Origin: Collimonas antrihumi
GTDB lineage: Bacteria > Pseudomonadota > Gammaproteobacteria > Burkholderiales > Burkholderiaceae_D
Assembly (NCBI RefSeq): GCF_018304965.1
Contig: NZ_JAGQED010000026.1
Span: forward strand, 1 to 63,882
Direction: 5' to 3'
Length of the DNA: 63,882 nt
A model generated the notes under the pieces. It saw nothing but the letters and a program-made list of their open reading frames with translations. It did not search any database and was not told where the DNA came from. Position 1 is the first letter of the stretch. Each line of letters opens with the position of its first letter. The translations under genes were made by a program, and so were the position numbers. Positions 1 to 63,882 of this stretch are shown here, in pieces.

Positions 1-95
1 GGAAACCGATTCAAGCCGTCACGCTCAATCCAGAACGGGATTCAGTCGTCGCAGCTGAATTGGCCAACCTTTCTATAGATCGATTGGCTGCATAA
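1..95 (+). CDS. 3' end of an unidentified coding sequence
   Basis: The frame starting at base 3 is open from the window edge and stops with TAA at 93-95. It gives about 30 C-terminal residues ending in LANLSIDRLAA. The other two forward frames stop earlier or read less like protein. The fragment is too short to assign a family. It is followed by about 150 bp of AT-rich DNA before metN, so it probably belongs to a separate upstream transcript. Confidence 0.45.
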   Translation, partial: KPIQAVTLNPERDSVVAAELANLSIDRLAA

Positions 96-157
96 GTCAG
101 GCGACAACTATCTTGACACGCGCCGATACCTAAATGTTCCTTCCCATGCTTAATGAA

Positions 158-174
158 TGCTTATAAAATAAGCA
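158..174. promoter_or_regulatory. 7-bp inverted repeat upstream of metN
   Basis: TGCTTAT-AAA-ATAAGCA is a perfect inverted repeat in the AT-rich leader before metN. Its position would suit an operator or a promoter-proximal hairpin. It does not match a MetJ or MetR consensus I know, so no regulator is assigned. AT-rich DNA forms such repeats easily by chance. Confidence 0.25.
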
Positions 175-248
175 CTTATTAAATAAAATATATAACGGCG
201 GCGAGATTGTTGATGTTTATGCAATCAGCTGCCTTTTTTCATTCTGAA

Positions 249-1298
249 ATGATAGAAATCAAAGCAGTCACCCAGCGCTTCAACGGCGCGCGCGGTCCGG
301 TCGATGCGGTTCGTGACGTTAATCTGACGATACGCAAGGGCGAGATCTTCGGCATCATCGGCCGTAGCGGTGCCGGCAAAAGCACGCTGGTGCGTTGCCT
401 TAATCTGTTGAACCGCCCTACTTCCGGCAACATTGTCGTCGACGGCAAAGACCTGACCGCGCTGAACGCCGACCAGTTGCGCACCGCGCGGCGGGAAATC
501 GGCATGATTTTCCAGCATTTCAATTTACTGTCGTCGCGCACCGTGTATGACAATATCGCGCTGCCGCTGGAACTGGCGGGCTTGTCTAAAATCGATATCG
601 AGAAAAAAGTCACGCCGCTGTTGGAACTGGTCGGCCTGACCGCACTCAAGGATAGCTATCCGGCACAAATCAGCGGTGGCCAGAAGCAGCGTGTCGGCAT
701 CGCCCGGGCGCTGGCCAATGAGCCGAAAGTCTTGCTGTCCGACGAAGCTACTTCCGCGCTCGATCCGGAAACCACCCGCTCCATCCTGGAATTGCTGCGC
801 AAGATCAATCGCGAGCTGGGCCTGACGATTGTCTTGATCACCCATCAGATGGAAGTCATCAAGATGATTTGCGACCGCATGGCGGTGATGGAAGCTGGCG
901 AAGTGATTGAACACGGTGAAGTGCTCGATCTGTTCCGCTCGCCTAAGCACGAAGTGACGCGGGCCTTGATTGGCGACGTGATTGCTCAGGAATTGCCGCA
1001 AGGTGTACTGCAGCGCCTGCGCGCACGACTCGCGCAAAGCGATGCCGGCAGCGGCACCGATCACCTGTTCCGTTTTGCGTTTACCGGCTCTGGGGTTGAT
1101 CAACCTTTGCTGTCGGAAGCTGTCCGCAAATTCGATCTGGATTTCAATATCCTGCACGGCCAGATCGATGAAATACAAGGACAGGCGTTTGGCTCCCTGG
1201 CGATTCTGGCCAACGGCACCAGCGAAAACATTAGTGCCGCCATGGCTTACTTAACCGAGCAAGGCGTCACTGTAGAGGAATTGAATCATGTCATCTGA
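249..1298 (+). CDS. metN: Methionine ABC transporter ATP-binding protein MetN
   Basis: This is the ATPase of the MetNIQ methionine importer on the cytoplasmic face of the inner membrane. Counting from the start used here (349 aa), a Walker A ([10 protein letters not shown]) lies near residue 40. It is followed by the ABC signature ([14 protein letters not shown]) and a Walker B with the switch ([14 protein letters not shown]). The last ~90 residues match the NIL/ACT-like regulatory domain that senses methionine in this family. The ATG at 249 fits the usual MIEI start of homologues. An in-frame ATG at 213 has a better ribosome site (GGCGAG) and would add 12 residues. The stop lies inside metI (11-bp overlap), so the two genes are translationally linked. 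Confidence 0.95.
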
Positions 1299-1941
1299 AA
1301 TGCTCGATCTGTTTTTGTCGTCATTCGGGGAAACCTTGATGATGGTTGGCATCTCCGGCATTCTCGGCGCCCTGCTCGGCGTGCCGCTGGGAATCGCCCT
1401 GCACCTGACCGGCCGCGACGGCGTCTTGCCGCATCCGCTATTCAATCGGATCGCCGGCTTGATCGTCAACGCGGTGCGTTCCACACCGTTCATCATCCTG
1501 CTGGTGGCCGTGATCCCGTTCACGCGTTTTTTCGTCGGCACCTCGATCGGCACCGCGGCAGCCATTGTGCCTCTGACGATTGCATCCGCCCCATTCATCG
1601 CGCGCCTGGTGGAAACCGCGTTGCGCGAAGTCGACCGTGGCTTGATCGAAGCGGCGCAAGCCATGGGGGCCACCACCTGGCAAATCGTCTACAAGGTGCT
1701 GGTGCCGGAAGCATTTGCCGGCATCGTCGCCGGCCTGACGATTACGTTCGTCAGCCTGGTGGGCTACTCTGCGATGGCTGGCGCTATCGGCGGCGGTGGC
1801 CTGGGCGACCTGGGGATACGCTATGGTTACCAGCGCTTCCTGCCGGAGGTGATGCTGCTGGTGGTAGTGATCTTGATCGTCTTCGTGCAGTTGGTCCAAA
1901 CCTTGGGCGATATCCTGGTGCGCCGCCTCAGTCATCGCTGA
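1288..1941 (+). CDS. metI: Methionine ABC transporter permease MetI
   Basis: This is the inner-membrane channel subunit of the MetNIQ importer, 217 residues, the usual family length. Five hydrophobic segments are visible. The cytoplasmic EAA loop ([20 protein letters not shown], about residue 113 onward) is the site that docks the MetN ATPase. It begins inside the last codons of metN and is followed after 61 bp by metQ, so the three genes form one importer operon. Confidence 0.95.
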
Positions 1942-2002
1942 TTTTTTTGAATCCTGCGCAGTCTCGTTGTACAGGATCGTCTTGATTTTTGAAAGGAAGA
2001 AA

Positions 2003-2812
2003 ATGAATCGTCGTCAATTAGTGCAATTCTTTGCTGGCTTCGGCCTCCTCGCCGGCCTCAGCGCCGCTCCTGTCAGCGCCACCTTCGCGCAGGACAAACC
2101 GATCAAGATCGGCGCCACCGGCGGTCCGCATTCGCAGATTCTGGAAGTCGTCAAAAAAGTCGCGGCCAAGGATGGCCTGAATATCCAGATCGTCGAATTC
2201 AGCGATTATGTACAGCCCAATGCCGCCTTGGCGGCCGGTGACCTGGATGCCAACAGCTATCAGCATCTGCCGTATCTGGAAGCGCAAATCAAGGATCGCG
2301 GTTACAAACTGGTGAATGTCGGCTACACCATCACTTTCCCGATGGGCGTGTATTCGAAGAAAATCAAATCCCTCAAGGATCTGAAAAATGGCGCCCGCAT
2401 CGGCATCCCTAACGACCCGACTAACGGTGGCCGTGCATTGCTGTTGCTGCAGGCGCAAGGCTTGTTGAAATTGAAAGCCGATGCCGGCTTGAAGGCAACG
2501 CCGCTGGATATCGCCGACAATCCTAAGAAACTGAAGATCGTCGAGATCGACGCCGCGCAATTGCCACGCTCGCTGGATGATCTGGATGCGGCGGCAATCA
2601 ACGGCAACTATGCCGAGTCTGCCGGTCTCGACCCGACCAAGGATGGCATCGCTATCGAATCCGCAAAAGGCCCTTATGCCAACGTCATCGCGGTTCGCAG
2701 CGCGGACAAGGACAAGCCTTGGGTAGCCAAGCTGATCAAGGCTTACCACAGCCCGGAAGTCAAACAGTATGTAGTGACTCAGTTCAAGAGTTCTGTGATC
2801 CCGGCCTGGTAA
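2003..2812 (+). CDS. metQ: Methionine-binding periplasmic protein MetQ (NlpA family)
   Basis: This is the substrate-binding component of MetNIQ and would deliver D/L-methionine to the permease. The ATG at 2003 follows a GAAAGGAAGAAA ribosome site. A more upstream in-frame start is unlikely because it would place charged residues before the signal peptide. The N-terminus MNRRQLVQFFAGFGLLAGLS is a typical Sec signal, cleaved after an ATFA-type site. No lipobox cysteine is visible, so unlike E. coli MetQ this looks like a soluble periplasmic protein and not a lipoprotein. The body (GATGGPHSQILEVV, then DYVQPNAALAAGDLDANSYQ) is diagnostic of the NlpA/MetQ family. A strong intrinsic terminator follows. 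Confidence 0.94.
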   Translation: MNRRQLVQFFAGFGLLAGLSAAPVSATFAQDKPIKIGATGGPHSQILEVVKKVAAKDGLNIQIVEFSDYVQPNAALAAGDLDANSYQHLPYLEAQIKDRGYKLVNVGYTITFPMGVYSKKIKSLKDLKNGARIGIPNDPTNGGRALLLLQAQGLLKLKADAGLKATPLDIADNPKKLKIVEIDAAQLPRSLDDLDAAAINGNYAESAGLDPTKDGIAIESAKGPYANVIAVRSADKDKPWVAKLIKAYHSPEVKQYVVTQFKSSVIPAW

Positions 2813-2830
2813 TTTAGCAATACCGATGCA

Positions 2831-2866
2831 AAGCCCGCGTTGTAAATGCAACGCGGGCTTTTTTTA
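2831..2866 (+). terminator. Intrinsic terminator of metNIQ
   Basis: A 12-bp perfect stem (AAGCCCGCGTTG / CAACGCGGGCTT) with a 6-nt loop is followed by a T-rich tail, 18 bp after the metQ stop codon. Confidence 0.92.
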
Positions 2867-2879
2867 TTGCGGCTGGCCG

Positions 2880-2996
2880 GTAGGGTGGGCATGAATGCCC
2901 ACGCGGAATTGACTCGTGGCAGATGCCTGTTTCGGTAACGCGTAAGTTTGCACTCCGGCTATCGCGGTCACGCGTGGGCATTCGTTTCCACCCTAC
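2880..2996. repeat. Dispersed GTAGGGTGGGC inverted-repeat element, copy 1
   Basis: The element is bounded by GTAGGGTGGGC and an inverted copy (CCACCCTAC) and holds internal GCCCACGCG / CGCGTGGGC arms. Related elements occur at 30601-30694, 49835-49946 and, as a right half, 63756-63818. The 2935-3000 part is nearly identical to the 63756 copy (GGTAACGCGTA, TTGCACTCCGGCTAT). It lies between metQ and the lectin-DUF11 gene. Besides this element and the metQ terminator I see nothing else in 2813-3153. Confidence 0.8.
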
Positions 2997-3153
2997 TTTC
3001 TTTCCGCTTTTTACCGTTGTCTATCGGTAATCCGTGAAGAACTTTTTTTTTTGCGGCTGATCGAGTGCAGTTAAAATCGGAGGCAGCCGATAAAGCAGAT
3101 TTAGCGATATATTTGTTACCTTACGATCAATTATTGATAGCAGCAACACTCTC

Positions 3154-5883
3154 TTAATTACTCACCTTCACCTGATAAGTCACCACCGTCTGCCCTGTCG
3201 GCGCCAGCGTCCCTGCAAAAGTCCATTGCACGGCTCCTTGCCCGCCAGCCGCAGGTTGGCTCGAAACGGTGCATGCGGTCAAACTGGCTGGCAGGCTGGC
3301 TGGGCAATTTGCGAGGACATAATTGGTATACGACGGTGTCGCATCGCTGACGACAACGTTGTTGAGCGCCGCGCTACCATGGTTGGTGGCGGTGAGTTGG
3401 TATTCCAGCGTATCGCCAGGCAGTGCATTGCTGGCAGTGCCGAAGCTGCCGCTTTGCGTGAGATTGCGAACTTGTTTCAATAAGGCCAGCGCTGCGGGCG
3501 TACCTACGGTGGTGATGTCGTTATGTACCACCACGTTGGCCAGCGCCGGGCTGGCGTTGGTGTAAGTGAAATTGGCCGACACCGTGACGGTATTGGTCGC
3601 GTTCAGTGGTGCTGTGGCGGGAATGAATTCCTTGACGATCAGGCAAATTGTTTGCCCCGCCGTGACGGTGATGCTGGTCGCCGGTAGCAATATCGGATCG
3701 GTGCTGGCGATGGTAGCACTGCAAGCGGTATCGTTATAAATCGCTTCCACCCAGCCTGAGTTGGCGGCATTGACTGGATTGGCGATAGCAGCACTGGAAA
3801 ATTTTACTGTGCCACCGCTGCCGGCTACAAAAGTATGGGTATAAAACACGGTGCTGCCAGCTGGTGATGTTTGTGCGCCGTCTGTGCTGAAGTTGTTCAC
3901 CGGGACATTGGCAAAGTTGACGCCGCTGTAGCTGCTGCCGCTGGTGTAGGTGAAACTGGTGCCGTTGCTGGTAGCCGTCGTGCCGCGCGTGTAGGCGCCG
4001 CCAGTCGTACCGGCACTGCCGCCGGTGGCTATATAACCGGCCGGAAAAACTTCATTGATGGTGACAGGGTTGGTGACGGTCTGCGGGAGCACCAAAGTAT
4101 AACTGCCATTGCCGCCCGTGGTGGTGGTGGCAATCACCGTACTGCCAGACATCGCATTGATGGTGACATTGGGTATCCCGGCTTCACCGCCATTTTGTAT
4201 TCCATCATTGGCGACGCCACTGCCAACGCCAGTATCGGCAAACACCGTGCCGCTTAATCCAACGGTGCTATATAAGCCAAAATTTTGTGCCAACGGAGCG
4301 GTCGCGCCTATCGTCAGTTGACGAATTCCACTCACCGATTCACTCACTGCCCAACCGCTGGGAATAGCTGCCGTAGTATTCGGTAACGTGCTTTTATTGG
4401 TCAGGATCAAGCAGTAACTACCTTGCGGAACCAGTGGCAAAGCATACGTGCCATCAACGGCGCTGACCGCCGCCACCGCGGCCGGTGCGACACTGCTGCT
4501 TTGGCAAACGTTATTCACGGAGGGCGTCAACGTGACATATAAGCCACTCAATCCTGTTCCGACTTCGTTGTTGTCTTTTTGCGCGTTGCGATTCAGGTCG
4601 TTGTAAACCGTACCGCTGATGTTCGCCACCACCGCGGTATTAACGGTAGAGATATTATTGGCCGAATCGGTATCGCCAAAACCATTCGGCGGAATCACTT
4701 GGCCTGTATTGGTAATCGTCGTACCGATGGCAGTATTGGCAGCGATCGTGCCCGTCACTGTATAGGTAGCAACCGCACCGGAATTTAACGTCACTGTGCC
4801 GCTGATATTATTACCGCTGCCACTGGCGGTATTACAAGTGGCGCCGGCCGTGGTCGCCGCACAACTCCAGGTAACGCCGGTGATACTAGCCGGAACTGCA
4901 TCGATAATCGTTGCGGCGGTGGCTGTGGTACCGCCATTATTGCTGACTTTGAGGGTGTACGTAATCCGATCGCCCGGCAAGCCCTTGGCACCGGTAGGAT
5001 CGCTCGTGGTTGCTGCAGTTTTAACGATGCCGAGATCGCCGTTGACCATCGTAACAATCACATTGCGTAGCTCATGGACATTGTTGGAGCCGCCAGTGGA
5101 TCCGGCAAAACCAATCATGGCATTGGCAGGCAATGCCAGACCACTGACCGTCTGGGTAATCAAGTTCGAGAAGGTGCCATTCTGGGTCGTCATCCAATTG
5201 ACCGTGAACGTATATTTATTGTTACCCAGCGGCGTAATCTGCACCCGGACACGGCGATAATAACTATCCAGACTTGGGCGACTGCTTGACTGGGTTTTAT
5301 AATCGATAGGGGTTCCCGTCGTCTTTCCGCCCAGATAATCCCAGCCGCTACTGGCTGGCCCACGCAATACTACCGCCTCCGGTGCAGCACCAGGCCCGCC
5401 AGTTGTACACTTATCGCCGGGATTACTAAAATTGCCGTATTCATCCAAACCGACAGCGACCATCCCATAAGATAAACCGCAATATCCAAGACCACCACCG
5501 TAAAGGCCGTTATTGGCAAATGGCTGGGATGCATCGAACATGAACATGGTAAGGCCATCCGCGCCATTCCCTCCCCAACTCAAGTACTCAAAGTCAGCAA
5601 TGACGCCGGATGACGTTGGAAAGCTTTGGTTGTAATACGCATATCCCTGTTTGTTGCCTAAGGCATCTGTCAAGCGTAAATAACCCGTAGAAGCGCCGTC
5701 GGCACCGCTGGCGCCGGTATTATTATTCGGCCCTCCCGCAGTCAAACGTGCGGCGCCTCCCAAAACCCAGCCGGGGGCGCTGTTGGTCATGAAAGATTGG
5801 TTAATGGAGAGGAAGCCGGCATTGGCGGGAGATGAAACAAACAGTAATGCAAATGCCATCCAAAAAATTGAAATCAGGCGCAT
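3154..5883 (-). CDS. Secreted lectin-like / DUF11 repeat adhesin
   Basis: A 909-residue secreted protein with a Sec signal peptide (RLISIFWMAFALLFVSSPANA). Residues ~23-280 resemble bacterial L-type lectin domains (GADGLTMFMFD, GGGLGY, VGLDEYGNFSNPGD, and a final strand RNVIVTM). A DUF11-type domain follows (~284-405). Two SdrD/CNA-B-like modules come next (GTVYNDLNRNAQKDNNE near 425; a second near 545). Two more DUF11-like modules reach the C-terminus (TVVTYQVKVSN). No LPXTG, PEP-CTERM or barrel end is visible. The ATG shares its A with the TGA of the 2037-residue barrel gene (TGATG), so translation is coupled and the products probably act together. I infer a surface adhesin that binds glycans; the sugar cannot be told from sequence. 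Confidence 0.85.
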   Translation of the reverse strand: MRLISIFWMAFALLFVSSPANAGFLSINQSFMTNSAPGWVLGGAARLTAGGPNNNTGASGADGASTGYLRLTDALGNKQGYAYYNQSFPTSSGVIADFEYLSWGGNGADGLTMFMFDASQPFANNGLYGGGLGYCGLSYGMVAVGLDEYGNFSNPGDKCTTGGPGAAPEAVVLRGPASSGWDYLGGKTTGTPIDYKTQSSSRPSLDSYYRRVRVQITPLGNNKYTFTVNWMTTQNGTFSNLITQTVSGLALPANAMIGFAGSTGGSNNVHELRNVIVTMVNGDLGIVKTAATTSDPTGAKGLPGDRITYTLKVSNNGGTTATAATIIDAVPASITGVTWSCAATTAGATCNTASGSGNNISGTVTLNSGAVATYTVTGTIAANTAIGTTITNTGQVIPPNGFGDTDSANNISTVNTAVVANISGTVYNDLNRNAQKDNNEVGTGLSGLYVTLTPSVNNVCQSSSVAPAAVAAVSAVDGTYALPLVPQGSYCLILTNKSTLPNTTAAIPSGWAVSESVSGIRQLTIGATAPLAQNFGLYSTVGLSGTVFADTGVGSGVANDGIQNGGEAGIPNVTINAMSGSTVIATTTTGGNGSYTLVLPQTVTNPVTINEVFPAGYIATGGSAGTTGGAYTRGTTATSNGTSFTYTSGSSYSGVNFANVPVNNFSTDGAQTSPAGSTVFYTHTFVAGSGGTVKFSSAAIANPVNAANSGWVEAIYNDTACSATIASTDPILLPATSITVTAGQTICLIVKEFIPATAPLNATNTVTVSANFTYTNASPALANVVVHNDITTVGTPAALALLKQVRNLTQSGSFGTASNALPGDTLEYQLTATNHGSAALNNVVVSDATPSYTNYVLANCPASLPASLTACTVSSQPAAGGQGAVQWTFAGTLAPTGQTVVTYQVKVSN

Positions 5884-8800
5884 CAATTATTCCCCAGCGA
5901 AGTCAACGGCGCTTCTGCACCACGCTTGGCTTTAAATAGATTTTCATCAAATTTGAAACGCAAGCGCAGGAAAATGCCGCGTTGCGTATAGTCAGCGCCG
6001 GCCAGATCTTTATCGGTAAATCCAAGTACGTTGTAACCCACGGATGCCCACATGTTTTTTGTCACCAGATAGCCGACCTCGCCACCTATCGCGTTTTGAC
6101 GCGAAGTCGAACCGTTACCAAACATGGTGAACGCGGCAACCCCGACATCCCAACGTTTGTTAACGTCCAGGATTGCTCTGCCACCGACAATTTGCGTTGT
6201 ACCGCGACTTTGCAATCCATTGGAATTGTCGATGACATGTTTGATGCCATAACGTCCCGATAAAACAAGATCAGGGCTGGCTTGATAATTGATATTGGTC
6301 GATAAAATGTCAGCCGTTTCATCGACATCCATGCCAGTACCCAAGGTATTGTCCTGGTCACGTTTCAATTCCATCCGAAACAGTGCATTCAAGTCATCGT
6401 GTCCGACGGGTCGAAAGGCAAATCCGAGTTGCGCGCGGGCGATACGATGAGCGCCAGGCGTCGTGCCATTTTGCGCCAAATTCTGTTGCAGGCTAATCAA
6501 CCCCTTACTCAGGAATGTCCAGCTATCGTCTAGCTTAAAGGCTGCGCCGACCGAGCCAAGATAGCTATCGGTAGTAGTCGATTGACGCCACTCAGCGCGC
6601 GCGGAACCTTTCCAGTCTGGATTGGCGGTGTAATCAATCGCTGCTGTGAGCGCAGTCGATTTGTCAGTTGCTGCGCCGGCAATCGGCTTGATATTTTCTG
6701 CAGTGGTGGTGACACGCACACCCGGAGCGATACGCCACAAATTACGCAAACCCACGGCAGTTTCGGCCGTACGCCCATCAATCGCATCGGCGACGCGATA
6801 TTCGTTAAAAACATGGCCGTCTTTCATGTAATCGGTATCAATCCCGAATACAGTGGTGTTATTGCGCTCGGTCGACGACAGATCAACGGCACTGACTTGA
6901 TTGGCTAAAAACTCATGACGGAAATACAGGCGGCCGCCTACCGGCAAATTGTAAGTACCGCCGACAGAGACGATTTCACGGCCGCTGTCATCAATCGCAT
7001 GTTCATATTCGCCGTAAATGGTAGCCGCTGGCAAAAACGGTACCGGCATCGACAATTTGGCACGCAAACTGGTGTAATGCACATTGCCGTTAAGAGCGCC
7101 GCCTAAGGTCGGCAGGCCTGCTGCTAGCGTTTCCGACGATGCGCTACCATTCTTGATACCGGTTTCCAGTTTCATATTGTTAGGCAAGCTGTGTTCCAGC
7201 GTCACATTGCCACTTTGCTGTACCGCTTGCGTAGTTTCATTCTCACTGCGAATGGCGTCGAGTACGATGCGATTATTTTCATCGATGCGATACGCCGCCT
7301 TAGCGCCATATTCAGCACGGCCATTGTTTAACAGCGCATCGGTATTACTAAACGCAACGTCGGTCTTTCCTTCATACAAACGCACTTGCAGTTGCTGGCT
7401 TTCATGCTTGAATTCGACCCGTTGAGCAGTACCGGAGCCTTCAACATCGGCGTCGGTTTTGGCAACTTCACCGGTCAACGCGGTTTTTTCCGAGAACTTA
7501 TAGGTAAAGTTAGTTGCGCTGAGCGTTTTGCGATCTTGTGGATTGCCGTCGTGGATAGCCACACCGCCAACCGTTAAATCTTGCGTCAACTGATAACTGG
7601 CAGCACCGCCACCGACCCAGAATTTTTGACCGCCGTTATCGACTTCATAAATAATCTTGATCGAGATCGGGTTCAGATCGGCATCAAGACTTGGCACTGG
7701 CGCTTTGAACAATATCTGACCGGTCAACGGCTCAATTTCATAATCCACAAAGCGCGCCAGCATCACATCGCTGAGGATGATCGCGGTTTGATAACGATCG
7801 CGCGTCAAGATATGCACTTGCTCGCTGTTCACCAAGCCGCTGCTGTTACTAAGTTGATACGGGCCGGAAGTGCCATTGCCGCGAATTTCATTGGTGACCT
7901 GTGTGGAACTGGTATAGCTGGCAAAACCGTCGGCTTTAAGAGGGCCTTGATCAATATGGCCACGAACGCCGTTGAGCGCCCGATTGTATTGACTCAAGGT
8001 ACGCGCAGGATCGGTGCTTTGCGTGCTGAAATCACCATACATCGCATACGACATACCGCGATCTAAACGCGCATATAGACGTTTGGTTGATTGCGCGTCA
8101 AATGCACGTTCGGACGAATCGCCATACACCGGATAAAACTGCTCCGGCTGAATATCGCGGAACAAAACTTGATCGCCGGGCTTATCGGAGTCGTAGGATA
8201 ACGTCAGCAAAGTGCTGTCGTTGATTTTCCCTTTAAGGAACATCGCAGCACGCGAAGCTGCAGTGGCTTTGCCGTTATCAAAACTCTGCGAAGACGATAC
8301 GATTTCGCGTTCAAAGGTGTCGCCGCTTTGGGTCGGCGATAATGCATTCGGATTCAAATTACGCAAGTTCAGCACACCTTCCAGTAAACCTGCCGCCAAC
8401 ATGGGGCGCAGTTCTGGCATGAAGTCCAGCTTGGCTTCATTATGAACGATCCCGCTGCTTACTTTGATTTCGGCACTACCGGCAACGTTCGGCGGCAGCA
8501 AGGTAAAACTGGCTTTTCCGCCTTCTACCATCACATTCATCAACTGCAATAGCTGCTGCGACTGCGGCAAATTGGCACTTTTTGTCATCAGGCTGGCATC
8601 CTCAACGGCTTGCCATTGCCCCAAAGTACTAGCCAATGTCACCGCGGTTCGCGCCGTCACTGGCGTACCATCTTTATCGGTCAAATGAATCTGTACCGAC
8701 ACCGCGCTACGGCCATCGGCGCTGGCTTGTTTCGGGATGTCTATATTGATGTGCGCCAGATTACCCGGCGCCATCACATGCACGGTCGCGCTACCGCGTT

Positions 8801-11800
8801 GATTGCCAAAATTATCGGCAGCCGCAACAGTCAGGGTGTTCACGCCCGCTTTCAAATTGACGCCGATATATTCCCATGCGGTGACGCCCTGATGTTCTGC
8901 ACTGGCAGGTAGCGAACTTTGTTGCCCCACCTGTTTCATCTCCACTGCCACACCGTTGACGGTCAAATGCAACTGCGCGCCCAATGCGCCTTTTACCCGC
9001 ACCATGGTTTGCGCGGCGGCCAATATTTGGCCTTCTTGTAAATTGATGAAGGCAACATTAGCGTCAAGATTTGGCAACAGACTTTCCAGTGATGCTACCG
9101 GATTGGCCGTGTCCAATGCTGTAGATGGCGTCGGTGTCGACGACACTTGCGCCATTTGCTCCGCAGATAATGGCGTCACCAGATTCGAAGATGCTGTCGG
9201 CGCATTGTTGCCAGTTGCACTCGAAATTCCTTTTGCATCCAGTTTGCCCGATGCTGGCAAGGTGCGCGGATCAGCAGTTACCGTAGTGGTGGCTGTCAGC
9301 AATGCGCGTGCGGCAGAGGTAGTTTCAGTCGGCATATTCGCATCTTTTAGTGCGGCATGGCGGTTGGCTATTTCAGCGCGAATATCATCGGTGCAATTGG
9401 ACAAAGCGAAATCGGCTTTATGCAGTTCGCCGTTTTTCAGATCAAGGAAACGGCTGCCCGGATCACCGGCATTCCGGTTGGCCAGCACCTCCAGCATTGC
9501 GCCGGCAGGTAAGGTAATCGGATCTACTTTAGCCACATGCGTGCGCGCCAGCAAACCATACAAGCTGTACTTACCTTCTTCATCGGTAGTGGCGCTGGTG
9601 CCATCTTCTAAAAAAATACGCACACCTGGAATACCGGGTTCATCGCCATCTTGTTGTCGATTGGCGTTACAGTCGGCATAGACCTTACCGATCAGATAAG
9701 CACGATCAGAGAACACGCCGCCTTGAGAAATCTGTACCTTGACGCTGGCCTGATTCGATTTGATAACGCTTGCACCAAGGCCTGCGCTCGCTTGTGCACG
9801 GTTGACGCCATCGCCTTGCTGCGCGCCGGGACCTACACGCAAACGGTAAGTCAACACCACCTGGGTATTGCTGCCGATTGCACCCACTGCAAAATTCAAC
9901 GCGGAACCAGATGCGCCGCCGTAACTTACCGGATTGGCCATCACAGCGCCATTCAAGCGCGCGGTTCCGCGCTGAAAGCTAAAACCGGCCGGTAAATTAT
10001 CGGCCACCTGCACATTCGACACCGGACCTTTTCCGGTATTTTTGATAGTGATGCTGTAATCCACAAAATCACCGATCTCTACCAAACTTTTTGACGCGCT
10101 TTTTTCAATAAACAAGCTATTCGTCGTGGCAGCAGCGCCAGGATCAAGTGGCACATCAAAGACCCACGAGGCTTGTGATCTCACCTGGAAATCACTACCA
10201 AACGACGCAGTCAGGTTAATCGTGCGCGATGGCGGTAATGCGCTGACAGATACTTTGGATGGGAACGAATAACCAGCTGGCGGCGTCACCACCACTTTGT
10301 ATGTCACGCCGGCGCTATAAGCTGCTGCCAGCTGCGGAAAGGAGAAACTACCGTCAATGCCGGTGATTACACTATTCGGAACAGATACGCCATTGACGAT
10401 GACAGAGCTTGCCGCCGAGCCGGCAACGCCACCGGACGGATTGCTGATATCAATTAACTGCACCGTGGCGCCAGAAATAGGCTTGTTGGTTTTGCTATCG
10501 AAGATCACGCCGGAAGGTTGCACCAGAATTTCCGCACCGGCCTTGTTACCGCAACCGATCGCAGTCGCAGTGATAACATCGTTTTTTAACGTTTGCAGAA
10601 TGCCATCGCCAGCAATGATGGAATGCGTTGAAGCATCGATGGTAGGCACATTCGGCATGATGCGGAACACCCCTGTATTGATCCCGGTTTCAGTGGCAAT
10701 GAAGTTTTCAACGTCACCGGTCAACTTGCTATTCAATTGCACTGCTACGGTGTTTATCTTGTTGGGAATGATCTTGCATTGCGATGCTGTTACCTGCACA
10801 AACAAAGGCACACCCAGATCAGATTGGGGTAGCGTGCTGCTATAGTCGGGATTGTAAAAATTCACTGCTGGCGGTTTCGCCGGCAAAGCCAGTTGCACCG
10901 CGTTCGATGCAATGCTGGTGGTGACATTGGAAGCAACGCTGGCGTCAACATAATCGGCATAGGCCGTATTGTTGATCGAACCGCTGGCGCTGGTTAAGAC
11001 CGTGACACTGAAACTGCCGCTTAATTGTGCGCCGCTGGCTAAACTCGGCACGCCCCAGGCGACGACATCGATATCGGCTAGCGCCGGTGCGACTGTGACA
11101 TAGCGCCCGACAGGGTCGCCCAGCTTGTGATACAACACCGTCGCAATGCCGCTGGCGCCATTCGCAACAATGCCGGCAAAAGTTGTATTCGCCGGAATAT
11201 GGTCACGCAATAAAAATAGCGCCGTGCTGTTGCCGTCAACGGTTACGGCCACTGGGGCTGCCACCATATTGCCGTTATTCATCACGTGCAAGTCGTAGGT
11301 GATAGCACCGCCGGGCAGCGGGGTTGTGGTGGAAGCTCTCTTGTTGACCACCAGCGATGCGCCGTTACCGATGGTGATCGTATCGGTATTGCTGACCGTG
11401 ACGTTTTGGGTTTGACTGGTAGCCGTCAGTTGCAACTGCGTCGCCAAGCCAAGCGCAATATTAGTGGGCGGTACATTACCGCTGACGAGTATCGCGATAC
11501 TGGCGCCTGGCGCCAACGTAACCGTGCCGCCATTAGCAATCACGGCTTCACCCGGATCAGGTAGGCCATTGCCATTTTGATCGTTGATCAAATTCAGATT
11601 GATTAAATTGAAACTGCCGCCGGCAACAGGCGTCAATTTAATGGTGTAAGTGCCGATGAAATTACTGTTGTTGGTCAAGCGGTGCGCCAACACCACCTGT
11701 GCGCCGGCAGAACGCAACAGGCTTTGATCACTGGTCAAACTGATTATTTCTTGCGGCTGTACGATAGCGCGCACACGCAATGAAGTGAGCGTCACCGGTA

Positions 11801-11996
11801 GCTGACTGGCGCTATCAACGTAAAATGTTTTGGCGTAACTATCAATGACACTTCCCGCAGGCACCATTGACGCCGATGCATTCGCCATACCCGCGCACCA
11901 ACACCACAGCATCAACAAAATCATCGATACAGTCGTCGATGATAATGCCAGTCTGTGTGCGGTGTTACGCAGCAGTGAACGGCGTGGCGGTTTCAA
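5883..11996 (-). CDS. Giant DUF11/SdrD/Ig-like protein with C-terminal outer-membrane beta-barrel
   Basis: 2037 residues. It begins at a TTG (no in-frame ATG before the upstream stop) with a basic N-region and a long hydrophobic signal segment ending near ANASA. Approximate order: DUF11-like module 214-350; a carboxypeptidase-regulatory/CNA-B-like fold 492-575; DUF11 module 626-755; SdrD-type module 768-840 (YADCNANRQQDGDEPGIPG); Ser/Thr/Ala-rich linker 880-975; two Ig-like modules 975-1195, the second like the Big-1 domains of invasins. From ~1200 to ~2025 there are alternating amphipathic strands (MFLKGKIND, RLYARLDRGMSYAMYGDFST, YFRHEFLANQVSAVDL, GIFLRLRFKFDENLF) typical of an outer-membrane barrel. 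A hydrophilic 16-residue tail follows the last strand, unusual for a barrel. It may anchor or export the lectin protein encoded directly after it. Confidence 0.85.
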   Translation of the reverse strand: MKPPRRSLLRNTAHRLALSSTTVSMILLMLWCWCAGMANASASMVPAGSVIDSYAKTFYVDSASQLPVTLTSLRVRAIVQPQEIISLTSDQSLLRSAGAQVVLAHRLTNNSNFIGTYTIKLTPVAGGSFNLINLNLINDQNGNGLPDPGEAVIANGGTVTLAPGASIAILVSGNVPPTNIALGLATQLQLTATSQTQNVTVSNTDTITIGNGASLVVNKRASTTTPLPGGAITYDLHVMNNGNMVAAPVAVTVDGNSTALFLLRDHIPANTTFAGIVANGASGIATVLYHKLGDPVGRYVTVAPALADIDVVAWGVPSLASGAQLSGSFSVTVLTSASGSINNTAYADYVDASVASNVTTSIASNAVQLALPAKPPAVNFYNPDYSSTLPQSDLGVPLFVQVTASQCKIIPNKINTVAVQLNSKLTGDVENFIATETGINTGVFRIMPNVPTIDASTHSIIAGDGILQTLKNDVITATAIGCGNKAGAEILVQPSGVIFDSKTNKPISGATVQLIDISNPSGGVAGSAASSVIVNGVSVPNSVITGIDGSFSFPQLAAAYSAGVTYKVVVTPPAGYSFPSKVSVSALPPSRTINLTASFGSDFQVRSQASWVFDVPLDPGAAATTNSLFIEKSASKSLVEIGDFVDYSITIKNTGKGPVSNVQVADNLPAGFSFQRGTARLNGAVMANPVSYGGASGSALNFAVGAIGSNTQVVLTYRLRVGPGAQQGDGVNRAQASAGLGASVIKSNQASVKVQISQGGVFSDRAYLIGKVYADCNANRQQDGDEPGIPGVRIFLEDGTSATTDEEGKYSLYGLLARTHVAKVDPITLPAGAMLEVLANRNAGDPGSRFLDLKNGELHKADFALSNCTDDIRAEIANRHAALKDANMPTETTSAARALLTATTTVTADPRTLPASGKLDAKGISSATGNNAPTASSNLVTPLSAEQMAQVSSTPTPSTALDTANPVASLESLLPNLDANVAFINLQEGQILAAAQTMVRVKGALGAQLHLTVNGVAVEMKQVGQQSSLPASAEHQGVTAWEYIGVNLKAGVNTLTVAAADNFGNQRGSATVHVMAPGNLAHINIDIPKQASADGRSAVSVQIHLTDKDGTPVTARTAVTLASTLGQWQAVEDASLMTKSANLPQSQQLLQLMNVMVEGGKASFTLLPPNVAGSAEIKVSSGIVHNEAKLDFMPELRPMLAAGLLEGVLNLRNLNPNALSPTQSGDTFEREIVSSSQSFDNGKATAASRAAMFLKGKINDSTLLTLSYDSDKPGDQVLFRDIQPEQFYPVYGDSSERAFDAQSTKRLYARLDRGMSYAMYGDFSTQSTDPARTLSQYNRALNGVRGHIDQGPLKADGFASYTSSTQVTNEIRGNGTSGPYQLSNSSGLVNSEQVHILTRDRYQTAIILSDVMLARFVDYEIEPLTGQILFKAPVPSLDADLNPISIKIIYEVDNGGQKFWVGGGAASYQLTQDLTVGGVAIHDGNPQDRKTLSATNFTYKFSEKTALTGEVAKTDADVEGSGTAQRVEFKHESQQLQVRLYEGKTDVAFSNTDALLNNGRAEYGAKAAYRIDENNRIVLDAIRSENETTQAVQQSGNVTLEHSLPNNMKLETGIKNGSASSETLAAGLPTLGGALNGNVHYTSLRAKLSMPVPFLPAATIYGEYEHAIDDSGREIVSVGGTYNLPVGGRLYFRHEFLANQVSAVDLSSTERNNTTVFGIDTDYMKDGHVFNEYRVADAIDGRTAETAVGLRNLWRIAPGVRVTTTAENIKPIAGAATDKSTALTAAIDYTANPDWKGSARAEWRQSTTTDSYLGSVGAAFKLDDSWTFLSKGLISLQQNLAQNGTTPGAHRIARAQLGFAFRPVGHDDLNALFRMELKRDQDNTLGTGMDVDETADILSTNINYQASPDLVLSGRYGIKHVIDNSNGLQSRGTTQIVGGRAILDVNKRWDVGVAAFTMFGNGSTSRQNAIGGEVGYLVTKNMWASVGYNVLGFTDKDLAGADYTQRGIFLRLRFKFDENLFKAKRGAEAPLTSLGNN

Positions 11997-12070
11997 GGTG
12001 AAAACTTTTTCAGAAAATGAGATGCATACAGGTGCTAACGCTTACCAAAAAATCCTTTGCAAGAGTTTCA

Positions 12071-12102
12071 GGTAAAAGAAAACCCACGACATCAACGTCG
12101 TG
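12071..12102 (-). terminator. Probable intrinsic terminator between two DUF11 genes
   Basis: On the minus strand CACGAC-GTTGAT-GTCGTG is followed by GGTTTTCTTTT, a short stem with a T-rich tail. It lies between the 897-residue gene and the 2037-residue gene, so the downstream pair may be transcribed separately or at a reduced level. Confidence 0.55.
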
Positions 12103-12125
12103 ACGAACATCATGACTAAAGAATC

Positions 12126-12148
12126 GGGGCAGCACGAATGGCTGCCCC
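12126..12148 (-). terminator. Strong GC hairpin after the 897-residue DUF11 gene
   Basis: GGGGCAGC-loop-GCTGCCCC forms an 8-bp GC stem about 75 bp past the stop codon. The tail on the minus strand (GATTCTTTAG) is only weakly T-rich, so this may be a 3' protective or pausing hairpin acting with the second hairpin at 12071-12102. Confidence 0.5.
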
Positions 12149-12175
12149 TGTGCGACTTAGATCAAAATCAAATTT

Positions 12176-12227
12176 GCATCAATATTTCGCATCAATATTT
12201 TGCATTGATACTTCACACTGATACTTA
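12176..12227. repeat. Four-copy 13-bp tandem repeat at a gene end
   Basis: GCATCAATATTTC, GCATCAATATTTT, GCATTGATACTTC and ACACTGATACTTA lie head to tail. The last unit contains the stop codon of the minus-strand DUF11 gene. The array has no open frame of its own and looks like a small minisatellite. Confidence 0.8.
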
Positions 12228-14918
12228 TTGAGCGATCTTGACTTCAAACGTCACCACTGCCGATGCACCTGGAATCAAGGTACCGACGGTAGCGGAAACA
12301 GTGCCAACCGAGCCAACAGTTGGCGCAGTGATGGTGCCGACCGTGGTTGCAGCACCACCCTGATACACGGTGTAAGCCGGAGTAGAGTCAGATACCGCAA
12401 CGCTGGTGGCGTTAGCAGAACCAACGTTGGTCACTGTGATCTGATAACCGATACATGCACCCGGCACTGCACCAGTAGTGATGTTGGCCGCGGTGTATGT
12501 CATGGCAGGATTGGTGCAATTTGCATCCAATGCTTGCTGTTTCACAATCGAGACATTACCGGCGATGACACTGGTCGAATCAGTTGCCGTCGCTGCTGCA
12601 GGTATCGTTGTAGTGTACGTACCGTTGCTGGTAGTAACAGTTACTGTCGTCGCATTGATACTGCCAGGCGCTGAACCCGATGGTGCGGTGACTTTTTCCA
12701 GAATCGTAATCGACGCACCTGGCGCCAAACCAGCGGCCAATGCAGCGATGTTATTGATGCCGCCTGCAGGAACTATAGGATCGTTAGCCGCAATCACACC
12801 GCTGTTGTTGGCGTCGTAATACTGCACCGAAGTCCAGTTTGCCTGGTTATTAGTGCTAGCCAACACGATGGTGCTGAGCGTGCCGTTACCTTCAGTGACG
12901 TTACCGGCATTGGTCAATGTGTGCGAGTAAACCACGATGCCGCCTGGATAAACCTGACCCGAATTGTTTGGTGAGAAAGTGAGTGAACGCACTGCACTGA
13001 TCGTCAAATTATCGTGAATGATGTCAACAGCGCCAGTCGATGGCGATTGTACGCGGAAGTAAAGATCATTCGCGCCAGCAGCTGCGCCGGAACCCGTTGC
13101 AGGAACCGTCACTGCAGCACAATACGCAAAACTGGCGCCGGCATTGACTACGCCGGTATTCGTAATGGTAGCGCCTGCAGCAGCACAGCTACCGGCAGTA
13201 AAAGTGACAGTCCAGCCAGTTGGCAAGCTTGAAGTGGCAAAGGTTGATGAAGTGCTGGCTGCCAGATTGTAAGTATCCGCAACACCACTGGTGTTGTTCG
13301 CATACAGCGTGAAATTGCTCGTGCCATTTGGAGCGATGGTGTTTGTCACCACTGGTGATGCTTCCGGGCCTGCACCGGTACCCAAGGCACCGCCAGAACC
13401 TTTGGCCGCATTATTGGTCACATCGACTGTGACTGCTGCGATGGCATTCAAGGTATCTGCGCCAGTGTTGGTCTTGGTTGAATCAAACACGGAAGTCGCC
13501 GTTTTGTTGACCGAGAACGGACCAGCGCCGGAAGCATTCGTTGGCAATGTCGCTTTCAAGATCACGTTATAACTTGCGCCTGCCGCCAATGGTCCGGTAT
13601 CAGGAACGCCATCGCCATTTGTATCGACCAGCGGTGTAACACCATCAGCTTTAAACAGTTGGAAAGTGGTTCCGGCCGGGAAAGCACCAGTACTTGGGTT
13701 GGTGTAAGTAATGTTGAAAGTGTCAGTGCCGTTACCAGTATTTTTAATCACGTTGACGAAACTGATGCTTGCCCCCGGATTAGCCGATACCACTGCTGCC
13801 GGCGGTGTCAACGTCACGCCACCAGTTTGTCCCACGGTGAAAGGGACTGTGTTGGTATTACCGGTAACCGTTGCGCCAGAACCGTCGTTATACGACACAT
13901 TGGCGATGTTATTGATCACACCCGGTGGTTGTGAAGCCGCCACATTGACTTTGAATGTCAATGTGCCTGATTGACCTGGTGTCACTTGCGCCAGGGTAGC
14001 TGTGATAGTCGTACCTGTGACGCTATAGTCAATCGTGTTCGGTGCCGTACCTTGTACGTCACCGGTAGCATCCGTCAAGACCGTAGCGCCTGTAACCGAC
14101 CACAAACCAGAACCTGCAACGTAAGTCAAACCGGCTGGAATCGCGTCTGTCAATTTGACAGCCGTCGCGGTGCTGTTACCGGTGTTGGTATAGCTCAAAG
14201 TGTAAGTGTAAGGACCGCTGCCCGCTGCACCACTGGCGGCGCTCACCGATTTGGTGACGTTAATGACCGCATTGGTCGACACCGTCGTCACGTCAGTAAC
14301 CGAAGCCGTTTGCGCTGGCGCAAACGTGCTGGTACCGGTAACGGTCATGGTGTTTGTGCTGGCAGTTGTTGCTGTCGCTGGCACTGTGCCGGCGACCACA
14401 AACTTGAATACAGCACCTGCCGCCAGGACGCCGGTTGACGTCAACGCCGGACCGGTTGGTTGACCGGAGCCATTGTCAGCAAAAATCTGTAAATTAGTCA
14501 GATTGAATGCGCCGCTGGTGTTAACGTTGGCCAGGTTATACGTATCGCTACCGTTACCTGTATTGGTCAACGTTTGCGGGTAATAAACTGTGCTGCCAGG
14601 CGCCGAAGTTTTTGCACCGTTGGCTGTCAAAGTCAAGCTGGCAACCTGTTGCACGATGGTTGACACGGTATTCGATGTCACTGTGCGTGAAGTGCCGGAG
14701 CCATCGGTGTACGAAGCAGAAGCCTGGTTACCAATGGAAGTGCCGGCCGCTGGAGCTGCCGCATGGGCCAGATTAGGAATTGTCAGTGCAACAGTCAACG
14801 TCGCCAGCGTGGCGAGTGCGGCGAATCGTGAAGAACTGCGTAAAAAACGTTGAGCTTTGGCGACGCTTTGACGCCAAAAAGCCTTATTACTAGGGCTGCT
14901 ATCAGGGCATGTATTCAT
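12225..14918 (-). CDS. Secreted multi-repeat DUF11 surface protein
   Basis: 897 residues from the ATG at 14918; a TTG 33 bp upstream is possible but less likely. The long N-terminal leader (basic stretch, then RFAALATLATLTVALTIPNLAHA) is a Sec signal peptide cut after AHA. The mature chain is about six beta-sandwich modules of the DUF11/NEW3 type, each with a [YF]xxxxxNTGNxxD/A signature (for example TLTNTGNGSDTYNL, LSYTNTGNSTATAVKLTDAIPAG, NTGNGTDTFNI, LTNAGNVTEGNG, VTNVGSANATSVAVSDSTPAY). It is very rich in Ala, Thr, Gly and Asn and almost free of Cys. The last module ends at the C-terminus with AVVTFEVKIAQ, close to the lectin protein's ending. No anchor motif is seen. Probably an extracellular filament-like or surface-coat protein; function inferred only from family. 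Confidence 0.85.
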   Translation of the reverse strand: MNTCPDSSPSNKAFWRQSVAKAQRFLRSSSRFAALATLATLTVALTIPNLAHAAAPAAGTSIGNQASASYTDGSGTSRTVTSNTVSTIVQQVASLTLTANGAKTSAPGSTVYYPQTLTNTGNGSDTYNLANVNTSGAFNLTNLQIFADNGSGQPTGPALTSTGVLAAGAVFKFVVAGTVPATATTASTNTMTVTGTSTFAPAQTASVTDVTTVSTNAVINVTKSVSAASGAAGSGPYTYTLSYTNTGNSTATAVKLTDAIPAGLTYVAGSGLWSVTGATVLTDATGDVQGTAPNTIDYSVTGTTITATLAQVTPGQSGTLTFKVNVAASQPPGVINNIANVSYNDGSGATVTGNTNTVPFTVGQTGGVTLTPPAAVVSANPGASISFVNVIKNTGNGTDTFNITYTNPSTGAFPAGTTFQLFKADGVTPLVDTNGDGVPDTGPLAAGASYNVILKATLPTNASGAGPFSVNKTATSVFDSTKTNTGADTLNAIAAVTVDVTNNAAKGSGGALGTGAGPEASPVVTNTIAPNGTSNFTLYANNTSGVADTYNLAASTSSTFATSSLPTGWTVTFTAGSCAAAGATITNTGVVNAGASFAYCAAVTVPATGSGAAAGANDLYFRVQSPSTGAVDIIHDNLTISAVRSLTFSPNNSGQVYPGGIVVYSHTLTNAGNVTEGNGTLSTIVLASTNNQANWTSVQYYDANNSGVIAANDPIVPAGGINNIAALAAGLAPGASITILEKVTAPSGSAPGSINATTVTVTTSNGTYTTTIPAAATATDSTSVIAGNVSIVKQQALDANCTNPAMTYTAANITTGAVPGACIGYQITVTNVGSANATSVAVSDSTPAYTVYQGGAATTVGTITAPTVGSVGTVSATVGTLIPGASAVVTFEVKIAQ

Positions 14919-15211
14919 GATTGATATGGATAGTAAAATATTGAAATGCAAAGGTATTGCGACTTTTGATTTTTATTGCTGTTTTAACTTTGCGTCGCAC
15001 CAGATTACAAACATGATCCCCGGCAGATACCCGCAACAGCACACGACACGAAGCCACGAATGGTTCGTGATAGAGGCAGTTTGAATATTGCGAGAACGAT
15101 TTGCGGTAAAGGTGCAAGACTAGATAACGGATATGCCACGTTTTGCTCCTCTTCCTCGCTTGCGGGAGAGAGAAACTTATCCTTTATTTAGCCGCCAGCG
15201 ACGCTTCGGGC

Positions 15212-15772
15212 TTACTTTTGCGCCTGCACCTGCGACGGCACAGGATTGATGCGTACCCGCAAACTCACCAGCATCTCTTTACCAGCTGCCAGTTGTCCCA
15301 GATTCCAACGCAGAGCACGATATTCTGCGGTAGGCACCAGTTCTTGCTTTTCCTTACCGTCGGCAGATTTCACCACACGCTTTAACGGCATGGCAGCAAA
15401 ACTGACGCCATCCAAAGATGCTTGCGGGGTACCGGAATTGGTCGACTTTGCAGTGCCATCCAGATAGGCAGCACCGGCGGGAATAGGCAACACGGCGACG
15501 AGACTATTGACCCCGCTATTGCCTTTATTGACGTAACGGGTGCGATATTCGACCACGTCACCAGGACCGGCTTTGTCAGCCGATTTCAGTTGCTCACCGT
15601 TAGCGCCGGCTTCAACGCGATTGGCACTTAATTGAGACTCGATTTGAGATTGAGAAGCAGCCGACGATGTCGCTGCGGTGGCATTGACTGCCATTGCTGG
15701 TGTAACAAATGCTGACAGAAGTAACGACAGCATCACTGCAGACCACGCATACCAGTTCTTTACGTTAAACAT
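15212..15772 (-). CDS. Small secreted single-domain DUF11-like protein
   Basis: 186 residues. A clear signal peptide (NWYAWSAVMLSLLLSAFVTPAMA) precedes a Ser/Ala/Gln-rich spacer. One DUF11-like domain follows (GDVVEYRTRYVNKGNSGVNS, then VLPIPAGAAYLDGTA), ending LVSLRVRINPVP plus a short tail. The ATG follows a strong AGAGGGGAG ribosome site, so it is probably the best translated gene of the cluster. It is first in the minus-strand series, directly below the AT-rich leader. A small subunit or cap for the larger DUF11 proteins is a reasonable guess. Confidence 0.8.
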   Translation of the reverse strand: MFNVKNWYAWSAVMLSLLLSAFVTPAMAVNATAATSSAASQSQIESQLSANRVEAGANGEQLKSADKAGPGDVVEYRTRYVNKGNSGVNSLVAVLPIPAGAAYLDGTAKSTNSGTPQASLDGVSFAAMPLKRVVKSADGKEKQELVPTAEYRALRWNLGQLAAGKEMLVSLRVRINPVPSQVQAQK

Positions 15773-16737
15773 AAAAACTCCCCTCTTTGTTTGACACTAT
15801 TTTTTAATAAGCTAATTTGTGAAGCTCGCGGAATTTTGTGCCGCTTTTACCACCCTACAAAGTTAACAATGTTTTACTTTAAATAACATTATAAGATGTC
15901 TTGAGTCCTTCTTGCTGACCATTTACTTACATAAATATCACCAAATCCACACAGATGTCTCGTCAAGCCGGCCAAGTGTTTGGCGAAAAATGACGACATT
16001 TCAATGTGCACAGCATGGATTTTCATTTGAGCGCTTAACTGATTGCCCATTGCAACAATTTGAACGTCAATAAATGTCTAAATCCATATTTTACGAAATG
16101 AGGCAAATGTTAATTTCAATTATCATTTATGTCACTAAAATAAGTTCCCCAAAGTCGCTAATAAACAACGAAAAAATTCATATATGACGGCTTATTTTTT
16201 TTAAAAAACTCTTATTTTTTACTTTTCTTTCTAAAAAAACCCCCTGAAAAGCCTTATAAGCATTGGGAAAACGTAGTTATATGAAATTTATATATCACAA
16301 GAAAAAAGAATCTCAAACTACAAGGTAAACAAGTCACAATTGTTCACATACCTATAGTGAAAACCCTCTAAAGCAAAGCAAGCCTGTCGGCATGTTTCTG
16401 CATGGAAATGATAAATATGCCATTTGGAAATTATTGACATGACTACCAACGAAATTTCCAGCAAAAAAATTGACAATCACGATGGCGAGCAGCTGATTCA
16501 ATGTATAAATGACATTTAATATAGCTATAATTACAATAAATTGAATGGCGCGCGGCAGCCCTTTAGGGCCCGCGAATAGTAAAAATGCGCAGCAATACAG
16601 GGTATGTGGGGCAGCTTGAGAAGCGGTTCTGGTTACTTCATTACCAGATGCAGTAATGTAGATAGAAATGTAAAATTAATTGCCAATTAAGCCATCCAGT
16701 TGCGGCTCTGATGGATGCACGCAGATCAACTCCAGGC
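15773..16737. other. ~960 bp AT-rich region without genes, upstream of the DUF11 cluster
   Basis: No credible reading frame is seen on either strand, and the DNA is strikingly A/T-rich (runs such as TTTTTTTTAAAAAACTC) between GC-rich neighbours. Near 16546-16575 a GC-rich imperfect hairpin (GCGGCAGCCC-TTTA-GGGCCCGC) stands out. The size and composition suggest a long regulatory region bound by an H-NS-like silencer, or a relic of horizontally acquired DNA; neither can be proven here. Confidence 0.6.
15888..15893 (-). promoter_or_regulatory. Candidate -10 element for the DUF11 cluster
   Basis: On the minus strand TATAAT occurs about 115 bp before the start codon of the 186-residue gene. No good -35 hexamer is found at 16-18 bp, which would fit a promoter that needs an activator. 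In AT-rich DNA the match could be chance. Confidence 0.35.
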
Positions 16738-16773
16738 AATAAAAAACCCGCAGCGACATGGTCATTGCGGGTT
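16738..16773 (-). terminator. Intrinsic terminator of rbgA
   Basis: On the minus strand AAACCCGCA-loop-TGCGGGTTT is followed by a T run, 20 bp after the rbgA stop codon. Confidence 0.92.
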
Positions 16774-16793
16774 TATGGCGAAGCTGAGGCGGA

Positions 16794-17735
16794 CTATCTG
16801 GAGTTGTCCTGATTGTCTTGGTTGTCGCTTTCCGCCTCTGCTGCGGCGTCAGCCAGACGCTGCGCTATCTCCTCTTGGTGGCGTGCCAGCAAGGCGGCCC
16901 GGGTTTGCGGTGTTTCCAGGCTAATCCGGCCAAGCGCGCCGGTACGATAATCTTGCAACAAGGTGTGCGCAGCCTTCTCCAGATCCAGATCGCCGCCCTT
17001 GAGGCGAAAGCCACGACGTAGCGCTACGCCTTCAATCACGCTAACGCCATCGATACCCTCCGTCTTGATCCCATAACGCGCCGCCAGCAAGGGCGCGTAG
17101 CGAATCAGCAGCTCGTCGGCCAGAAACGTCGCGACTTCTTCCTCGATCAGTGCGTTGGTGCCGATGGCGTGACTGGCAGCCAGCATCAGACCGTCGCTCG
17201 GGTGGGCGATCTTGGGCCATAACATGCCAGGAGTGTCGATCAACACCATGTTGTTACCCAGGTACAGGCGTTGCTGAACCTTGGTCACGGCCGGCTCGTC
17301 GCCTACGGCCGCCACGCGGCGCTTCAGCAAGGCGTTCATCAGCGTCGATTTGCCGACGTTGGGGATCCCCATGATCATCATGCGCAACGGCTTCAAGGGC
17401 GTACCGCGGTGCGGCGCCAGCGTCAGGCACAAGCCTGGTATCTTGGCGACATCCGAAGGCTTCTTGCAGCTCAGCGCCACTGCATGGACGTTTTTCTGGC
17501 TGTTGTAATAGGCAAGCCAGGCCTGCGTGACGGCGGGATCGGCCAGATCGCTCTTGTTGAGGATTTTCAGGCAGGGGCGCTGGCGAAACACGCGCAGCTG
17601 TTCGATCATCGGATTGCAACTGGCTTGCGGCAAACGGCCGTCGAGCACTTCGATCACAAGATCGACCTTCTCCATAGCTTCCGCCGCCTTCTTGCGGGCG
17701 GCGTTCATGTGACCTGGGAACCATTGTATGGACAT
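16794..17735 (-). CDS. rbgA: Ribosome biogenesis GTPase RbgA/YlqF
   Basis: 313-residue circularly permuted GTPase that assists maturation of the large ribosomal subunit. The G motifs appear in permuted order: G4 (NKSD, about residue 60) comes before G1 (GIPNVGKSTLMNAL, about 120) and G3 (DTPG, about 165). The N-terminus SIQWFPGHMNAARKKA is the family hallmark. The C-terminal ~35 residues are acidic and Asp/Asn-rich. It is single, with its own terminator, and not obviously co-transcribed with the deacetylase upstream (188-bp gap). Confidence 0.94.
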   Translation of the reverse strand: MSIQWFPGHMNAARKKAAEAMEKVDLVIEVLDGRLPQASCNPMIEQLRVFRQRPCLKILNKSDLADPAVTQAWLAYYNSQKNVHAVALSCKKPSDVAKIPGLCLTLAPHRGTPLKPLRMMIMGIPNVGKSTLMNALLKRRVAAVGDEPAVTKVQQRLYLGNNMVLIDTPGMLWPKIAHPSDGLMLAASHAIGTNALIEEEVATFLADELLIRYAPLLAARYGIKTEGIDGVSVIEGVALRRGFRLKGGDLDLEKAAHTLLQDYRTGALGRISLETPQTRAALLARHQEEIAQRLADAAAEAESDNQDNQDNSR

Positions 17736-17922
17736 GCGTTGTCTTGTCTGGCTAAAATAAACCGCTATTGTACGGACTTATTTCGGTTCTACCTTGGGTT
17801 CTACCTTATCCTTGACGGCGTTCGCCATATGTCGGAGGGTGGCAAACAGCGGCTGCCCTGACAATTTTCCGACAATTTTCCGAGCATTTTCGCCTCTCGC
17901 CCGTGGTCCTGCGGCGACACAA

Positions 17923-18861
<939 letters not shown>

Positions 18862-19066
18862 TTGATCTCGCCAAAAATCTTGCTGAAATGGTGCTGCACT
18901 ATGACTAGTGTACCCAAGAAACGGGGAAAAAATGAGCAGATGCAGATACTGCGCCCGGATCAACGTCTGGAAATCGGGGTGGCTGTAAGAAAAACCTCAC
19001 AATTCCTTAAAGGAACTAGGTTAATTTCAGGGAAGTTTGTATGATTCTCTCCCGACTCTCTCCATT

Positions 19067-20011
19067 ATGCTGCCCTCACCAGACAAACCCATGTTCGCAA
19101 AAATCCACGCAGTTGCACAGCAAGTCGGTCAGATCGTCGTCGGCAAGGATCACCAGATCCGCCAGGCATTGGTGTGCTTGCTGGCGGGCGGCCATCTCCT
19201 GATTGAGGATGTGCCCGGTGTCGGCAAGACCACCTTGGCGCATGCGCTTGCCATTTCCTTAGGGCTGCGCTTCAATCGACTGCAATTTACCAGCGATCTG
19301 CTGCCGGCGGACGTGGTGGGAATTTCGGTTTTCGACCGCGAAAAAAGCAGTTTTGTGTTTCACCCGGGGCCGGTGTTCACTCAGGTGCTGCTGGCCGACG
19401 AAATCAATCGGGCCACGCCCAAGACGCAGTCGGCGCTGCTGGAAGCGATGGAGGAACGCCAGGTCACCGCCGAAGGTGTCACGCGCGACCTGCCGGAACC
19501 GTTCTTCGTCATCGCCACCCAAAATCCGGCCCATCAGGTTGGTACCTTTGCCCTGCCCGAGTCGCAACTGGACCGCTTCCTGATGTGCTTGTCGCTGGGG
19601 TATCCGGACGCCACCGCAGAACGCGCGTTGCTGATGGGGGAAGATCGCCGCATCTTGTTGAAATCCATCGCCCCGATGATGCAAGCCACTGAATTAATCG
19701 AAGCCAGGCTGGCATTGAAGCAGATCCATACTTCAGCCTCATTGATCGATTACATACAGGCGCTGGCGCATGCTTCGCGCCAAAATGGCTTGTTTGCAGA
19801 AGGCATGAGTCCGCGCGCCGCAATCGCATTGCTGCAGGCGGCCAGGGCCTGGGCTGCCATGGAGGGCCGCAACCATGTCATTCCCGAAGATGTCCAGGCG
19901 GTATTGGTGCCTGTGACAGCGCATCGCCTGCGCCCGCTGAAAGCGCACGCAGGCAGCACTCTTGGCGCCCGTGATCTGGTCTTGCAGTTGATGAAGTCGG
20001 TCGCGGTCTGA
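19067..20011 (+). CDS. MoxR-family AAA+ ATPase
   Basis: About 314 residues. Walker A (GVGKTTLAHALA), Walker B (VLLADEINRATPKTQSALLEAMEE) and the C-terminal lid domain with HVIPEDVQAV are all present, as in MoxR chaperone ATPases. The start is uncertain: ATG 19067 and ATG 19091 are both possible, and a TTG at 19037 extends the frame. It is followed by DUF58 and transglutaminase genes, the standard partners of MoxR, and probably helps assemble or activate them at the membrane. Confidence 0.92.
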   Translation: MLPSPDKPMFAKIHAVAQQVGQIVVGKDHQIRQALVCLLAGGHLLIEDVPGVGKTTLAHALAISLGLRFNRLQFTSDLLPADVVGISVFDREKSSFVFHPGPVFTQVLLADEINRATPKTQSALLEAMEERQVTAEGVTRDLPEPFFVIATQNPAHQVGTFALPESQLDRFLMCLSLGYPDATAERALLMGEDRRILLKSIAPMMQATELIEARLALKQIHTSASLIDYIQALAHASRQNGLFAEGMSPRAAIALLQAARAWAAMEGRNHVIPEDVQAVLVPVTAHRLRPLKAHAGSTLGARDLVLQLMKSVAV

Positions 20012-20054
20012 ACTGCTAATCGCTCTTTTTTTCAATCAGTCTGCGACGGCCACC

Positions 20055-21056
20055 ATGCTGACATCTCTGCGCAAACGATTCCGGGATTGGCTGGATCGCT
20101 CCTTGTTCCAGCTGCGCGATGCCGAACCGGGAGAGGTTTTTCTCACTCAGCGGCGCGTCTTCATCGTGCCGAGCCGGCCCGGACTGGCTTTTGCCGTCAT
20201 GCTGGTATTGCTGTTCTTATGTTCCATCAATTACAACCTGAGCCTTGGCTTTGGCTTGACCTTCCTGCTGGCTGCCTGCGCTGTCATCGACATGCACCTG
20301 ACTTTCCGTAACCTGGCTTATTTACATCTGACCGCCGGCAAGGTAGCTGCGGTATTTGCCGGCGAAGATGCGCTGTTCGAGCTGCATCTGGCGAACCGGC
20401 GCAAGCATACCCGTTATGCCATCTGGCTTGGCTTCATTGGACGTGGCTTGCCTGCCATGGAACGGGCGACCGATGTTTCAGCCCATAGCACCAGCCATCT
20501 GACACTGGCGATCACTACCACCCGTCGCGGCTGGCAGCCGGCACCCAGGATACGTCTGCAAACCCGCTTTCCGCTGGGCTTGCTGCGCGCCTGGAGTTAC
20601 TGGCAACCGGATTGCAAAGCCCTGGTCTACCCGCAGCCGGAAGCCTCGGCATCGACCCCGCCGTTGCCGCTGGCGCCGATCGAAAGAAGCGATGGCAACG
20701 GCGTCGCCGGGCATCAGGATTTTGCCGGGATCCGGACCTATCAAAGCGGCGACTCGCTGAAACACCTGGCCTGGCGCCAAATCGCCAGGCTGGATACCGA
20801 TCTCGACCCCAAGCTGATCACCAAGCAGTTCGAAGGCGGCGCGGTCAGCGATTTGTCGATTGATTTTGAGTCGCTGCCTTACGACATGGCGCTGGAAGAC
20901 AAACTCTCGCGCATGACGCGCTGGATACTCGAAGCGGAAGCGCGCCAGCTGCCGTATGCGTTCCGCCTGGGCGACACCATCCATGCAGCAGCGCTGGGAC
21001 CGGCCCATCAGCGCGCCTGCCTGCGCGCGCTGGCGCTGTACCAAGGTGCGCCATGA
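20055..21056 (+). CDS. DUF58 domain membrane protein
   Basis: 333 residues. Two adjacent membrane segments lie near residues 40-85 (GLAFAVMLVLLFLCSINYNL and LTFLLAACAVIDMHL). A long soluble part follows, carrying the DUF58 core (GVAGHQDFAGIRTYQSGDSL, then HLAWRQIARL), which resembles a von Willebrand A-type fold. It shares a 4-bp ATGA overlap with tgpA. MoxR-DUF58-TgpA sets are common in proteobacteria; the DUF58 role is not established. Confidence 0.92.
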   Translation: MLTSLRKRFRDWLDRSLFQLRDAEPGEVFLTQRRVFIVPSRPGLAFAVMLVLLFLCSINYNLSLGFGLTFLLAACAVIDMHLTFRNLAYLHLTAGKVAAVFAGEDALFELHLANRRKHTRYAIWLGFIGRGLPAMERATDVSAHSTSHLTLAITTTRRGWQPAPRIRLQTRFPLGLLRAWSYWQPDCKALVYPQPEASASTPPLPLAPIERSDGNGVAGHQDFAGIRTYQSGDSLKHLAWRQIARLDTDLDPKLITKQFEGGAVSDLSIDFESLPYDMALEDKLSRMTRWILEAEARQLPYAFRLGDTIHAAALGPAHQRACLRALALYQGAP

Positions 21057-23206
21057 GCAACCGGCCCATGCAAGTGCTTAAAGAACAGCTCCGAGCCGAG
21101 CTTGAGAGCAAACCCTTGTTCCGCATCTCAAGCACGTACATGCATACACTGCCGCGCGACAAGAGCGATACCTTGCTGCTGCTCGGCGCCTGCGCCATGG
21201 TGTTGCTGCCGCATTTTTTTCATCTATCCTGGTGGACCTCGCTGATCTGCGGCGGGTTGCTGCTGTGGCGCGCCTGGATCACCTTGCGCGGCCAGCGCTT
21301 GCCGCCGCTATGGTTGTTGCTGCCATTGGCGGTAGTCACCATGGCCCGGGTCTATATCGACTTCCACACTTTGCTCGGACGCGATGCCGGCGTGGCGATG
21401 CTGGCGTTATTGCTAACGTTTAAATTACTGGAAATGCGTGCCCGGCGGGATTTGTTCGTGGTGCTGCTGTTGAGTTTCTTTTTGCTGCTTACCGGTTTTT
21501 TCTATTCGCAATCCATACTGTCCTTGCTGTGGATGATGGCGACCCTGGTGCTGATATTGACAGTACAGCTTTCCTTCCAATATACCGGCCTGGTGCCGCC
21601 ACTCAAGCAGCGGCTGCGCCTGGGCGCCTTGGTACTGGCCATGGCGTTGCCGCTGATGCTGATTCTGTTTTTGCTGTTTCCGCGAATCCAGGGGCCGTTG
21701 TGGGGCTTGCCTGGCGATGCCCACGGCGGCCGTACAGGTTTGTCGGATAGCATGGCGCCCGGGAATATCACGCAACTGGCTTTATCCGATGACATCGCAT
21801 TCCGCGTCAAATTCATCGATGCGCCGCCCGCCCCTGCCAAGCTGTATTGGCGTGGCGCGGTGCTGAATGATTTCGATGGCCGTACCTGGACGCAGGAACA
21901 GGCAAGTCGTGCTGCAGTCGATGCTGCGCCGCATATTCAGGCCGTATCTAATCTTAACCTTGAGCTTCCCTCCAACCTCAATCCCGACCCGGCAACTACA
22001 GTACGCCAGCAAGTCACGATGGAAGCGAACGGCCAGCGCTGGCTGTTTGCGCTGGAAACGCCGGAACTGGCGCCGACACTGGAGGGAATCCCGGTGCGGC
22101 TGACGGCCGACCATCAGATTCGGGCAGCGCGCGCGATCAATGAGCGCGTACGCTACGATGTTACCTCTAATCTAAAACCCGCGCCGTCAGACTCTATATC
22201 AACCAGCGGCATGCAACAGGCGCTGGCATTGCCGGGCAATTTCAATCCGCGCACGCAAGAATTTGCGGCCGGCCTGCGTAAAAAATGGCCCGACGACGCT
22301 GCGCTTGTGAACGCAGTACTGAGTTTCTTTCGACATGAAAAATTCAGCTACACGCTGGAACCGCCGCGGCTGGGCAGAGATAGCGTCGACGATTTTCTGT
22401 TTTCCAGCCGCGCCGGCTTTTGCGAACACTATGCCAGCTCCTTTGTGGTGCTGATGCGTGCTGCAGGAATTCCCGCGCGCGTGGTGACTGGTTACCAGGG
22501 CGGCGAAATCAATACGGTCGATGGCATGATGACGGTGCGTCAGTCCGACGCCCACGCCTGGGCTGAGGTCTGGTTACCGCCACGCGGCTGGGTAAGAGTC
22601 GACCCGACCGCGGCAGTGGCGCCGAGCCGGATTGAAACCCAGCTCAGCAATGTGCTGCCACGCTCTTTCTTCGGCAATCTGCTTGGTGGCGCTGCCGGCC
22701 AAGCCAACTGGTGGTCCGACTTGAACGACACGGCCGCGCTGCTCCGCGCCAATTGGGAAGCGCTAGGCAACGGCTGGAACCAGTGGGTGTTGAATTACAC
22801 GCCTGCGCGGCAAATGGGCCTGATGCATTGGCTTGGATTTGATGGATTCGACTGGCGCACCCTGATCATCCTGATGCTGGCCGTCGGCACGGTTGTGGCC
22901 GGCAGCGTCACCTTGCCTTTGCTGTTGGCGCGAAACAAGAGCAACCCGCTCGATACTGTATACTCTTCGCTGTGCGCGCAGATGGCGCGGCGTGGCATGG
23001 CGCGCAACAAGCATGAGGGACCGGGTACTTACGGTCGCCGGCTGTGTGCAAGTAACTCGCCGCTAACGCCATCTGTCAAAATAGCGGTCAAGCGCTTCAT
23101 GGCATTGTACGAGGCCCTGCAATACGGCGCCGACTACGGGCCGGACAATAAACCGCCTGCGCCTTTAATGGCACAACTAAAATTACTGCTCTCCCAATGT
23201 CGATGA
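21053..23206 (+). CDS. tgpA: TgpA-like membrane transglutaminase
   Basis: 717 residues. The N-terminal ~200 residues hold several membrane helices (DUF3488 type). A periplasmic transglutaminase-like domain follows with the catalytic set Cys (SRAGFCEHYASSF), His (QSDAHAWAEVW) and Asp (VRVDPTAAV). Another membrane segment lies near 610 (TLIILMLAVGTVVAGSVTLP), and a C-terminal DUF4129-type tail ends the protein. The Pseudomonas aeruginosa homologue TgpA is essential. Cross-linking or cell-wall-linked proteolysis is inferred. It starts in the end of the DUF58 gene and ends in the start of mltB, so the four genes form a tight operon. Confidence 0.93.
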   Translation: MSNRPMQVLKEQLRAELESKPLFRISSTYMHTLPRDKSDTLLLLGACAMVLLPHFFHLSWWTSLICGGLLLWRAWITLRGQRLPPLWLLLPLAVVTMARVYIDFHTLLGRDAGVAMLALLLTFKLLEMRARRDLFVVLLLSFFLLLTGFFYSQSILSLLWMMATLVLILTVQLSFQYTGLVPPLKQRLRLGALVLAMALPLMLILFLLFPRIQGPLWGLPGDAHGGRTGLSDSMAPGNITQLALSDDIAFRVKFIDAPPAPAKLYWRGAVLNDFDGRTWTQEQASRAAVDAAPHIQAVSNLNLELPSNLNPDPATTVRQQVTMEANGQRWLFALETPELAPTLEGIPVRLTADHQIRAARAINERVRYDVTSNLKPAPSDSISTSGMQQALALPGNFNPRTQEFAAGLRKKWPDDAALVNAVLSFFRHEKFSYTLEPPRLGRDSVDDFLFSSRAGFCEHYASSFVVLMRAAGIPARVVTGYQGGEINTVDGMMTVRQSDAHAWAEVWLPPRGWVRVDPTAAVAPSRIETQLSNVLPRSFFGNLLGGAAGQANWWSDLNDTAALLRANWEALGNGWNQWVLNYTPARQMGLMHWLGFDGFDWRTLIILMLAVGTVVAGSVTLPLLLARNKSNPLDTVYSSLCAQMARRGMARNKHEGPGTYGRRLCASNSPLTPSVKIAVKRFMALYEALQYGADYGPDNKPPAPLMAQLKLLLSQCR

Positions 23207-24348
23207 AATCAACTCCCGGTCTCCATACTGTCGTCCAGCTTTGCGCTATCGCACTGGCGATCTCGGCAAGTCCCAATCTGCTGGCGCAGCAAAACAATTC
23301 AGGTAAAACAAGGGCAACAAAGGCACAGGCACAGATACAGGTACAGGTACGTAAGGCCAGCAGCAATGCCGACGATGGCGAATTCGCCAATTTCGCCGAC
23401 TGGAAAGAGGTCTCGGCTTTCATCGATCAGATGGTGGAAAAAAATGGCTTCGACCGGGCTGAGCTGGTCATCATGTTTAACAAGGTACGCTATATCGACA
23501 GCGCCATCCAGTTGATGAAACCGGCGCCGGCGAGCAAGCCAAAGAACTGGGCAGCCTATCGCGCCCGTTTTGTCGAACCGGTGCGGATCCAGGCCGGCGT
23601 CGATTTCTGGAATACCTATGCCGATGCCTTGAGCCGCGCAGAAGCGCAATATGGCGTGCCGGCGGAAATCATCGTCGGTATCATCGGCGTCGAAACCGTA
23701 TACGGCCGCAATGTCGGGAGTTTCAGGGTAATGGATGCCATCACCACTCTGGCATTCGACTATCCGAATACGTCTACGCGCGAGGCACGGATGCGGTTTT
23801 TCCGCGGCGAGCTGGAAAATACCCTGCTGTACGCCAGGGAAACGGGCATCGATCCATTTACCTTGTTAGGCTCGTACGCCGGCGCCATCGGCTGGCCACA
23901 GTTCATGCCGAGCAGCATACGCCAGTACGGCGTGGATTTTGACGGCAAGGGAAAAATCGATTTGCGTAATTCGCCAATCGATGCGATCGGCAGCGTCGCC
24001 CACTACCTGGCGGAGCACGGCTGGAAAACCGGCATGCCCATCGTGTTCCCGGCAACGCTCTCGACCGACACCACTTCCGAAAACCGCTGGCAGGCATTTA
24101 TCGGCCAGGGCCTGGAAGCCAAATATTCGCTGGATGACTTGACCGCGGCTGGCGTGGTGCCCAGCGTGGTACTGCCAAACGACATGCAATTCGGCCTGGT
24201 CGACCTGCAAAACGGCCAGGGACCGACCGAGTACTGGCTAGGCACCGATAATTTCTACGCCATCACGCAATACAACCGCAGTTTCTTTTATGCGATGTCG
24301 GTGGTGGATCTGGGGCGTGCGGTGCGCGTGGCGCGCGATCAGAATTAA
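23203..24348 (+). CDS. mltB: Membrane-bound lytic murein transglycosylase B
   Basis: About 381 residues. The ATG at 23203 overlaps the tgpA stop (ATGA); an ATG two codons earlier is also possible. A signal peptide precedes a Gln/Ala-rich linker. The SLT-B catalytic domain carries the active-site Glu in GVETVYGRNVG, then AGAIGWPQFMPSS and DAIGSVAHYLAEHGW. The signal peptide has no obvious lipobox cysteine, so the enzyme may be periplasmic rather than lipid-anchored. It cleaves the MurNAc-GlcNAc bond of peptidoglycan to give 1,6-anhydro ends. Confidence 0.93.
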   Translation: MKSTPGLHTVVQLCAIALAISASPNLLAQQNNSGKTRATKAQAQIQVQVRKASSNADDGEFANFADWKEVSAFIDQMVEKNGFDRAELVIMFNKVRYIDSAIQLMKPAPASKPKNWAAYRARFVEPVRIQAGVDFWNTYADALSRAEAQYGVPAEIIVGIIGVETVYGRNVGSFRVMDAITTLAFDYPNTSTREARMRFFRGELENTLLYARETGIDPFTLLGSYAGAIGWPQFMPSSIRQYGVDFDGKGKIDLRNSPIDAIGSVAHYLAEHGWKTGMPIVFPATLSTDTTSENRWQAFIGQGLEAKYSLDDLTAAGVVPSVVLPNDMQFGLVDLQNGQGPTEYWLGTDNFYAITQYNRSFFYAMSVVDLGRAVRVARDQN

Positions 24349-24350
24349 AT

Positions 24351-24887
24351 TCAGGGATTGCTGATGCTAAGTTCGACTTCCACAGTCTGGTCGCCGGCGG
24401 TCAGCCAGATCTGCGCATCCTGGATCGTGCATTGCAGCTGCATGTTGCGCTGGGCGAAACGGGTCAAGGCCTCGCTGCTGGCCGCGGCAATATTGATGAC
24501 GGTCAGGTTACGGGCGCGCGCCACCTTGCTGCTGATCTGATTCCACCAGATGTGGCTGGTGCTGCTGTAGCTGTACACCACCACCTGTGCCGCCCGTCCG
24601 CAAGCCTTGAGAATGCGCTTTTCATCGGGTTGGCCGACTTCAATCCAGAGATCAATCGCACCGGTCAAATCCTTGGCCCACAAATCGGGTTCATCGGCAT
24701 CCGACAGGCCTTTGCCGAATACCAAAGCGGCCGATGCGTGACGGGCGAAAGCCAGCAGGCGCACCATCATGCGCTCGTCGGTTTCCGACGGATGACGCGC
24801 CAATGTCAGCGCGTGTTCCTGATAATAATGTCGATCCATATCGGCAATTTGCAGATCGGCTTTGAAAATAGTTGCTTTAAGGGCCAT
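24351..24887 (-). CDS. yaeQ: YaeQ family protein
   Basis: 178 residues from the ATG at 24887, which gives the conserved N-terminus ALKATIFKADLQIADMDRHY; the frame extends upstream but only through repeat-derived sequence. Further family features are HPSETDERMMVRLLAFA and LWIEVGQPDEKRILKACGRA. YaeQ has a restriction-endonuclease-like (PD-D/EXK) fold; its cellular role is not settled. It is convergent with mltB, with only 2 bp between the stops. Confidence 0.93.
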   Translation of the reverse strand: MALKATIFKADLQIADMDRHYYQEHALTLARHPSETDERMMVRLLAFARHASAALVFGKGLSDADEPDLWAKDLTGAIDLWIEVGQPDEKRILKACGRAAQVVVYSYSSTSHIWWNQISSKVARARNLTVINIAAASSEALTRFAQRNMQLQCTIQDAQIWLTAGDQTVEVELSISNP

Positions 24888-24972
24888 AACGCCTATTGTT
24901 ATATATAAGTTGAATCGAACCCGGCGTGTCGCAATCACGGGATCGGAAGAATAACCCGATTTCTGCCGGATG

Positions 24973-25020
24973 GAGTGCGAATGGCGTACGAATCGAGTAC
25001 GAATCGAGTACAAATCGGGT
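24973..25020. repeat. 11-bp tandem repeat upstream of yaeQ
   Basis: Four units in a row (GAGTGCGAATG, GCGTACGAATC, GAGTACGAATC, GAGTACAAATC) have an exact period of 11 bp, followed by a partial fifth. They lie between divergent yaeQ and the DUF1415 gene. They could be slippage products or helically phased binding sites. Confidence 0.8.
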
Positions 25021-25106
25021 AGATATATGCACGCCGGCAAGGCTTGATGCCGTCAGGTTCACCTTTGTATTTGTCTTAACACCTTGTAAATATTGATACT
25101 TATTTC

Positions 25107-25679
25107 ATGACAACTTCTGCATCAGCAACAATATCGCCACTCTCCAGCGAAGTAATCGCTCACACAAAATTGTGGCTGGAGCGCGCCGTGATCGGACTCA
25201 ATCTTTGTCCTTTCGCCAAGGCGGTATTTATAAAGGATCAGATTCGCTACGTCGTCAGCACCGCGCAGACGCCGGAAGAGCTGTTGGCGGACCTGGTGAA
25301 GGAGTTGCAATTTTTGCATCAGGCGGATCCGGAGGCGGTCGATACCACTTTGCTGATACACCCCGATGCATTACGCGATTTTTTGGACTACAACGATTTT
25401 CTTGATGCCGCCGATGCAGCCGTCGATGAACTTGAGCTGGATGGAGAAATCCAGATTGCCAGCTTTCATCCCGACTATCAATTCGCCGGCACCGAGGCAG
25501 ACGATATCAGCAACTATACCAATCGTGCACCCTACCCGACTTTGCATCTGTTACGCGAAGTTAGCGTCGAGCGCGCAGTCGATGCGTTCCCGGATGCATC
25601 CGAGATATTCAACAAGAATATGCAAACCTTGCATCAATTGGGTTTAGATGGTTGGCAGAAAGTATTGAAGGAGGGATAG
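25107..25679 (+). CDS. DUF1415 family protein
   Basis: 190 residues, the usual length of this cytoplasmic family found across beta- and gammaproteobacteria. Recognisable segments are HTKLWLERAVIGLNLCPFAK, LLIHPDALRDFLDYNDFLD and IASFHPDYQFAGTEADDISN. The conserved Cys, His and Asp residues in these segments are suggestive of a small enzyme, but no activity is known to me. It is monocistronic. Confidence 0.9.
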   Translation: MTTSASATISPLSSEVIAHTKLWLERAVIGLNLCPFAKAVFIKDQIRYVVSTAQTPEELLADLVKELQFLHQADPEAVDTTLLIHPDALRDFLDYNDFLDAADAAVDELELDGEIQIASFHPDYQFAGTEADDISNYTNRAPYPTLHLLREVSVERAVDAFPDASEIFNKNMQTLHQLGLDGWQKVLKEG

Positions 25680-26083
25680 ACAAAAACAGAATTTATTGGT
25701 ATTTTAATAACGACAGTTTGTTGTAAAAATGGTGTTCCTTGCAATTTTTACGGAAAGTTACTAAATAGTAATAGACATCGTAATAAGAAAATTTTAAATT
25801 GAGCTTGTGCAACTTATTTGTATATTTGGTCACTAAACAAAGGTAGGTTGTTTGTTACCAAAATAATATACAACATGCTGTGCAATGTACTTGGCGGTAT
25901 CAGCTGTACCATGAAGAAAAAGATAGGGAGTTTCTTTATGACAATAATGTGCTCAAAATCAGTATAAAATACGGCAATCTTATAAGGCTGCCAATAAAAC
26001 TGGGAGGTGCACTTGGTAATAGTTTGGTACATATTGCACAAACACTTTCCATATATCAACTAGGATAACGGAATCAATTGATT
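25680..26083. other. AT-rich intergenic region
   Basis: About 400 bp, clearly richer in A/T than the flanking genes. Short frames exist (for example 25911-25967, 18 codons with an internal ATG behind GGGAG), but none has enough support to call. It probably holds the promoter of the small HTH gene that follows. No hairpin with a T run is seen after DUF1415. Confidence 0.5.
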
Positions 26084-26422
26084 ATGACTATGAATACTAC
26101 CCCAGACGCACCAACTAGCAACAAGCTCGATGAGCAGGTGACCTATGACCCGAATCATCTGCTGGATTCACTGATCGACAAGTTGCATTTGAAAAATGAT
26201 GCGGCACTTTCGCGCTCGCTAGAAGTAGCGCCACCGGTTATCAGTAAAATCCGCCATCGCCGCTTGCCGGTTGGCGCATCGCTGCTGATCCGTATGCACG
26301 AAGTTAGCGATCTGACGATTCGCGAGTTGCGCGCCTTGATGGGCGATCGTCGCGAAAAATTCCGTATCAGCGACAAGCAATTCAAGCCAAAGAGCAAGAT
26401 CGAAGCCGAAAAGCTGAAGTAA
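26084..26422 (+). CDS. Small helix-turn-helix (Cro/CI-like) DNA-binding protein
   Basis: 112 residues from ATG 26084; ATG 26090 is equally possible. The segment DSLIDKLHLKNDAALSRSLEVAPPVISKIRHRRLPVGASLLIRMHE reads as a Cro/CI-like HTH: helix 2 ALSRSLEV, turn APP, recognition helix VISKIRHRRL. The rest is charged, with a Lys-rich C-terminus (KPKSKIEAEKLK). It stands alone behind an AT-rich leader and opposite cysM. No phage gene is nearby, so it is more likely a resident regulator than a prophage repressor. Targets unknown. Confidence 0.75.
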   Translation: MTMNTTPDAPTSNKLDEQVTYDPNHLLDSLIDKLHLKNDAALSRSLEVAPPVISKIRHRRLPVGASLLIRMHEVSDLTIRELRALMGDRREKFRISDKQFKPKSKIEAEKLK

Positions 26423-26448
26423 TCAGCATGTCGGCATCGTCCGAAATT

Positions 26449-26477
26449 CCTGCCTGAAGCAGTTTGCTTCAGGCAGG
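26449..26477. terminator. Perfect 13-bp inverted repeat between convergent genes
   Basis: CCTGCCTGAAGCA-GTT-TGCTTCAGGCAGG contains the cysM stop codon and follows the HTH gene by 26 bp. A stem this long between convergent genes suggests a bidirectional terminator, though neither side has a real T run. Confidence 0.55.
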
Positions 26478-27371
26478 GAAAACGCCTGTAGATAAATAAC
26501 GGTCGCCGCGATCGCACACGACGAACACAATCGTCGCGTTTTCTACTTGCTGTGAAATCCTGACTGCTACTTCGCAGGCGCCGCCTGTCGATATCCCGCA
26601 GAAAATACCTTCTTCACTTGCCAGCCTGCGCGCCATATGTTCGGACGCGGCCTGACTGACCGACTCAATCTGGTCTACTCTGGAACGCTCGTATATCTTT
26701 GGCATATAGGCTTCCGGCCATTTTCTGATGCCAGGGATCTGCGAACCTTCTTCCGGCTGCGCACCGATGATGCGGATCGCCTGATTCTGTTCCTTCAGAT
26801 AGGTGGAAACTCCCATGATGGTGCCGGTGGTCCCCATCGCGCTCACAAAATGCGTGATGCGTCCTTCGGTATCGCGCCAGAGCTCGGGACCGGTGGTTTC
26901 ATAATGCGCCAGCGGATTGTCCGGATTGGCAAACTGGTCGAGGATCAGTCCTTCGCCGTCTTTCTGCATTTTTTCGGCCAGGTCGCGCGCATATTCCATG
27001 CCGCCGGTCTTAGGGGTAAGGATAATCTTGGCGCCGTACGCAGCCATGCTTTGACGCCGTTCCTCGCTCAGGTTTTCCGGCATCAACAACACCATCTTGT
27101 AGCCGCGCATTGCAGCCACCATCGCCAGGGCAATACCGGTGTTGCCGCTGGTTGCCTCAATCAGGGTGTCCCCCGGTTTGATCTGGCCGCGCGCTTCGGC
27201 GTGCTTGATCATCGACAACGCCGGCCGGTCTTTCACCGAGCCGGCCGGATTGTTGCCTTCCATCTTGCCCAGGATAACGTTATTCCGTTGCGCGGCTTCG
27301 CTGCCGGGGATACGCTTGAGTTGTACCAGAGGCGTATTGCCGATTGTGTCTTCGATAGTCAGATAAGGCAT
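26469..27371 (-). CDS. cysM: Cysteine synthase B (O-acetylserine sulfhydrylase)
   Basis: 300 residues from ATG 27371, giving PYLTIEDTIGNTPLVQL as in CysM; the frame extends 24 bp further upstream. The PLP lysine lies in NNPAGSVKDRPALSM, the substrate loop in EATSGNTGIALAM, and the phosphate-binding loop in ISTGGACEVAVRI. It makes cysteine from O-acetylserine and sulfide or thiosulfate in the cytoplasm. The stop codon lies within a long inverted repeat. Confidence 0.95.
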   Translation of the reverse strand: MPYLTIEDTIGNTPLVQLKRIPGSEAAQRNNVILGKMEGNNPAGSVKDRPALSMIKHAEARGQIKPGDTLIEATSGNTGIALAMVAAMRGYKMVLLMPENLSEERRQSMAAYGAKIILTPKTGGMEYARDLAEKMQKDGEGLILDQFANPDNPLAHYETTGPELWRDTEGRITHFVSAMGTTGTIMGVSTYLKEQNQAIRIIGAQPEEGSQIPGIRKWPEAYMPKIYERSRVDQIESVSQAASEHMARRLASEEGIFCGISTGGACEVAVRISQQVENATIVFVVCDRGDRYLSTGVFPA

Positions 27372-27511
27372 AGTGTGTGCAGGCGTCTTATGCAAAAGAG
27401 TCCATTTTAATATGAGACTTTGTTACGCGTATGAAAGCCTGACAAACTGGACAAAATAGTAGCTGGCAAGCGCACAGGCAGCTTAAGGAAAGCTCGAATA
27501 ACCCCTGTCAT

Positions 27512-27692
27512 GTCATTGGCGACCCCAGCTCGGTGCCCCCAGTTCGGCACCCCCGTCTCGGCGCCCCCGACTAGGCGTCCCCAGCTCGGCGCCCCCGACT
27601 AGGCGTCCCCGACCTTCCCGCGAACGCGGGAATCTATTTTAAATCAGTAAAATGGATTCACCGCCTTGGCGTCCGCGTTCGCGGGGATGACG
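27512..27692. repeat. Composite hairpin plus 14-bp array element, copy 1
   Basis: A run of about six or seven 14-bp units of the form CCCCCGACTAGGCG / CCCCAGCTCGGCG is followed by two hairpin-forming blocks (CCCGCGAACGCGGGAATC and GTCCGCGTTCGCGGGGATGACG). The same element lies inverted at 41465-41604 with fewer units. The cysM-comEA gap (27372-27716) contains nothing else that I can recognise. Confidence 0.8.
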
Positions 27693-27716
27693 GAGTTTTG
27701 TGCCTGCTCGAACACC

Positions 27717-28061
27717 CTACTTGCTTTTGGCGGCCGCCGCTGTGACCGCAGCCTTGGCAGGCGCCGTGGTAGACGCCGTTGCGGCCTCTCCGCCTGCCTT
27801 CGGCTTACCGTTCACCAGCAAGCCGGCCTGTGACAGCTTGACCGATTTTTTGTCGCCAATGCCTGGCACGCGGCTTTCAAAATCGGCCCAGTCTTTGAAG
27901 TTACCACCTTTGCCGCGCTCGTCGACAATACGTTTAGCGGTAGCGGAACCGATGCCCTTGACGCCATCCAGGGCAGACAGATCGCCCTTGTTGACATCGA
28001 CCTGAGCGAAACTGGCGGTGGCCATCAACATGCCGGCTATCAGCAATAATTTTTTCAGCAT
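27717..28061 (-). CDS. ComEA-like helix-hairpin-helix protein
   Basis: 114 residues. A signal peptide (LLLIAGMLMATASFA) precedes two helix-hairpin-helix motifs (DLSALDGVKGIGSATAKRIV and FESRVPGIGDKKSVKLSQ). An Ala/Lys-rich tail ends the protein. The family binds double-stranded DNA without sequence preference and serves in DNA uptake in competent bacteria; it is widely kept also in species not known to be competent. No other competence gene is next to it. Confidence 0.88.
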   Translation of the reverse strand: MLKKLLLIAGMLMATASFAQVDVNKGDLSALDGVKGIGSATAKRIVDERGKGGNFKDWADFESRVPGIGDKKSVKLSQAGLLVNGKPKAGGEAATASTTAPAKAAVTAAAAKSK

Positions 28062-28217
28062 TTCGTCTTTCTCCCGTGAGTGTGTTGGTGAACCAAATGA
28101 TCAATCAGACGCGAAAACGTCCAATTAATTATAATCACCGACACACGGAAAATTGACTTTTAGACCACAAACAAGATTTGACTTAGCCGGGAGCGGCGCT
28201 TCGCAAACAATGCAACG

Positions 28218-29165
28218 CTACCCTAGCAATTCTTCGCGGCTGACGGTTGCCGTACCGAGCTTGCCTACCACGATGCCGCCGGCACGGTTCGCCAGCGCGA
28301 CAGCATCGGCAATCGGCAATCCGGCCCCCAGCATCACTGCCAACGTGGCTATCACGGTATCGCCGGCGCCGGAAACGTCGTATACCTCACGCGCCATGGC
28401 GGGGAAATGGCGGATTTCCTTCTCGGTATATAAGCTCATTCCTTCTTCCGAGCGCGTCAACAGCAACGCTTTTAATTGCAGCGACTCACGCAAGTTTTGC
28501 GCTTTGAGCGTCAACTCTTCTTCATTCTTCCAGTTGCCGACAATGTGCTTCATCTCCGATTTATTCGGCGTCAGGACGGTCGCTCCCATATAGCGCGAGA
28601 AATCGTCACCCTTGGGATCGACCAGAATGCACTTGCCGGCTTGCCTGGCGGCTGCGATCATTTCGGCGACGTTGACCAGACTGCCTTTGGCATAATCGGA
28701 CAGCACCACTACCGGGTATTGCGGCAGCAAAGTATTGAAACGGGTCAGCTTGTCGCGCAATACGGCATCGGTCGGCGCTTCCTCGAAATCGATGCGCAGC
28801 AGTTGCTGCTGGCGGCCTATCACGCGCAATTTGATGATGGTCGAGATGGTCGGATCGCGGGTCAGGAAACTGTTGACGCCCATTTCCTCCAGCATGCTAT
28901 CGACGGTATCGCCAGCTTCGTCCTGGCCTACCACGCCCAACAAGCCGGAGCTGCCACCCAGAGTGGCGATATTGCGCGCGACGTTGGCGGCGCCACCGAG
29001 GCGTTCTTCACGCTTTTCGACCCGTACGATCGGCACCGGCGCCTCTGGCGAAATACGGCTCACCTCGCCAAACCAGTAACGGTCCAGCATGACATCGCCG
29101 ACCACCAGAATCTGCACATGTGAAAAAGAAGCCGGCAAATTATAGCTATAGCTTTGCTTAGTCAT
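28218..29165 (-). CDS. rfaE1: D-glycero-beta-D-manno-heptose-7-phosphate kinase
   Basis: 315 residues, PfkB/ribokinase fold: GGAANVARNIATLGG near the N-terminus and the catalytic signature DVSGAGDTVIATLAV near the C-terminus, with the base Asp. Only the kinase half of E. coli HldE is present, so adenylyl transfer needs a separate protein. It phosphorylates heptose-7-phosphate to the 1,7-bisphosphate for LPS core synthesis. It begins 4 bp after ugd ends, and both serve surface sugar precursors. Confidence 0.94.
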   Translation of the reverse strand: MTKQSYSYNLPASFSHVQILVVGDVMLDRYWFGEVSRISPEAPVPIVRVEKREERLGGAANVARNIATLGGSSGLLGVVGQDEAGDTVDSMLEEMGVNSFLTRDPTISTIIKLRVIGRQQQLLRIDFEEAPTDAVLRDKLTRFNTLLPQYPVVVLSDYAKGSLVNVAEMIAAARQAGKCILVDPKGDDFSRYMGATVLTPNKSEMKHIVGNWKNEEELTLKAQNLRESLQLKALLLTRSEEGMSLYTEKEIRHFPAMAREVYDVSGAGDTVIATLAVMLGAGLPIADAVALANRAGGIVVGKLGTATVSREELLG

Positions 29166-29169
29166 GGCC

Positions 29170-30552
29170 TTATCCGCGCGCTAATACCGAACGGCCGATG
29201 CCGTAATATTCGAAGCCCAGTTCACCCATTACTTCGGGTTCGTACAAGTTACGGCCGTCGAACACGACCGGCGCCTTGAGCAGCGTTTTTACCTGTTCAA
29301 AGTCGGGGCTGCGAAAGGTCTTCCACTCGGTCACGATGACCAGGGCGTCGGCATTTTGCAATGCATCGGTCTGATTGTCGCAAAAGCGGATGCGCTCAAA
29401 GGCGCCAGGCGTAGCGGCAAGATCCAGCGCCAATACCCGTTTGGCCTCGGTCATCGCTACCGGATCATGCACCGCCACGGTAGCGCCGCGCGCAATCAGT
29501 TCACCCAGCAGCACGCGTGATGACGCTTCGCGCATGTCATCGGTATTCGGCTTGAATGCCAAGCCCCACAATGCAAAGTGCTTGCCGCTCAGGTCCGCGC
29601 CGAAACGCTCGCTGATCTTTTGTCCCAGCACGTATTTCTGGTTGTTATTGACTTGTTCAACCGCGCGCAGGATATGCAATTCCTGGCCATACGCGCGTGC
29701 AGTACGTTCCAGCGCCTGCACATCCTTGGGGAAACAAGAACCGCCATAGCCGCAACCGGCGTACAGGAAGCTGTAGCCGATGCGCGGATCGGAGCCGATA
29801 CCATGCCGCACGGCCTCGATGTCAGCGCCTACCTTGTCGGCCAGGTTGGCTAATTCATTCATGAATGAGATGCGGGTCGCCAGCATCGCATTCGCTGCGT
29901 ATTTGGTGAATTCGGCGGAGCGTACATCCATCCAGAATGTGCGCTCGTGGTTACGATTGAACGGCAAGTACAGTTGCTTCATCAACGCTTGCGCCTGCTG
30001 ACCGGAAGCGCTTTCGTCGCAGCCGATGACGATCCGGTCAGGCCGCATGAAATCTTCGACGGCAGCGCCCTCTTTCAGGAATTCCGGATTGGAGACGACG
30101 GAGAATTGCGGCGCTTCGCCGCTCAACTTACGTGCGTCCAATTCTGCCTGGATCGCTGCGCTCACCTTGTCTGCGGTACCGACCGGCACCGTCGACTTGT
30201 CGACAATGACCTTGAAGCCGGTCATGTATTTGCCGATGTTGCGGGCCGCGGCCACCACGTATTGCAAGTCGGCGGAACCGTCTTCATCGGGCGGCGTGCC
30301 CACCGCAATAAACTGCACCTGGCCATGCGCCACGCTGGCGGCAATATCGGTGGAGAAATGCAGGCGTCCGGCAGTGCGATTACGGCCGACGATTTCAGCC
30401 AGGCCAGGTTCATGGATCGGAATGCCGCCGCTATTGAGCAAGTCGATCTTGCGTTGATCCAGATCCAGGCAAAATACATCGTTGCCCAATTCGGCCAGGC
30501 AAGCACCTGTGACCAAACCGACATAACCGGTACCGATAATAGTAATTTTCAT
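29170..30552 (-). CDS. ugd: UDP-glucose 6-dehydrogenase
   Basis: 460 residues from ATG 30552, giving the Rossmann start [20 protein letters not shown]. The catalytic Cys lies in [16 protein letters not shown], and the C-terminal UDP-binding domain carries [15 protein letters not shown]. It oxidises UDP-glucose to UDP-glucuronate with NAD+, feeding capsule, exopolysaccharide or LPS modification. The open frame extends 29 codons upstream into the dispersed repeat; those codons are not part of the protein. Confidence 0.95.
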
Positions 30553-30600
30553 GTTATTCCGTGAATGCGCTATGCTATTTTTTACACTTAACCGTCGTTC

Positions 30601-30694
30601 GTAGGGTGGGCAAGTTTTTTTGCCCACGCGTGAATTCACTCAACGTACATCGTTATGCCAATACCGCGCGGGCAGAAAATCCTGCCCACCCTAC
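30601..30694. repeat. Dispersed GTAGGGTGGGC inverted-repeat element, copy 2
   Basis: The outer arms GTAGGGTGGGCA and TGCCCACCCTAC are perfectly inverted, with internal TGCCCACGCG / CGCGCGGGCA parts. It fills most of the gap between lapB and ugd and could form a long hairpin in the transcript joining them. Confidence 0.85.
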
Positions 30695-30702
30695 CGGTTC
30701 AT

Positions 30703-31878
30703 TTAATTCATTACGTTCAATTCTTCAGTACGACGCGGCGGATAGGTTTCCCATCGGCTGCACCCCGGGCATTGCCAGTAGAACTGACGTGCCTTGAAGC
30801 CGCAGTGACTGCATTGGTAACGCGCCAGCTTCTGCGTATAGCCATGCACCAGATTCTTGACTACCGACAGCTCGGTATGCATTTCCGGCGTGATTTTCAT
30901 CAAGCGTGCTTCCAGCAGTTTATCCAGGCCGAGCAAGGTTGGCGTGCGCCGCAGTTCATCGCTCACCAGCTGATTGGTGGCTTCCACGCCATCCAGCTCC
31001 AGCACCGCCTTGAACACCACTTCCAGCAGGTCGATGGAAGACGCCTCGGCCAGATAGGAGCGCAGCAAGCTGACGCCCTCATGCGGCCGCCCGACGGCAC
31101 GATAGCCATCCATCAAACGCTGGGCCACCAGCGCGACATGCGGCACGCTTTGCTGCTCGACCCGGCGCCAGGCATGCAATGCCGCTTCGACGTCGCCCTG
31201 GGCCAGATGTACGTCGCCCAGCAGCATGGTGGCGCGTACGCTGTTGCGATCGTTTTTCAGCGCTTTTTCCAGCAGAGACATGGCGGCTTCGGGGTGACCA
31301 TCCACCAGTTCATCCTGCGCCAGTTCGCAATAAAACTGCGCGATTTCCTTTTGCCGTCCGCCGGCGCCGGATTGCTGCAATGTTTGTGCCGCTTCAATCG
31401 CGCGCAGCCATTCTTTTTCGCGCTGATAGATTTCGAGCAGCGCGCGCCCTGCTTGCGCCCCGTATTGACTGCCGGCGAGCAAATTGAAGCTCTCTTCGGC
31501 GCGATCCAGCAAACCGGCTTTCAGGTAATCCTGCCCCAGCTCATATTGCGCGTGCAGGCGATGCTCTTGCGCCAGATCGGGGCGCGCCAGCAGGTTTTGG
31601 TGCACCCTGATCGCGCGTTCGGTTTCACCGCGGCGGCGGAACAGATTACCCAGCGCGAAATGCAGCTCCGCGGTTTCCGGATCGAGCTTGACGATTTCGA
31701 TGAATGCATCGATGGCCTTGTCAGGCTGTTCGTTAAGCAGAAAATTCAAACCCTTGAAATACCCGCGGGGCAAACTACGCGATTCGGATATCAGTTGATT
31801 GATATCGACCCGTGCGGCGATCCAGCCTAATCCAAAAAAGACCGGGATACCGAGTAACCACCAAATTTCAAATTCCAT
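30703..31878 (-). CDS. lapB: Lipopolysaccharide assembly protein LapB (YciM)
   Basis: 391 residues. One N-terminal membrane anchor (WWLLGIPVFFGLGWIAARVDI) is followed by a chain of TPR repeats, then a C-terminal rubredoxin-like metal knuckle (CSHCGFKARQFYWQCPGC). In E. coli LapB tunes LPS synthesis by recruiting FtsH to LpxC. It follows lapA and precedes ugd and rfaE1, so LPS control and precursor genes cluster here. Confidence 0.94.
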   Translation of the reverse strand: MEFEIWWLLGIPVFFGLGWIAARVDINQLISESRSLPRGYFKGLNFLLNEQPDKAIDAFIEIVKLDPETAELHFALGNLFRRRGETERAIRVHQNLLARPDLAQEHRLHAQYELGQDYLKAGLLDRAEESFNLLAGSQYGAQAGRALLEIYQREKEWLRAIEAAQTLQQSGAGGRQKEIAQFYCELAQDELVDGHPEAAMSLLEKALKNDRNSVRATMLLGDVHLAQGDVEAALHAWRRVEQQSVPHVALVAQRLMDGYRAVGRPHEGVSLLRSYLAEASSIDLLEVVFKAVLELDGVEATNQLVSDELRRTPTLLGLDKLLEARLMKITPEMHTELSVVKNLVHGYTQKLARYQCSHCGFKARQFYWQCPGCSRWETYPPRRTEELNVMN

Positions 31879-31909
31879 ACGGGCTGTGCTTTATGCGTGA
31901 CCTGAATCT

Positions 31910-31970
31910 CAGGTGAGTCTCAGGTGAGTTTCAGATGAGCCTCAGATGAGTTTCAGATGAGTTTCAGGTG
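31910..31970. repeat. 11-bp tandem repeat between lapA and lapB
   Basis: Units CAGGTGAGTCT, CAGGTGAGTTT, CAGATGAGCCT, CAGATGAGTTT, CAGATGAGTTT and a partial sixth follow one another with an exact 11-bp period. They lie in the leader of lapB, about 30-90 bp before its start. Confidence 0.85.
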
Positions 31971-32041
31971 TGATTTGCCGGCAAGCTGCTGCTGCAGAGT
32001 ACAACTTTGCAGCGACGCAGCAAATTAAATACTTAGCGGCA

Positions 32042-32356
32042 TTATATATTCTTGATGCTGTCCGGTTGCGGTGCTTGCGACTCTGCCAGCCGTTGCGCTT
32101 CTTGTTCTTTTTGCAGGGAAGTCAGCGCTTTTTTTGTCTTTGAGGCATTGCGGCGGTGACGGAATACAGATGGCGCCATCGCCAGGACGCCGAGGATGGC
32201 GCCAAAGACAAAGAAGCCCAGCAGGAACAGTACCAGCGGTCCTTGCATCGTCGTGCCAGGGAAGAACTGAAGATCGACGTTGCCTTTGTTCTGCAGGGCG
32301 AATCCAAAAAATACAACGAAGAGCAAGATCGAAAGAATTCGGGAAATGATTTTCAT
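32042..32356 (-). CDS. lapA: Lipopolysaccharide assembly protein LapA (DUF1049)
   Basis: 104 residues from ATG 32356 (GGAAAGG ribosome site). Two membrane helices (ISRILSILLFVVFFGFALQN and GPLVLFLLGFFVFGAILGVL) flank a short periplasmic loop. The cytoplasmic C-terminus is basic, then Gln/Glu/Ala-rich and probably helical. This is the usual partner of LapB, encoded immediately upstream of it. The frame extends 33 codons upstream without family similarity. Confidence 0.88.
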   Translation of the reverse strand: MKIISRILSILLFVVFFGFALQNKGNVDLQFFPGTTMQGPLVLFLLGFFVFGAILGVLAMAPSVFRHRRNASKTKKALTSLQKEQEAQRLAESQAPQPDSIKNI

Positions 32357-32557
32357 GATGCCTTTCCGTTTGATTGGGTAATAGCAGGTAGTGGCGGGTA
32401 GCAAGCGCGCTACTCGAATGTGCAATTGGCCGGCTTGAATCTTGCCATATTGCAAACCAACGACTAATACACAAACAATATAACTTTAAATGATGCGAAA
32501 TTGTACGTGAAAAAAAACGGCATCCGAAGATGCCGTTTCGATTTGCTCGCGCCTTAA

Positions 32558-32600
32558 CACTAGCTAAGCACTAGCTAAGCACTAACTCAGCAACTACAAC
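32558..32600. repeat. 11-bp tandem repeat between ihfB and lapA
   Basis: CACTAGCTAAG occurs twice, then CACTAACTCAG and a decayed fourth unit, again with an 11-bp period and directly after the ihfB stop codon. The sequence is unrelated to the other 11-bp arrays in the window. Confidence 0.75.
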
Positions 32601-32906
32601 TCAGTCCTCTTGAATCGGTTGTCCGACCATCGCGTCGACCCGTTCGCGTAATTCCTTGCCCGGCTTGAAATGCGGCACCCGTTTTTCGGGCACCATCACT
32701 TTGTCGCCGGACTTGGGATTACGCCCGATCCGCGGTGGCCGCCGATTCAGCGCAAAACTGCCGAACCCGCGAATCTCGATACGCTGGCCGGTCGCCAAGG
32801 CGTCCGTCATTGCATCGAGTATCGTTTTCACGGCGTAATCCGCATCCTTAGCTACCAGTTGCGGATAACGCTCGGCCAAGCGGGCAATCAGCTCCGACTT
32901 TGTCAT
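32601..32906 (-). CDS. ihfB: Integration host factor subunit beta
   Basis: 101 residues, HU/IHF fold. The DNA-intercalating arm has [23 protein letters not shown], with the conserved Pro at its tip, and the body has [17 protein letters not shown]. With IhfA it bends DNA at specific sites. It lies 27 bp after rpsA, the same arrangement as in E. coli. Confidence 0.96.
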
Positions 32907-32933
32907 TAGCTTGACTCGCTCAGTTAATATTAC

Positions 32934-34649
<1,716 letters not shown>

Positions 34650-34877
34650 AGTTTTGACTAGTTTGACAGTATTGCCGTCTTATCTACGTAATGTATTCAT
34701 GTACTTATGCACTTATGCACAAAACGTATCTACTACTAAGATGCGGTCAATATTGGGTTAGGTTTTTCAACGTCCGGCCAGACTTTGCGTCAGGCCGAAC
34801 ACCAAGGTGCTGCAAAAAAACAACGTATTTCTTGATGCTTGAGATAAAACACCTCATTTACCACTCTCTCATACTAC

Positions 34878-35564
34878 TCATTCAGACTGCGTATGCAGTG
34901 CCTTCGCAGCGGCATACCAACTGAGCACCTGTTCGACCGCCTGATCGGCAGTCATTGCAGAAGTATCCAGCAAATACGCCCCTTCCGCGGCCTTTAACGG
35001 TGCCGAGCTGCGGTTGCTATCGCGCGCATCACGCTCCGTCAAATCCATTGAGAGGTTTTCCATATTAGCAGAAAAACCCTTGTCAATCAATTGCTTATAG
35101 CGCCGTTGGGCTCTGGCTTCAACGCTGGCGGTCAAAAACACCTTCAAGCCGGCGTGCGGGAAAATCACCGTGCCCATGTCGCGGCCATCGGCGACCAGCC
35201 CGGGATGTTGCCGGAAACTCAATTGCAGGCCAAACAAGGCTTGCCTGACTGTTGGTATTGCGGCAATTTTCGAGGCAAGATTTCCTACTGCTTCCGCCCG
35301 GATATCATTCGACACATCTTCGTTCGCCAGGAAAATATGGGCACCGTTGAAATGGCAATGCAGATGCTCGGCAGCCTTGGCCAAGGCATGCTCGTCGTCC
35401 AGCGGTGTAGCGCGCCGCATCACGGACAAGGCGGTCAGGCGGTACAAGGCGCCGGAATCGAGGTAATGAAAACCCAGGTGCTGTGCAACTTTTTGTGCCA
35501 CCGTGCCTTTACCGGATGCCGTCGGGCCATCGATCGTGATGACAGGAATGTGAGAATTAGGCAT
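34878..35564 (-). CDS. cmk: Cytidylate kinase
   Basis: 228 residues. P-loop [15 protein letters not shown] at the N-terminus, the CMP-binding insert, and [20 protein letters not shown] with the DR-type conserved residues later. It phosphorylates CMP and dCMP. It precedes rpsA as in most proteobacteria, but is separated from aroA by the SNF2 helicase gene. Confidence 0.95.
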
Positions 35565-35624
35565 AGGTAGTTTCGATGGTTATTATTAATTTAATAAAAT
35601 TATTGCCTGCATGAAATGCAGTGA

Positions 35625-38600
35625 TCACTCGGACAAGGGTGCAAAAATTGCCTGCAGATCGTCTTGCGTCAATCCGACATTCTGGGCTTCACCTTCTGGA
35701 GAAAGCATTGCCTGTGCCAGATCGGCTTTTTTCTGCTGCAGCAACTGAATGCTTTCCTCTACCGTACCCTTGGCAATCAACTTGTAGACAAATACCGGCT
35801 TGTCCTGGCCGATGCGCCAGGCGCGGTCGGTAGCCTGGCTTTCTGCCGCAGGATTCCACCACGGATCGTAGTGAATCACGGTATCCGCCGCGGTCAGGTT
35901 GAGGCCGACTCCGCCGGCCTTCAGGCTGATCAGGAACACCGGCACTTCACCATCTTGAAAGCGGCGCACCGCTTCTGCCCGATCCACTGTGGCGCCGGTC
36001 AGCAGGGTATAACCGATATCGCGCTGCTGCAGTTCTGCGGCAATCAGCGCCAGCATACTGGTAAATTGCGAAAACACCAGGATGCGCCGGTCTTCCTGGC
36101 GCAGCTCGTCCAGCATTTCCATCAGTTCAAGCAGCTTGGCTGACGGTACGTCAGCTTGCGCCGCCTCGGCTTCAGGCGATTCGGTTTTGAGCAAACGCGG
36201 ATCGCAGCAAGCCTGGCGTAATTTCAGCAACGCCTCAAGAATCACGATATGGCTGCGCGCTACGCCTTTCTTGGCGACTTCTTCGCGCACTTTCTTATCC
36301 ATCACCAGACGCACGTTTTCATACAGGTCGCGTTGCGCCCCGCTCAGTGTCACAGAGCGCAGCATCTCGGTTTTCGGCGGCAGCTCCTTGGCTACCTTGT
36401 CCTTCGTCCGGCGCAGCAGGAAGGGCTTGATGCGACGGCCCAGCAACGCGCGCCGGGCAGCGTCGCCCTGCTTCTCGATCGGCTGGCGGAAATCCCGGTT
36501 GAAAGATTTTTCATCGCCCAGCAAACCCGGCAGCAGGAAATGAAATTGCGCCCACAGCTCGCCCAGATGATTTTCTACCGGTGTCCCGGTAAGACACAGG
36601 CGATGCCGGGTATTCAGCAACGCCACGCTTTGCGCCACTTTGGAGCGCGGATTCTTGATGTAGTGCGCTTCGTCCAGGATCAGCAAATGGAAGGCATGTT
36701 CGCGCCAGCGTTCCTCATCCCGCGGCAGCAAGGCATAAGTGGTCAAGACCAGGTCGAACTCACCGATCTGGTCGAATTGTTCCAGCCGTTGCTTTCCTTG
36801 CAAAACCAGCACCCGCAAATCTGGCGTGAAGCGCGCGGCTTCCTGCTGCCAGTTGTCCATCAGGCTGGTGGGCGCAATCACCAGGGCCGGTGCCGTCAGG
36901 CGGCCGCTTTGCTTCTCGATCAGGATATGCGCCAGGGTCTGCACGGTTTTGCCCAAACCCATGTCATCGGCCAGGATGCCGGCCAGATCGTATTCACGCA
37001 GGAACTGCATCCACGCCAATCCTTCCAGCTGATAATCGCGCAATGTCGCTTGCAGCCCGGGTGGCGCGGCAATCTTCTGGATGCCGCCGAAGGTACTGAG
37101 CTTCTGGCCCATGCTGCGCAGGCGATCGCCGCCGACCCAGCGTAATTTGGCGCCGGCATCCAGTTCAGCCAGGCGTGCCGCGTCGAGCGCAGATAAGCGT
37201 ATCGGAGCGTCCGGCTTTTCCGCGAAATACAGCTCGCCCAAGGTGTTCAGGATCGGCTTGATCCGGCCCCAGGGCATTGCTACATGGACGCCATCCGGCA
37301 AGCGCACCAGCAATTCATCCTGGTCGTCGCGCTGGGCCAGCGTGCGCGGATCGAAATCCTGCGGCGCCTGACGAATCAGATTGACCAGCAACGGCAACAG
37401 CGGCACGCGCTGGTGATTGACCACGATGCCCAGTTCTAGCTCAAACGGTGTATTGGCGGCCAGGTTGCCAGCCGCATCGGCCGCGTCGGCAACCTCGGCA
37501 TACCAATCTTCGACCGCTGCGACATCCAAACGGTATTCGGCGCGCTTGTCGATCAGCCAGCCCTGCGCTGCAAGACTTGGCAAACCTTCTTTCGCAAAGC
37601 GTATCCAGGACGACTGGTCCGGCTGCATGAACATGCCTGGCATCATGGCCAGCGGATGTTGCGTGCCTTCGAGAGGCTGCATGCCAAGCGCCATCAATGC
37701 CTGCCCAAAGGCGGCTTCGGCATCCTGGTCGCGCACGATCTGTTCGATACCTGCGGAGGTGTTACGGCTGAGTGTCGGTGTAAAACGGGTGGAGACGATT
37801 TCACCGTCATAACGAAAATGCAGCTCTGCAAAATCCTGCATCAGCGGATTGCTGACGCTAGGCAAACTACCCAATACCAGCAACGGCTGCGGCGCAATAT
37901 TCTCGCGAATCGTCTGCGGCACTTGCGGCGGGAATGGAATCACATCGTTCAAGCCTTGCGTCAGCAATTGCTGAGCAACGGCCAGGCGGTCTTTCGGATC
38001 GAGCAAAGGTGCTTGTATCACCAGATCGTTGAGCGCCTTGCTGGTGATCCTGGCGTTGCGATGCGAGAGCTGCAGCTCGCCGCATGACAGATTATCGATA
38101 TACCAGGGCGGCTCGGTGGGCAGCAGGTAATCGACGTTTTTCCGTGATTGCCCTGACGCGATGCCGGATCCAGGCTCGGATTCTGCTTCCGCTTCAAATT
38201 GCCAGCCCAGCTGCCACTTGTCGCGTGCGGCGTCGCGGCTGTCGTCCACGGCTTCATACCAGGCCAGGCTGGCGCAACGCGTAGCGGCAAGTTGCAACGG
38301 ATAGGCGGTGCCTTTGGCCAGGTCAGCCAGGGAATTGGCCCATAACAAACGCTGCTGCTGCAACAACGAACGCAGCAATTGCGCACCGAGCTTGCCGCTC
38401 AGCTCGCATGCCGCGTGTTGCGCATGGTTGCCGTCATTCTGGGCGACAAACAAACCGATCAGATCACGGTCTTCCGGCCCCAGGAATACGGCAGGATCGG
38501 ATAACAGGCGCGGCACGTCCGTCACTGGCTGCGCCGATGAAAACTGACCGTTCGGGCGTTGCTGCGCCTTGCATAAATGCAGCGCAGCTTTCTTGCCGTT

Positions 38601-39149
38601 ATAAGCGGCGGTCAAGACAAAAACGACTTGATGCGTGGCGACCTTCTGGCGCAATCCGGACGGCTGCACCGGCGCCGTTCCGACTGCGGCGATTTCACTT
38701 TCGACCCGTGCCAGCCAGGCCTCCATCGGACGCGCAAGTGGTGCATGAGCGTTGGACTTGGCGACAGGTTTTGCCGGTGTCGCCGATGTCGCCGGTGTCG
38801 TCGGTGTCGCCGGCGGAGCTTGCGGCTGCTGTAGCGACGGCTTGCCGGCAGGGAGCGTCAGCTGATCTGAGGAAGACCGCTGCAGATATTCAATCAAGGC
38901 TGCCGCAACGTGCTTGCAATTGGAACCAACCGGACAGGAACAGACGCTATCGATATCCGGCGTATCGCGAAATACGGATAGCGTGATTTCCTGTTGATAG
39001 ATGTTGCTGCCGCTGCCCTGCACCGTGGCGTTGAGGACGTCGCCGTCCTGCTCCACCGCAAGGACGCGGCGCTGACGCACGTATTCCTGACCGCGGTCAT
39101 AGGTTTTCTGGTGCAACACGTCGCGCACATCAGCAAGTGTCAAATTCAT
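35625..39149 (-). CDS. SWIM-domain SNF2-family helicase
   Basis: 1174 residues. The N-terminus has a SWIM zinc motif (CSCPVGSNCKHVAAALIEYL, residues ~70-90). An Ala/Pro/Thr linker and a long middle region follow. The C-terminal half is a SNF2 motor: DDMGLGKTVQTLAHI (motif I), LDEAHYIKNPRSK (II), LTGTPVENHLGELWAQF (III), then ILVFSQFTSML, LISLKAGGVGLNLTAADTV and DRAWRIGQDKPVFVYKL (IV-VI). It is a double-stranded DNA translocase, probably in repair or nucleoprotein remodelling. The start is 15 bp after aroA, and the stop 60 bp before cmk, so it is transcribed within the aro-cmk-rpsA string. Several bacterial HepA-like proteins share this layout; the role of this one is unknown. Confidence 0.92.
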   Translation of the reverse strand: MNLTLADVRDVLHQKTYDRGQEYVRQRRVLAVEQDGDVLNATVQGSGSNIYQQEITLSVFRDTPDIDSVCSCPVGSNCKHVAAALIEYLQRSSSDQLTLPAGKPSLQQPQAPPATPTTPATSATPAKPVAKSNAHAPLARPMEAWLARVESEIAAVGTAPVQPSGLRQKVATHQVVFVLTAAYNGKKAALHLCKAQQRPNGQFSSAQPVTDVPRLLSDPAVFLGPEDRDLIGLFVAQNDGNHAQHAACELSGKLGAQLLRSLLQQQRLLWANSLADLAKGTAYPLQLAATRCASLAWYEAVDDSRDAARDKWQLGWQFEAEAESEPGSGIASGQSRKNVDYLLPTEPPWYIDNLSCGELQLSHRNARITSKALNDLVIQAPLLDPKDRLAVAQQLLTQGLNDVIPFPPQVPQTIRENIAPQPLLVLGSLPSVSNPLMQDFAELHFRYDGEIVSTRFTPTLSRNTSAGIEQIVRDQDAEAAFGQALMALGMQPLEGTQHPLAMMPGMFMQPDQSSWIRFAKEGLPSLAAQGWLIDKRAEYRLDVAAVEDWYAEVADAADAAGNLAANTPFELELGIVVNHQRVPLLPLLVNLIRQAPQDFDPRTLAQRDDQDELLVRLPDGVHVAMPWGRIKPILNTLGELYFAEKPDAPIRLSALDAARLAELDAGAKLRWVGGDRLRSMGQKLSTFGGIQKIAAPPGLQATLRDYQLEGLAWMQFLREYDLAGILADDMGLGKTVQTLAHILIEKQSGRLTAPALVIAPTSLMDNWQQEAARFTPDLRVLVLQGKQRLEQFDQIGEFDLVLTTYALLPRDEERWREHAFHLLILDEAHYIKNPRSKVAQSVALLNTRHRLCLTGTPVENHLGELWAQFHFLLPGLLGDEKSFNRDFRQPIEKQGDAARRALLGRRIKPFLLRRTKDKVAKELPPKTEMLRSVTLSGAQRDLYENVRLVMDKKVREEVAKKGVARSHIVILEALLKLRQACCDPRLLKTESPEAEAAQADVPSAKLLELMEMLDELRQEDRRILVFSQFTSMLALIAAELQQRDIGYTLLTGATVDRAEAVRRFQDGEVPVFLISLKAGGVGLNLTAADTVIHYDPWWNPAAESQATDRAWRIGQDKPVFVYKLIAKGTVEESIQLLQQKKADLAQAMLSPEGEAQNVGLTQDDLQAIFAPLSE

Positions 39150-39164
39150 GCGCGGCCCACTACC

Positions 39165-40505
39165 TTACAATAAAGTCTGCTCGGCGATTTGCGCGAACAC
39201 GGTGAAATAATCGGGGAAAGTCTTGGCGACGCATTGCGGGTCATTGATGCGTACGGTGGTGCCGCGCAACGCTGCACCGTCCAGCGAAGCCAGCGAAAAA
39301 CACATCGCCATACGATGATCGTCATAAGTATCGATAGTCGCCGGCTGCAATTGCGAGGGCGGCGTCACTCGCAGGTAATCGCTACCCTCTTCAATCGTCG
39401 CGCCGAGTTTCCGCAACTCGGTCGCCATCGCGCTGAGGCGGTCGGTTTCCTTGACGCGCCAGCTGGCGATATTGCGCAAGGTGCTGGGACCGTCGGCGTA
39501 TAACGCAGCCACTGCAATCGTCATCGCGGCATCCGGGATGTGATTGAAATCGGCATCGATGGCTTTTAACACGCCGCTCGACGATGCTTCAATCCAGTTG
39601 TCACCCATCGTGATGGTGGCACCCATCTGTTGCAAGGCTTCGACAAAACGGACATCGCCCTGGATGCTGTTGTTGCCGACACCCTCAACCCGCAACGGTC
39701 CGCCGGCAATCGCGCCGGCTGCCAGGAAATAAGATGCGGAAGATGCATCGCCTTCAACGTGGATGACCTTCGGGCTTTGATACTGCTGGCCGGCGGAAAT
39801 GGTAAACGACTGCCAGCCATCGCGCTCCACGTTCACGCCGAAACGCCGCATCAGGTTCAGCGTGATTTCAATGTAGGGCTTGGAAATCAGCTCGCCGATT
39901 ACCTCAATCGTCACCGCTTCATGCTTGGCCATCAACGGTGCCGCCATCAGCAAGGCAGTCAGGAACTGGCTGGAAACGTTGCCACGCACCTGCATGCGCT
40001 GGTTATGCAACTGGCCCCGCTGGATATGCAATGGCGGATAACCGGCAACGCCGGTGTAGGCGATGCGGGTACCGACAGCATTCAAGGCGTCGACCAGATC
40101 GCCGATCGGCCGCTCGTGCATACGCGCCACGCCGTGCAAGGTGTAGTCGCCGCCGATCGCAGCCAGGGCTGCCGTCAGCGGGCGAATCGCAGTGCCGGCA
40201 TTGCCCATGAACAGGTCGGCCTGATGCACCGGAAAACTGCCATTGCTGCCTTGTACGGTATAAGTCTGCGTGCCTTCCGCCTGCTCCCAGAGCACGCCCA
40301 ATTGCTTGAGCGCCGTCAGCATGACCAGCGTATCGTCGGATGCCAGCAAATCAAGAATCTGCGTGGTGCCATTGGCTAACGCCGCCAACAGCAAAGTGCG
40401 ATTGGAAATACTTTTGGAGCCGGGAAGCCGGACCGTACCCTGCACTCGTGCCACCGGATGCAGATCTATGTACTCGGGATAGTGCTGCTTGCGTTGCGTA
40501 GTCAT
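39165..40505 (-). CDS. aroA: 3-phosphoshikimate 1-carboxyvinyltransferase (EPSP synthase)
   Basis: 446 residues. [20 protein letters not shown] at the N-terminus, [14 protein letters not shown] for substrate binding, and [12 protein letters not shown] near the C-terminus mark EPSP synthase. [10 protein letters not shown] corresponds to the glyphosate-sensitive class I type. It catalyses the sixth shikimate-pathway step. Its ATG shares a base with the tyrA stop (TAATG), so the two are translationally coupled. Confidence 0.96.
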
Positions 40506-41407
40506 TAATCTCCACCTTCCTTGTTCTGTTGTTCCGCCGCCTCGATGGCGCTGATCCAGCTGTGCCTGGCTTGTTGTGCGTTGCTGTAGATGGCTTCCAG
40601 TGCGGGGCCGTCGCCAGCCGCCAGCAAGCCGCGCAAGCGCGTCAGTTGCAGCAGGTAAGCATCCAGCTCGCTCAGCAAGGCGCTTTGGTTTGCCAATGAA
40701 ATATCACGCCACATTTCCGGCGATGAACCAGCGATACGGGTGAAATCGCGAAAGCCACTGGCGGCGTATTGAAACAGCGAAGCCGCGTGCGGCTTGTTGG
40801 CGATATCGTCCACCAGCGCATACGCCAGCACATGCGGCAAATGGCTGACCGCTGCAAAAATCGCGTCATGCTGCTGTGCCGACAAGCGATGTATCAACGC
40901 TCCGCACTGTTGCCAGGCAGCGGCGACCCGGGCTATATCTTGCTCGGCATTTTCCGGCAATGGCGCCAATACCACTTTCTTGCCGACGTACAGCCCGGCC
41001 AGTGCTGCCTCGGGACCATTCTGTTCGCGGCCCGCGATCGGATGGCCCGGCACAAACTGCGCAATCTTGTCGCCCAGCGCCGCGCGCGCAGCAGATACCA
41101 CATCGGATTTGGTGCTACCGGCATCGGTCACGACGGTGCCGGACTGGAGATGAGGCGCGATGCTGGCCAGGATAGCGCCAGTCTGCGCGACCGGCGCCGC
41201 GATCAGGATCAGGTCGGCGCCAGTGACAGCGTCGGCTACCGAGGTGGCGATGACGTCGATAACGCCCAATTCCTGTGCGCGCTGCAAGGTCGTGAGATGA
41301 CGACCTACACCGACCAGTTGCTCCACTACTCCGGCCTTTTTCAACGCCAGGGCAAAAGAACCGCCGATCAATCCCACACCAAATATTGCGATTTTCTTGA
41401 ACACCAT
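40505..41407 (-). CDS. tyrA: Prephenate dehydrogenase
   Basis: 300 residues. NAD-binding [17 protein letters not shown] at the N-terminus, substrate-binding [15 protein letters not shown], and a helical C-terminal dimer domain are seen. There is no chorismate mutase domain, since that activity sits on pheA here. It converts prephenate to 4-hydroxyphenylpyruvate for tyrosine. A dispersed repeat fills the gap to hisC. Confidence 0.94.
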
Positions 41408-41464
41408 TGATGCTTCAACTCAATAAAGATAGAACAGCACTGGTTAAGGATAGCTCTAAACTTG

Positions 41465-41604
41465 CGTCATCCCCGCGAACGCGGGGATCCAAGGTGAGGA
41501 ATCCAAATTGCTACGTAAAATGGATTCCCGCGTTCGCGGGAATGACGGGGTCGCCGAGACGGGGGCGCCGAGACGGGGGCGCCGAGCTGGGGTCGCCAAT
41601 GACG
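41465..41604. repeat. Composite hairpin plus 14-bp array element, copy 2
   Basis: This is the inverted relative of 27512-27692. It opens with CGTCATCCCCGCGAACGCGG and continues through a second hairpin (TCCCGCGTTCGCGGGAATGACG). It ends with about three GGGGGCGCCGAGAC units and CGCCAATGAC. It lies between hisC and tyrA, inside a co-directional gene string. Confidence 0.8.
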
Positions 41605-41627
41605 CAGCAGAAATTATTCCAATCCCA

Positions 41628-42734
41628 TCAGCCCAGCAGTTTTTTCAGCGCTTCGATGAAAGCGGCGTTTTCACTTGGCAAACCAATGGTGACGCGCAGC
41701 CATTGCGGCAAGCCATAGTTGGCGACCGGCCGCACGATGATGCCCTGCTTCAGCAATGCCAGGTTGACACGCGCGCCCGCAGCCTCGTCCTCGCCGACCT
41801 TGACCATGACGAAGTTACCGAACGAAGGCACATATTCCAAACCCAGCTCATCGAAAGTCTGCGTCAATTGTTTATATCCGTCGCGATTCAACTGCGCGCT
41901 ACGCTGCAAGAAAGCGGTATCGTTCAGGGCCGCCACCGCTGCGGCCTGCGCCAGCGAGTTGACGTTAAACGGCTGGCGGATGCGGTTCAGCAAATCGGTA
42001 ATCACCGGCTGCGCGATACCAAAGCCGATGCGCAAGCCGGCCAGGCCATAGGCCTTGGACATGGTGCGTGAAACCAGCAAATTGGGGTATTTACGCACCC
42101 ATGCAATCGAATCGTATTGCAGTTCCGGCGCCAGGTATTCGTTGTAAGCCTCGTCCAGCACCACCACGATGTGCGCCGGCACCCGCGCCAGGAAAGCCTC
42201 GAGCTCGGCGGCCGGGATGAAGCTGCCGGTCGGGTTATTCGGATTGGCGATGAAGATCAGCTTGGTATCGTCGGTGATGGCGGCCGCCATCGCTTCCAGG
42301 TCATGGCCGTATTCCTTGGCCTTGACCACGATCGCACGCGCGCCGACAGCCTGGGTGGCCAGCGCATACACCACAAAAGAATATTCCGCATACATCGCGG
42401 CCTGGCCTGCTTGCACGAATGCGTGGGTGGCCAGCTCAAGGATATCGTTACTGCCGTTGCCCAGCGTGATCCACTCTGCCGGTACATCGTATTTGGCAGT
42501 GATGGCGGCTTTCAAATCGAAGCCGTTGGCATCCGGATAACGGCCGATATCGGCGACTGCCTTTTCCATCGCCAGCCGTGCCGATTCCGGCATCCCTAAC
42601 GGATTTTCGTTGGACGCCAGCTTGATGATATTGGCTTCGTCCAGGCCGAACTCGCGCGCAACTTCAGCAATCGGCTTGCCGCCTTGATATGGGGCGATAG
42701 CACGCACATACTCTGGACCAAATTTAATTGACAT
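41628..42734 (-). CDS. hisC: Histidinol-phosphate aminotransferase
   Basis: 368 residues, PLP class I/II fold. The PLP lysine lies in SRTMSKAYGLAGLRIGFGIA, with substrate loops LGNGSNDILE and NPNNPTGSFI. Homologues in pheA-tyrA strings often also transaminate aromatic keto acids. Its position between pheA and tyrA suggests phenylalanine/tyrosine work in addition to, or in place of, histidine synthesis. That is inferred from context only. Confidence 0.92.
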   Translation of the reverse strand: MSIKFGPEYVRAIAPYQGGKPIAEVAREFGLDEANIIKLASNENPLGMPESARLAMEKAVADIGRYPDANGFDLKAAITAKYDVPAEWITLGNGSNDILELATHAFVQAGQAAMYAEYSFVVYALATQAVGARAIVVKAKEYGHDLEAMAAAITDDTKLIFIANPNNPTGSFIPAAELEAFLARVPAHIVVVLDEAYNEYLAPELQYDSIAWVRKYPNLLVSRTMSKAYGLAGLRIGFGIAQPVITDLLNRIRQPFNVNSLAQAAAVAALNDTAFLQRSAQLNRDGYKQLTQTFDELGLEYVPSFGNFVMVKVGEDEAAGARVNLALLKQGIIVRPVANYGLPQWLRVTIGLPSENAAFIEALKKLLG

Positions 42735-42788
42735 TGTCTGCTCTCAAAACAAAAAATTAAGTTGAATGCTTGCTCGGTACTGCGTTGT

Positions 42789-43862
42789 TCAAAAACTACG
42801 CGGATACGACCCCAGCAGCTTGTAGAACGCGGCGTTTTGCTGCAGTTCTGCCAGTGCCTTGGCTACCTTGTCGTCTTCTGCATGGCCTTCGACGTCGACA
42901 TAGAAATAGTATTCCCATGCGCCCATGCGTGCCGGCCGCGACTCGAAACGCGTCATCGAAACGCCATGCTTGGCGAGCGGCGCCAGCAACTTGTACACAG
43001 CGCCGGCCTTGTTCGCCACCGACAGCACCAGCGAAGTCTGGTCCTTGCCGCTGGCGCCGTTTTTCAGGCGACCGACGACAGCGAAACGGGTGCGATTGTG
43101 CGGATCATCCTGGATATGGGCGCTGACAATTTCCAAGCCATACTTTTGCGCGGCGATCTCACCGGCAATCCCCGCCACCGTAGCATTTTCACTAGCCATG
43201 CGTGCCGCTTCGGCATTGGAAGCAACCGCCTGCCGTTCGATATTCGGGTAATGCTGGTTGAGCCAGGCATTGCATTGCGCCAGCGCTTGCGAGTGCGCGC
43301 AAATACGGGTGACGGCATCCATGCTGCCGTCTTTGCTCATCAGGCTGTGATGCACCGGGATCGATACTTCGCCGCTGATGCTGAGCGTGGTCTGCAACAG
43401 CAGATCGAGGGTGCGATTGATCACGCCTTCGGACGAATTTTCGATAGGCACCACGCCGAAATCCGCCGTGCCTGCTTCCGCCGCACGGAATACTTCGTCA
43501 ATCGATACGCAAGCCAAACCCTCTACCGCGTGACCGAATTGCTGGTACACCGCCTGTTCGCTAAAGGTGCCGGCCGGGCCCAGATAGGCGACCGTGACGC
43601 GCTTTTCGAGCGCGCGGCAAGCCGACATCACTTCGCGGAAAATGGTTTGCACGTCGCTGCCTTGCAGCGGGCCGGGATTGCGCTCGGCCACTTTTTGCAA
43701 GACTTGCGCTTCGCGCTCAGGACGGAACACCGGCGCATTGGTCTCAGCCTTGACGTGGCCGACCTCTTGCGCAATTTGCGCACGGCGATTCAGCAAGGCC
43801 AGGATTTCTGCGTCAATTGCGTCGATCTGTTGACGCAGGGGGAGGAGTTTATCTTCGCTCAT
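42789..43862 (-). CDS. pheA: Chorismate mutase / prephenate dehydratase (P-protein)
   Basis: 357 residues. Domains in order: AroQ chorismate mutase (LLPLRQQIDAIDAEILALLN, ~1-85), prephenate dehydratase (AYLGPAGTFSEQAVYQQFG from ~95), and a C-terminal ACT domain (FESRPARMGAWEYYFYVDVE) that gives phenylalanine feedback control. It commits chorismate to phenylalanine. It sits 86 bp after serC and 54 bp before hisC. Confidence 0.96.
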   Translation of the reverse strand: MSEDKLLPLRQQIDAIDAEILALLNRRAQIAQEVGHVKAETNAPVFRPEREAQVLQKVAERNPGPLQGSDVQTIFREVMSACRALEKRVTVAYLGPAGTFSEQAVYQQFGHAVEGLACVSIDEVFRAAEAGTADFGVVPIENSSEGVINRTLDLLLQTTLSISGEVSIPVHHSLMSKDGSMDAVTRICAHSQALAQCNAWLNQHYPNIERQAVASNAEAARMASENATVAGIAGEIAAQKYGLEIVSAHIQDDPHNRTRFAVVGRLKNGASGKDQTSLVLSVANKAGAVYKLLAPLAKHGVSMTRFESRPARMGAWEYYFYVDVEGHAEDDKVAKALAELQQNAAFYKLLGSYPRSF

Positions 43863-43948
43863 GTTTACTGTATTTCTATCTCTGGTTCTAATACTTGGCT
43901 AAGCAGATCATCGCCAACCGCAGCAGTCCGTACCGATGTCCGACCTGA

Positions 43949-45055
43949 CTAGCCGCGCTGCTTTTCGAATTCTTTCATGTATGCCACCAAGGCTTGCACG
44001 CCGGCCAAAGGCATCGCGTTGTAGATCGACGCACGCATGCCGCCGACCGACTTATGCCCCTTCAATTGCAACAAGCCGCTTTCTTTGGCGCCGCTCAGGA
44101 AAGCCTCGTTCAGCGTTTCATCTGCGAGGAAAAAAGGCACATTCATGCGCGAGCGGCTGTTGCTGGCGATTTTGGTCCGGTAGAAATCGGTGGAATCCAG
44201 ATAGTCATACAGCAGCGCCGCCTTGGCGATATTGCGCTGTTCCATCGCGGCGACGCCGCCCTGCTTCTTGATCCACTGGAACACCAGCCCGGCGATATAA
44301 ATCGCATAGGTCGGCGGCGTGTTGTACATGGAATCGTTGTCGGACACGGTTTTCCAGTTGAACGCGGAAGGGCAAGCCGGCAACGCATGGCCGAGCAAAT
44401 CTTCGCGCACCAGCACCAAGGTCAATCCGGCCGGGCCGATATTCTTTTGCGCGCCACCGTAGATCACGCCGTATTTAGAAACATCCACCACGCGCGACAA
44501 GATATGCGAAGACATGTCGGCAACCAGTGGCGCGTTATTGGTTTCAGCTGCGATATCGGGCGTGAATTGATATTCAACGCCGTCGATGGTTTCATTGGTG
44601 CAGATATGGACGTAAGCCGGATCTTTGGACAACTGCCAGCTGTCGCGCTCAGGAATTTGCGCGAAATGGCTATCTTCAGAAGATGCGGCAACGTTGACGT
44701 TGCCATAGCGCCGCGCTTCCTTCAGCGATTTGGTCGACCAGGAACCGGTATTGATGTAATCGCTGATGGCCGGCTGGGATCGACCGTCGCGGCCCAACAG
44801 GTTAAGCGGAATAATCGCGTTCTCGGCAATCGCGCCGCCTTGCATGAACAGCAGTTTGTAGTTGGCCGGAACCGCAAACAACTCACGGAAATCGTGCTGC
44901 GCCGCCGCCAGGATCGACATGAATTCTTTGCCGCGATGACTCATTTCCATCACGGACATGCCACTGCCTTCCCAATCCAGCATTTCGGCGGCAGCTTGCT
45001 GCAACACCTCTTTCGGTAACACGGCGGGACCAGCAGAAAAATTATAGATAGGCAT
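43949..45055 (-). CDS. serC: Phosphoserine aminotransferase
   Basis: 368 residues. N-terminus [20 protein letters not shown]; the PLP lysine lies in [20 protein letters not shown]; the family hallmark [12 protein letters not shown] is present. It makes 3-phosphoserine for serine and also acts in pyridoxal phosphate synthesis. The serC-pheA-tyrA-aroA order is a known betaproteobacterial arrangement. Confidence 0.96.
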
Positions 45056-45163
45056 GATGAATATCGTCAGATAAAAAACCAGAAGCGAGAATAACTACGA
45101 ACCAACAGATGGCGTTACTGTGCTTTTACAACCTTGCTTACAACCTTACTGCGTAAAGCCATG

Positions 45164-45191
45164 CGCGACTCAGCTAACGGGCTGAGTCGCG
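45164..45191. other. 10-bp stem hairpin between gyrA and serC
   Basis: CGCGACTCAG-CTAACGGG-CTGAGTCGCG lies 10 bp after the gyrA stop codon. In the gyrA direction it has no T run, so it may be a weak attenuator or an mRNA-stabilising stem. A two-copy 12-bp duplication (ACAACCTTGCTT, ACAACCTTACTG) is next to it. Confidence 0.5.
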
Positions 45192-45200
45192 ATACTCTTT

Positions 45201-47885
45201 TTACTCTGCCGCCGGGTCGGCGCCGCCACCTGTGTCGGTATCGCTGCCAGCATCGGTACCGGCGTCAGTCTCAGCAGCCTCAGCAGCCTCAGTAACGTCA
45301 ACCTCGGCATCAGACTCGACCACACGCTGCAAACCGCTCAGCTTGTTGCCGTCTTCCACCGCGATCAGTGTCACGCCCTGAGTCGCGCGGCCCATTTCAC
45401 GGATCTCTGCAACGCGGGTGCGAATCAGGATGCCACCGGTGGTGATCAGGATGATTTCGTCGCTAGGCTCAACCAAGGTAGCGGCAACTACCTTGCCGTT
45501 ACGTTCGCTGGTCTGGATCGCGATCATGCCCTTGGTGCCACGGCCATGGCGGGTGTACTCGGTGATCGGGGTACGTTTGCCGAAGCCGTTTTCGGTTGCT
45601 GTCAACACCGATTGCTGTTCGTTTTCCGCGACAAGCAAGGCGATGACCTGTTGGCCTTCTTCCAGATTCATGCCGCGCACACCGCGTGCCGTACGGCCCA
45701 TCGGACGTACATCGTTTTCGTCAAAGCGTACTGCCTTGCCGGAATCCGAGAACAGCATCACGTCATGCTGGCCGTCGGTCAGCGCGGCGCCGATCAGGAA
45801 ATCGCCCTCATCCAGATCGACCGCGATGATGCCGGCCTTGCGTGGATTACTGAAGTCCGACAATGGCGTCTTCTTGACGGTGCCAAGGCTGGTCGACATG
45901 AAGACATAGCGGTCTTCAGGGAAGGTGCGGTTATCGCCGGACAACGGCAACACCACGGTAATCTTCTCGCCATCCTGCAGCGGGAACATGTTGACGATCG
46001 GCTTGCCGCGCGAGTTGCGCGAACCTTGCGGCACTTCCCAGATTTTCAGCCAGTACAAACGGCCGCGATTACTGAAGCACAAAATGTAATCGTGGGTATT
46101 GCCGACGAACAGCTGGTCGATCCAGTCGTCATCCTTGGTGGCCATCGCTTGCTTGCCGCGGCCGCCGCGTTTTTGCGCGCGGTATTCCGAGACTGGCTGC
46201 GATTTCATGTAACCGGTATGCGACAACGTCACCACCATGTCTTGCGGCGTGATCAGATCTTCGGTACCGAGATCGGTAGGATTCAACTCGATCTGCGAAC
46301 GACGCTCATCCTTGTTGCCGATACCGTATTCGTTTTTGGCCGCGGTCATTTCATCAGTGATGATGATGGTGACGCGTTCCGGCTTGGCCAGGATGTCCAG
46401 CAAGTCGGCGATCTGCGCCATCACGTCTTTGTATTCGTTGACGATCTTGTCTTGTTCCAGACCGGTCAGGCGTTGCAAGCGCATTTGCAGGATTTCCTGC
46501 GCCTGGTCGTCCGACAGACGGTACATGCCGTCAGTTTGGATGCCGTAATGCTTAGGCAGATTCTCAGGGCGGAAGGACTCGATGCCGCCGATGTTTTCAT
46601 CGCCGGTACGGGCCAGCATTTCACGAACCATGGAGGAATCCCAGGCACGCGCCATCAGCTCGGATTTCGCTACCGGCGGGGTCGGTGCGGCTTTGATGAG
46701 AGCGATGAAATCGTCGATATTCGCCAGCGCTACCGCCAGGCCTTCCAGCACGTGGCCGCGTTCGCGCGCCTTGCGCAATTCGAACACGGTACGCCGTGTG
46801 ACGACTTCGCGGCGGTGCGACAGGAAGCATTCCAGCATCTGCTTCAGGTTCAGCAGTTTCGGCTGACCGTCCACCAACGCCACCATGTTCATGCCGAAGG
46901 TGTCTTGCAGCTGCGTTTGCTTGTACAGATTGTTCAGCACCACTTCGGCTACTTCGCCGCGCTTGAGCTCGATCACTACGCGCATGCCGGATTTATCCGA
47001 CTCGTCGCGCAGATCGGAAATGCCTTCCAGCTTCTTGTCGCGCACCAGTTCGGCGATACGCTCCAGCAATGCCTTCTTGTTTACCTGGTACGGCAATTCA
47101 TCGATGATGATCGCGGTGCGGCCTTCACGTCCGAATTCTTCGAAGTGGGTCTTGGCCCGCATCACTACACGGCCACGGCCGGTGCGATAACCATCGCGCA
47201 CGCCGGACACACCGTAGATGATGCCGGCGGTCGGGAAGTCCGGCGCCGGGATGATTTCGATCAACTCGTCGATCGTGCAATCGGCATTGCGCAATACGTG
47301 CAATGCGCCGTCGATCACTTCGGTCAGATTGTGCGGCGGAATATTGGTCGCCATACCGACCGCGATCCCGGACGAACCGTTGATCAGCAAGTTCGGAATA
47401 CGCGTCGGCAACACCGACGGTTCTTTTTCCTTGCCGTCGTAGTTCGGCACGAAATCGACGGTTTCCTTGTCCAGGTCGGCCAGCAATTCACCGGCGATCT
47501 TGTCCAGGCGGCACTCGGTGTAACGCATCGCTGCCGCGCCGTCGCCGTCGATCGAACCGAAGTTGCCCTGGCCGTCGACCAGCATGTAGCGCAGCGAGAA
47601 AGGTTGCGCCATACGCACCAGCGTGTCATAGATCGAGGCGTCGCCATGCGGGTGGTATTTACCCATGGTCTCACCGACCACGCGCGCGCACTTCACGAAC
47701 GGGCGATTCCAGACGTTGTTCATTTCATGCATCGCGAACAAGACCCGACGATGCACCGGCTTGAGGCCGTCACGCACATCCGGCAGCGCACGGCCGACGA
47801 TCACGCTCATCGCGTAATCGAGATAGCTCTTGCGCATTTCTTCTTCGAGGGAAATTGGGATTGTTTCTTTAGCGAATTGATCCAT
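45201..47885 (-). CDS. gyrA: DNA gyrase subunit A
   Basis: 894 residues. The N-terminal breakage-reunion domain has the catalytic Tyr122 ([11 protein letters not shown]). The quinolone-determining region reads [15 protein letters not shown], with Ala at position 83 and Asp at 87. The C-terminal pinwheel carries the GyrA box (QKRGGRGK). The last ~35 residues form an Asp/Glu/Ala/Thr-rich acidic tail, a feature that tunes supercoiling in other gyrases. It heads the minus-strand string gyrA-serC-pheA and is divergent from an OmpA-family gene across 281 bp. Confidence 0.97.
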
Positions 47886-48166
47886 TTAGCGAGTCGGCCA
47901 ATCTTTACTTGGGTTGATCAATGTAGAACCTGCGATAGAACCAGCGTTCGCAACCGATCTGCCAGCTGGTGGCGAAACGCGATTGGAAACAAAGGTATAA
48001 CCGCGTGATTTTAGCACGCGAGAGAGGCTATTCTGGCTTTTCAGGCAAGGCGGTACAGGCAGAAAACCTGCCTCTCGGAAAAAATATGTTTAAATGCCGC
48101 CTTGCCCGACAATCCGGCGATCTTAAAAACAATCTCGCCATTGTTATTTCTTTCAGGAAACAATTT

Positions 48167-48850
48167 ATGCGTTCTTCAATTGCGCTCTGCCTATTGTTAG
48201 GCTCGGCCCTCGGTTCTGCGTCCAATTCGGGCTTCGCCCAAACCACTGCTGTTCAGGCTCCTGAAAAAAGTGCTTATTTGCAAGATGGAAGCGGTCCGAT
48301 CGTTCGCAGCCAGGATGGCTTGTGCTGGCGCTCCGGTTATTGGGAGCCGGACGACGCGGTTACCGGCTGCGATGGCGCATTGGTATCGCCGGTAATGAAG
48401 GCCAGCGCACCGGCATTGGTCGCCGATCCGATGATTGCCAACAAGGAAGTCGCGCCGGCAACTGTCAGAGCGCAATGCAACATCAACGTGACCCTGGCGA
48501 GCGACCAGAATTTCAGTTTCGGGAAGGCAACACTGACCAGTGCAGTCAAGCAACGCATTGATCAGGAAGTAGTTGCCAAAATGACAAATTGCGCCAGCGC
48601 CGACCTTATATTAGTTACCGGCCATACCGATCGCCTTGGAAACGAAAAAGACAACCGGAAACTGTCAGTGCAACGCGCCACCAATGTTGCCAATTATCTG
48701 AAAAGCAAAGGCATCACAAATAAAATGGAAATCGTCGGCGCCGGCGCATCCGACCCAGTATTGAACTGCAGCAATAATTTGAGTCGCAAAAAGCTGGTTA
48801 GTTGCCTGAGCCCTAATCGTCGAGTCGTAATAAAAGTACAAGTAAATTAA
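48167..48850 (+). CDS. OmpA-family outer membrane protein, paralogue 1
   Basis: 227 residues from ATG 48167 (AGGAAACAA ribosome site); an upstream extension of the frame lacks a signal. Signal peptide SSIALCLLLGSALGSASNSGFA. A short conserved segment (YLQDGSGPIVRSQDGLCWRSGYWEPDDAV) is shared with the next gene. The C-terminal OmpA-like peptidoglycan-binding domain (VTGHTDRLGNEKDNRKLSVQ, SPNRRVVIKVQVN) is unusual in having a Cys-containing insert (NCSNNLSRKKLVSC). There is no eight-stranded barrel, so it is probably a periplasmic or outer-membrane-associated peptidoglycan binder. Confidence 0.88.
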   Translation: MRSSIALCLLLGSALGSASNSGFAQTTAVQAPEKSAYLQDGSGPIVRSQDGLCWRSGYWEPDDAVTGCDGALVSPVMKASAPALVADPMIANKEVAPATVRAQCNINVTLASDQNFSFGKATLTSAVKQRIDQEVVAKMTNCASADLILVTGHTDRLGNEKDNRKLSVQRATNVANYLKSKGITNKMEIVGAGASDPVLNCSNNLSRKKLVSCLSPNRRVVIKVQVN

Positions 48851-49017
48851 AATAAAATAGATAGTTTTCTTGCGCCGATGTAAGATGTTGCCCGTGGTAC
48901 TGTTTTCATATTGTTATGTTGTATGAAAACAACGAAGCAGGCGAAACGTGGGCTGGATCATTTGGCATCCTTCGCTAGCGCTTGAAGCCTGTGGCAGAAT
49001 GGTGGTCAAGTTCATTG

Positions 49018-49037
49018 CGTGTGGTCAAACCCACACG
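49018..49037. other. 7-bp inverted repeat between the OmpA paralogues
   Basis: CGTGTGG-TCAAAC-CCACACG is a compact hairpin about 100 bp before the second OmpA gene. It has no T tail, so it is not a standard terminator. It might be an operator or a leader structure. Confidence 0.3.
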
Positions 49038-49129
49038 TAACGGCCTGAACCACGTGGTACTATCCAATTTTTGATGTCGTATATTAGTTGCGCAGTTAAT
49101 CTGCGGATATCTCAACCGAGAGGAGAAAC

Positions 49130-49765
49130 ATGAATAAATTAGCAAAACTCGTCTTCGCTGCGTCCGCAGTCGTCGCACTCTCTGCCTCTGCGCAGGAAAT
49201 CAAAGATATCCAGGCAAACACTCCTAACAGTGCTTATGTGCAAGATGCACGCGGTGTAATCGCACGTGACCCGTACGGTCTGTGCTGGCACACTGGCTAC
49301 TGGACACCAGCTGATTCGGTTCCAGGTTGCGACGGCGAAATCGCTCAAGCTGCACCTGCTCCAGTTGCTCCAGCTCCAGCACCAGTTGCTCCTGCACCAG
49401 CACCAGTTTCGCAAAAAGTTACTTTTGCTGCTGACGCATTCTTTGACTTCGACAAAGCTGTCCTGAAGCCGGAAGGCAAAGCCAAGCTGGATGATCTGAC
49501 ATCGAAACTGGGCGCAATCAACCTGGAAGTCATCATCGCTGTTGGTCATACTGACTCCGTCGGTTCAGTTGCTTACAACCAAAAATTGTCGGTTCGCCGC
49601 GCTGAAGCTGTCAAGGCATACCTGGTACACAAGGGTGTCGAAGCTAACCGCGTCTACACTGAAGGTAAAGGCAAGTCGCAACCGGTCGCTGATAACAAGA
49701 CCGCTGCTGGCCGCGCTAAAAACCGTCGCGTTGAAATCGAAGTTGTTGGTACAAGTACCAAGTAA
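49130..49765 (+). CDS. ompA: OmpA-family outer membrane protein, paralogue 2
   Basis: 211 residues with a strong GAGAGGAG ribosome site, suggesting high expression. Signal peptide [20 protein letters not shown] segment akin to paralogue 1 ([22 protein letters not shown]) is followed by a Pro/Ala linker with repeated APAPVAP units. The standard OmpA C-terminal domain follows ([53 protein letters not shown]). It should tether the outer membrane to peptidoglycan. A strong terminator follows. The symbol names the family; it is not a full E. coli OmpA. Confidence 0.9.
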
Positions 49766-49784
49766 TCGATTCAGACTCGATCAG

Positions 49785-49810
49785 AACCCCGCCTTGGCGG
49801 GGTTTTTTTT
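49785..49810 (+). terminator. Intrinsic terminator of the second OmpA gene
   Basis: AACCCCGCC-TT-GGCGGGGTT followed by eight T residues, about 20 bp after the stop codon. Confidence 0.94.
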
Positions 49811-49834
49811 CGCATTGTGATTCACTGAGACAAT

Positions 49835-49946
49835 GTAGGGTGGGCAAGATTTTTTGCCCACACGTTGCCGACCGCAACCCAATGCCGCCTGCGATAAGCG
49901 CGGTAGTGAATTTGAGGTCATGCGTGGGCACCGGTACCCACCCTAC
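49835..49946. repeat. Dispersed GTAGGGTGGGC inverted-repeat element, copy 3
   Basis: The outer arms GTAGGGTGGGCA and ACCCACCCTAC enclose a TGCCCACACG / TGCGTGGGCA pair and a different centre from copies 1 and 2. It lies between the OmpA gene and ubiG. Confidence 0.82.
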
Positions 49947-50007
49947 GCGATGGTTTTTAATCAGACAACAAACCGCAAAACCGTACTTTCCAGCTATGAT
50001 TCAACCT

Positions 50008-50703
50008 ATGAACGCAGACCCTTCAGAACTCAAGAAATTCAGCGACCTGGCTCACCGCTGGTGGGACCCGGAATCCGAGTTTCGCCCTCTGCATGAAATC
50101 AATCCCTTGCGCCTGGAGTGGATCAACTCACGCGCACCGCTTGCCGGCAAGAATGTGCTGGATATCGGCTGCGGCGGCGGCATCCTGGCTGAGTCGATGG
50201 CACGAAAAGGCGCGATCGTTACCGGCATCGACCTGTCCGACAAAGCCTTGAAGGTTGCCGACCTGCACAGCCTGGAGTCAGGCATCGAAGTCCGTTATGA
50301 AAAAATCGCCGCCGAAGAAATGGCTAGCCGCGAAGCCGGGCAATTCGACGTCGTGACGTGCATGGAGATGCTGGAGCACGTCCCGGATCCGGCATCCATC
50401 GTGCGCGCCTGCGCCACCTTGGTGAAACCTGGCGGCCAGGTGTTTTTCTCGACCCTGAACCGCAACCTGAAAGCCTATCTGCAGGCGGTCCTGGCAGCTG
50501 AATACCTGTTGCGCATGCTGCCCAAAGGCACGCATGACTACGACAAGTTCATCACGCCGGCGGAACTGGCGCAATTCGCTCGCAACGCCGGGCTGACGGT
50601 CGATGTGATGCGCGGCATGAGCTATAACCCGCTCACCCTGATCTATTCGCTCAACCAGGATACCAGCGTCAACTATCTGATGGCTTGCACCCGGCCCGAC
50701 TAG
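50008..50703 (+). CDS. ubiG: Ubiquinone biosynthesis O-methyltransferase UbiG
   Basis: 231 residues from ATG 50008; ATG 49996 is an alternative. The N-terminus [20 protein letters not shown] is typical. The SAM site is [20 protein letters not shown], with [13 protein letters not shown] downstream. It performs both O-methylations in ubiquinone synthesis. It forms a pair with gph 91 bp downstream, as in many betaproteobacteria. The longer frame upstream is repeat DNA. Confidence 0.95.
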
Positions 50704-50794
50704 CCGTGTTGCGTGGGCGGGCATTGCACTGTCCGCTTGTCTGCTTGCTTGTTAGCCTGCTTGTTGGCCTATTACTCGTACTTTAGGAATTACC

Positions 50795-51457
50795 ATGCCC
50801 TTGCCAATGCCGCGCGCCATTCTGTTCGATCTTGACGGTACGCTTGCCGACACCGCCCCGGACCTGGCCGCCGCGCTTAACCGGCTGCGCAACGATCGCG
50901 GTCTGAGCAGCACACCCTACGAACAACTGCGGCCGCACACGTCAGCCGGTGCGCGCGGCATGATCGGCGCCGCCTTCGGCCTGAAACCGGGCGATCCCGA
51001 CTATGAAGAATTGCGGGTCGGCTTCCTTGATCATTACGCCGCCGCGCTGGCGGTCGACAGCACCCTGTTCGACGGCATACCGGCGCTACTCGACGATCTG
51101 CGCCAACGCAATCTCGGCTGGGGAGTGGTGACCAACAAGGCTGCCAAGTTTACCGATCCCCTGGTTGCACAGATCGGCCTGGCAGATGCCGATTGCGTCA
51201 TTTCCGGCGACACCACCGCCCATTCGAAACCTCATCCGGAGCCGCTGCTGGAAGCCGCGCGACGCCTCAATCTACAGCCGCAGGAATGCTGGTATGTCGG
51301 CGACGATCTGCGCGATATTCAAGCCGGCCGCGCGGCCGGCATGGCTACCGTCGCCGTGGCCTGGGGCTATTGCGGCGAGAGCGCGCCGAACACCTGGGAA
51401 GCAGACGCCCTGATCGATACACCACGCCAATTGCTGGCCCTGCTACCGCAGCAGTGA
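50795..51457 (+). CDS. gph: Phosphoglycolate phosphatase (HAD family)
   Basis: 220 residues. HAD motif I is LFDLDGTLADTAPDLA (nucleophile and acid Asp). Motif II is VVTNKAAKFTDPL, and motifs III/IV are SKPHPEPLLEA with YVGDDLRDIQAGRAAGM. An AGGAAT ribosome site precedes the ATG. It removes phosphate from 2-phosphoglycolate arising from DNA repair. The short spacer before it contains 12-bp near-repeats (GCTTGTTAGCCT, GCTTGTTGGCCT). Confidence 0.93.
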   Translation: MPLPMPRAILFDLDGTLADTAPDLAAALNRLRNDRGLSSTPYEQLRPHTSAGARGMIGAAFGLKPGDPDYEELRVGFLDHYAAALAVDSTLFDGIPALLDDLRQRNLGWGVVTNKAAKFTDPLVAQIGLADADCVISGDTTAHSKPHPEPLLEAARRLNLQPQECWYVGDDLRDIQAGRAAGMATVAVAWGYCGESAPNTWEADALIDTPRQLLALLPQQ

Positions 51458-51619
51458 CTGCCATGTACGGCATCAGCGCACACGCCTGCGCGTGATTGAA
51501 CATTGTTGATTGATCGATTGAGCGGCAGCCTGCCGCCAGCCGGTTCGAAAAATTGCATAAATTAGCGGGCAAGGCTGTCTGGCAGTATATTGTGGACATC
51601 CTTGCCCAAAGGAATAAAA

Positions 51620-54600
51620 ATGGCAAACTTCCCACGTCCTTCCTGGCTGCCGCGCGCCCTGCGCTGGACCGGCATCACCGTCATTGTCTTGCTGGTATTG
51701 GCACTGATCAGCTGGCTGGCGGTGCCGCCGGTCGCCAAACACCTGGTCGAACAACAAGTCGAAGCCCAGATCGGCCGCAAGGCAACGGTCGGCAAGATCG
51801 CCTTCAATCCTTTCACCCTGACGCTGACGGCATCCGATTTCACGCTCTATGAGCAGGACAAAACCACCGCGGCATTCTCGGCAAAAACGTTGCTGGTCAA
51901 CGCCTCGTCGGCTTCGCTGTTCCGGCTGGCGCCAGTGCTGAACGAAGCCAGGCTGGTCAATCCCAATCTGCATCTCGTGCGCACCAGCGCCGACGGCATC
52001 GGCCGCTACAATTTCTCCGACGTCATCGACCGCATTCTGGCGATGCCGAAGAGCGATAAGCCTACCTTGTTTTCGGTCTCCAACATCCAGCTCGAAAACG
52101 GCACCATCAAGTTCGACGACAAGGTGACCAACAAACTGGTTGACATAGAAGCGCTCAACATCGGCCTGCCTTATGTATCGAATTTCCCCAGCAAGGTCGA
52201 CACCTTCGTGCAACCGCATGTCTCGGCCAAGGTCAACGGCACGCCGTTCGATTTGAAAGGACGTAGCAAACCATTCGCCGGCAGCATGGAAACCGCGCTG
52301 GCGATCGATATCGAACAGCTGGACGTCGCCAGCTTCGTGGCGTTTTCTCCGGTGGCGCTACCGCTGGCCATCCAGAGCACAAAACTGTCGACCAAGCTCG
52401 ATCTGACGTTTGTGCGTAACAAAGACAAACCTGAAGTATTGCTATCGGGAGCGATCAAACTGGCCGACGTCGCAATGGCTGACAAGAATGCAGCGCCGCT
52501 GCTCAAGGCGCAGGCGATCGACGTCCAGATGAATAAGCTCAATCTCCTCACCGGCAGCGCCGCACTCGATCAGATCGAGATCCGGCAACCGGAAGTCTGG
52601 GTTAACCTGAACGCTAATGGCAGCCTGAACTGGGCTGCCTTGAGCACGCCGGCCGCCAAACAGGAAATCGTCAAGGACGCGCCGAAAAAAACTGCGAGCC
52701 CGCCACCGCAAATGACTCTGGCCAAGCTCGCTATTCATGATGGCACGGTCAATTGGCTGGATGCAGCCAATGCGTCACCGGCACTGAACCTGCAGGTCAA
52801 GAACGTGGCGCTGAATGCGACCGGGCTATCGATGGCGGCCGACGCAAAACCTGCTACCGTGACGCTTTCCAGCGGCACCGAAAATGAGCAGCACATCCAG
52901 TTCATCGGCCAGATCACTCCCGCCAAAGGAATCGTCGCCGGCAAGGCCAGCATCAACGCCTTATCCCTCGCGCAGTACCAGCCCTACGTCAATCGCTCTC
53001 TGGCAGCGGTGCTATCCGGTCAGTTATCGCTCAATACCTTGCTGGCGGTAGATGGCAGCCGCGTCCGGTTGCATCAACTAGGCATCGATGTCGACGATCT
53101 CAAAGTGGCGGCAAAAGCGAGTGCAGGCGGCAGCATCGGCGCCAAGAAGATCAGCCTGGAAAACGCCAGCGTAGATACCGAAGCGCACACTTTCAATGCC
53201 GATGCATTGCGCCTGACAGGTATACAGGGTGACGTGCGCAGGGATGCCCAGGGCAAACTCAATCTGCAGCAGTTTGTCGCCAACAATGGTGGCGCAAACA
53301 AGGCGGCCGCCAACGCATCTGCCAAAAAAGCCGGACCGGGATGGGTCGCCACCCTGAGCCAGTTTGCCGTCAGCGACAGTAGCCTTGCTTACCTGGACGA
53401 CTCGGTAAAACCGGCGGTCAAGTTGCGCGCCGACGGTCTCAACCTGAGCGCCGAAAATATCTCCAGCAAGCTCGACAAACCTATCAAGGTTGCCCTGCGC
53501 ACGCAGCTCAATAAAACCGGAAAATTATCGGTCGACGGTAGCGTCGCGGCGCAAATGAAATCCGTCGCGCTCGATCTCGACGCGCAAAATCTGCCGGTCG
53601 CCGCACTGCAACCCTATTTCACCGATTACCTGAATGTGGTCCTGACTTCGGGCCTGGCCAGCAGCAAAGGCAAGTTGGCGCTGACGCTGCCTGGCGGCCG
53701 CCAGGAACTCGCGACCAGTTATAACGGCAACCTGCGCCTGGCGAATTTCCGCGTGCTGGATAAAGAAAATTCAGTGGATTTCCTGAAATGGAAACTGCTC
53801 GACGTGAGCGGCATCAACGCCAATATCGGCGGCGCCCAGCAACAGCACGTGACGTTGGCAAAAGTCGCGCTAAACGATTTCTACGCACGTATCATCTTGT
53901 CCGACAAAGCCAAACTCAACCTGCAAGATATCGTGGTATCGAAGAACGCGCCGGCGGGCGCACCTGCGCCTTCGCTGACTTCGGCCGAAGCAGGCAGCCC
54001 GGCGCCGCAGAAGGTCACAAAAACCACTTCCGAAGGCACCACCACGGTGGCGCCGATCGCCCCTGCCGCACCCAAGGCAAATGCGCCGGTAATCAAAGTC
54101 GGCCAGGTCGTCATCAAAGGCGGCAACATCAACTACACCGATAACTTCGTCAAGCCGAATTACACCGCCAACATGACTGGCATGAACGGTACCGTCGGCG
54201 CTATCGCCTCCGACAAGCCGCAACCGGCGCCGATCGACTTGAACGGCAAGATCGATAACGATGCGCCGGTCGCCATTTCAGGCTCCCTGAACCCCCTGTT
54301 CAAGCCGATGTTCCTCGACATCAAGGCCAGCGCTAACGGCGTCGAACTGCCGCGCCTGACACCGTATGCCGCCAAGTACGCCGGCTACGCCATCGAAAAG
54401 GGTAAATTGTCGATGGATGTCAGCTATCACATAGAAAACGACAAGCTGGTAGCGCAAAACAGTGTGCGTATCGACCAGTTAACATTCGGCAACAAGATCG
54501 ACAGCCCGACCGCGACCAAGCTGCCGGTACTGCTGGCGGTAGCGTTGCTGAAAGACCGTAACGGCCAGATCAACATCAACCTGCCGATCTCCGGCACCTT

Positions 54601-55282
54601 GTCGGACCCGGAATTTTCGATAGGCGGCATCATCGTCCGCATTTTCATCAACCTGATCGTCAAAGCCGTCACCTCGCCATTCGCGCTGATCAGCTCGGCG
54701 TTCGGCGGCAGCGGCGGCGACGAGCTCGGCTACGCTGAGTTCGCTCCTGGCTCGGCCACTCTCACCGCGGCCACGCAAAGCAAGCTGGATACCATCGCCA
54801 AGGCGCTGATTGACCGTCCGGCGCTGAAGCTGGACCTGACCGGCCGGGTCGACCCGAAAACCGATACCGACGGCGTCCGTCAGCAAATGCTTAACCGCAA
54901 GCTGAAAGCGCTGAAGCTCAAGGATTCGGTCGATCAAAGCGACGATGCCGATTCGGACGATGTGACCCTGACCGATGCCGACAAAGAAAAATACATGGGC
55001 AAAGTGTATGGTTCCTCAAAATTCGACAAGCCCCGTAACATCGTCGGCCTGGCAAAATCGCTGCCGACCGCGGACATGGAAAAATTGATTGTTGCCAACA
55101 CCCCGGTGACCCAGGACGCCTTGAGCGCGCTGGCAACCCGACGCGCCGAGGCGGTCCGCAAATACCTGGAAACCAAGGGCCAGATCCCGCTCGAACGAAT
55201 CTTCCTGATAGCGCCCAAATTGACTGCCGACGACATCAAAGACAAGGGCCAGCCGAATCGGGTCGACTTTGCGCTGAAATAA
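51620..55282 (+). CDS. Giant DUF748 (AsmA-like) envelope protein with OmpA-like C-terminus
   Basis: 1220 residues from ATG 51620 (AAAGGAAT ribosome site). A single N-terminal membrane helix (GITVIVLLVLALISWLAVP) is followed by a long periplasmic region rich in beta strands. DUF748 blocks occur such as VNPNLHLVRTSADGIGRYNF, NGTIKFDDKVTNKLVDIEAL and VIKGGNINYTDNFVKPNY. Near residues 1040-1220 there is a section like the OmpA peptidoglycan-binding fold (GYAEFAPGSATLTAATQSKL, RRAEAVRKYLETKG). The family is related to AsmA/TamB-type bridges proposed to move lipids between membranes; the exact role is not known. It is single, directly before ssrA. Confidence 0.9.
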   Translation: MANFPRPSWLPRALRWTGITVIVLLVLALISWLAVPPVAKHLVEQQVEAQIGRKATVGKIAFNPFTLTLTASDFTLYEQDKTTAAFSAKTLLVNASSASLFRLAPVLNEARLVNPNLHLVRTSADGIGRYNFSDVIDRILAMPKSDKPTLFSVSNIQLENGTIKFDDKVTNKLVDIEALNIGLPYVSNFPSKVDTFVQPHVSAKVNGTPFDLKGRSKPFAGSMETALAIDIEQLDVASFVAFSPVALPLAIQSTKLSTKLDLTFVRNKDKPEVLLSGAIKLADVAMADKNAAPLLKAQAIDVQMNKLNLLTGSAALDQIEIRQPEVWVNLNANGSLNWAALSTPAAKQEIVKDAPKKTASPPPQMTLAKLAIHDGTVNWLDAANASPALNLQVKNVALNATGLSMAADAKPATVTLSSGTENEQHIQFIGQITPAKGIVAGKASINALSLAQYQPYVNRSLAAVLSGQLSLNTLLAVDGSRVRLHQLGIDVDDLKVAAKASAGGSIGAKKISLENASVDTEAHTFNADALRLTGIQGDVRRDAQGKLNLQQFVANNGGANKAAANASAKKAGPGWVATLSQFAVSDSSLAYLDDSVKPAVKLRADGLNLSAENISSKLDKPIKVALRTQLNKTGKLSVDGSVAAQMKSVALDLDAQNLPVAALQPYFTDYLNVVLTSGLASSKGKLALTLPGGRQELATSYNGNLRLANFRVLDKENSVDFLKWKLLDVSGINANIGGAQQQHVTLAKVALNDFYARIILSDKAKLNLQDIVVSKNAPAGAPAPSLTSAEAGSPAPQKVTKTTSEGTTTVAPIAPAAPKANAPVIKVGQVVIKGGNINYTDNFVKPNYTANMTGMNGTVGAIASDKPQPAPIDLNGKIDNDAPVAISGSLNPLFKPMFLDIKASANGVELPRLTPYAAKYAGYAIEKGKLSMDVSYHIENDKLVAQNSVRIDQLTFGNKIDSPTATKLPVLLAVALLKDRNGQININLPISGTLSDPEFSIGGIIVRIFINLIVKAVTSPFALISSAFGGSGGDELGYAEFAPGSATLTAATQSKLDTIAKALIDRPALKLDLTGRVDPKTDTDGVRQQMLNRKLKALKLKDSVDQSDDADSDDVTLTDADKEKYMGKVYGSSKFDKPRNIVGLAKSLPTADMEKLIVANTPVTQDALSALATRRAEAVRKYLETKGQIPLERIFLIAPKLTADDIKDKGQPNRVDFALK

Positions 55283-55316
55283 GGGTTAAGGCCCTGGTTT
55301 CAATACTGGCAAGGTC

Positions 55317-55346
55317 CTGACACGAAGACTCCAAGTACGCTACAAT
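55317..55346 (+). promoter_or_regulatory. Sigma-70 promoter of ssrA
   Basis: CTGACA (-35), an 18-bp spacer and TACAAT (-10) end 12 bp before the first tmRNA base, which is the distance expected for a stable RNA promoter. Confidence 0.75.
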
Positions 55347-55358
55347 AGCAGTCTGCTT

Positions 55359-55722
55359 GGGGGCGACCTGGTTTCGACGTGGGTTACAAAGCAGCGCAGG
55401 GCATACCGAGGACCGACTACCTCGTAAATACAATCGGAATAGATCTAACTGCAAACGATAACTCGTACGCACTAGCCGCTTAATAACCGGTTAGCTCTAC
55501 ACCATCTCGTCCCTGGGGTGGGCTGGTAAAAACAGCAGTAGAGTCATTTACAGGGAATCGCTTTTAGTCGGGTTACTTGGCTAAAAGTTAAATTTAGGTG
55601 ACTCGCCTGAACGAAGCGTGTGCGTCCGCGTCGGCTGGGTTAAATCAAATGACAGCGCTAAGTATGTAGAACTGTCTGTAGAGGATTTGCGGACGCGGGT
55701 TCGATTCCCGCCGCCTCCACCA
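55359..55722 (+). ncRNA. ssrA: Transfer-messenger RNA (tmRNA)
   Basis: 364 nt. The 5' end GGGGGCG pairs with CGCCTCC before the terminal ACCA to form the tRNA-like acceptor stem. The 3' part has a T-arm (GCGGGTTCGATTCCCGC). The tag frame GCAAACGATAACTCG... encodes ANDNSYALAA and stops at TAA TAA near 55481-55487. With SmpB it rescues stalled ribosomes and adds a degradation tag. Its 3' end is a common integration site, and here this end is duplicated downstream. Confidence 0.96.
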
Positions 55723-56076
55723 CCAATACAAAAGGTCATCCTTCAGGATGGCCTTTTTTATTGGTATTGATGCATCGGAGATCGAATCCGTGTCCGGCAC
55801 GGACGCGGGGCGAAGACAGGGTTTTGGCAAGCATGCTTGCCGCTGTCTGAGCGGTTTTCGCTTGCAAGCGAAAACCCGGGAGATTCCCGCCGCCTCCACC
55901 ACCAATACAAAAGGTCATCCTTCAGGATGGCCTTTTTTATTGGTATTGATGGATCGGAGGTCGAACCCGTGTCCGGTACGGACGCGGGGCGAAGACAGGG
56001 TTTCGGCAAGCATGCTTGCCGCTGTCTGAGCGGTTTTCGCTTGCAAGCGAAAACCCGGGAGATTCCCGCCGCCTCC
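55703..56076. repeat. Tandem 179-bp repeat of the tmRNA 3' end
   Basis: GATTCCCGCCGCCTCC occurs at 55703, 55882 and 56061, exactly 179 bp apart. The two full units contain the tmRNA 3' end with CCACCA, its terminator, a GC-rich block, and two perfect palindromes (GGCAAGCATGCTTGCC and GTTTTCGCTTGCAAGCGAAAAC). The third copy is cut off right after the core. The units differ at only a few bases. Together with ssrA these look like serial attachment sites or a recent tandem duplication. No integrase is in the window. Confidence 0.88.
55731..55759 (+). terminator. Intrinsic terminator of ssrA
   Basis: AAAGGTCATCC-TTCA-GGATGGCCTTT plus a T run starts 9 bp past the mature tmRNA end. A copy recurs 179 bp downstream at about 55910-55938. 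Confidence 0.93.
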
Positions 56077-56088
56077 CCTTCCCCTGAC

Positions 56089-57213
56089 CTACCCTGATGC
56101 CGCGTTCAGCTCGTAGCTGGTACTACGCCCACCCGCATCCGATTTCCGCAACACGTCATGTGCCAGCAGATCGGTGATGTCACGCAGCGCCGTGTCTGGC
56201 GAGCACTTGGCGATCGCCGCCCATTTGCTGCTGGTGAGCTTGCCTTCAAAACCGTCGAGCAGCAGGTTGAGCAGTTTCACTTGTCGCTCGTTGAGCGGCG
56301 TCGTGGCCCAGCGCTGCCTGAACCGCGCCTTGGCCAGCACCGCGTCGAGTGTGTGCTGCGCCTGTTCGATGGCGCGATGCAGGGTATCGAGAAACCAGGC
56401 AAGCCACTCGGTGACATCAAGCGCCCCCTTTTGGGTCCGCTCCAAGATATCGTAGTAGGCCTTGCGCTCCCGCTGGATCTGCGCCGACAGGCTATAAAAG
56501 CGCTGCGGACTACCATCTGTGCGCGCCAGCAACAAATCGCCGATGGCACGGGCGATACGACCGTTGCCGTCGTCGAACGGGTGCAGGGTGACGAACCACA
56601 GATGGCCAAGTCCCGCCTTGATCAGCGACGGTTCGGTCGTTGTGTCATTGACCCAGTCGAAAAAACGACTTGTTTCCGCTTCCAGGCGATCGGCTGGCGG
56701 TGCCTCGAAATGCACCCGCTGGCGGCCGATAGGGCCAGATACGACCTGCATCGGGCCGCTGGCATCGTCACGCCAGGTGGCGACGTTGAGCTTGGATAGA
56801 CCTGAATAGCCGGTTGGAAACAGCGCGGCGTACCAGCCGAACAAGCGCTCCCTAGTCACCGGCGCGTTGCAGTTGGCGGTGGCGTCAATCACCATCTCGA
56901 CCACGCCTTCGACGTGACGATCGACCGGGGCCAGGGCGCCGATGTCCACGCCCAGACGACGGGCGATGGATGATCGCACGGATTCGACATTGAGGGTCTC
57001 GCCTTCAATCTCACTGGTCTTGACCGCGTCCTCGGTGAGCGCCGCCAGGCTGGCCTGATCGCGCAGCACCATCCCGACATCGGCCAGGCGGCCCATCAAG
57101 AGGCCTTGGGCACGACCCACTTCCACCATCTGACCCGCTAATGCCGCCAGGTCGAAGTGCCAGTTCGGCCAGTCGTTGTCCAGCCAGATGTATTTGTAAT
57201 CGCCGCTATTCAT
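56089..57213 (-). CDS. Fic-domain AMP-transferase with N-terminal DUF4172 and C-terminal winged helix
   Basis: 374 residues from ATG 57213; an in-frame GTG at 57246 could extend it. The N-terminus YKYIWLDNDWPNWHFDLAAL is the DUF4172 signature. An inhibitory helix motif TSEIEG (~66-71) precedes the intact Fic motif HPFDDGNGRIAR (~211-222), which would let the enzyme transfer AMP to proteins while the inhibitory Glu holds it back. The C-terminal ~90 residues look like a winged-helix DNA-binding domain (LNERQVKLLNLLLDGFEGKL, SPDTALRDITDLLAHDVLRK). It lies beside the duplicated tmRNA end, consistent with acquired DNA. Its promoter region holds a perfect inverted repeat. Confidence 0.92.
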   Translation of the reverse strand: MNSGDYKYIWLDNDWPNWHFDLAALAGQMVEVGRAQGLLMGRLADVGMVLRDQASLAALTEDAVKTSEIEGETLNVESVRSSIARRLGVDIGALAPVDRHVEGVVEMVIDATANCNAPVTRERLFGWYAALFPTGYSGLSKLNVATWRDDASGPMQVVSGPIGRQRVHFEAPPADRLEAETSRFFDWVNDTTTEPSLIKAGLGHLWFVTLHPFDDGNGRIARAIGDLLLARTDGSPQRFYSLSAQIQRERKAYYDILERTQKGALDVTEWLAWFLDTLHRAIEQAQHTLDAVLAKARFRQRWATTPLNERQVKLLNLLLDGFEGKLTSSKWAAIAKCSPDTALRDITDLLAHDVLRKSDAGGRSTSYELNAASG

Positions 57214-57251
57214 GCGGAGATTATGATCCCTATTCACCGCAAGCACAAGTT

Positions 57252-57276
57252 AATCACCGCATATTGTGCGGTGATT
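57252..57276. promoter_or_regulatory. Operator-like inverted repeat before the Fic gene
   Basis: AATCACCGCA-TATTG-TGCGGTGATT has perfect 10-bp arms about 40 bp before the Fic start codon. A matching half-site (ATTCACCGCA) begins at 57232, exactly 20 bp away. Outer arms ATGCGGAGA (57212) and TCTCCGCAT (57288) enclose the block. The layout fits autoregulation by the winged-helix end of the Fic protein, or control by an unknown regulator. Confidence 0.6.
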
Positions 57277-57405
57277 GTTAGTGACATTCTCCGCATCTTT
57301 GGTGTTGCGAATGCGGGCTAACTCCAAAAATGGGGGATTGAACCGGCGCGGTGAAATCACGCAGATTTGAAGCAACGCGGCGGGAACCATACATGCACCA
57401 TGAAA

Positions 57406-57421
57406 TGGCATGCGCACCGCA
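57406..57421 (+). promoter_or_regulatory. Candidate sigma-54 promoter for amt
   Basis: TGGCATG, four bases, CCGCA matches the -24/-12 consensus TGGCACG-N4-TTGCA at the invariant GG and GC with correct spacing, about 150 bp before the amt start. Nitrogen-regulated ammonium transporters are often sigma-54 dependent. A convincing NtrC site upstream was not found. Confidence 0.5.
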
Positions 57422-57569
57422 CAACTAGTGTGCAATACGCTGCGCCATGAAACTCTGAATAGATATTTTCCTTTAAATACAATAACTTAAAAATCTCACC
57501 AAAATGGAATGATTTTTGCTTGTGCACAGCGACGCGATTTTTTTTGCACAACTATTGGGAGATTTTTGC

Positions 57570-58772
57570 TTGGACGATCATAAAAACGGTGCCGATGCCT
57601 TGTTCATCTTGCTAGGCGCTATCATGATTTTGGCAATGCACGCCGGTTTTGCCTTTTTGGAACTGGGCACGGTACGCAAGAAAAATCAGGTCAATGCGCT
57701 GGTTAAAATCCTGGCCGATTTTGCTGTCTCGACTATCGTTTATTTTTTCATCGGTTACACCGTCGCTTATGGCGTCGACTTTTTTCGCGGCGCCGAATTA
57801 CTTGCCGCCAAAAGCGGCTTCGAACTGGTCAAATTTTTCTTTTTACTGACCTTCGCTGCCGCCATTCCAGCCATCATTTCAGGCGGCATTGCCGAACGCG
57901 CGAAATTTTATCCACAGTTGCTGGCCACCGCGGTTTTGGTCGGCCTGGTTTATCCGCTGTTCGAAGGCATTGCCTGGAATCATCATTTCGGCTTCCAGGC
58001 TTGGCTGCAGTCCGCCTTCGGCGCCGAGTTTCACGACTTCGCCGGCTCGATCGTGGTGCACGCCATGGGCGGCTGGATTGCGCTGCCCGCAGTGCTGCTG
58101 CTGGGCGCGCGACGTGGCCGCTATACCAAGGACGGTGCGGTGGCAGCACATCCGCCATCAAATATCCCATTCCTCGCGCTGGGCGCCTGGATCTTGACCG
58201 TTGGCTGGTTCGGCTTCAACGTCATGAGCGCGCAAACGCTGGACAAGATGAATGGCCTGGTGGCGCTCAACTCACTGATGGCAATGGCAGGCGGTACCTT
58301 GGTAGCTTTGTTGCTCGGCAAAAATGATCCGGGCTTTATCTACAACGGGCCGCTGGCGGGCCTGGTGGCGATCTGCGCCGGCTCCGATTTGATGCACCCG
58401 CTGGGGGCGCTGTTCACCGGTGGCGCGGCTGGCGCCATCTTTGTCTGGATGTTCACGCTGACACAAAACAAATGGAAAATCGATGATGTTCTCGGCGTAT
58501 GGCCGCTGCACGGTTTATGCGGGGTCTGGGGCGGACTGGCGGCCGGTATTTTCGGGCTCAAGGCAATGGGCGGTTTGGGTGGCGTGTCATTCCTGTCGCA
58601 GCTGTGCGGCACGTTGCTGGGGATAGCCATCGCCAGCGCCGGCGGCTGGATGGTTTACGGCATGCTGAAAAAATTCATCGGCATCCGGCTCGACGCTGAG
58701 CAAGAGTTTGAAGGTGCCGATCTCTCGATCCACAAAATATCTTCAACCGCTGAACGCGAAACCAGCTGGTAA
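57570..58772 (+). CDS. amt: Ammonium transporter (Amt family)
   Basis: 400 residues if translation starts at the TTG at 57570, which has a GGGAGA ribosome site 7 bp upstream. The frame is open back to 57516 but lacks a better start. About eleven membrane helices are expected from the hydrophobic segments. The Amt signature DFAGSIVVHAMGGWIALPAV and the pore His region (AIPAIISGGIAERAKFYPQL) are present. It moves ammonium or methylammonium across the inner membrane. No glnK gene is next to it, unlike the usual glnK-amtB pair. It is divergent from the Fic gene. Confidence 0.92.
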   Translation: MDDHKNGADALFILLGAIMILAMHAGFAFLELGTVRKKNQVNALVKILADFAVSTIVYFFIGYTVAYGVDFFRGAELLAAKSGFELVKFFFLLTFAAAIPAIISGGIAERAKFYPQLLATAVLVGLVYPLFEGIAWNHHFGFQAWLQSAFGAEFHDFAGSIVVHAMGGWIALPAVLLLGARRGRYTKDGAVAAHPPSNIPFLALGAWILTVGWFGFNVMSAQTLDKMNGLVALNSLMAMAGGTLVALLLGKNDPGFIYNGPLAGLVAICAGSDLMHPLGALFTGGAAGAIFVWMFTLTQNKWKIDDVLGVWPLHGLCGVWGGLAAGIFGLKAMGGLGGVSFLSQLCGTLLGIAIASAGGWMVYGMLKKFIGIRLDAEQEFEGADLSIHKISSTAERETSW

Positions 58773-58820
58773 ATGAACCGACTGCGAGAATGACCGTGGC
58801 CACGATTAATTCCTTTGTAA

Positions 58821-59021
58821 CCGATCGTTGATTCGTCAACGGGCTGTCGTTTCCAAGCTATCGAACCAGCACTGGTCAAACTTACCGCGCTGGGTTGCGA
58901 TCAGGGATTGGGGTTTCTGCTGGCGAAGCCGCTGCCGGGTGCCGCGTTTCAGCAATTCCAGCGTGCGCTCGACCGTGCCTTATCAGAAAGTGGATTGTTC
59001 GCGGCATCTGCCGGAAGATAG
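58821..59021 (+). pseudogene. Remnant of an EAL (c-di-GMP phosphodiesterase) C-terminus
   Basis: In one frame this stretch reads IEPALVKLTALGCDQGLGFL followed by LAKPLPGAAFQQFQRALDRA, the standard end of EAL domains (LGCDxxQGxxFxKPLP), then stops at TAG. The frame is closed by a TAA at 58818, no start fits, and the catalytic EAL, DDFG and metal motifs are missing. It is thus a 50-60 residue relic. It explains most of the 330-bp gap between amt and the diguanylate cyclase gene, which is convergent with it. Confidence 0.75.
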
Positions 59022-59102
59022 ACAGAGGCCCTGGCATAGGGATGCCGCAGATTGTGAAATTTGTTGTAAATATTTGCAAACTTGAAACAGCTTTTTTAAA
59101 AA

Positions 59103-60287
59103 TTATCCGGCTGTTTCAGCATGCAGTAGCTGCAAATCCTGCGCATCGAGAGTGCGCGACCGGCCCTGGACCTTGGCGCTGTATAGCGTCACATCGGCAC
59201 GCCGCAGCATCGCTTCGAGCGTATCATCGGCGGACCTGCGTATGGCGATGCCGGCGCTATAGCTCAACTCGTGGCCGAGTTCGCGCATCGTCGCTTCAGC
59301 AAGGTAGGCGCGCATACGCTGGTCGAATGCCTTCGCGGCGGCCTGGTTGGCATAATTCAGCAGCACGACGAACTCCTCCCCGCCGTACCGGCCCACTACA
59401 TCGCCGATGCGCACTGCCGCCTGGAGCGCCTTGGCGAAAAACTGAAGTGCGTGATCGCCGGCCTCGTGTCCGCGGCTGTCGTTGATCTGCTTGAAATGGT
59501 CGAGGTCCAGCATCAGCACGGCTAGCGGCTGGTCATAGCGCACGCTGTTTTCCAGCTCGACGCTGGATTGCACCAGCCATGCGCGCCTGTTGAGTATCCC
59601 TGTCAGGGCGTCAACTGTCGCCAAACGCTCAAGAGCACGCGCCGCCTCATCGCGGTGCGCCAGCAGGATTCCTGTCAGGGACAGCACGGCGGTTGCATTG
59701 GCGACCATAGCGAACGCAATATTCACCGGATGCGGGGTGAGAAATGCAGGAAACTGCTCGGTAAAAAAAGCGCCCAGCACACCGCGCCAGGCAGTGACCA
59801 CCATCTGGGCAATCAAGGCGATGATCAGCAGCCAGCGCCATCTGCCCACAGGCACCAGCGGCGCGCGCCAAAGCGTCACCGCCACCAATGCCATCTGGAG
59901 CGCCAGCAGGCCATTGGCCCAGCCCACCCGAAACGCATAACTTGAAAATCCAATCCCGTAACCGAGAGTCAGCACAACGGCAATGATCGTCGGCGCACGG
60001 GCGTGTCCCGTGCGGCCGCACCACAGGTCGAATGCTGTAGCGTTCAAGGCGAGGCCGCCGGCGATGCCAGCCATCGACAGCGTCGACAGCGAGCGGTCCG
60101 TCCATGAACCGGCCTCGACCAGTCCGGACAGAAGCAGCAGCACCCAGCCAGTCGCCTGCAGGAAGATGCCGAGCTGCGCCCGGCGCGCCGCCGCATTAAC
60201 TTTTCCCATCACTGCCGGTAATGCGATCGCCATCGTCAGCATGCTGACGGTCAGGGCGAAAAGCAGGGAGGCTATGTCGGTGGGCAT
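59103..60287 (-). CDS. Membrane diguanylate cyclase (GGDEF domain)
   Basis: 394 residues. The N-terminal ~215 residues hold six or seven membrane helices (for example LLFALTVSMLTMAIALPAVM and LGIFLQATGWVLLLLSGLV). A cytoplasmic GGDEF domain follows: DALTGILNRRAWL, LMLDLDHFKQINDSRGHEAG and the catalytic GGEEF. An inhibitory I-site (RIGD) lies five residues before GGEEF, so product feedback is expected. It makes cyclic di-GMP from two GTP. The membrane part could sense a ligand. Confidence 0.93.
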   Translation of the reverse strand: MPTDIASLLFALTVSMLTMAIALPAVMGKVNAAARRAQLGIFLQATGWVLLLLSGLVEAGSWTDRSLSTLSMAGIAGGLALNATAFDLWCGRTGHARAPTIIAVVLTLGYGIGFSSYAFRVGWANGLLALQMALVAVTLWRAPLVPVGRWRWLLIIALIAQMVVTAWRGVLGAFFTEQFPAFLTPHPVNIAFAMVANATAVLSLTGILLAHRDEAARALERLATVDALTGILNRRAWLVQSSVELENSVRYDQPLAVLMLDLDHFKQINDSRGHEAGDHALQFFAKALQAAVRIGDVVGRYGGEEFVVLLNYANQAAAKAFDQRMRAYLAEATMRELGHELSYSAGIAIRRSADDTLEAMLRRADVTLYSAKVQGRSRTLDAQDLQLLHAETAG

Positions 60288-60725
60288 GAGTGGCGTGGCG
60301 CGACAGGAAATGGGTGAGCGTTTGGGGGGATCGGGAGATCGTATCCTGCTTTTGATGCCAGGGGTCCTACAGGCCGGTAACTGGCAAAATGCGATTGCCC
60401 AAGGCTACCCAAGGACCTCTCCCGTTTCACGAAGTGTAACGAAACAGGCGACGGCGTCAAGATTGATCTCGGATATTCGCTAAGCGTTGCAACTCGGTCT
60501 ATATCCGTTCATCAACGCATCACTGATATCACGCTGTATCTCTGTATGTATCGCTACAGTTTTCGCACAAATTCGCAAGAAAGAAACAGCGCGAAACAAT
60601 TCCCGATTATTCCGTATACAAACTTTCCACCCAGACATAAAATCCTGTGCTTGGCGCGTTGCGTTGCGTCGCCAGTCATTGAAAAATAGATATGGGTTCG
60701 TTCAATTAATTCTGGGAGTCGTCTT
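60288..60725. other. 438-bp divergent intergenic region
   Basis: It lies between the divergent diguanylate cyclase and binding-protein genes and must hold both promoters. TTGAAA at about 60678 with TCAATT 17 bp later is a weak candidate for the plus-strand gene. Otherwise I see no clear promoter, hairpin or reading frame. Confidence 0.4.
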
Positions 60726-61541
60726 GTGAAGCGTTGCACCGGTGTATTTGCATGTATTCTTGTCTACTCTATTGCCTTGGCTGGCACCCTGCTGCCGGCC
60801 CGGGAAAGCCGCGCCGATGCACTGGAAGATGTGCAAAATCGTCGCGCGATACGTATCGCGGTGCCTAAAGATACACCGCCGTTCGGCTCCTCGAATCAAT
60901 ACAAGGCACTGGAAGGATTTGATGTATCGATCGCCAGGATGATCTCGCTGGAACTGGGCGTCAAGCTGGATATGGTGCCGTTGGACAGCGGTGAGCGCAT
61001 CCCTTCGCTATTGAACCGGCATGTCGACCTGGTCATCTCCAGCCTGGGTAAAAATGCGGAGCGCCAAAAGCAGATCGATTTTTCACAAGCTTACGCGCCG
61101 TTTTATCTGGGCGTATTCGGTGCCCCGAATGTCGATGTCAAGAATGCTGCGGGATTGGCTGGCAAGAGCATCGCCGTGCTCAAAGGCTCGATCGAAGACG
61201 GCGAGTTGAGCAAGATTGCACCGGCATCGACCAATATCAAGCGCTTCGCTACCGAACCGGAGGCCGTCAAATCCTACTTGCAGGGTGACTCCACGTTGCT
61301 GGCCGCGGGTAATGTCCTGATTTCTGCCTTTAGCAAAGAGCAAGTGGAAACAACTCAGCTGAAAATCGTGCTTAAGGATTCGCCCTGCTTTATCGGCATC
61401 AACAAAAACGAACCTGCCTTGCTAGCCAAGATAAACACCATGTTGAGCCGCATCAAGCAAAACGGCATGCTCAACGTCAACTCCCAACGCTGGTTCAAAG
61501 TGCCGTTGCCGGAGAGCGTGTTGCATAGCGCTGCCGAGTAA
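60726..61541 (+). CDS. Periplasmic amino-acid-type substrate-binding protein (SBP_bac_3)
   Basis: 271 residues. The start is a GTG behind GGGAG with a 7-bp spacer. Signal peptide CTGVFACILVYSIALAGTLLPA. Solute-binding family 3 features: IRIAVPKDTPPFGS, LEGFDVSIARMISLELGVKL, HVDLVISSLGKNAERQKQID and SKIAPASTNIKRF. It probably binds a polar amino acid. No permease or ATPase gene is adjacent, so it is an orphan that must share a transporter or serve a sensor. Confidence 0.88.
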   Translation: MKRCTGVFACILVYSIALAGTLLPARESRADALEDVQNRRAIRIAVPKDTPPFGSSNQYKALEGFDVSIARMISLELGVKLDMVPLDSGERIPSLLNRHVDLVISSLGKNAERQKQIDFSQAYAPFYLGVFGAPNVDVKNAAGLAGKSIAVLKGSIEDGELSKIAPASTNIKRFATEPEAVKSYLQGDSTLLAAGNVLISAFSKEQVETTQLKIVLKDSPCFIGINKNEPALLAKINTMLSRIKQNGMLNVNSQRWFKVPLPESVLHSAAE

Positions 61542-61570
61542 GACGGCGGGGCCGAGCCGGATCGAATTTA

Positions 61571-61607
61571 AAAAGGGATTCCGCAACCGGGATCCCTTTT
61601 TTCTTTG
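61571..61607 (+). terminator. Intrinsic terminator of the binding-protein gene
   Basis: AAAAGGGAT and ATCCCTTTT form the stem around a GC-containing loop, followed by TTCTTT, about 30 bp after the stop codon. Confidence 0.85.
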
Positions 61608-61705
61608 TCAGGTAAGCTTGCGTTTTAAGTTTGCGTATTAAGCTTGTGTATAGTTGGCCTCGCAACGACGGCCGATTCCTCCTCCGATACTGACGAAGCC
61701 AGGTA

Positions 61706-61945
61706 ATGAGTCAATCTCCGTTTCCACCGGCAGGACGTGCCGGATCACGCGCACTCAGGAACAACACGCTATGGGCGATTGCTGCCACATCGTTCGTTGC
61801 GATCATCGGCTTGATCCTGAAGATGCGGATACTTCGAAACGCATCGCAACTTGTCACGGCAGACTTGATAAGCCCGGATGTGGTAAGTTCGGCCGACGAT
61901 ATTGAATATAAGCAGGAGAAAACATTATGCCAAGCGCCCGCTTGA
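61706..61945 (+). CDS. Possible small membrane protein upstream of the barstar gene
   Basis: 79 codons with one hydrophobic stretch (LWAIAATSFVAIIGLILKM) after a Pro/Arg-rich start, overlapping the barstar-like gene by 19 bp. The ribosome site is poor (CCAGG too close to ATG) and no family is recognised. It may be real and co-transcribed, or only a chance frame. Confidence 0.25.
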   Translation: MSQSPFPPAGRAGSRALRNNTLWAIAATSFVAIIGLILKMRILRNASQLVTADLISPDVVSSADDIEYKQEKTLCQAPA

Positions 61946-62253
61946 ATGGCGAAATCATTACCGACTGGGATAGCTTTCATACCGAATGCGCGGAAGTATT
62001 CGGCTTTCCCGAGTTCTATGGCCGCAACATGAATGCCTGGGTCGATTGCCTCAGTTATTTACGCGATGAAGACGGCATGAGCAAGTTCCGATTGCAGGAA
62101 AACGAGGTGCTGACCATTGAGGTATTGCATAGCGAAAAACTGCGCCAGCAAGCCGTCGAGATCATCGAAGAATTGGAATTTTGCGTCACCGCGATTAATG
62201 AACGCTACGAGGATTATGGCGAAAAGCCGGCGCTGAAATTGATACTGCGCTGA
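61927..62253 (+). CDS. Barstar-family ribonuclease inhibitor-like protein
   Basis: 108 residues with a strong AGGAGA ribosome site. The core ITDWDSFHTECAEVFGFPEF, then YGRNMNAWVDCLSYL, is the barstar fold signature (Trp/Phe helix, GFPxFYGRN, DCL). Barstar blocks the nuclease barnase by covering its active site. No barnase-type or other toxin gene is adjacent, so this is an orphan immunity-like gene that may protect against a neighbour's toxin or have another partner. Confidence 0.88.
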   Translation: MPSARLNGEIITDWDSFHTECAEVFGFPEFYGRNMNAWVDCLSYLRDEDGMSKFRLQENEVLTIEVLHSEKLRQQAVEIIEELEFCVTAINERYEDYGEKPALKLILR

Positions 62254-62271
62254 CGCTACTGTGAAGTAAGG

Positions 62272-62727
62272 TTAGCGCGATGGGCGAAGGTAATGAATAT
62301 CCCATTCCTCTTCTGCGAGAAATTCAAAGCCATTACGCTGGTAGAAACGATTAGAATCGCTCTCCCTCAGGGCACCTACGCGCAGTGGCATTGACCGGTC
62401 ATCTGCTTCCTTAAAGATTTGCGTGAGTACCGCTGCCCCGATCCCCTGACCCTGACTGCCAGGACGGATATAGAGATGATCCAGCAGTAGTTGGTCCTGA
62501 GCTGGTTTGACTACGACAAAGCCGACTTTCAGCTCGTTCACTATCACGTGCCGCGTATGTGAGGCTGAAAAACCGGAGCGGAACCGTTCCCTCGCCCGAA
62601 CCGGATCAAAGCGGCCGATACGTTCAAGACTCTCTCGCATGGCCGCTATGCGCAATGCAACCAGTTCTTCGAAATCCGCTTCGGCTGCCTGGACCAGTGT
62701 GACGAGTGGTTGGTTCGATGCGGACAT
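62272..62727 (-). CDS. GNAT-family N-acetyltransferase
   Basis: 151 residues. The acetyl-CoA site reads LYIRPGSQGQGIGAAVLTQI (motif A, Q/RxxGxG/A). The end is NRFYQRNGFEFLAEEEWDIH, the usual motif B (FYxxxGF). The substrate cannot be told. It is convergent with the barstar gene, 18 bp apart. Confidence 0.88.
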   Translation of the reverse strand: MSASNQPLVTLVQAAEADFEELVALRIAAMRESLERIGRFDPVRARERFRSGFSASHTRHVIVNELKVGFVVVKPAQDQLLLDHLYIRPGSQGQGIGAAVLTQIFKEADDRSMPLRVGALRESDSNRFYQRNGFEFLAEEEWDIHYLRPSR

Positions 62728-62884
62728 GTGCGCTTTCAGATTGTGCGTTTAATTGATCCGGCAATTTTATCTGAATCCCTGAATCCTGAATCGCCTTTCC
62801 CTTAACCGCTGGCGCGCCGATGCTCGCTGGAGTACGCTATACACGTCGCCATGTACCGCCTATGGCTGTTCACGGGTTGCCACT

Positions 62885-63736
62885 ATGGAAAAGACCGCAT
62901 TTGTATTCGCCGGCGGTGGAAGTCTTGGTGCAATTGAAGCCGGCATGTTGCGAGAATTGACCGCGTCAGGGGTACGCCCCGATTTCCTGGTCGGCGCCTC
63001 TGCCGGTGCGATCAATAGTGTGTTTTTTGCCTATCAGCCGCATACGGCCGGCGCGATGCGCCTGGAGTTTTTATGGCGAGGCATCCGCCGTCAACAGATC
63101 TTGCCTTGGTCGATTCTGTCGCTCCTCGGCGCATTTCGGGGCAAAGGCAGTCATCTGGTCAGCTCTGCCAAATTGCGTGCGCTTCTCTATGAACATTTCG
63201 GTAACCGCACCTTGGAAGATGCCGATCTTCCGGTGCATGTGGTCGCCACCGAGATGAGAACCGGTAATGAAATTGTTATTTCTTCCGGCTCGGCAGTCGA
63301 CGCGGTACTGGCAAGCACGGCTATTCCCGGCGTCTTTCCACCGGTCCCTCTAAACGGAAACATGCTGATTGATGGTGGTGTCGCCAACAATACGCCCATC
63401 TCCACCGCGATACGACTTGGGGCAACACGCGTCATCGTGCTTGCCACCGGTTTTACCTGTGCCGAACGACGGCAACCGAAAGGCGCACTTGAGCACGCCA
63501 TGAGTGCGCTCAATTTGCTGGTTGCGCGTCAATTGGTATCTGATCTGGAACGTTGGGCATCGCATGCGGCAATTGCTGTGGTTGCTCCGCTATGTCCGCT
63601 GGACGTCTCGCCGTACGATTATAGCCAGTGCGGCCTGCTGATAGACCGGGCGGCGGCGGAAACCCGTCGCTGGCTGGAGGCCGGGGGACTGGATAGTCAC
63701 GATATTCCCGGGGCGCTCAGGGTGCATTCGCATTGA
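62885..63736 (+). CDS. Patatin-like phospholipase
   Basis: 283 residues. Oxyanion loop FAGGGSLGAIEAGMLREL, nucleophile elbow GASAG (Ser in GxSxG) and the dyad aspartate in DGGVANNTP are all in place, giving the Ser-Asp lipase of the patatin/RssA class. It has no signal peptide and probably acts in the cytoplasm or at the inner membrane on glycerophospholipids. A dispersed repeat follows. Confidence 0.92.
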   Translation: MEKTAFVFAGGGSLGAIEAGMLRELTASGVRPDFLVGASAGAINSVFFAYQPHTAGAMRLEFLWRGIRRQQILPWSILSLLGAFRGKGSHLVSSAKLRALLYEHFGNRTLEDADLPVHVVATEMRTGNEIVISSGSAVDAVLASTAIPGVFPPVPLNGNMLIDGGVANNTPISTAIRLGATRVIVLATGFTCAERRQPKGALEHAMSALNLLVARQLVSDLERWASHAAIAVVAPLCPLDVSPYDYSQCGLLIDRAAAETRRWLEAGGLDSHDIPGALRVHSH

Positions 63737-63755
63737 TGGGGATTAATCAGAAGTT

Positions 63756-63818
63756 GGTAACGCGTACGCTTGCACTCCGGCTATGACGGTCAGGCGTGGG
63801 CAGCTGTGCCGAGCCTAC
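63756..63818. repeat. Dispersed inverted-repeat element, partial copy 4
   Basis: The right half of the family: GGTAACGCGTA, TTGCACTCCGGCTAT, GGCGTGGGCA and a decayed GCCTAC end match 2935-2996 almost base for base, including the flanking TTCTTTC. The left arm is missing. Nothing else is seen in the last 150 bp. Confidence 0.7.
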
Positions 63819-63882
63819 CTTCTTTCTGTTTTTGAGATTTTTCGCAGTTTTTTACAAACCGTTTTCCCAAAGCAAAAACCCT

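What the first reader, a model, noticed from the sequence alone, without database searches (positions are those of the whole stretch)
3154..15772. Four-gene DUF11 / lectin / beta-barrel surface cluster
Four consecutive minus-strand genes all have Sec signals and are built mainly of DUF11-type beta-sandwich modules. They range from one domain (186 aa) to over 2000 aa, where an outer-membrane barrel is added, and one member carries a lectin-like head. No sortase, exosortase, T1SS, TPS or usher gene lies in or next to the cluster, so how the proteins are exported and anchored is open. The barrel protein itself is the obvious candidate for anchor or translocator of the other three. I do not know of a described system with this layout.
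Basis: partly seen in the sequence, partly recalled or inferred. Interest (0 to 1): 0.72.

Follow-up and report, generated by a model that had tools for sequence, protein, structure and literature searches.

The report
Surface chain joined by split domains
Four neighbouring genes, kept together in bacteria of several phyla, seem to encode a surface chain whose separate proteins snap together because each carries half of one folded domain, possibly locking by a self-made chemical bond.

Summary
The four genes are real, and they form a conserved set: A (186 aa), B (908), C (2037, predicted barrel) and D (910, L-type lectin head). Among 80 named relatives of C, A and B lie upstream in 53 of 53 loci with enough flank, and a D in 45 of 53. 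Besides many Betaproteobacteria the records are labelled Gamma- and Deltaproteobacteria, Verrucomicrobia, Nitrospirae, Acidobacteria and Balneolaceae.

The key feature was not in the finding. B and D end in a DUF11 (CLIPPER) domain cut off before its last two strands (62/62 B, 47/48 D). B and C begin, just after the signal peptide, with that missing hairpin; D and A almost never do. The cut domains keep the isopeptide Lys and Asp (B 61/62 each, D 45/45), and the hairpins the Asn (B 55/56, C 59/66). Joining tail to hairpin raises complete-domain scores. Uncut DUF11 giants of related loci lack both features (0/15).

Best reading: D docks on B and B on C, giving a lectin-tipped chain on an outer-membrane anchor. 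Complementation is well supported by sequence; covalency, barrel closure and export are inferred. The AlphaFold barrel job did not finish.

The parts
15212..15772 (-). gene A, 186 aa: secreted single DUF11-like domain without the last hairpin, without the catalytic Asp and without an N-terminal hairpin; proposed reversible cap or chaperone for the hairpins (function inferred)
   Evidence: A upstream of C in 53 of 53 loci with enough flank; Asp position 0 of 60, mostly Leu
12225..14951 (-). gene B, 908 aa (probable ATG start at 14918): shaft protein = orphan hairpin + 5 DUF11-like stretches + cut-off terminal DUF11
   Evidence: domain map; AlphaFold model mean pLDDT 88.0, pTM 0.54
14643..14756 (-). 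B N-terminal hairpin ('tag'), residues 66-103, homologous to the last two strands of complete DUF11 domains; Asn75
   Evidence: model positions 93-129 of 131 matched at residues 62-101, 10.0 bits; best conserved 38-aa window of B, rank 1 of 805; Asn in 55 of 56
12228..12563 (-). B terminal DUF11 ('catcher'), residues 797-908, lacking the last two strands; Lys804, Asp855
   Evidence: ends at model position 94-98 of 131 in 62 of 62 B proteins; Lys 61/62, Asp 61/62
5883..11996 (-). gene C, 2037 aa: N-terminal hairpin, DUF11, SpaA-like, SdrD_B and Ig-like domains, then predicted outer-membrane barrel
   Evidence: conserved barrel region in alignments A1 and A2
11745..11861 (-). C N-terminal hairpin ('tag'), residues 46-84; the Asn position is Ser53 in this strain
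   Evidence: 64 of 69 C proteins at >=5 bits; Asn 59 of 66, window Ser
9729..10121 (-). C internal complete DUF11 (residues 626-756), region shared with the giant proteins of the split (type II) loci
5931..8399 (-). C predicted beta-barrel (about residues 1200-2022); closure not tested
   Evidence: OmpA domain fused after it in L050, L119, L133, L146
3154..5886 (-). gene D, 910 aa: tip adhesin, variable head plus SdrD_B region and cut-off terminal DUF11
5035..5886 (-). D head, residues 1-284: L-type lectin-like domain (signal peptide included)
   Evidence: PF18483 E=1.3e-9, below curated cut-off
3157..3498 (-). D terminal DUF11 ('catcher'), residues 797-910, lacking the last two strands; Lys804, Asp848
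   Evidence: ends at model position 89-99 in 47 of 48 D; Lys and Asp 45 of 45 after three unclear D were dropped, both invariant in 27 of 27

Best explanation
The genes encode a surface chain assembled by split DUF11/CLIPPER domains. C is the base, a predicted outer-membrane barrel with its hairpin at the N-terminus. B is a shaft piece with a hairpin at the N-terminus and a cut-off domain at the C-terminus. D is the tip, with a lectin or other adhesive head and a cut-off domain at the C-terminus. The hairpin of one protein completes the cut-off domain of the next (donor-hairpin complementation), so D docks on B and B on C or on another B. Read from the tip, the chain D-B-C has the layout of the single-polypeptide giants found in relatives, as if one long protein had been cut in the loop before strand 8 of a DUF11. 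Because the cut-off domains keep the isopeptide Lys and Asp and the hairpins keep the Asn, the joint probably seals itself with a Lys-Asn bond without any enzyme. In this strain the C hairpin has Ser instead, so here the B-C joint is probably non-covalent. A may cap or chaperone the hairpins reversibly. Shown: gene-set conservation, the end grammar, residue conservation and the rebuilt-domain scores. Inferred: physical docking, bond formation, order, surface location, role of A.
For: End grammar: terminal DUF11 stops at model position 94-98 of 131 in 62/62 B and 89-99 in 47/48 D. N-terminal hairpin >=5 bits in 56/62 B, 2/48 D, 1/60 A, 28/2620 shuffles; with a model built from the B hairpins, C 64/69, D 1/48, A 0/60, shuffles of C 5/1380. 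Residues: Lys and Asp 61/62 each in B and 45/45 in D; Asn 55/56 B and 59/66 C. Joined tail+hairpin gains >=3 bits on a complete-domain model: D+B 38/39 (median 12.1), B+B 56/56, B+C 61/62, D+C 40/42; random windows 56/390, 95/560, 106/620, 56/420; shuffled hairpins 36/390, 42/560, 51/620, 42/420. Two of Pfam's sister models agree in part: with the B hairpin DUF7507 rises 21.0 to 28.5 (B) and 33.9 to 39.4 (D), DUF7927 19.3 to 23.0 and 28.3 to 31.5 with the alignment reaching position 121 of 132. Loop length (medians): 10 residues inside 232 intact domains; 8 (50 B) and 10 (43 C) mature residues before the Asn. The hairpin is the best conserved window of B (rank 1 of 805). Family loci read separately: hairpin in 12/12 B, 12/12 C, 0/11 D; cut-off ends 12/12 B, 11/11 D; uncut giants 0/15 for both. 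Genes together in 53/53 (A, B) and 45/53 (D); A beside the window's type of C 14/14. In the AlphaFold model of B the hairpin is ordered (pLDDT 89-95).
Against: No structure of a complex: the tools fold single chains and give no coordinates, so what the B hairpin packs on in the model is unknown. With Pfam's own PF01345 the B hairpin adds almost nothing (D 32.4 to 33.3, B 33.8 to 33.8 bits), and a control join of D's tail to D's own lectin head scored higher (34.2), though its alignment stops at position 86 while the hairpin join reaches 100; the window's C hairpin hardly helps with any Pfam model. The window's C has Ser at the Asn position, as do 4 other C hairpins; two more have Ala. Two Asn-less hairpins occur together in L114 although its B keeps Lys and Asp. 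C co-variation with the tails is weak (tagC-catB partial r 0.11). One genome has a lone A (G419, L174), and 10 of 32 class-wide A places are on contigs without a C hit. Eight of 53 loci show no D by the strict rule; in five of them the downstream frame runs off the fetched piece.
Confidence: 0.68

Rival explanations
1. The split domains pair, but only by strand complementation; Lys, Asp and Asn are conserved for folding, and no intermolecular isopeptide bond forms.
For: The window's C hairpin has Ser instead of Asn; 63 of 232 intact internal domains also lack at least one residue of the triad.
Against: Near-invariant Lys, Asp and Asn on opposite sides of the gap; the same triad forms the bond in 9IFR (PMC12617251, section 8 read).
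Confidence: 0.2
2. The cut-off C-terminal DUF11 is a secretion or docking signal recognised by the C barrel (like the T9SS C-terminal domain, recalled), and the N-terminal hairpins of B and C do something else.
For: A, B and D end in such a domain, and B and D travel with the barrel.
Against: Does not explain why B and C start with the missing part and D does not, nor the rebuilt-domain scores.
Confidence: 0.12
3. The hairpin of B folds back on B's own terminal domain, so B is a closed monomer and the four proteins are separate adhesins that are merely co-transcribed.
For: B carries both halves; the hairpin is ordered in the monomer model.
Against: C has only the hairpin and D only the cut-off domain; some relatives have a second hairpin-plus-catcher protein beside the same C (L168-L170; in L169 that protein is cut by the end of the piece).
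Confidence: 0.08
4. Ordinary set of fibrillar adhesins with DUF11 stalks; the end pattern is a by-product of how DUF11 boundaries are drawn.
For: DUF11 stalks occur in many Gram-negative adhesins (PMC12617251 passages) and DUF11 is a listed stalk domain (PMC9210967 passages).
Against: Fifteen uncut DUF11 giants of the same family show neither feature; internal domains of the same proteins are complete.
Confidence: 0.05

Closest known systems
DUF11 / CLIPPER fibrillar adhesins (Pfam PF01345; PDB 9IFR from an Acinetobacter silvestris adhesin, PMC12617251)
   Same: Same domain family, same Lys-Asp-Asn chemistry, Gram-negative surface stalks; the A. silvestris adhesin also has an OmpA-like anchor domain.
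   Different: There each domain is complete, the bond is within one chain and the anchor is in the same protein; here the domain is divided between two gene products and the anchor is a separate barrel protein.
Chaperone-usher pili (recalled)
   Same: Subunits with an incomplete Ig-like domain completed by the neighbour; outer-membrane base; adhesin at the tip.
   Different: No usher or PapD-type chaperone hit among the 10 flanking ORFs scanned; donor is a two-strand hairpin; subunits are large multi-domain rods; potential covalent seal.
Archaeal thread of Sulfolobus acidocaldarius, Saci_0406 (PMC9715654, passages read)
   Same: Head-to-tail donor-strand complementation plus a proposed intermolecular isopeptide bond, no known enzyme.
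   Different: Archaeal, one main small subunit, no Pfam domain, bond from Asn57 to the N-terminal Asp24 amino group two subunits away; no outer-membrane barrel.
Engineered Tag/Catcher pairs from split isopeptide domains (recalled; PMC5487036 and PMC8878318 seen in a search listing only)
   Same: A domain split so that Lys and Asn or Asp lie on separate pieces that recombine covalently.
   Different: Those are man-made; this would be a natural version used to build a surface chain.
[not shown]
   Same: CnaA-like shaft domains, covalent polymers.
   Different: Joined by sortase at LPXTG motifs (recalled); here no sortase hit in the flanking ORFs scanned and no such motif at the ends.

Membership tests
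DUF11/CLIPPER fibrillar adhesin | tandem DUF11 domains above the curated cut-off | tested here: met
   B, C, D above PF01345 cut-off; A below it
DUF11/CLIPPER fibrillar adhesin | N-terminal adhesive head distal to the anchor | tested here: inconclusive
   D head matches PF18483 at E=1.3e-9 but below its curated cut-off; binding not tested. Other D proteins contain CshA_NR2, Beta_helix, SpaA families
DUF11/CLIPPER fibrillar adhesin | anchor in the same chain | tested here: not met
   B and D end in a cut-off DUF11; no known anchor family among the hits of B and D or of 27 D proteins
Chaperone-usher pili | usher barrel and PapD-like chaperone genes | tested here: not met
   no such Pfam hit in C or in the 10 flanking ORFs scanned; rest of the genome not scanned
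Chaperone-usher pili | incomplete Ig-like subunits completed by a neighbour's N-terminal segment | tested here: inconclusive
   sequence supports it; no complex seen
Sortase-assembled pili | LPXTG-type C-terminus and sortase gene | tested here: not met
   C-termini read; no sortase in the 10 flanking ORFs; rest of the genome not scanned
Type V autotransporters | passenger followed by a C-terminal barrel in one chain | tested here: inconclusive
   C has this order; barrel about 800 aa; no autotransporter family hit; barrel model not finished
Type IX secretion | SprA/PorK-N machinery and CTD signal | not tested
   genome not searched for T9SS genes
Archaeal threads | Saci_0406 homology | not tested
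   only the paper's passages were read

The most novel reading that the evidence does not exclude
A natural, enzyme-free Tag/Catcher assembly system of Gram-negative bacteria: DUF11 domains split between genes lock secreted proteins into a covalent chain on an outer-membrane barrel, B can polymerise head to tail to set fibre length, exchangeable D proteins give different tips, and A is a reversible cap lacking the catalytic Asp.
Probability: 0.35. Interest if true: 0.95.

Novelty: categorically new. Interest (0 to 1): 0.85.

Why it matters
It would be a surface-assembly route with no sortase, usher or chaperone gene in the cluster, present in records labelled as several phyla, whose genes carry only generic names such as 'DUF11 domain-containing protein' in the annotated records seen here. 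It predicts which protein end binds which, down to three residues, so it can be tested with two purified pieces. It would also be a natural source of new covalent tag/catcher pairs, and it offers an answer to how DUF11 proteins without any anchor motif stay on a Gram-negative cell.

Tried and rejected
Considered and dropped: (1) 'Oxalobacteraceae-specific cluster': refuted. (2) 'Barrel gene merely a neighbour': argued against by loci where a related barrel is a separate gene directly after a DUF11 giant (type II, own genome contig C11, L039) and by co-occurrence. (3) 'A is a small copy of B or D': A lacks the hairpin and the Asp. Joining hairpins to A is a mixed result: median change -0.2 and 0.2 bits, but >=3 bits in 22 of 56 (B hairpin) and 18 of 58 (C hairpin), against 46 of 560 and 45 of 580 random windows and 100 of 560 and 73 of 580 shuffled hairpins, so A may or may not accept hairpins. 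(4) Natural B-C fusions as direct proof: the five long barrel ORFs looked at (L162-L166) are uncut chains without hairpins, not B-C fusions. (5) Sequence search of the PDB for the D terminal domain and A: nothing useful. (6) Counting barrel strands from amphipathicity: the Ig-like part scored as high as the barrel part (0.92 against 0.90), so the count is worthless. (7) A first regular expression for the Lys was mis-specified (22 of 62 and 12 of 48); redone on alignments. The regex is unspecific (629 of 2200 background windows) and is not used; a crude regex for the Asn (50 of 56 B, 36 of 66 C) was replaced by the model alignment. (8) Gene maps by longest or GC-scored ORF missed or displaced genes at some loci; the tally uses profiles instead. 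The tally (53 of 80 with A, B and D) mis-framed L086. (9) Distance-matrix co-variation (36 loci): tagB-catD partial r 0.31, tagB-catB 0.41 (0 of 999 permutations each), tagC-catB 0.11 (100 of 999), tagC-catD 0.19 (10 of 999). Such permutation tests are lenient; treated as a hint only. (10) Structure search: pdb_via on the B model covers mostly residues 103-504; the absence of matches to the hairpin or terminal domain there means nothing. (11) Two proteins between C and D in L113 and L116 gave no Pfam hit and stay unassigned.

Rows dropped: L092, L094, L123 from the D residue counts (their downstream ORF is not a clear D); L061, a thirteenth family locus cut by its contig end, was not, and the D of L050 is cut there. 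B proteins cut by contig ends or with a wrong start stay in the 62. Loop lengths could be measured for 50 of 56 B and 43 of 66 C. All 80 named loci are the best 80 of 427 relatives found, so they are biased towards close relatives of the query.

Literature: searches in an open-access library without bioRxiv; no listed title or abstract start was about split DUF11 domains. Subscription papers are not covered. PMC11952670, the only paper with both 'DUF11' and 'donor strand', was seen in the listing only.
Full report
What is there. The C and D frames overlap by a few bases. On the upstream side lie a YlqF-type GTPase and a histone-deacetylase-like gene, on the downstream side a methionine ABC transporter. 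No sortase, usher, chaperone or known secretion gene was seen among the ten flanking ORFs scanned. DUF11 passes the Pfam cut-off in B, C and D and is weak in A. D's first 284 residues match the L-type lectin family (E=1.3e-9, below its curated cut-off).

Conservation. A search with C in 145 genomes of the family gave 28 genomes with relatives at E<=1e-10. Reading about 20 kb around them showed different layouts. Type I, as in the window: A, B, C with fused barrel, D. Type II: a DUF11 giant of about 1500-3100 aa followed by a separate barrel gene of about 1100-1200 aa; in the window's own genome, on another contig (L039), an OmpA gene follows, and genes of similar size follow in several other loci (not scanned). 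Type III: a more distant giant plus a barrel protein, in the one case scanned with an N-terminal OmpA domain (L065). In the class-wide sample there are also single chains of 2579-3729 aa with the barrel fused and no hairpin (L162-L166). A barrel that is fused in some loci and separate in others is classical evidence that DUF11 array and barrel work together. The profile of A hits 14 of the 145 genomes at full length, in each case within about 10 kb of a C of the window's type (in G134 the contig ends before the barrel), and none of the 14 genomes with only types II or III (searches compared by eye). Class-wide, 22 of 32 A places of 49 bits or more lie on the same contig as a C hit within about 10 kb; the other 10 lie on contigs without one (searches compared by eye). 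Two of those 10 were read: G373 has A followed by B-like frames on a 4.4-kb contig, G419 has A alone.

Named relatives. One scan of genomes of 84,980 species found 427 relatives of the barrel; the best 80 were kept. Besides many Betaproteobacteria the records are labelled Gammaproteobacteria, Geobacteraceae/Desulfuromonadales, Nitrospirae, Verrucomicrobia/Opitutae, Acidobacteria and Balneolaceae (several are MAGs, so labels may err). With profiles, 53 of 80 loci have at least 3.4 kb upstream and 3.0 kb downstream of C: A and B are present in 53 of 53, and a D with a cut-off terminal DUF11 in 45 of 53. Of the eight others (L094, L095, L096, L098, L114, L118, L119, L121), five have a downstream frame running off the fetched piece. 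In the same 53 a hairpin above 8 bits is found on B in 52, on C in 43 and on D in none. Of 60 loci with enough upstream DNA, 59 have A and B. D lengths run from about 550 aa to frames of more than 3000 aa that run off the piece; in many D the last 600 or so residues resemble the window's, in the shortest only the terminal domain does, and the front varies. Families found in 27 D proteins include CshA_NR2, Beta_helix, HYDIN-type Ig and SpaA arrays. Between C and D some loci have an OmpA-domain gene (Pfam-confirmed in L089, L095, L100, L118, L127), or the OmpA domain is fused to the end of C (L119, L133, L146, L050); the gap genes of L113 and L116 gave no hit. From what is known of OmpA domains, this places the C-terminus of C in the periplasm.

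The split domain. B and D stop at the same point inside a DUF11. With a model built from internal domains only (131 positions), the terminal domain ends at position 94-98 in 62 of 62 B and 89-99 in 47 of 48 D. What is missing is the last two strands, which in the crystal structure 9IFR correspond to strands 8 and 9, with the isopeptide Asn before the last strand (PMC12617251, section 8; strand 8 for the Asn is my reading). Directly after the signal peptide B begins with those two strands: 56 of 62 B score at least 5 bits with a model of just that part, against 2 of 48 D, 1 of 60 A and 28 of 2620 shuffled N-termini. C is more diverged: 31 of 69 by that model, but 64 of 69 by a model made from the B hairpins (62 at 10 bits or more), against 1 of 48 D, 0 of 60 A and 5 of 1380 shuffles. 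In the window, B reads as hairpin (62-101), five DUF11-like stretches (5.7 to 97.7 bits), and a cut-off domain (827-907).

Residues. In 9IFR the bond joins Lys715 and Asn806 with Asp748 as presumed catalyst. The corresponding Lys and Asp are kept in the cut-off domains: 61 of 62 and 61 of 62 in B, 45 of 45 and 45 of 45 in D after three unclear D were dropped; in 27 D proteins both are among seven invariant columns. The Asn is kept in 55 of 56 B hairpins and 59 of 66 C hairpins; the window's C has Ser. In A the Asp position is never Asp (0 of 60). In intact internal domains all three are present in 169 of 232. The hairpin is the best conserved 38-residue window of B (rank 1 of 805).

Rebuilding the domain. 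Putting a tail and a hairpin of the same locus end to end raises the complete-domain score by at least 3 bits in 38 of 39 (D+B, median 12.1), 56 of 56 (B+B), 61 of 62 (B+C) and 40 of 42 (D+C). Random 40-residue windows of the same locus do so in 56 of 390, 95 of 560, 106 of 620 and 56 of 420, shuffled hairpins in 36 of 390, 42 of 560, 51 of 620 and 42 of 420. Pfam's own models agree only in part, for the window's sequences: with the B hairpin DUF7507 rises from 21.0 to 28.5 (B) and 33.9 to 39.4 bits (D) and DUF7927 by 3 to 4 bits, but PF01345 hardly moves (33.8 to 33.8; 32.4 to 33.3), and a control with D's own lectin head gives PF01345 34.2 without extending the alignment (position 86 against 100). 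The window's C hairpin hardly helps. The loop matches: a median of 10 residues from strand 7 to the Asn in 232 intact domains, against 8 (50 B) or 10 (43 C) residues before the Asn in the mature hairpins plus about one residue after the matched part of the tails.

Controls. Twelve type I loci of the window's family, read separately, give the same pattern: hairpin in 12 of 12 B, 12 of 12 C and 0 of 11 D; cut-off end in 12 of 12 B and 11 of 11 D. Fifteen uncut giants (nine of type II, counting L134, and six of type III) have neither (0 of 15 at 5 bits, best 4.5; last DUF11 complete in each, to position 116 or further). Some class-wide loci carry a second protein with hairpin and cut-off domain next to C (L168-L170), which fits a kit of exchangeable links.

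Mechanism. The simplest account is a chain: D's cut-off end takes B's hairpin, and B's cut-off end takes C's hairpin (or another B's). In N-to-C order the chain head-D-B-C-barrel then has the layout of the one-piece chains, which is expected if one long protein was cut in the strand 7-8 loop and each new piece received a signal peptide. Whether the joint is covalent is inferred from the triad. How B and D cross the outer membrane (through C's barrel, with C, or otherwise) is not known. A, with an acceptor-like fold but no catalyst and no hairpin, could hold hairpins reversibly; this is a guess, and the joined scores for A are mixed.

Novelty. The principle of strand donation is known from usher pili (recalled) and archaeal threads (PMC9715654, passages), and split isopeptide domains are known as engineered tools (recalled; listings). 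A natural system of this kind on DUF11 with an outer-membrane barrel base was not found in nine literature searches of an open-access library. The rating 'categorically new' concerns the system; it rests on computation alone.

Noticed in passing
own genome, contig C11 (L039:5219-16096): A second, split system: a 2108-aa DUF11 giant, a separate 1162-aa barrel protein and a 358-aa OmpA protein in overlapping order, without A, hairpin or cut-off ends.
   Followed up: partly
window 11838-11840 (C residue 53): The Asn position of the C hairpin is Ser here while the near relative L083 (Glaciimonas soli) has Asn; the B-C joint may be non-covalent in this strain.
   Followed up: partly
L065:5732-10336 and alignment (L064-L068): Distant barrel proteins carry an OmpA-like peptidoglycan-binding domain in front of the barrel (Pfam-confirmed for L065 only), others behind it (L050).
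   Followed up: partly
L050:2-5821: D-position protein with ten SpaA-type repeats (PF20674, PF24514), running off the fetched piece.
   Followed up: no
L160 (Acinetobacter haemolyticus plasmid p4): The set A, B, C, OmpA, D sits on a mobilizable plasmid next to a transposase; B is annotated there as several short CDS.
   Followed up: partly
L161 (Pacificitalea manganoxidans plasmid): An alphaproteobacterial plasmid has A, B and C with hairpins on B and C, but no D seen within about 9 kb downstream.
   Followed up: no
L168, L169, L170: Loci with two hairpin-bearing shaft proteins around one C, as if the chain had an extra link (the second one of L169 is cut by the end of the piece).
   Followed up: partly
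B residues 812 and 833 (window numbering): Two cysteines in the B terminal domain are conserved (56 of 62 and 59 of 62), possibly a disulfide; they are not among the conserved columns of D's terminal domain.
   Followed up: no
L097 and L134 (same MAG, RBC049): One metagenome-assembled genome holds both the four-gene type and the split giant-plus-barrel type.
   Followed up: no
G419:C8:90637-91125 (L174): A lone A-like gene without B, C or D seen within the 20 kb fetched.
   Followed up: no
window 19037-24348: MoxR-type AAA ATPase, unassigned 333-aa ORF, TgpA-type transglutaminase and MltB genes in a row, apparently unrelated to the finding.
   Followed up: no
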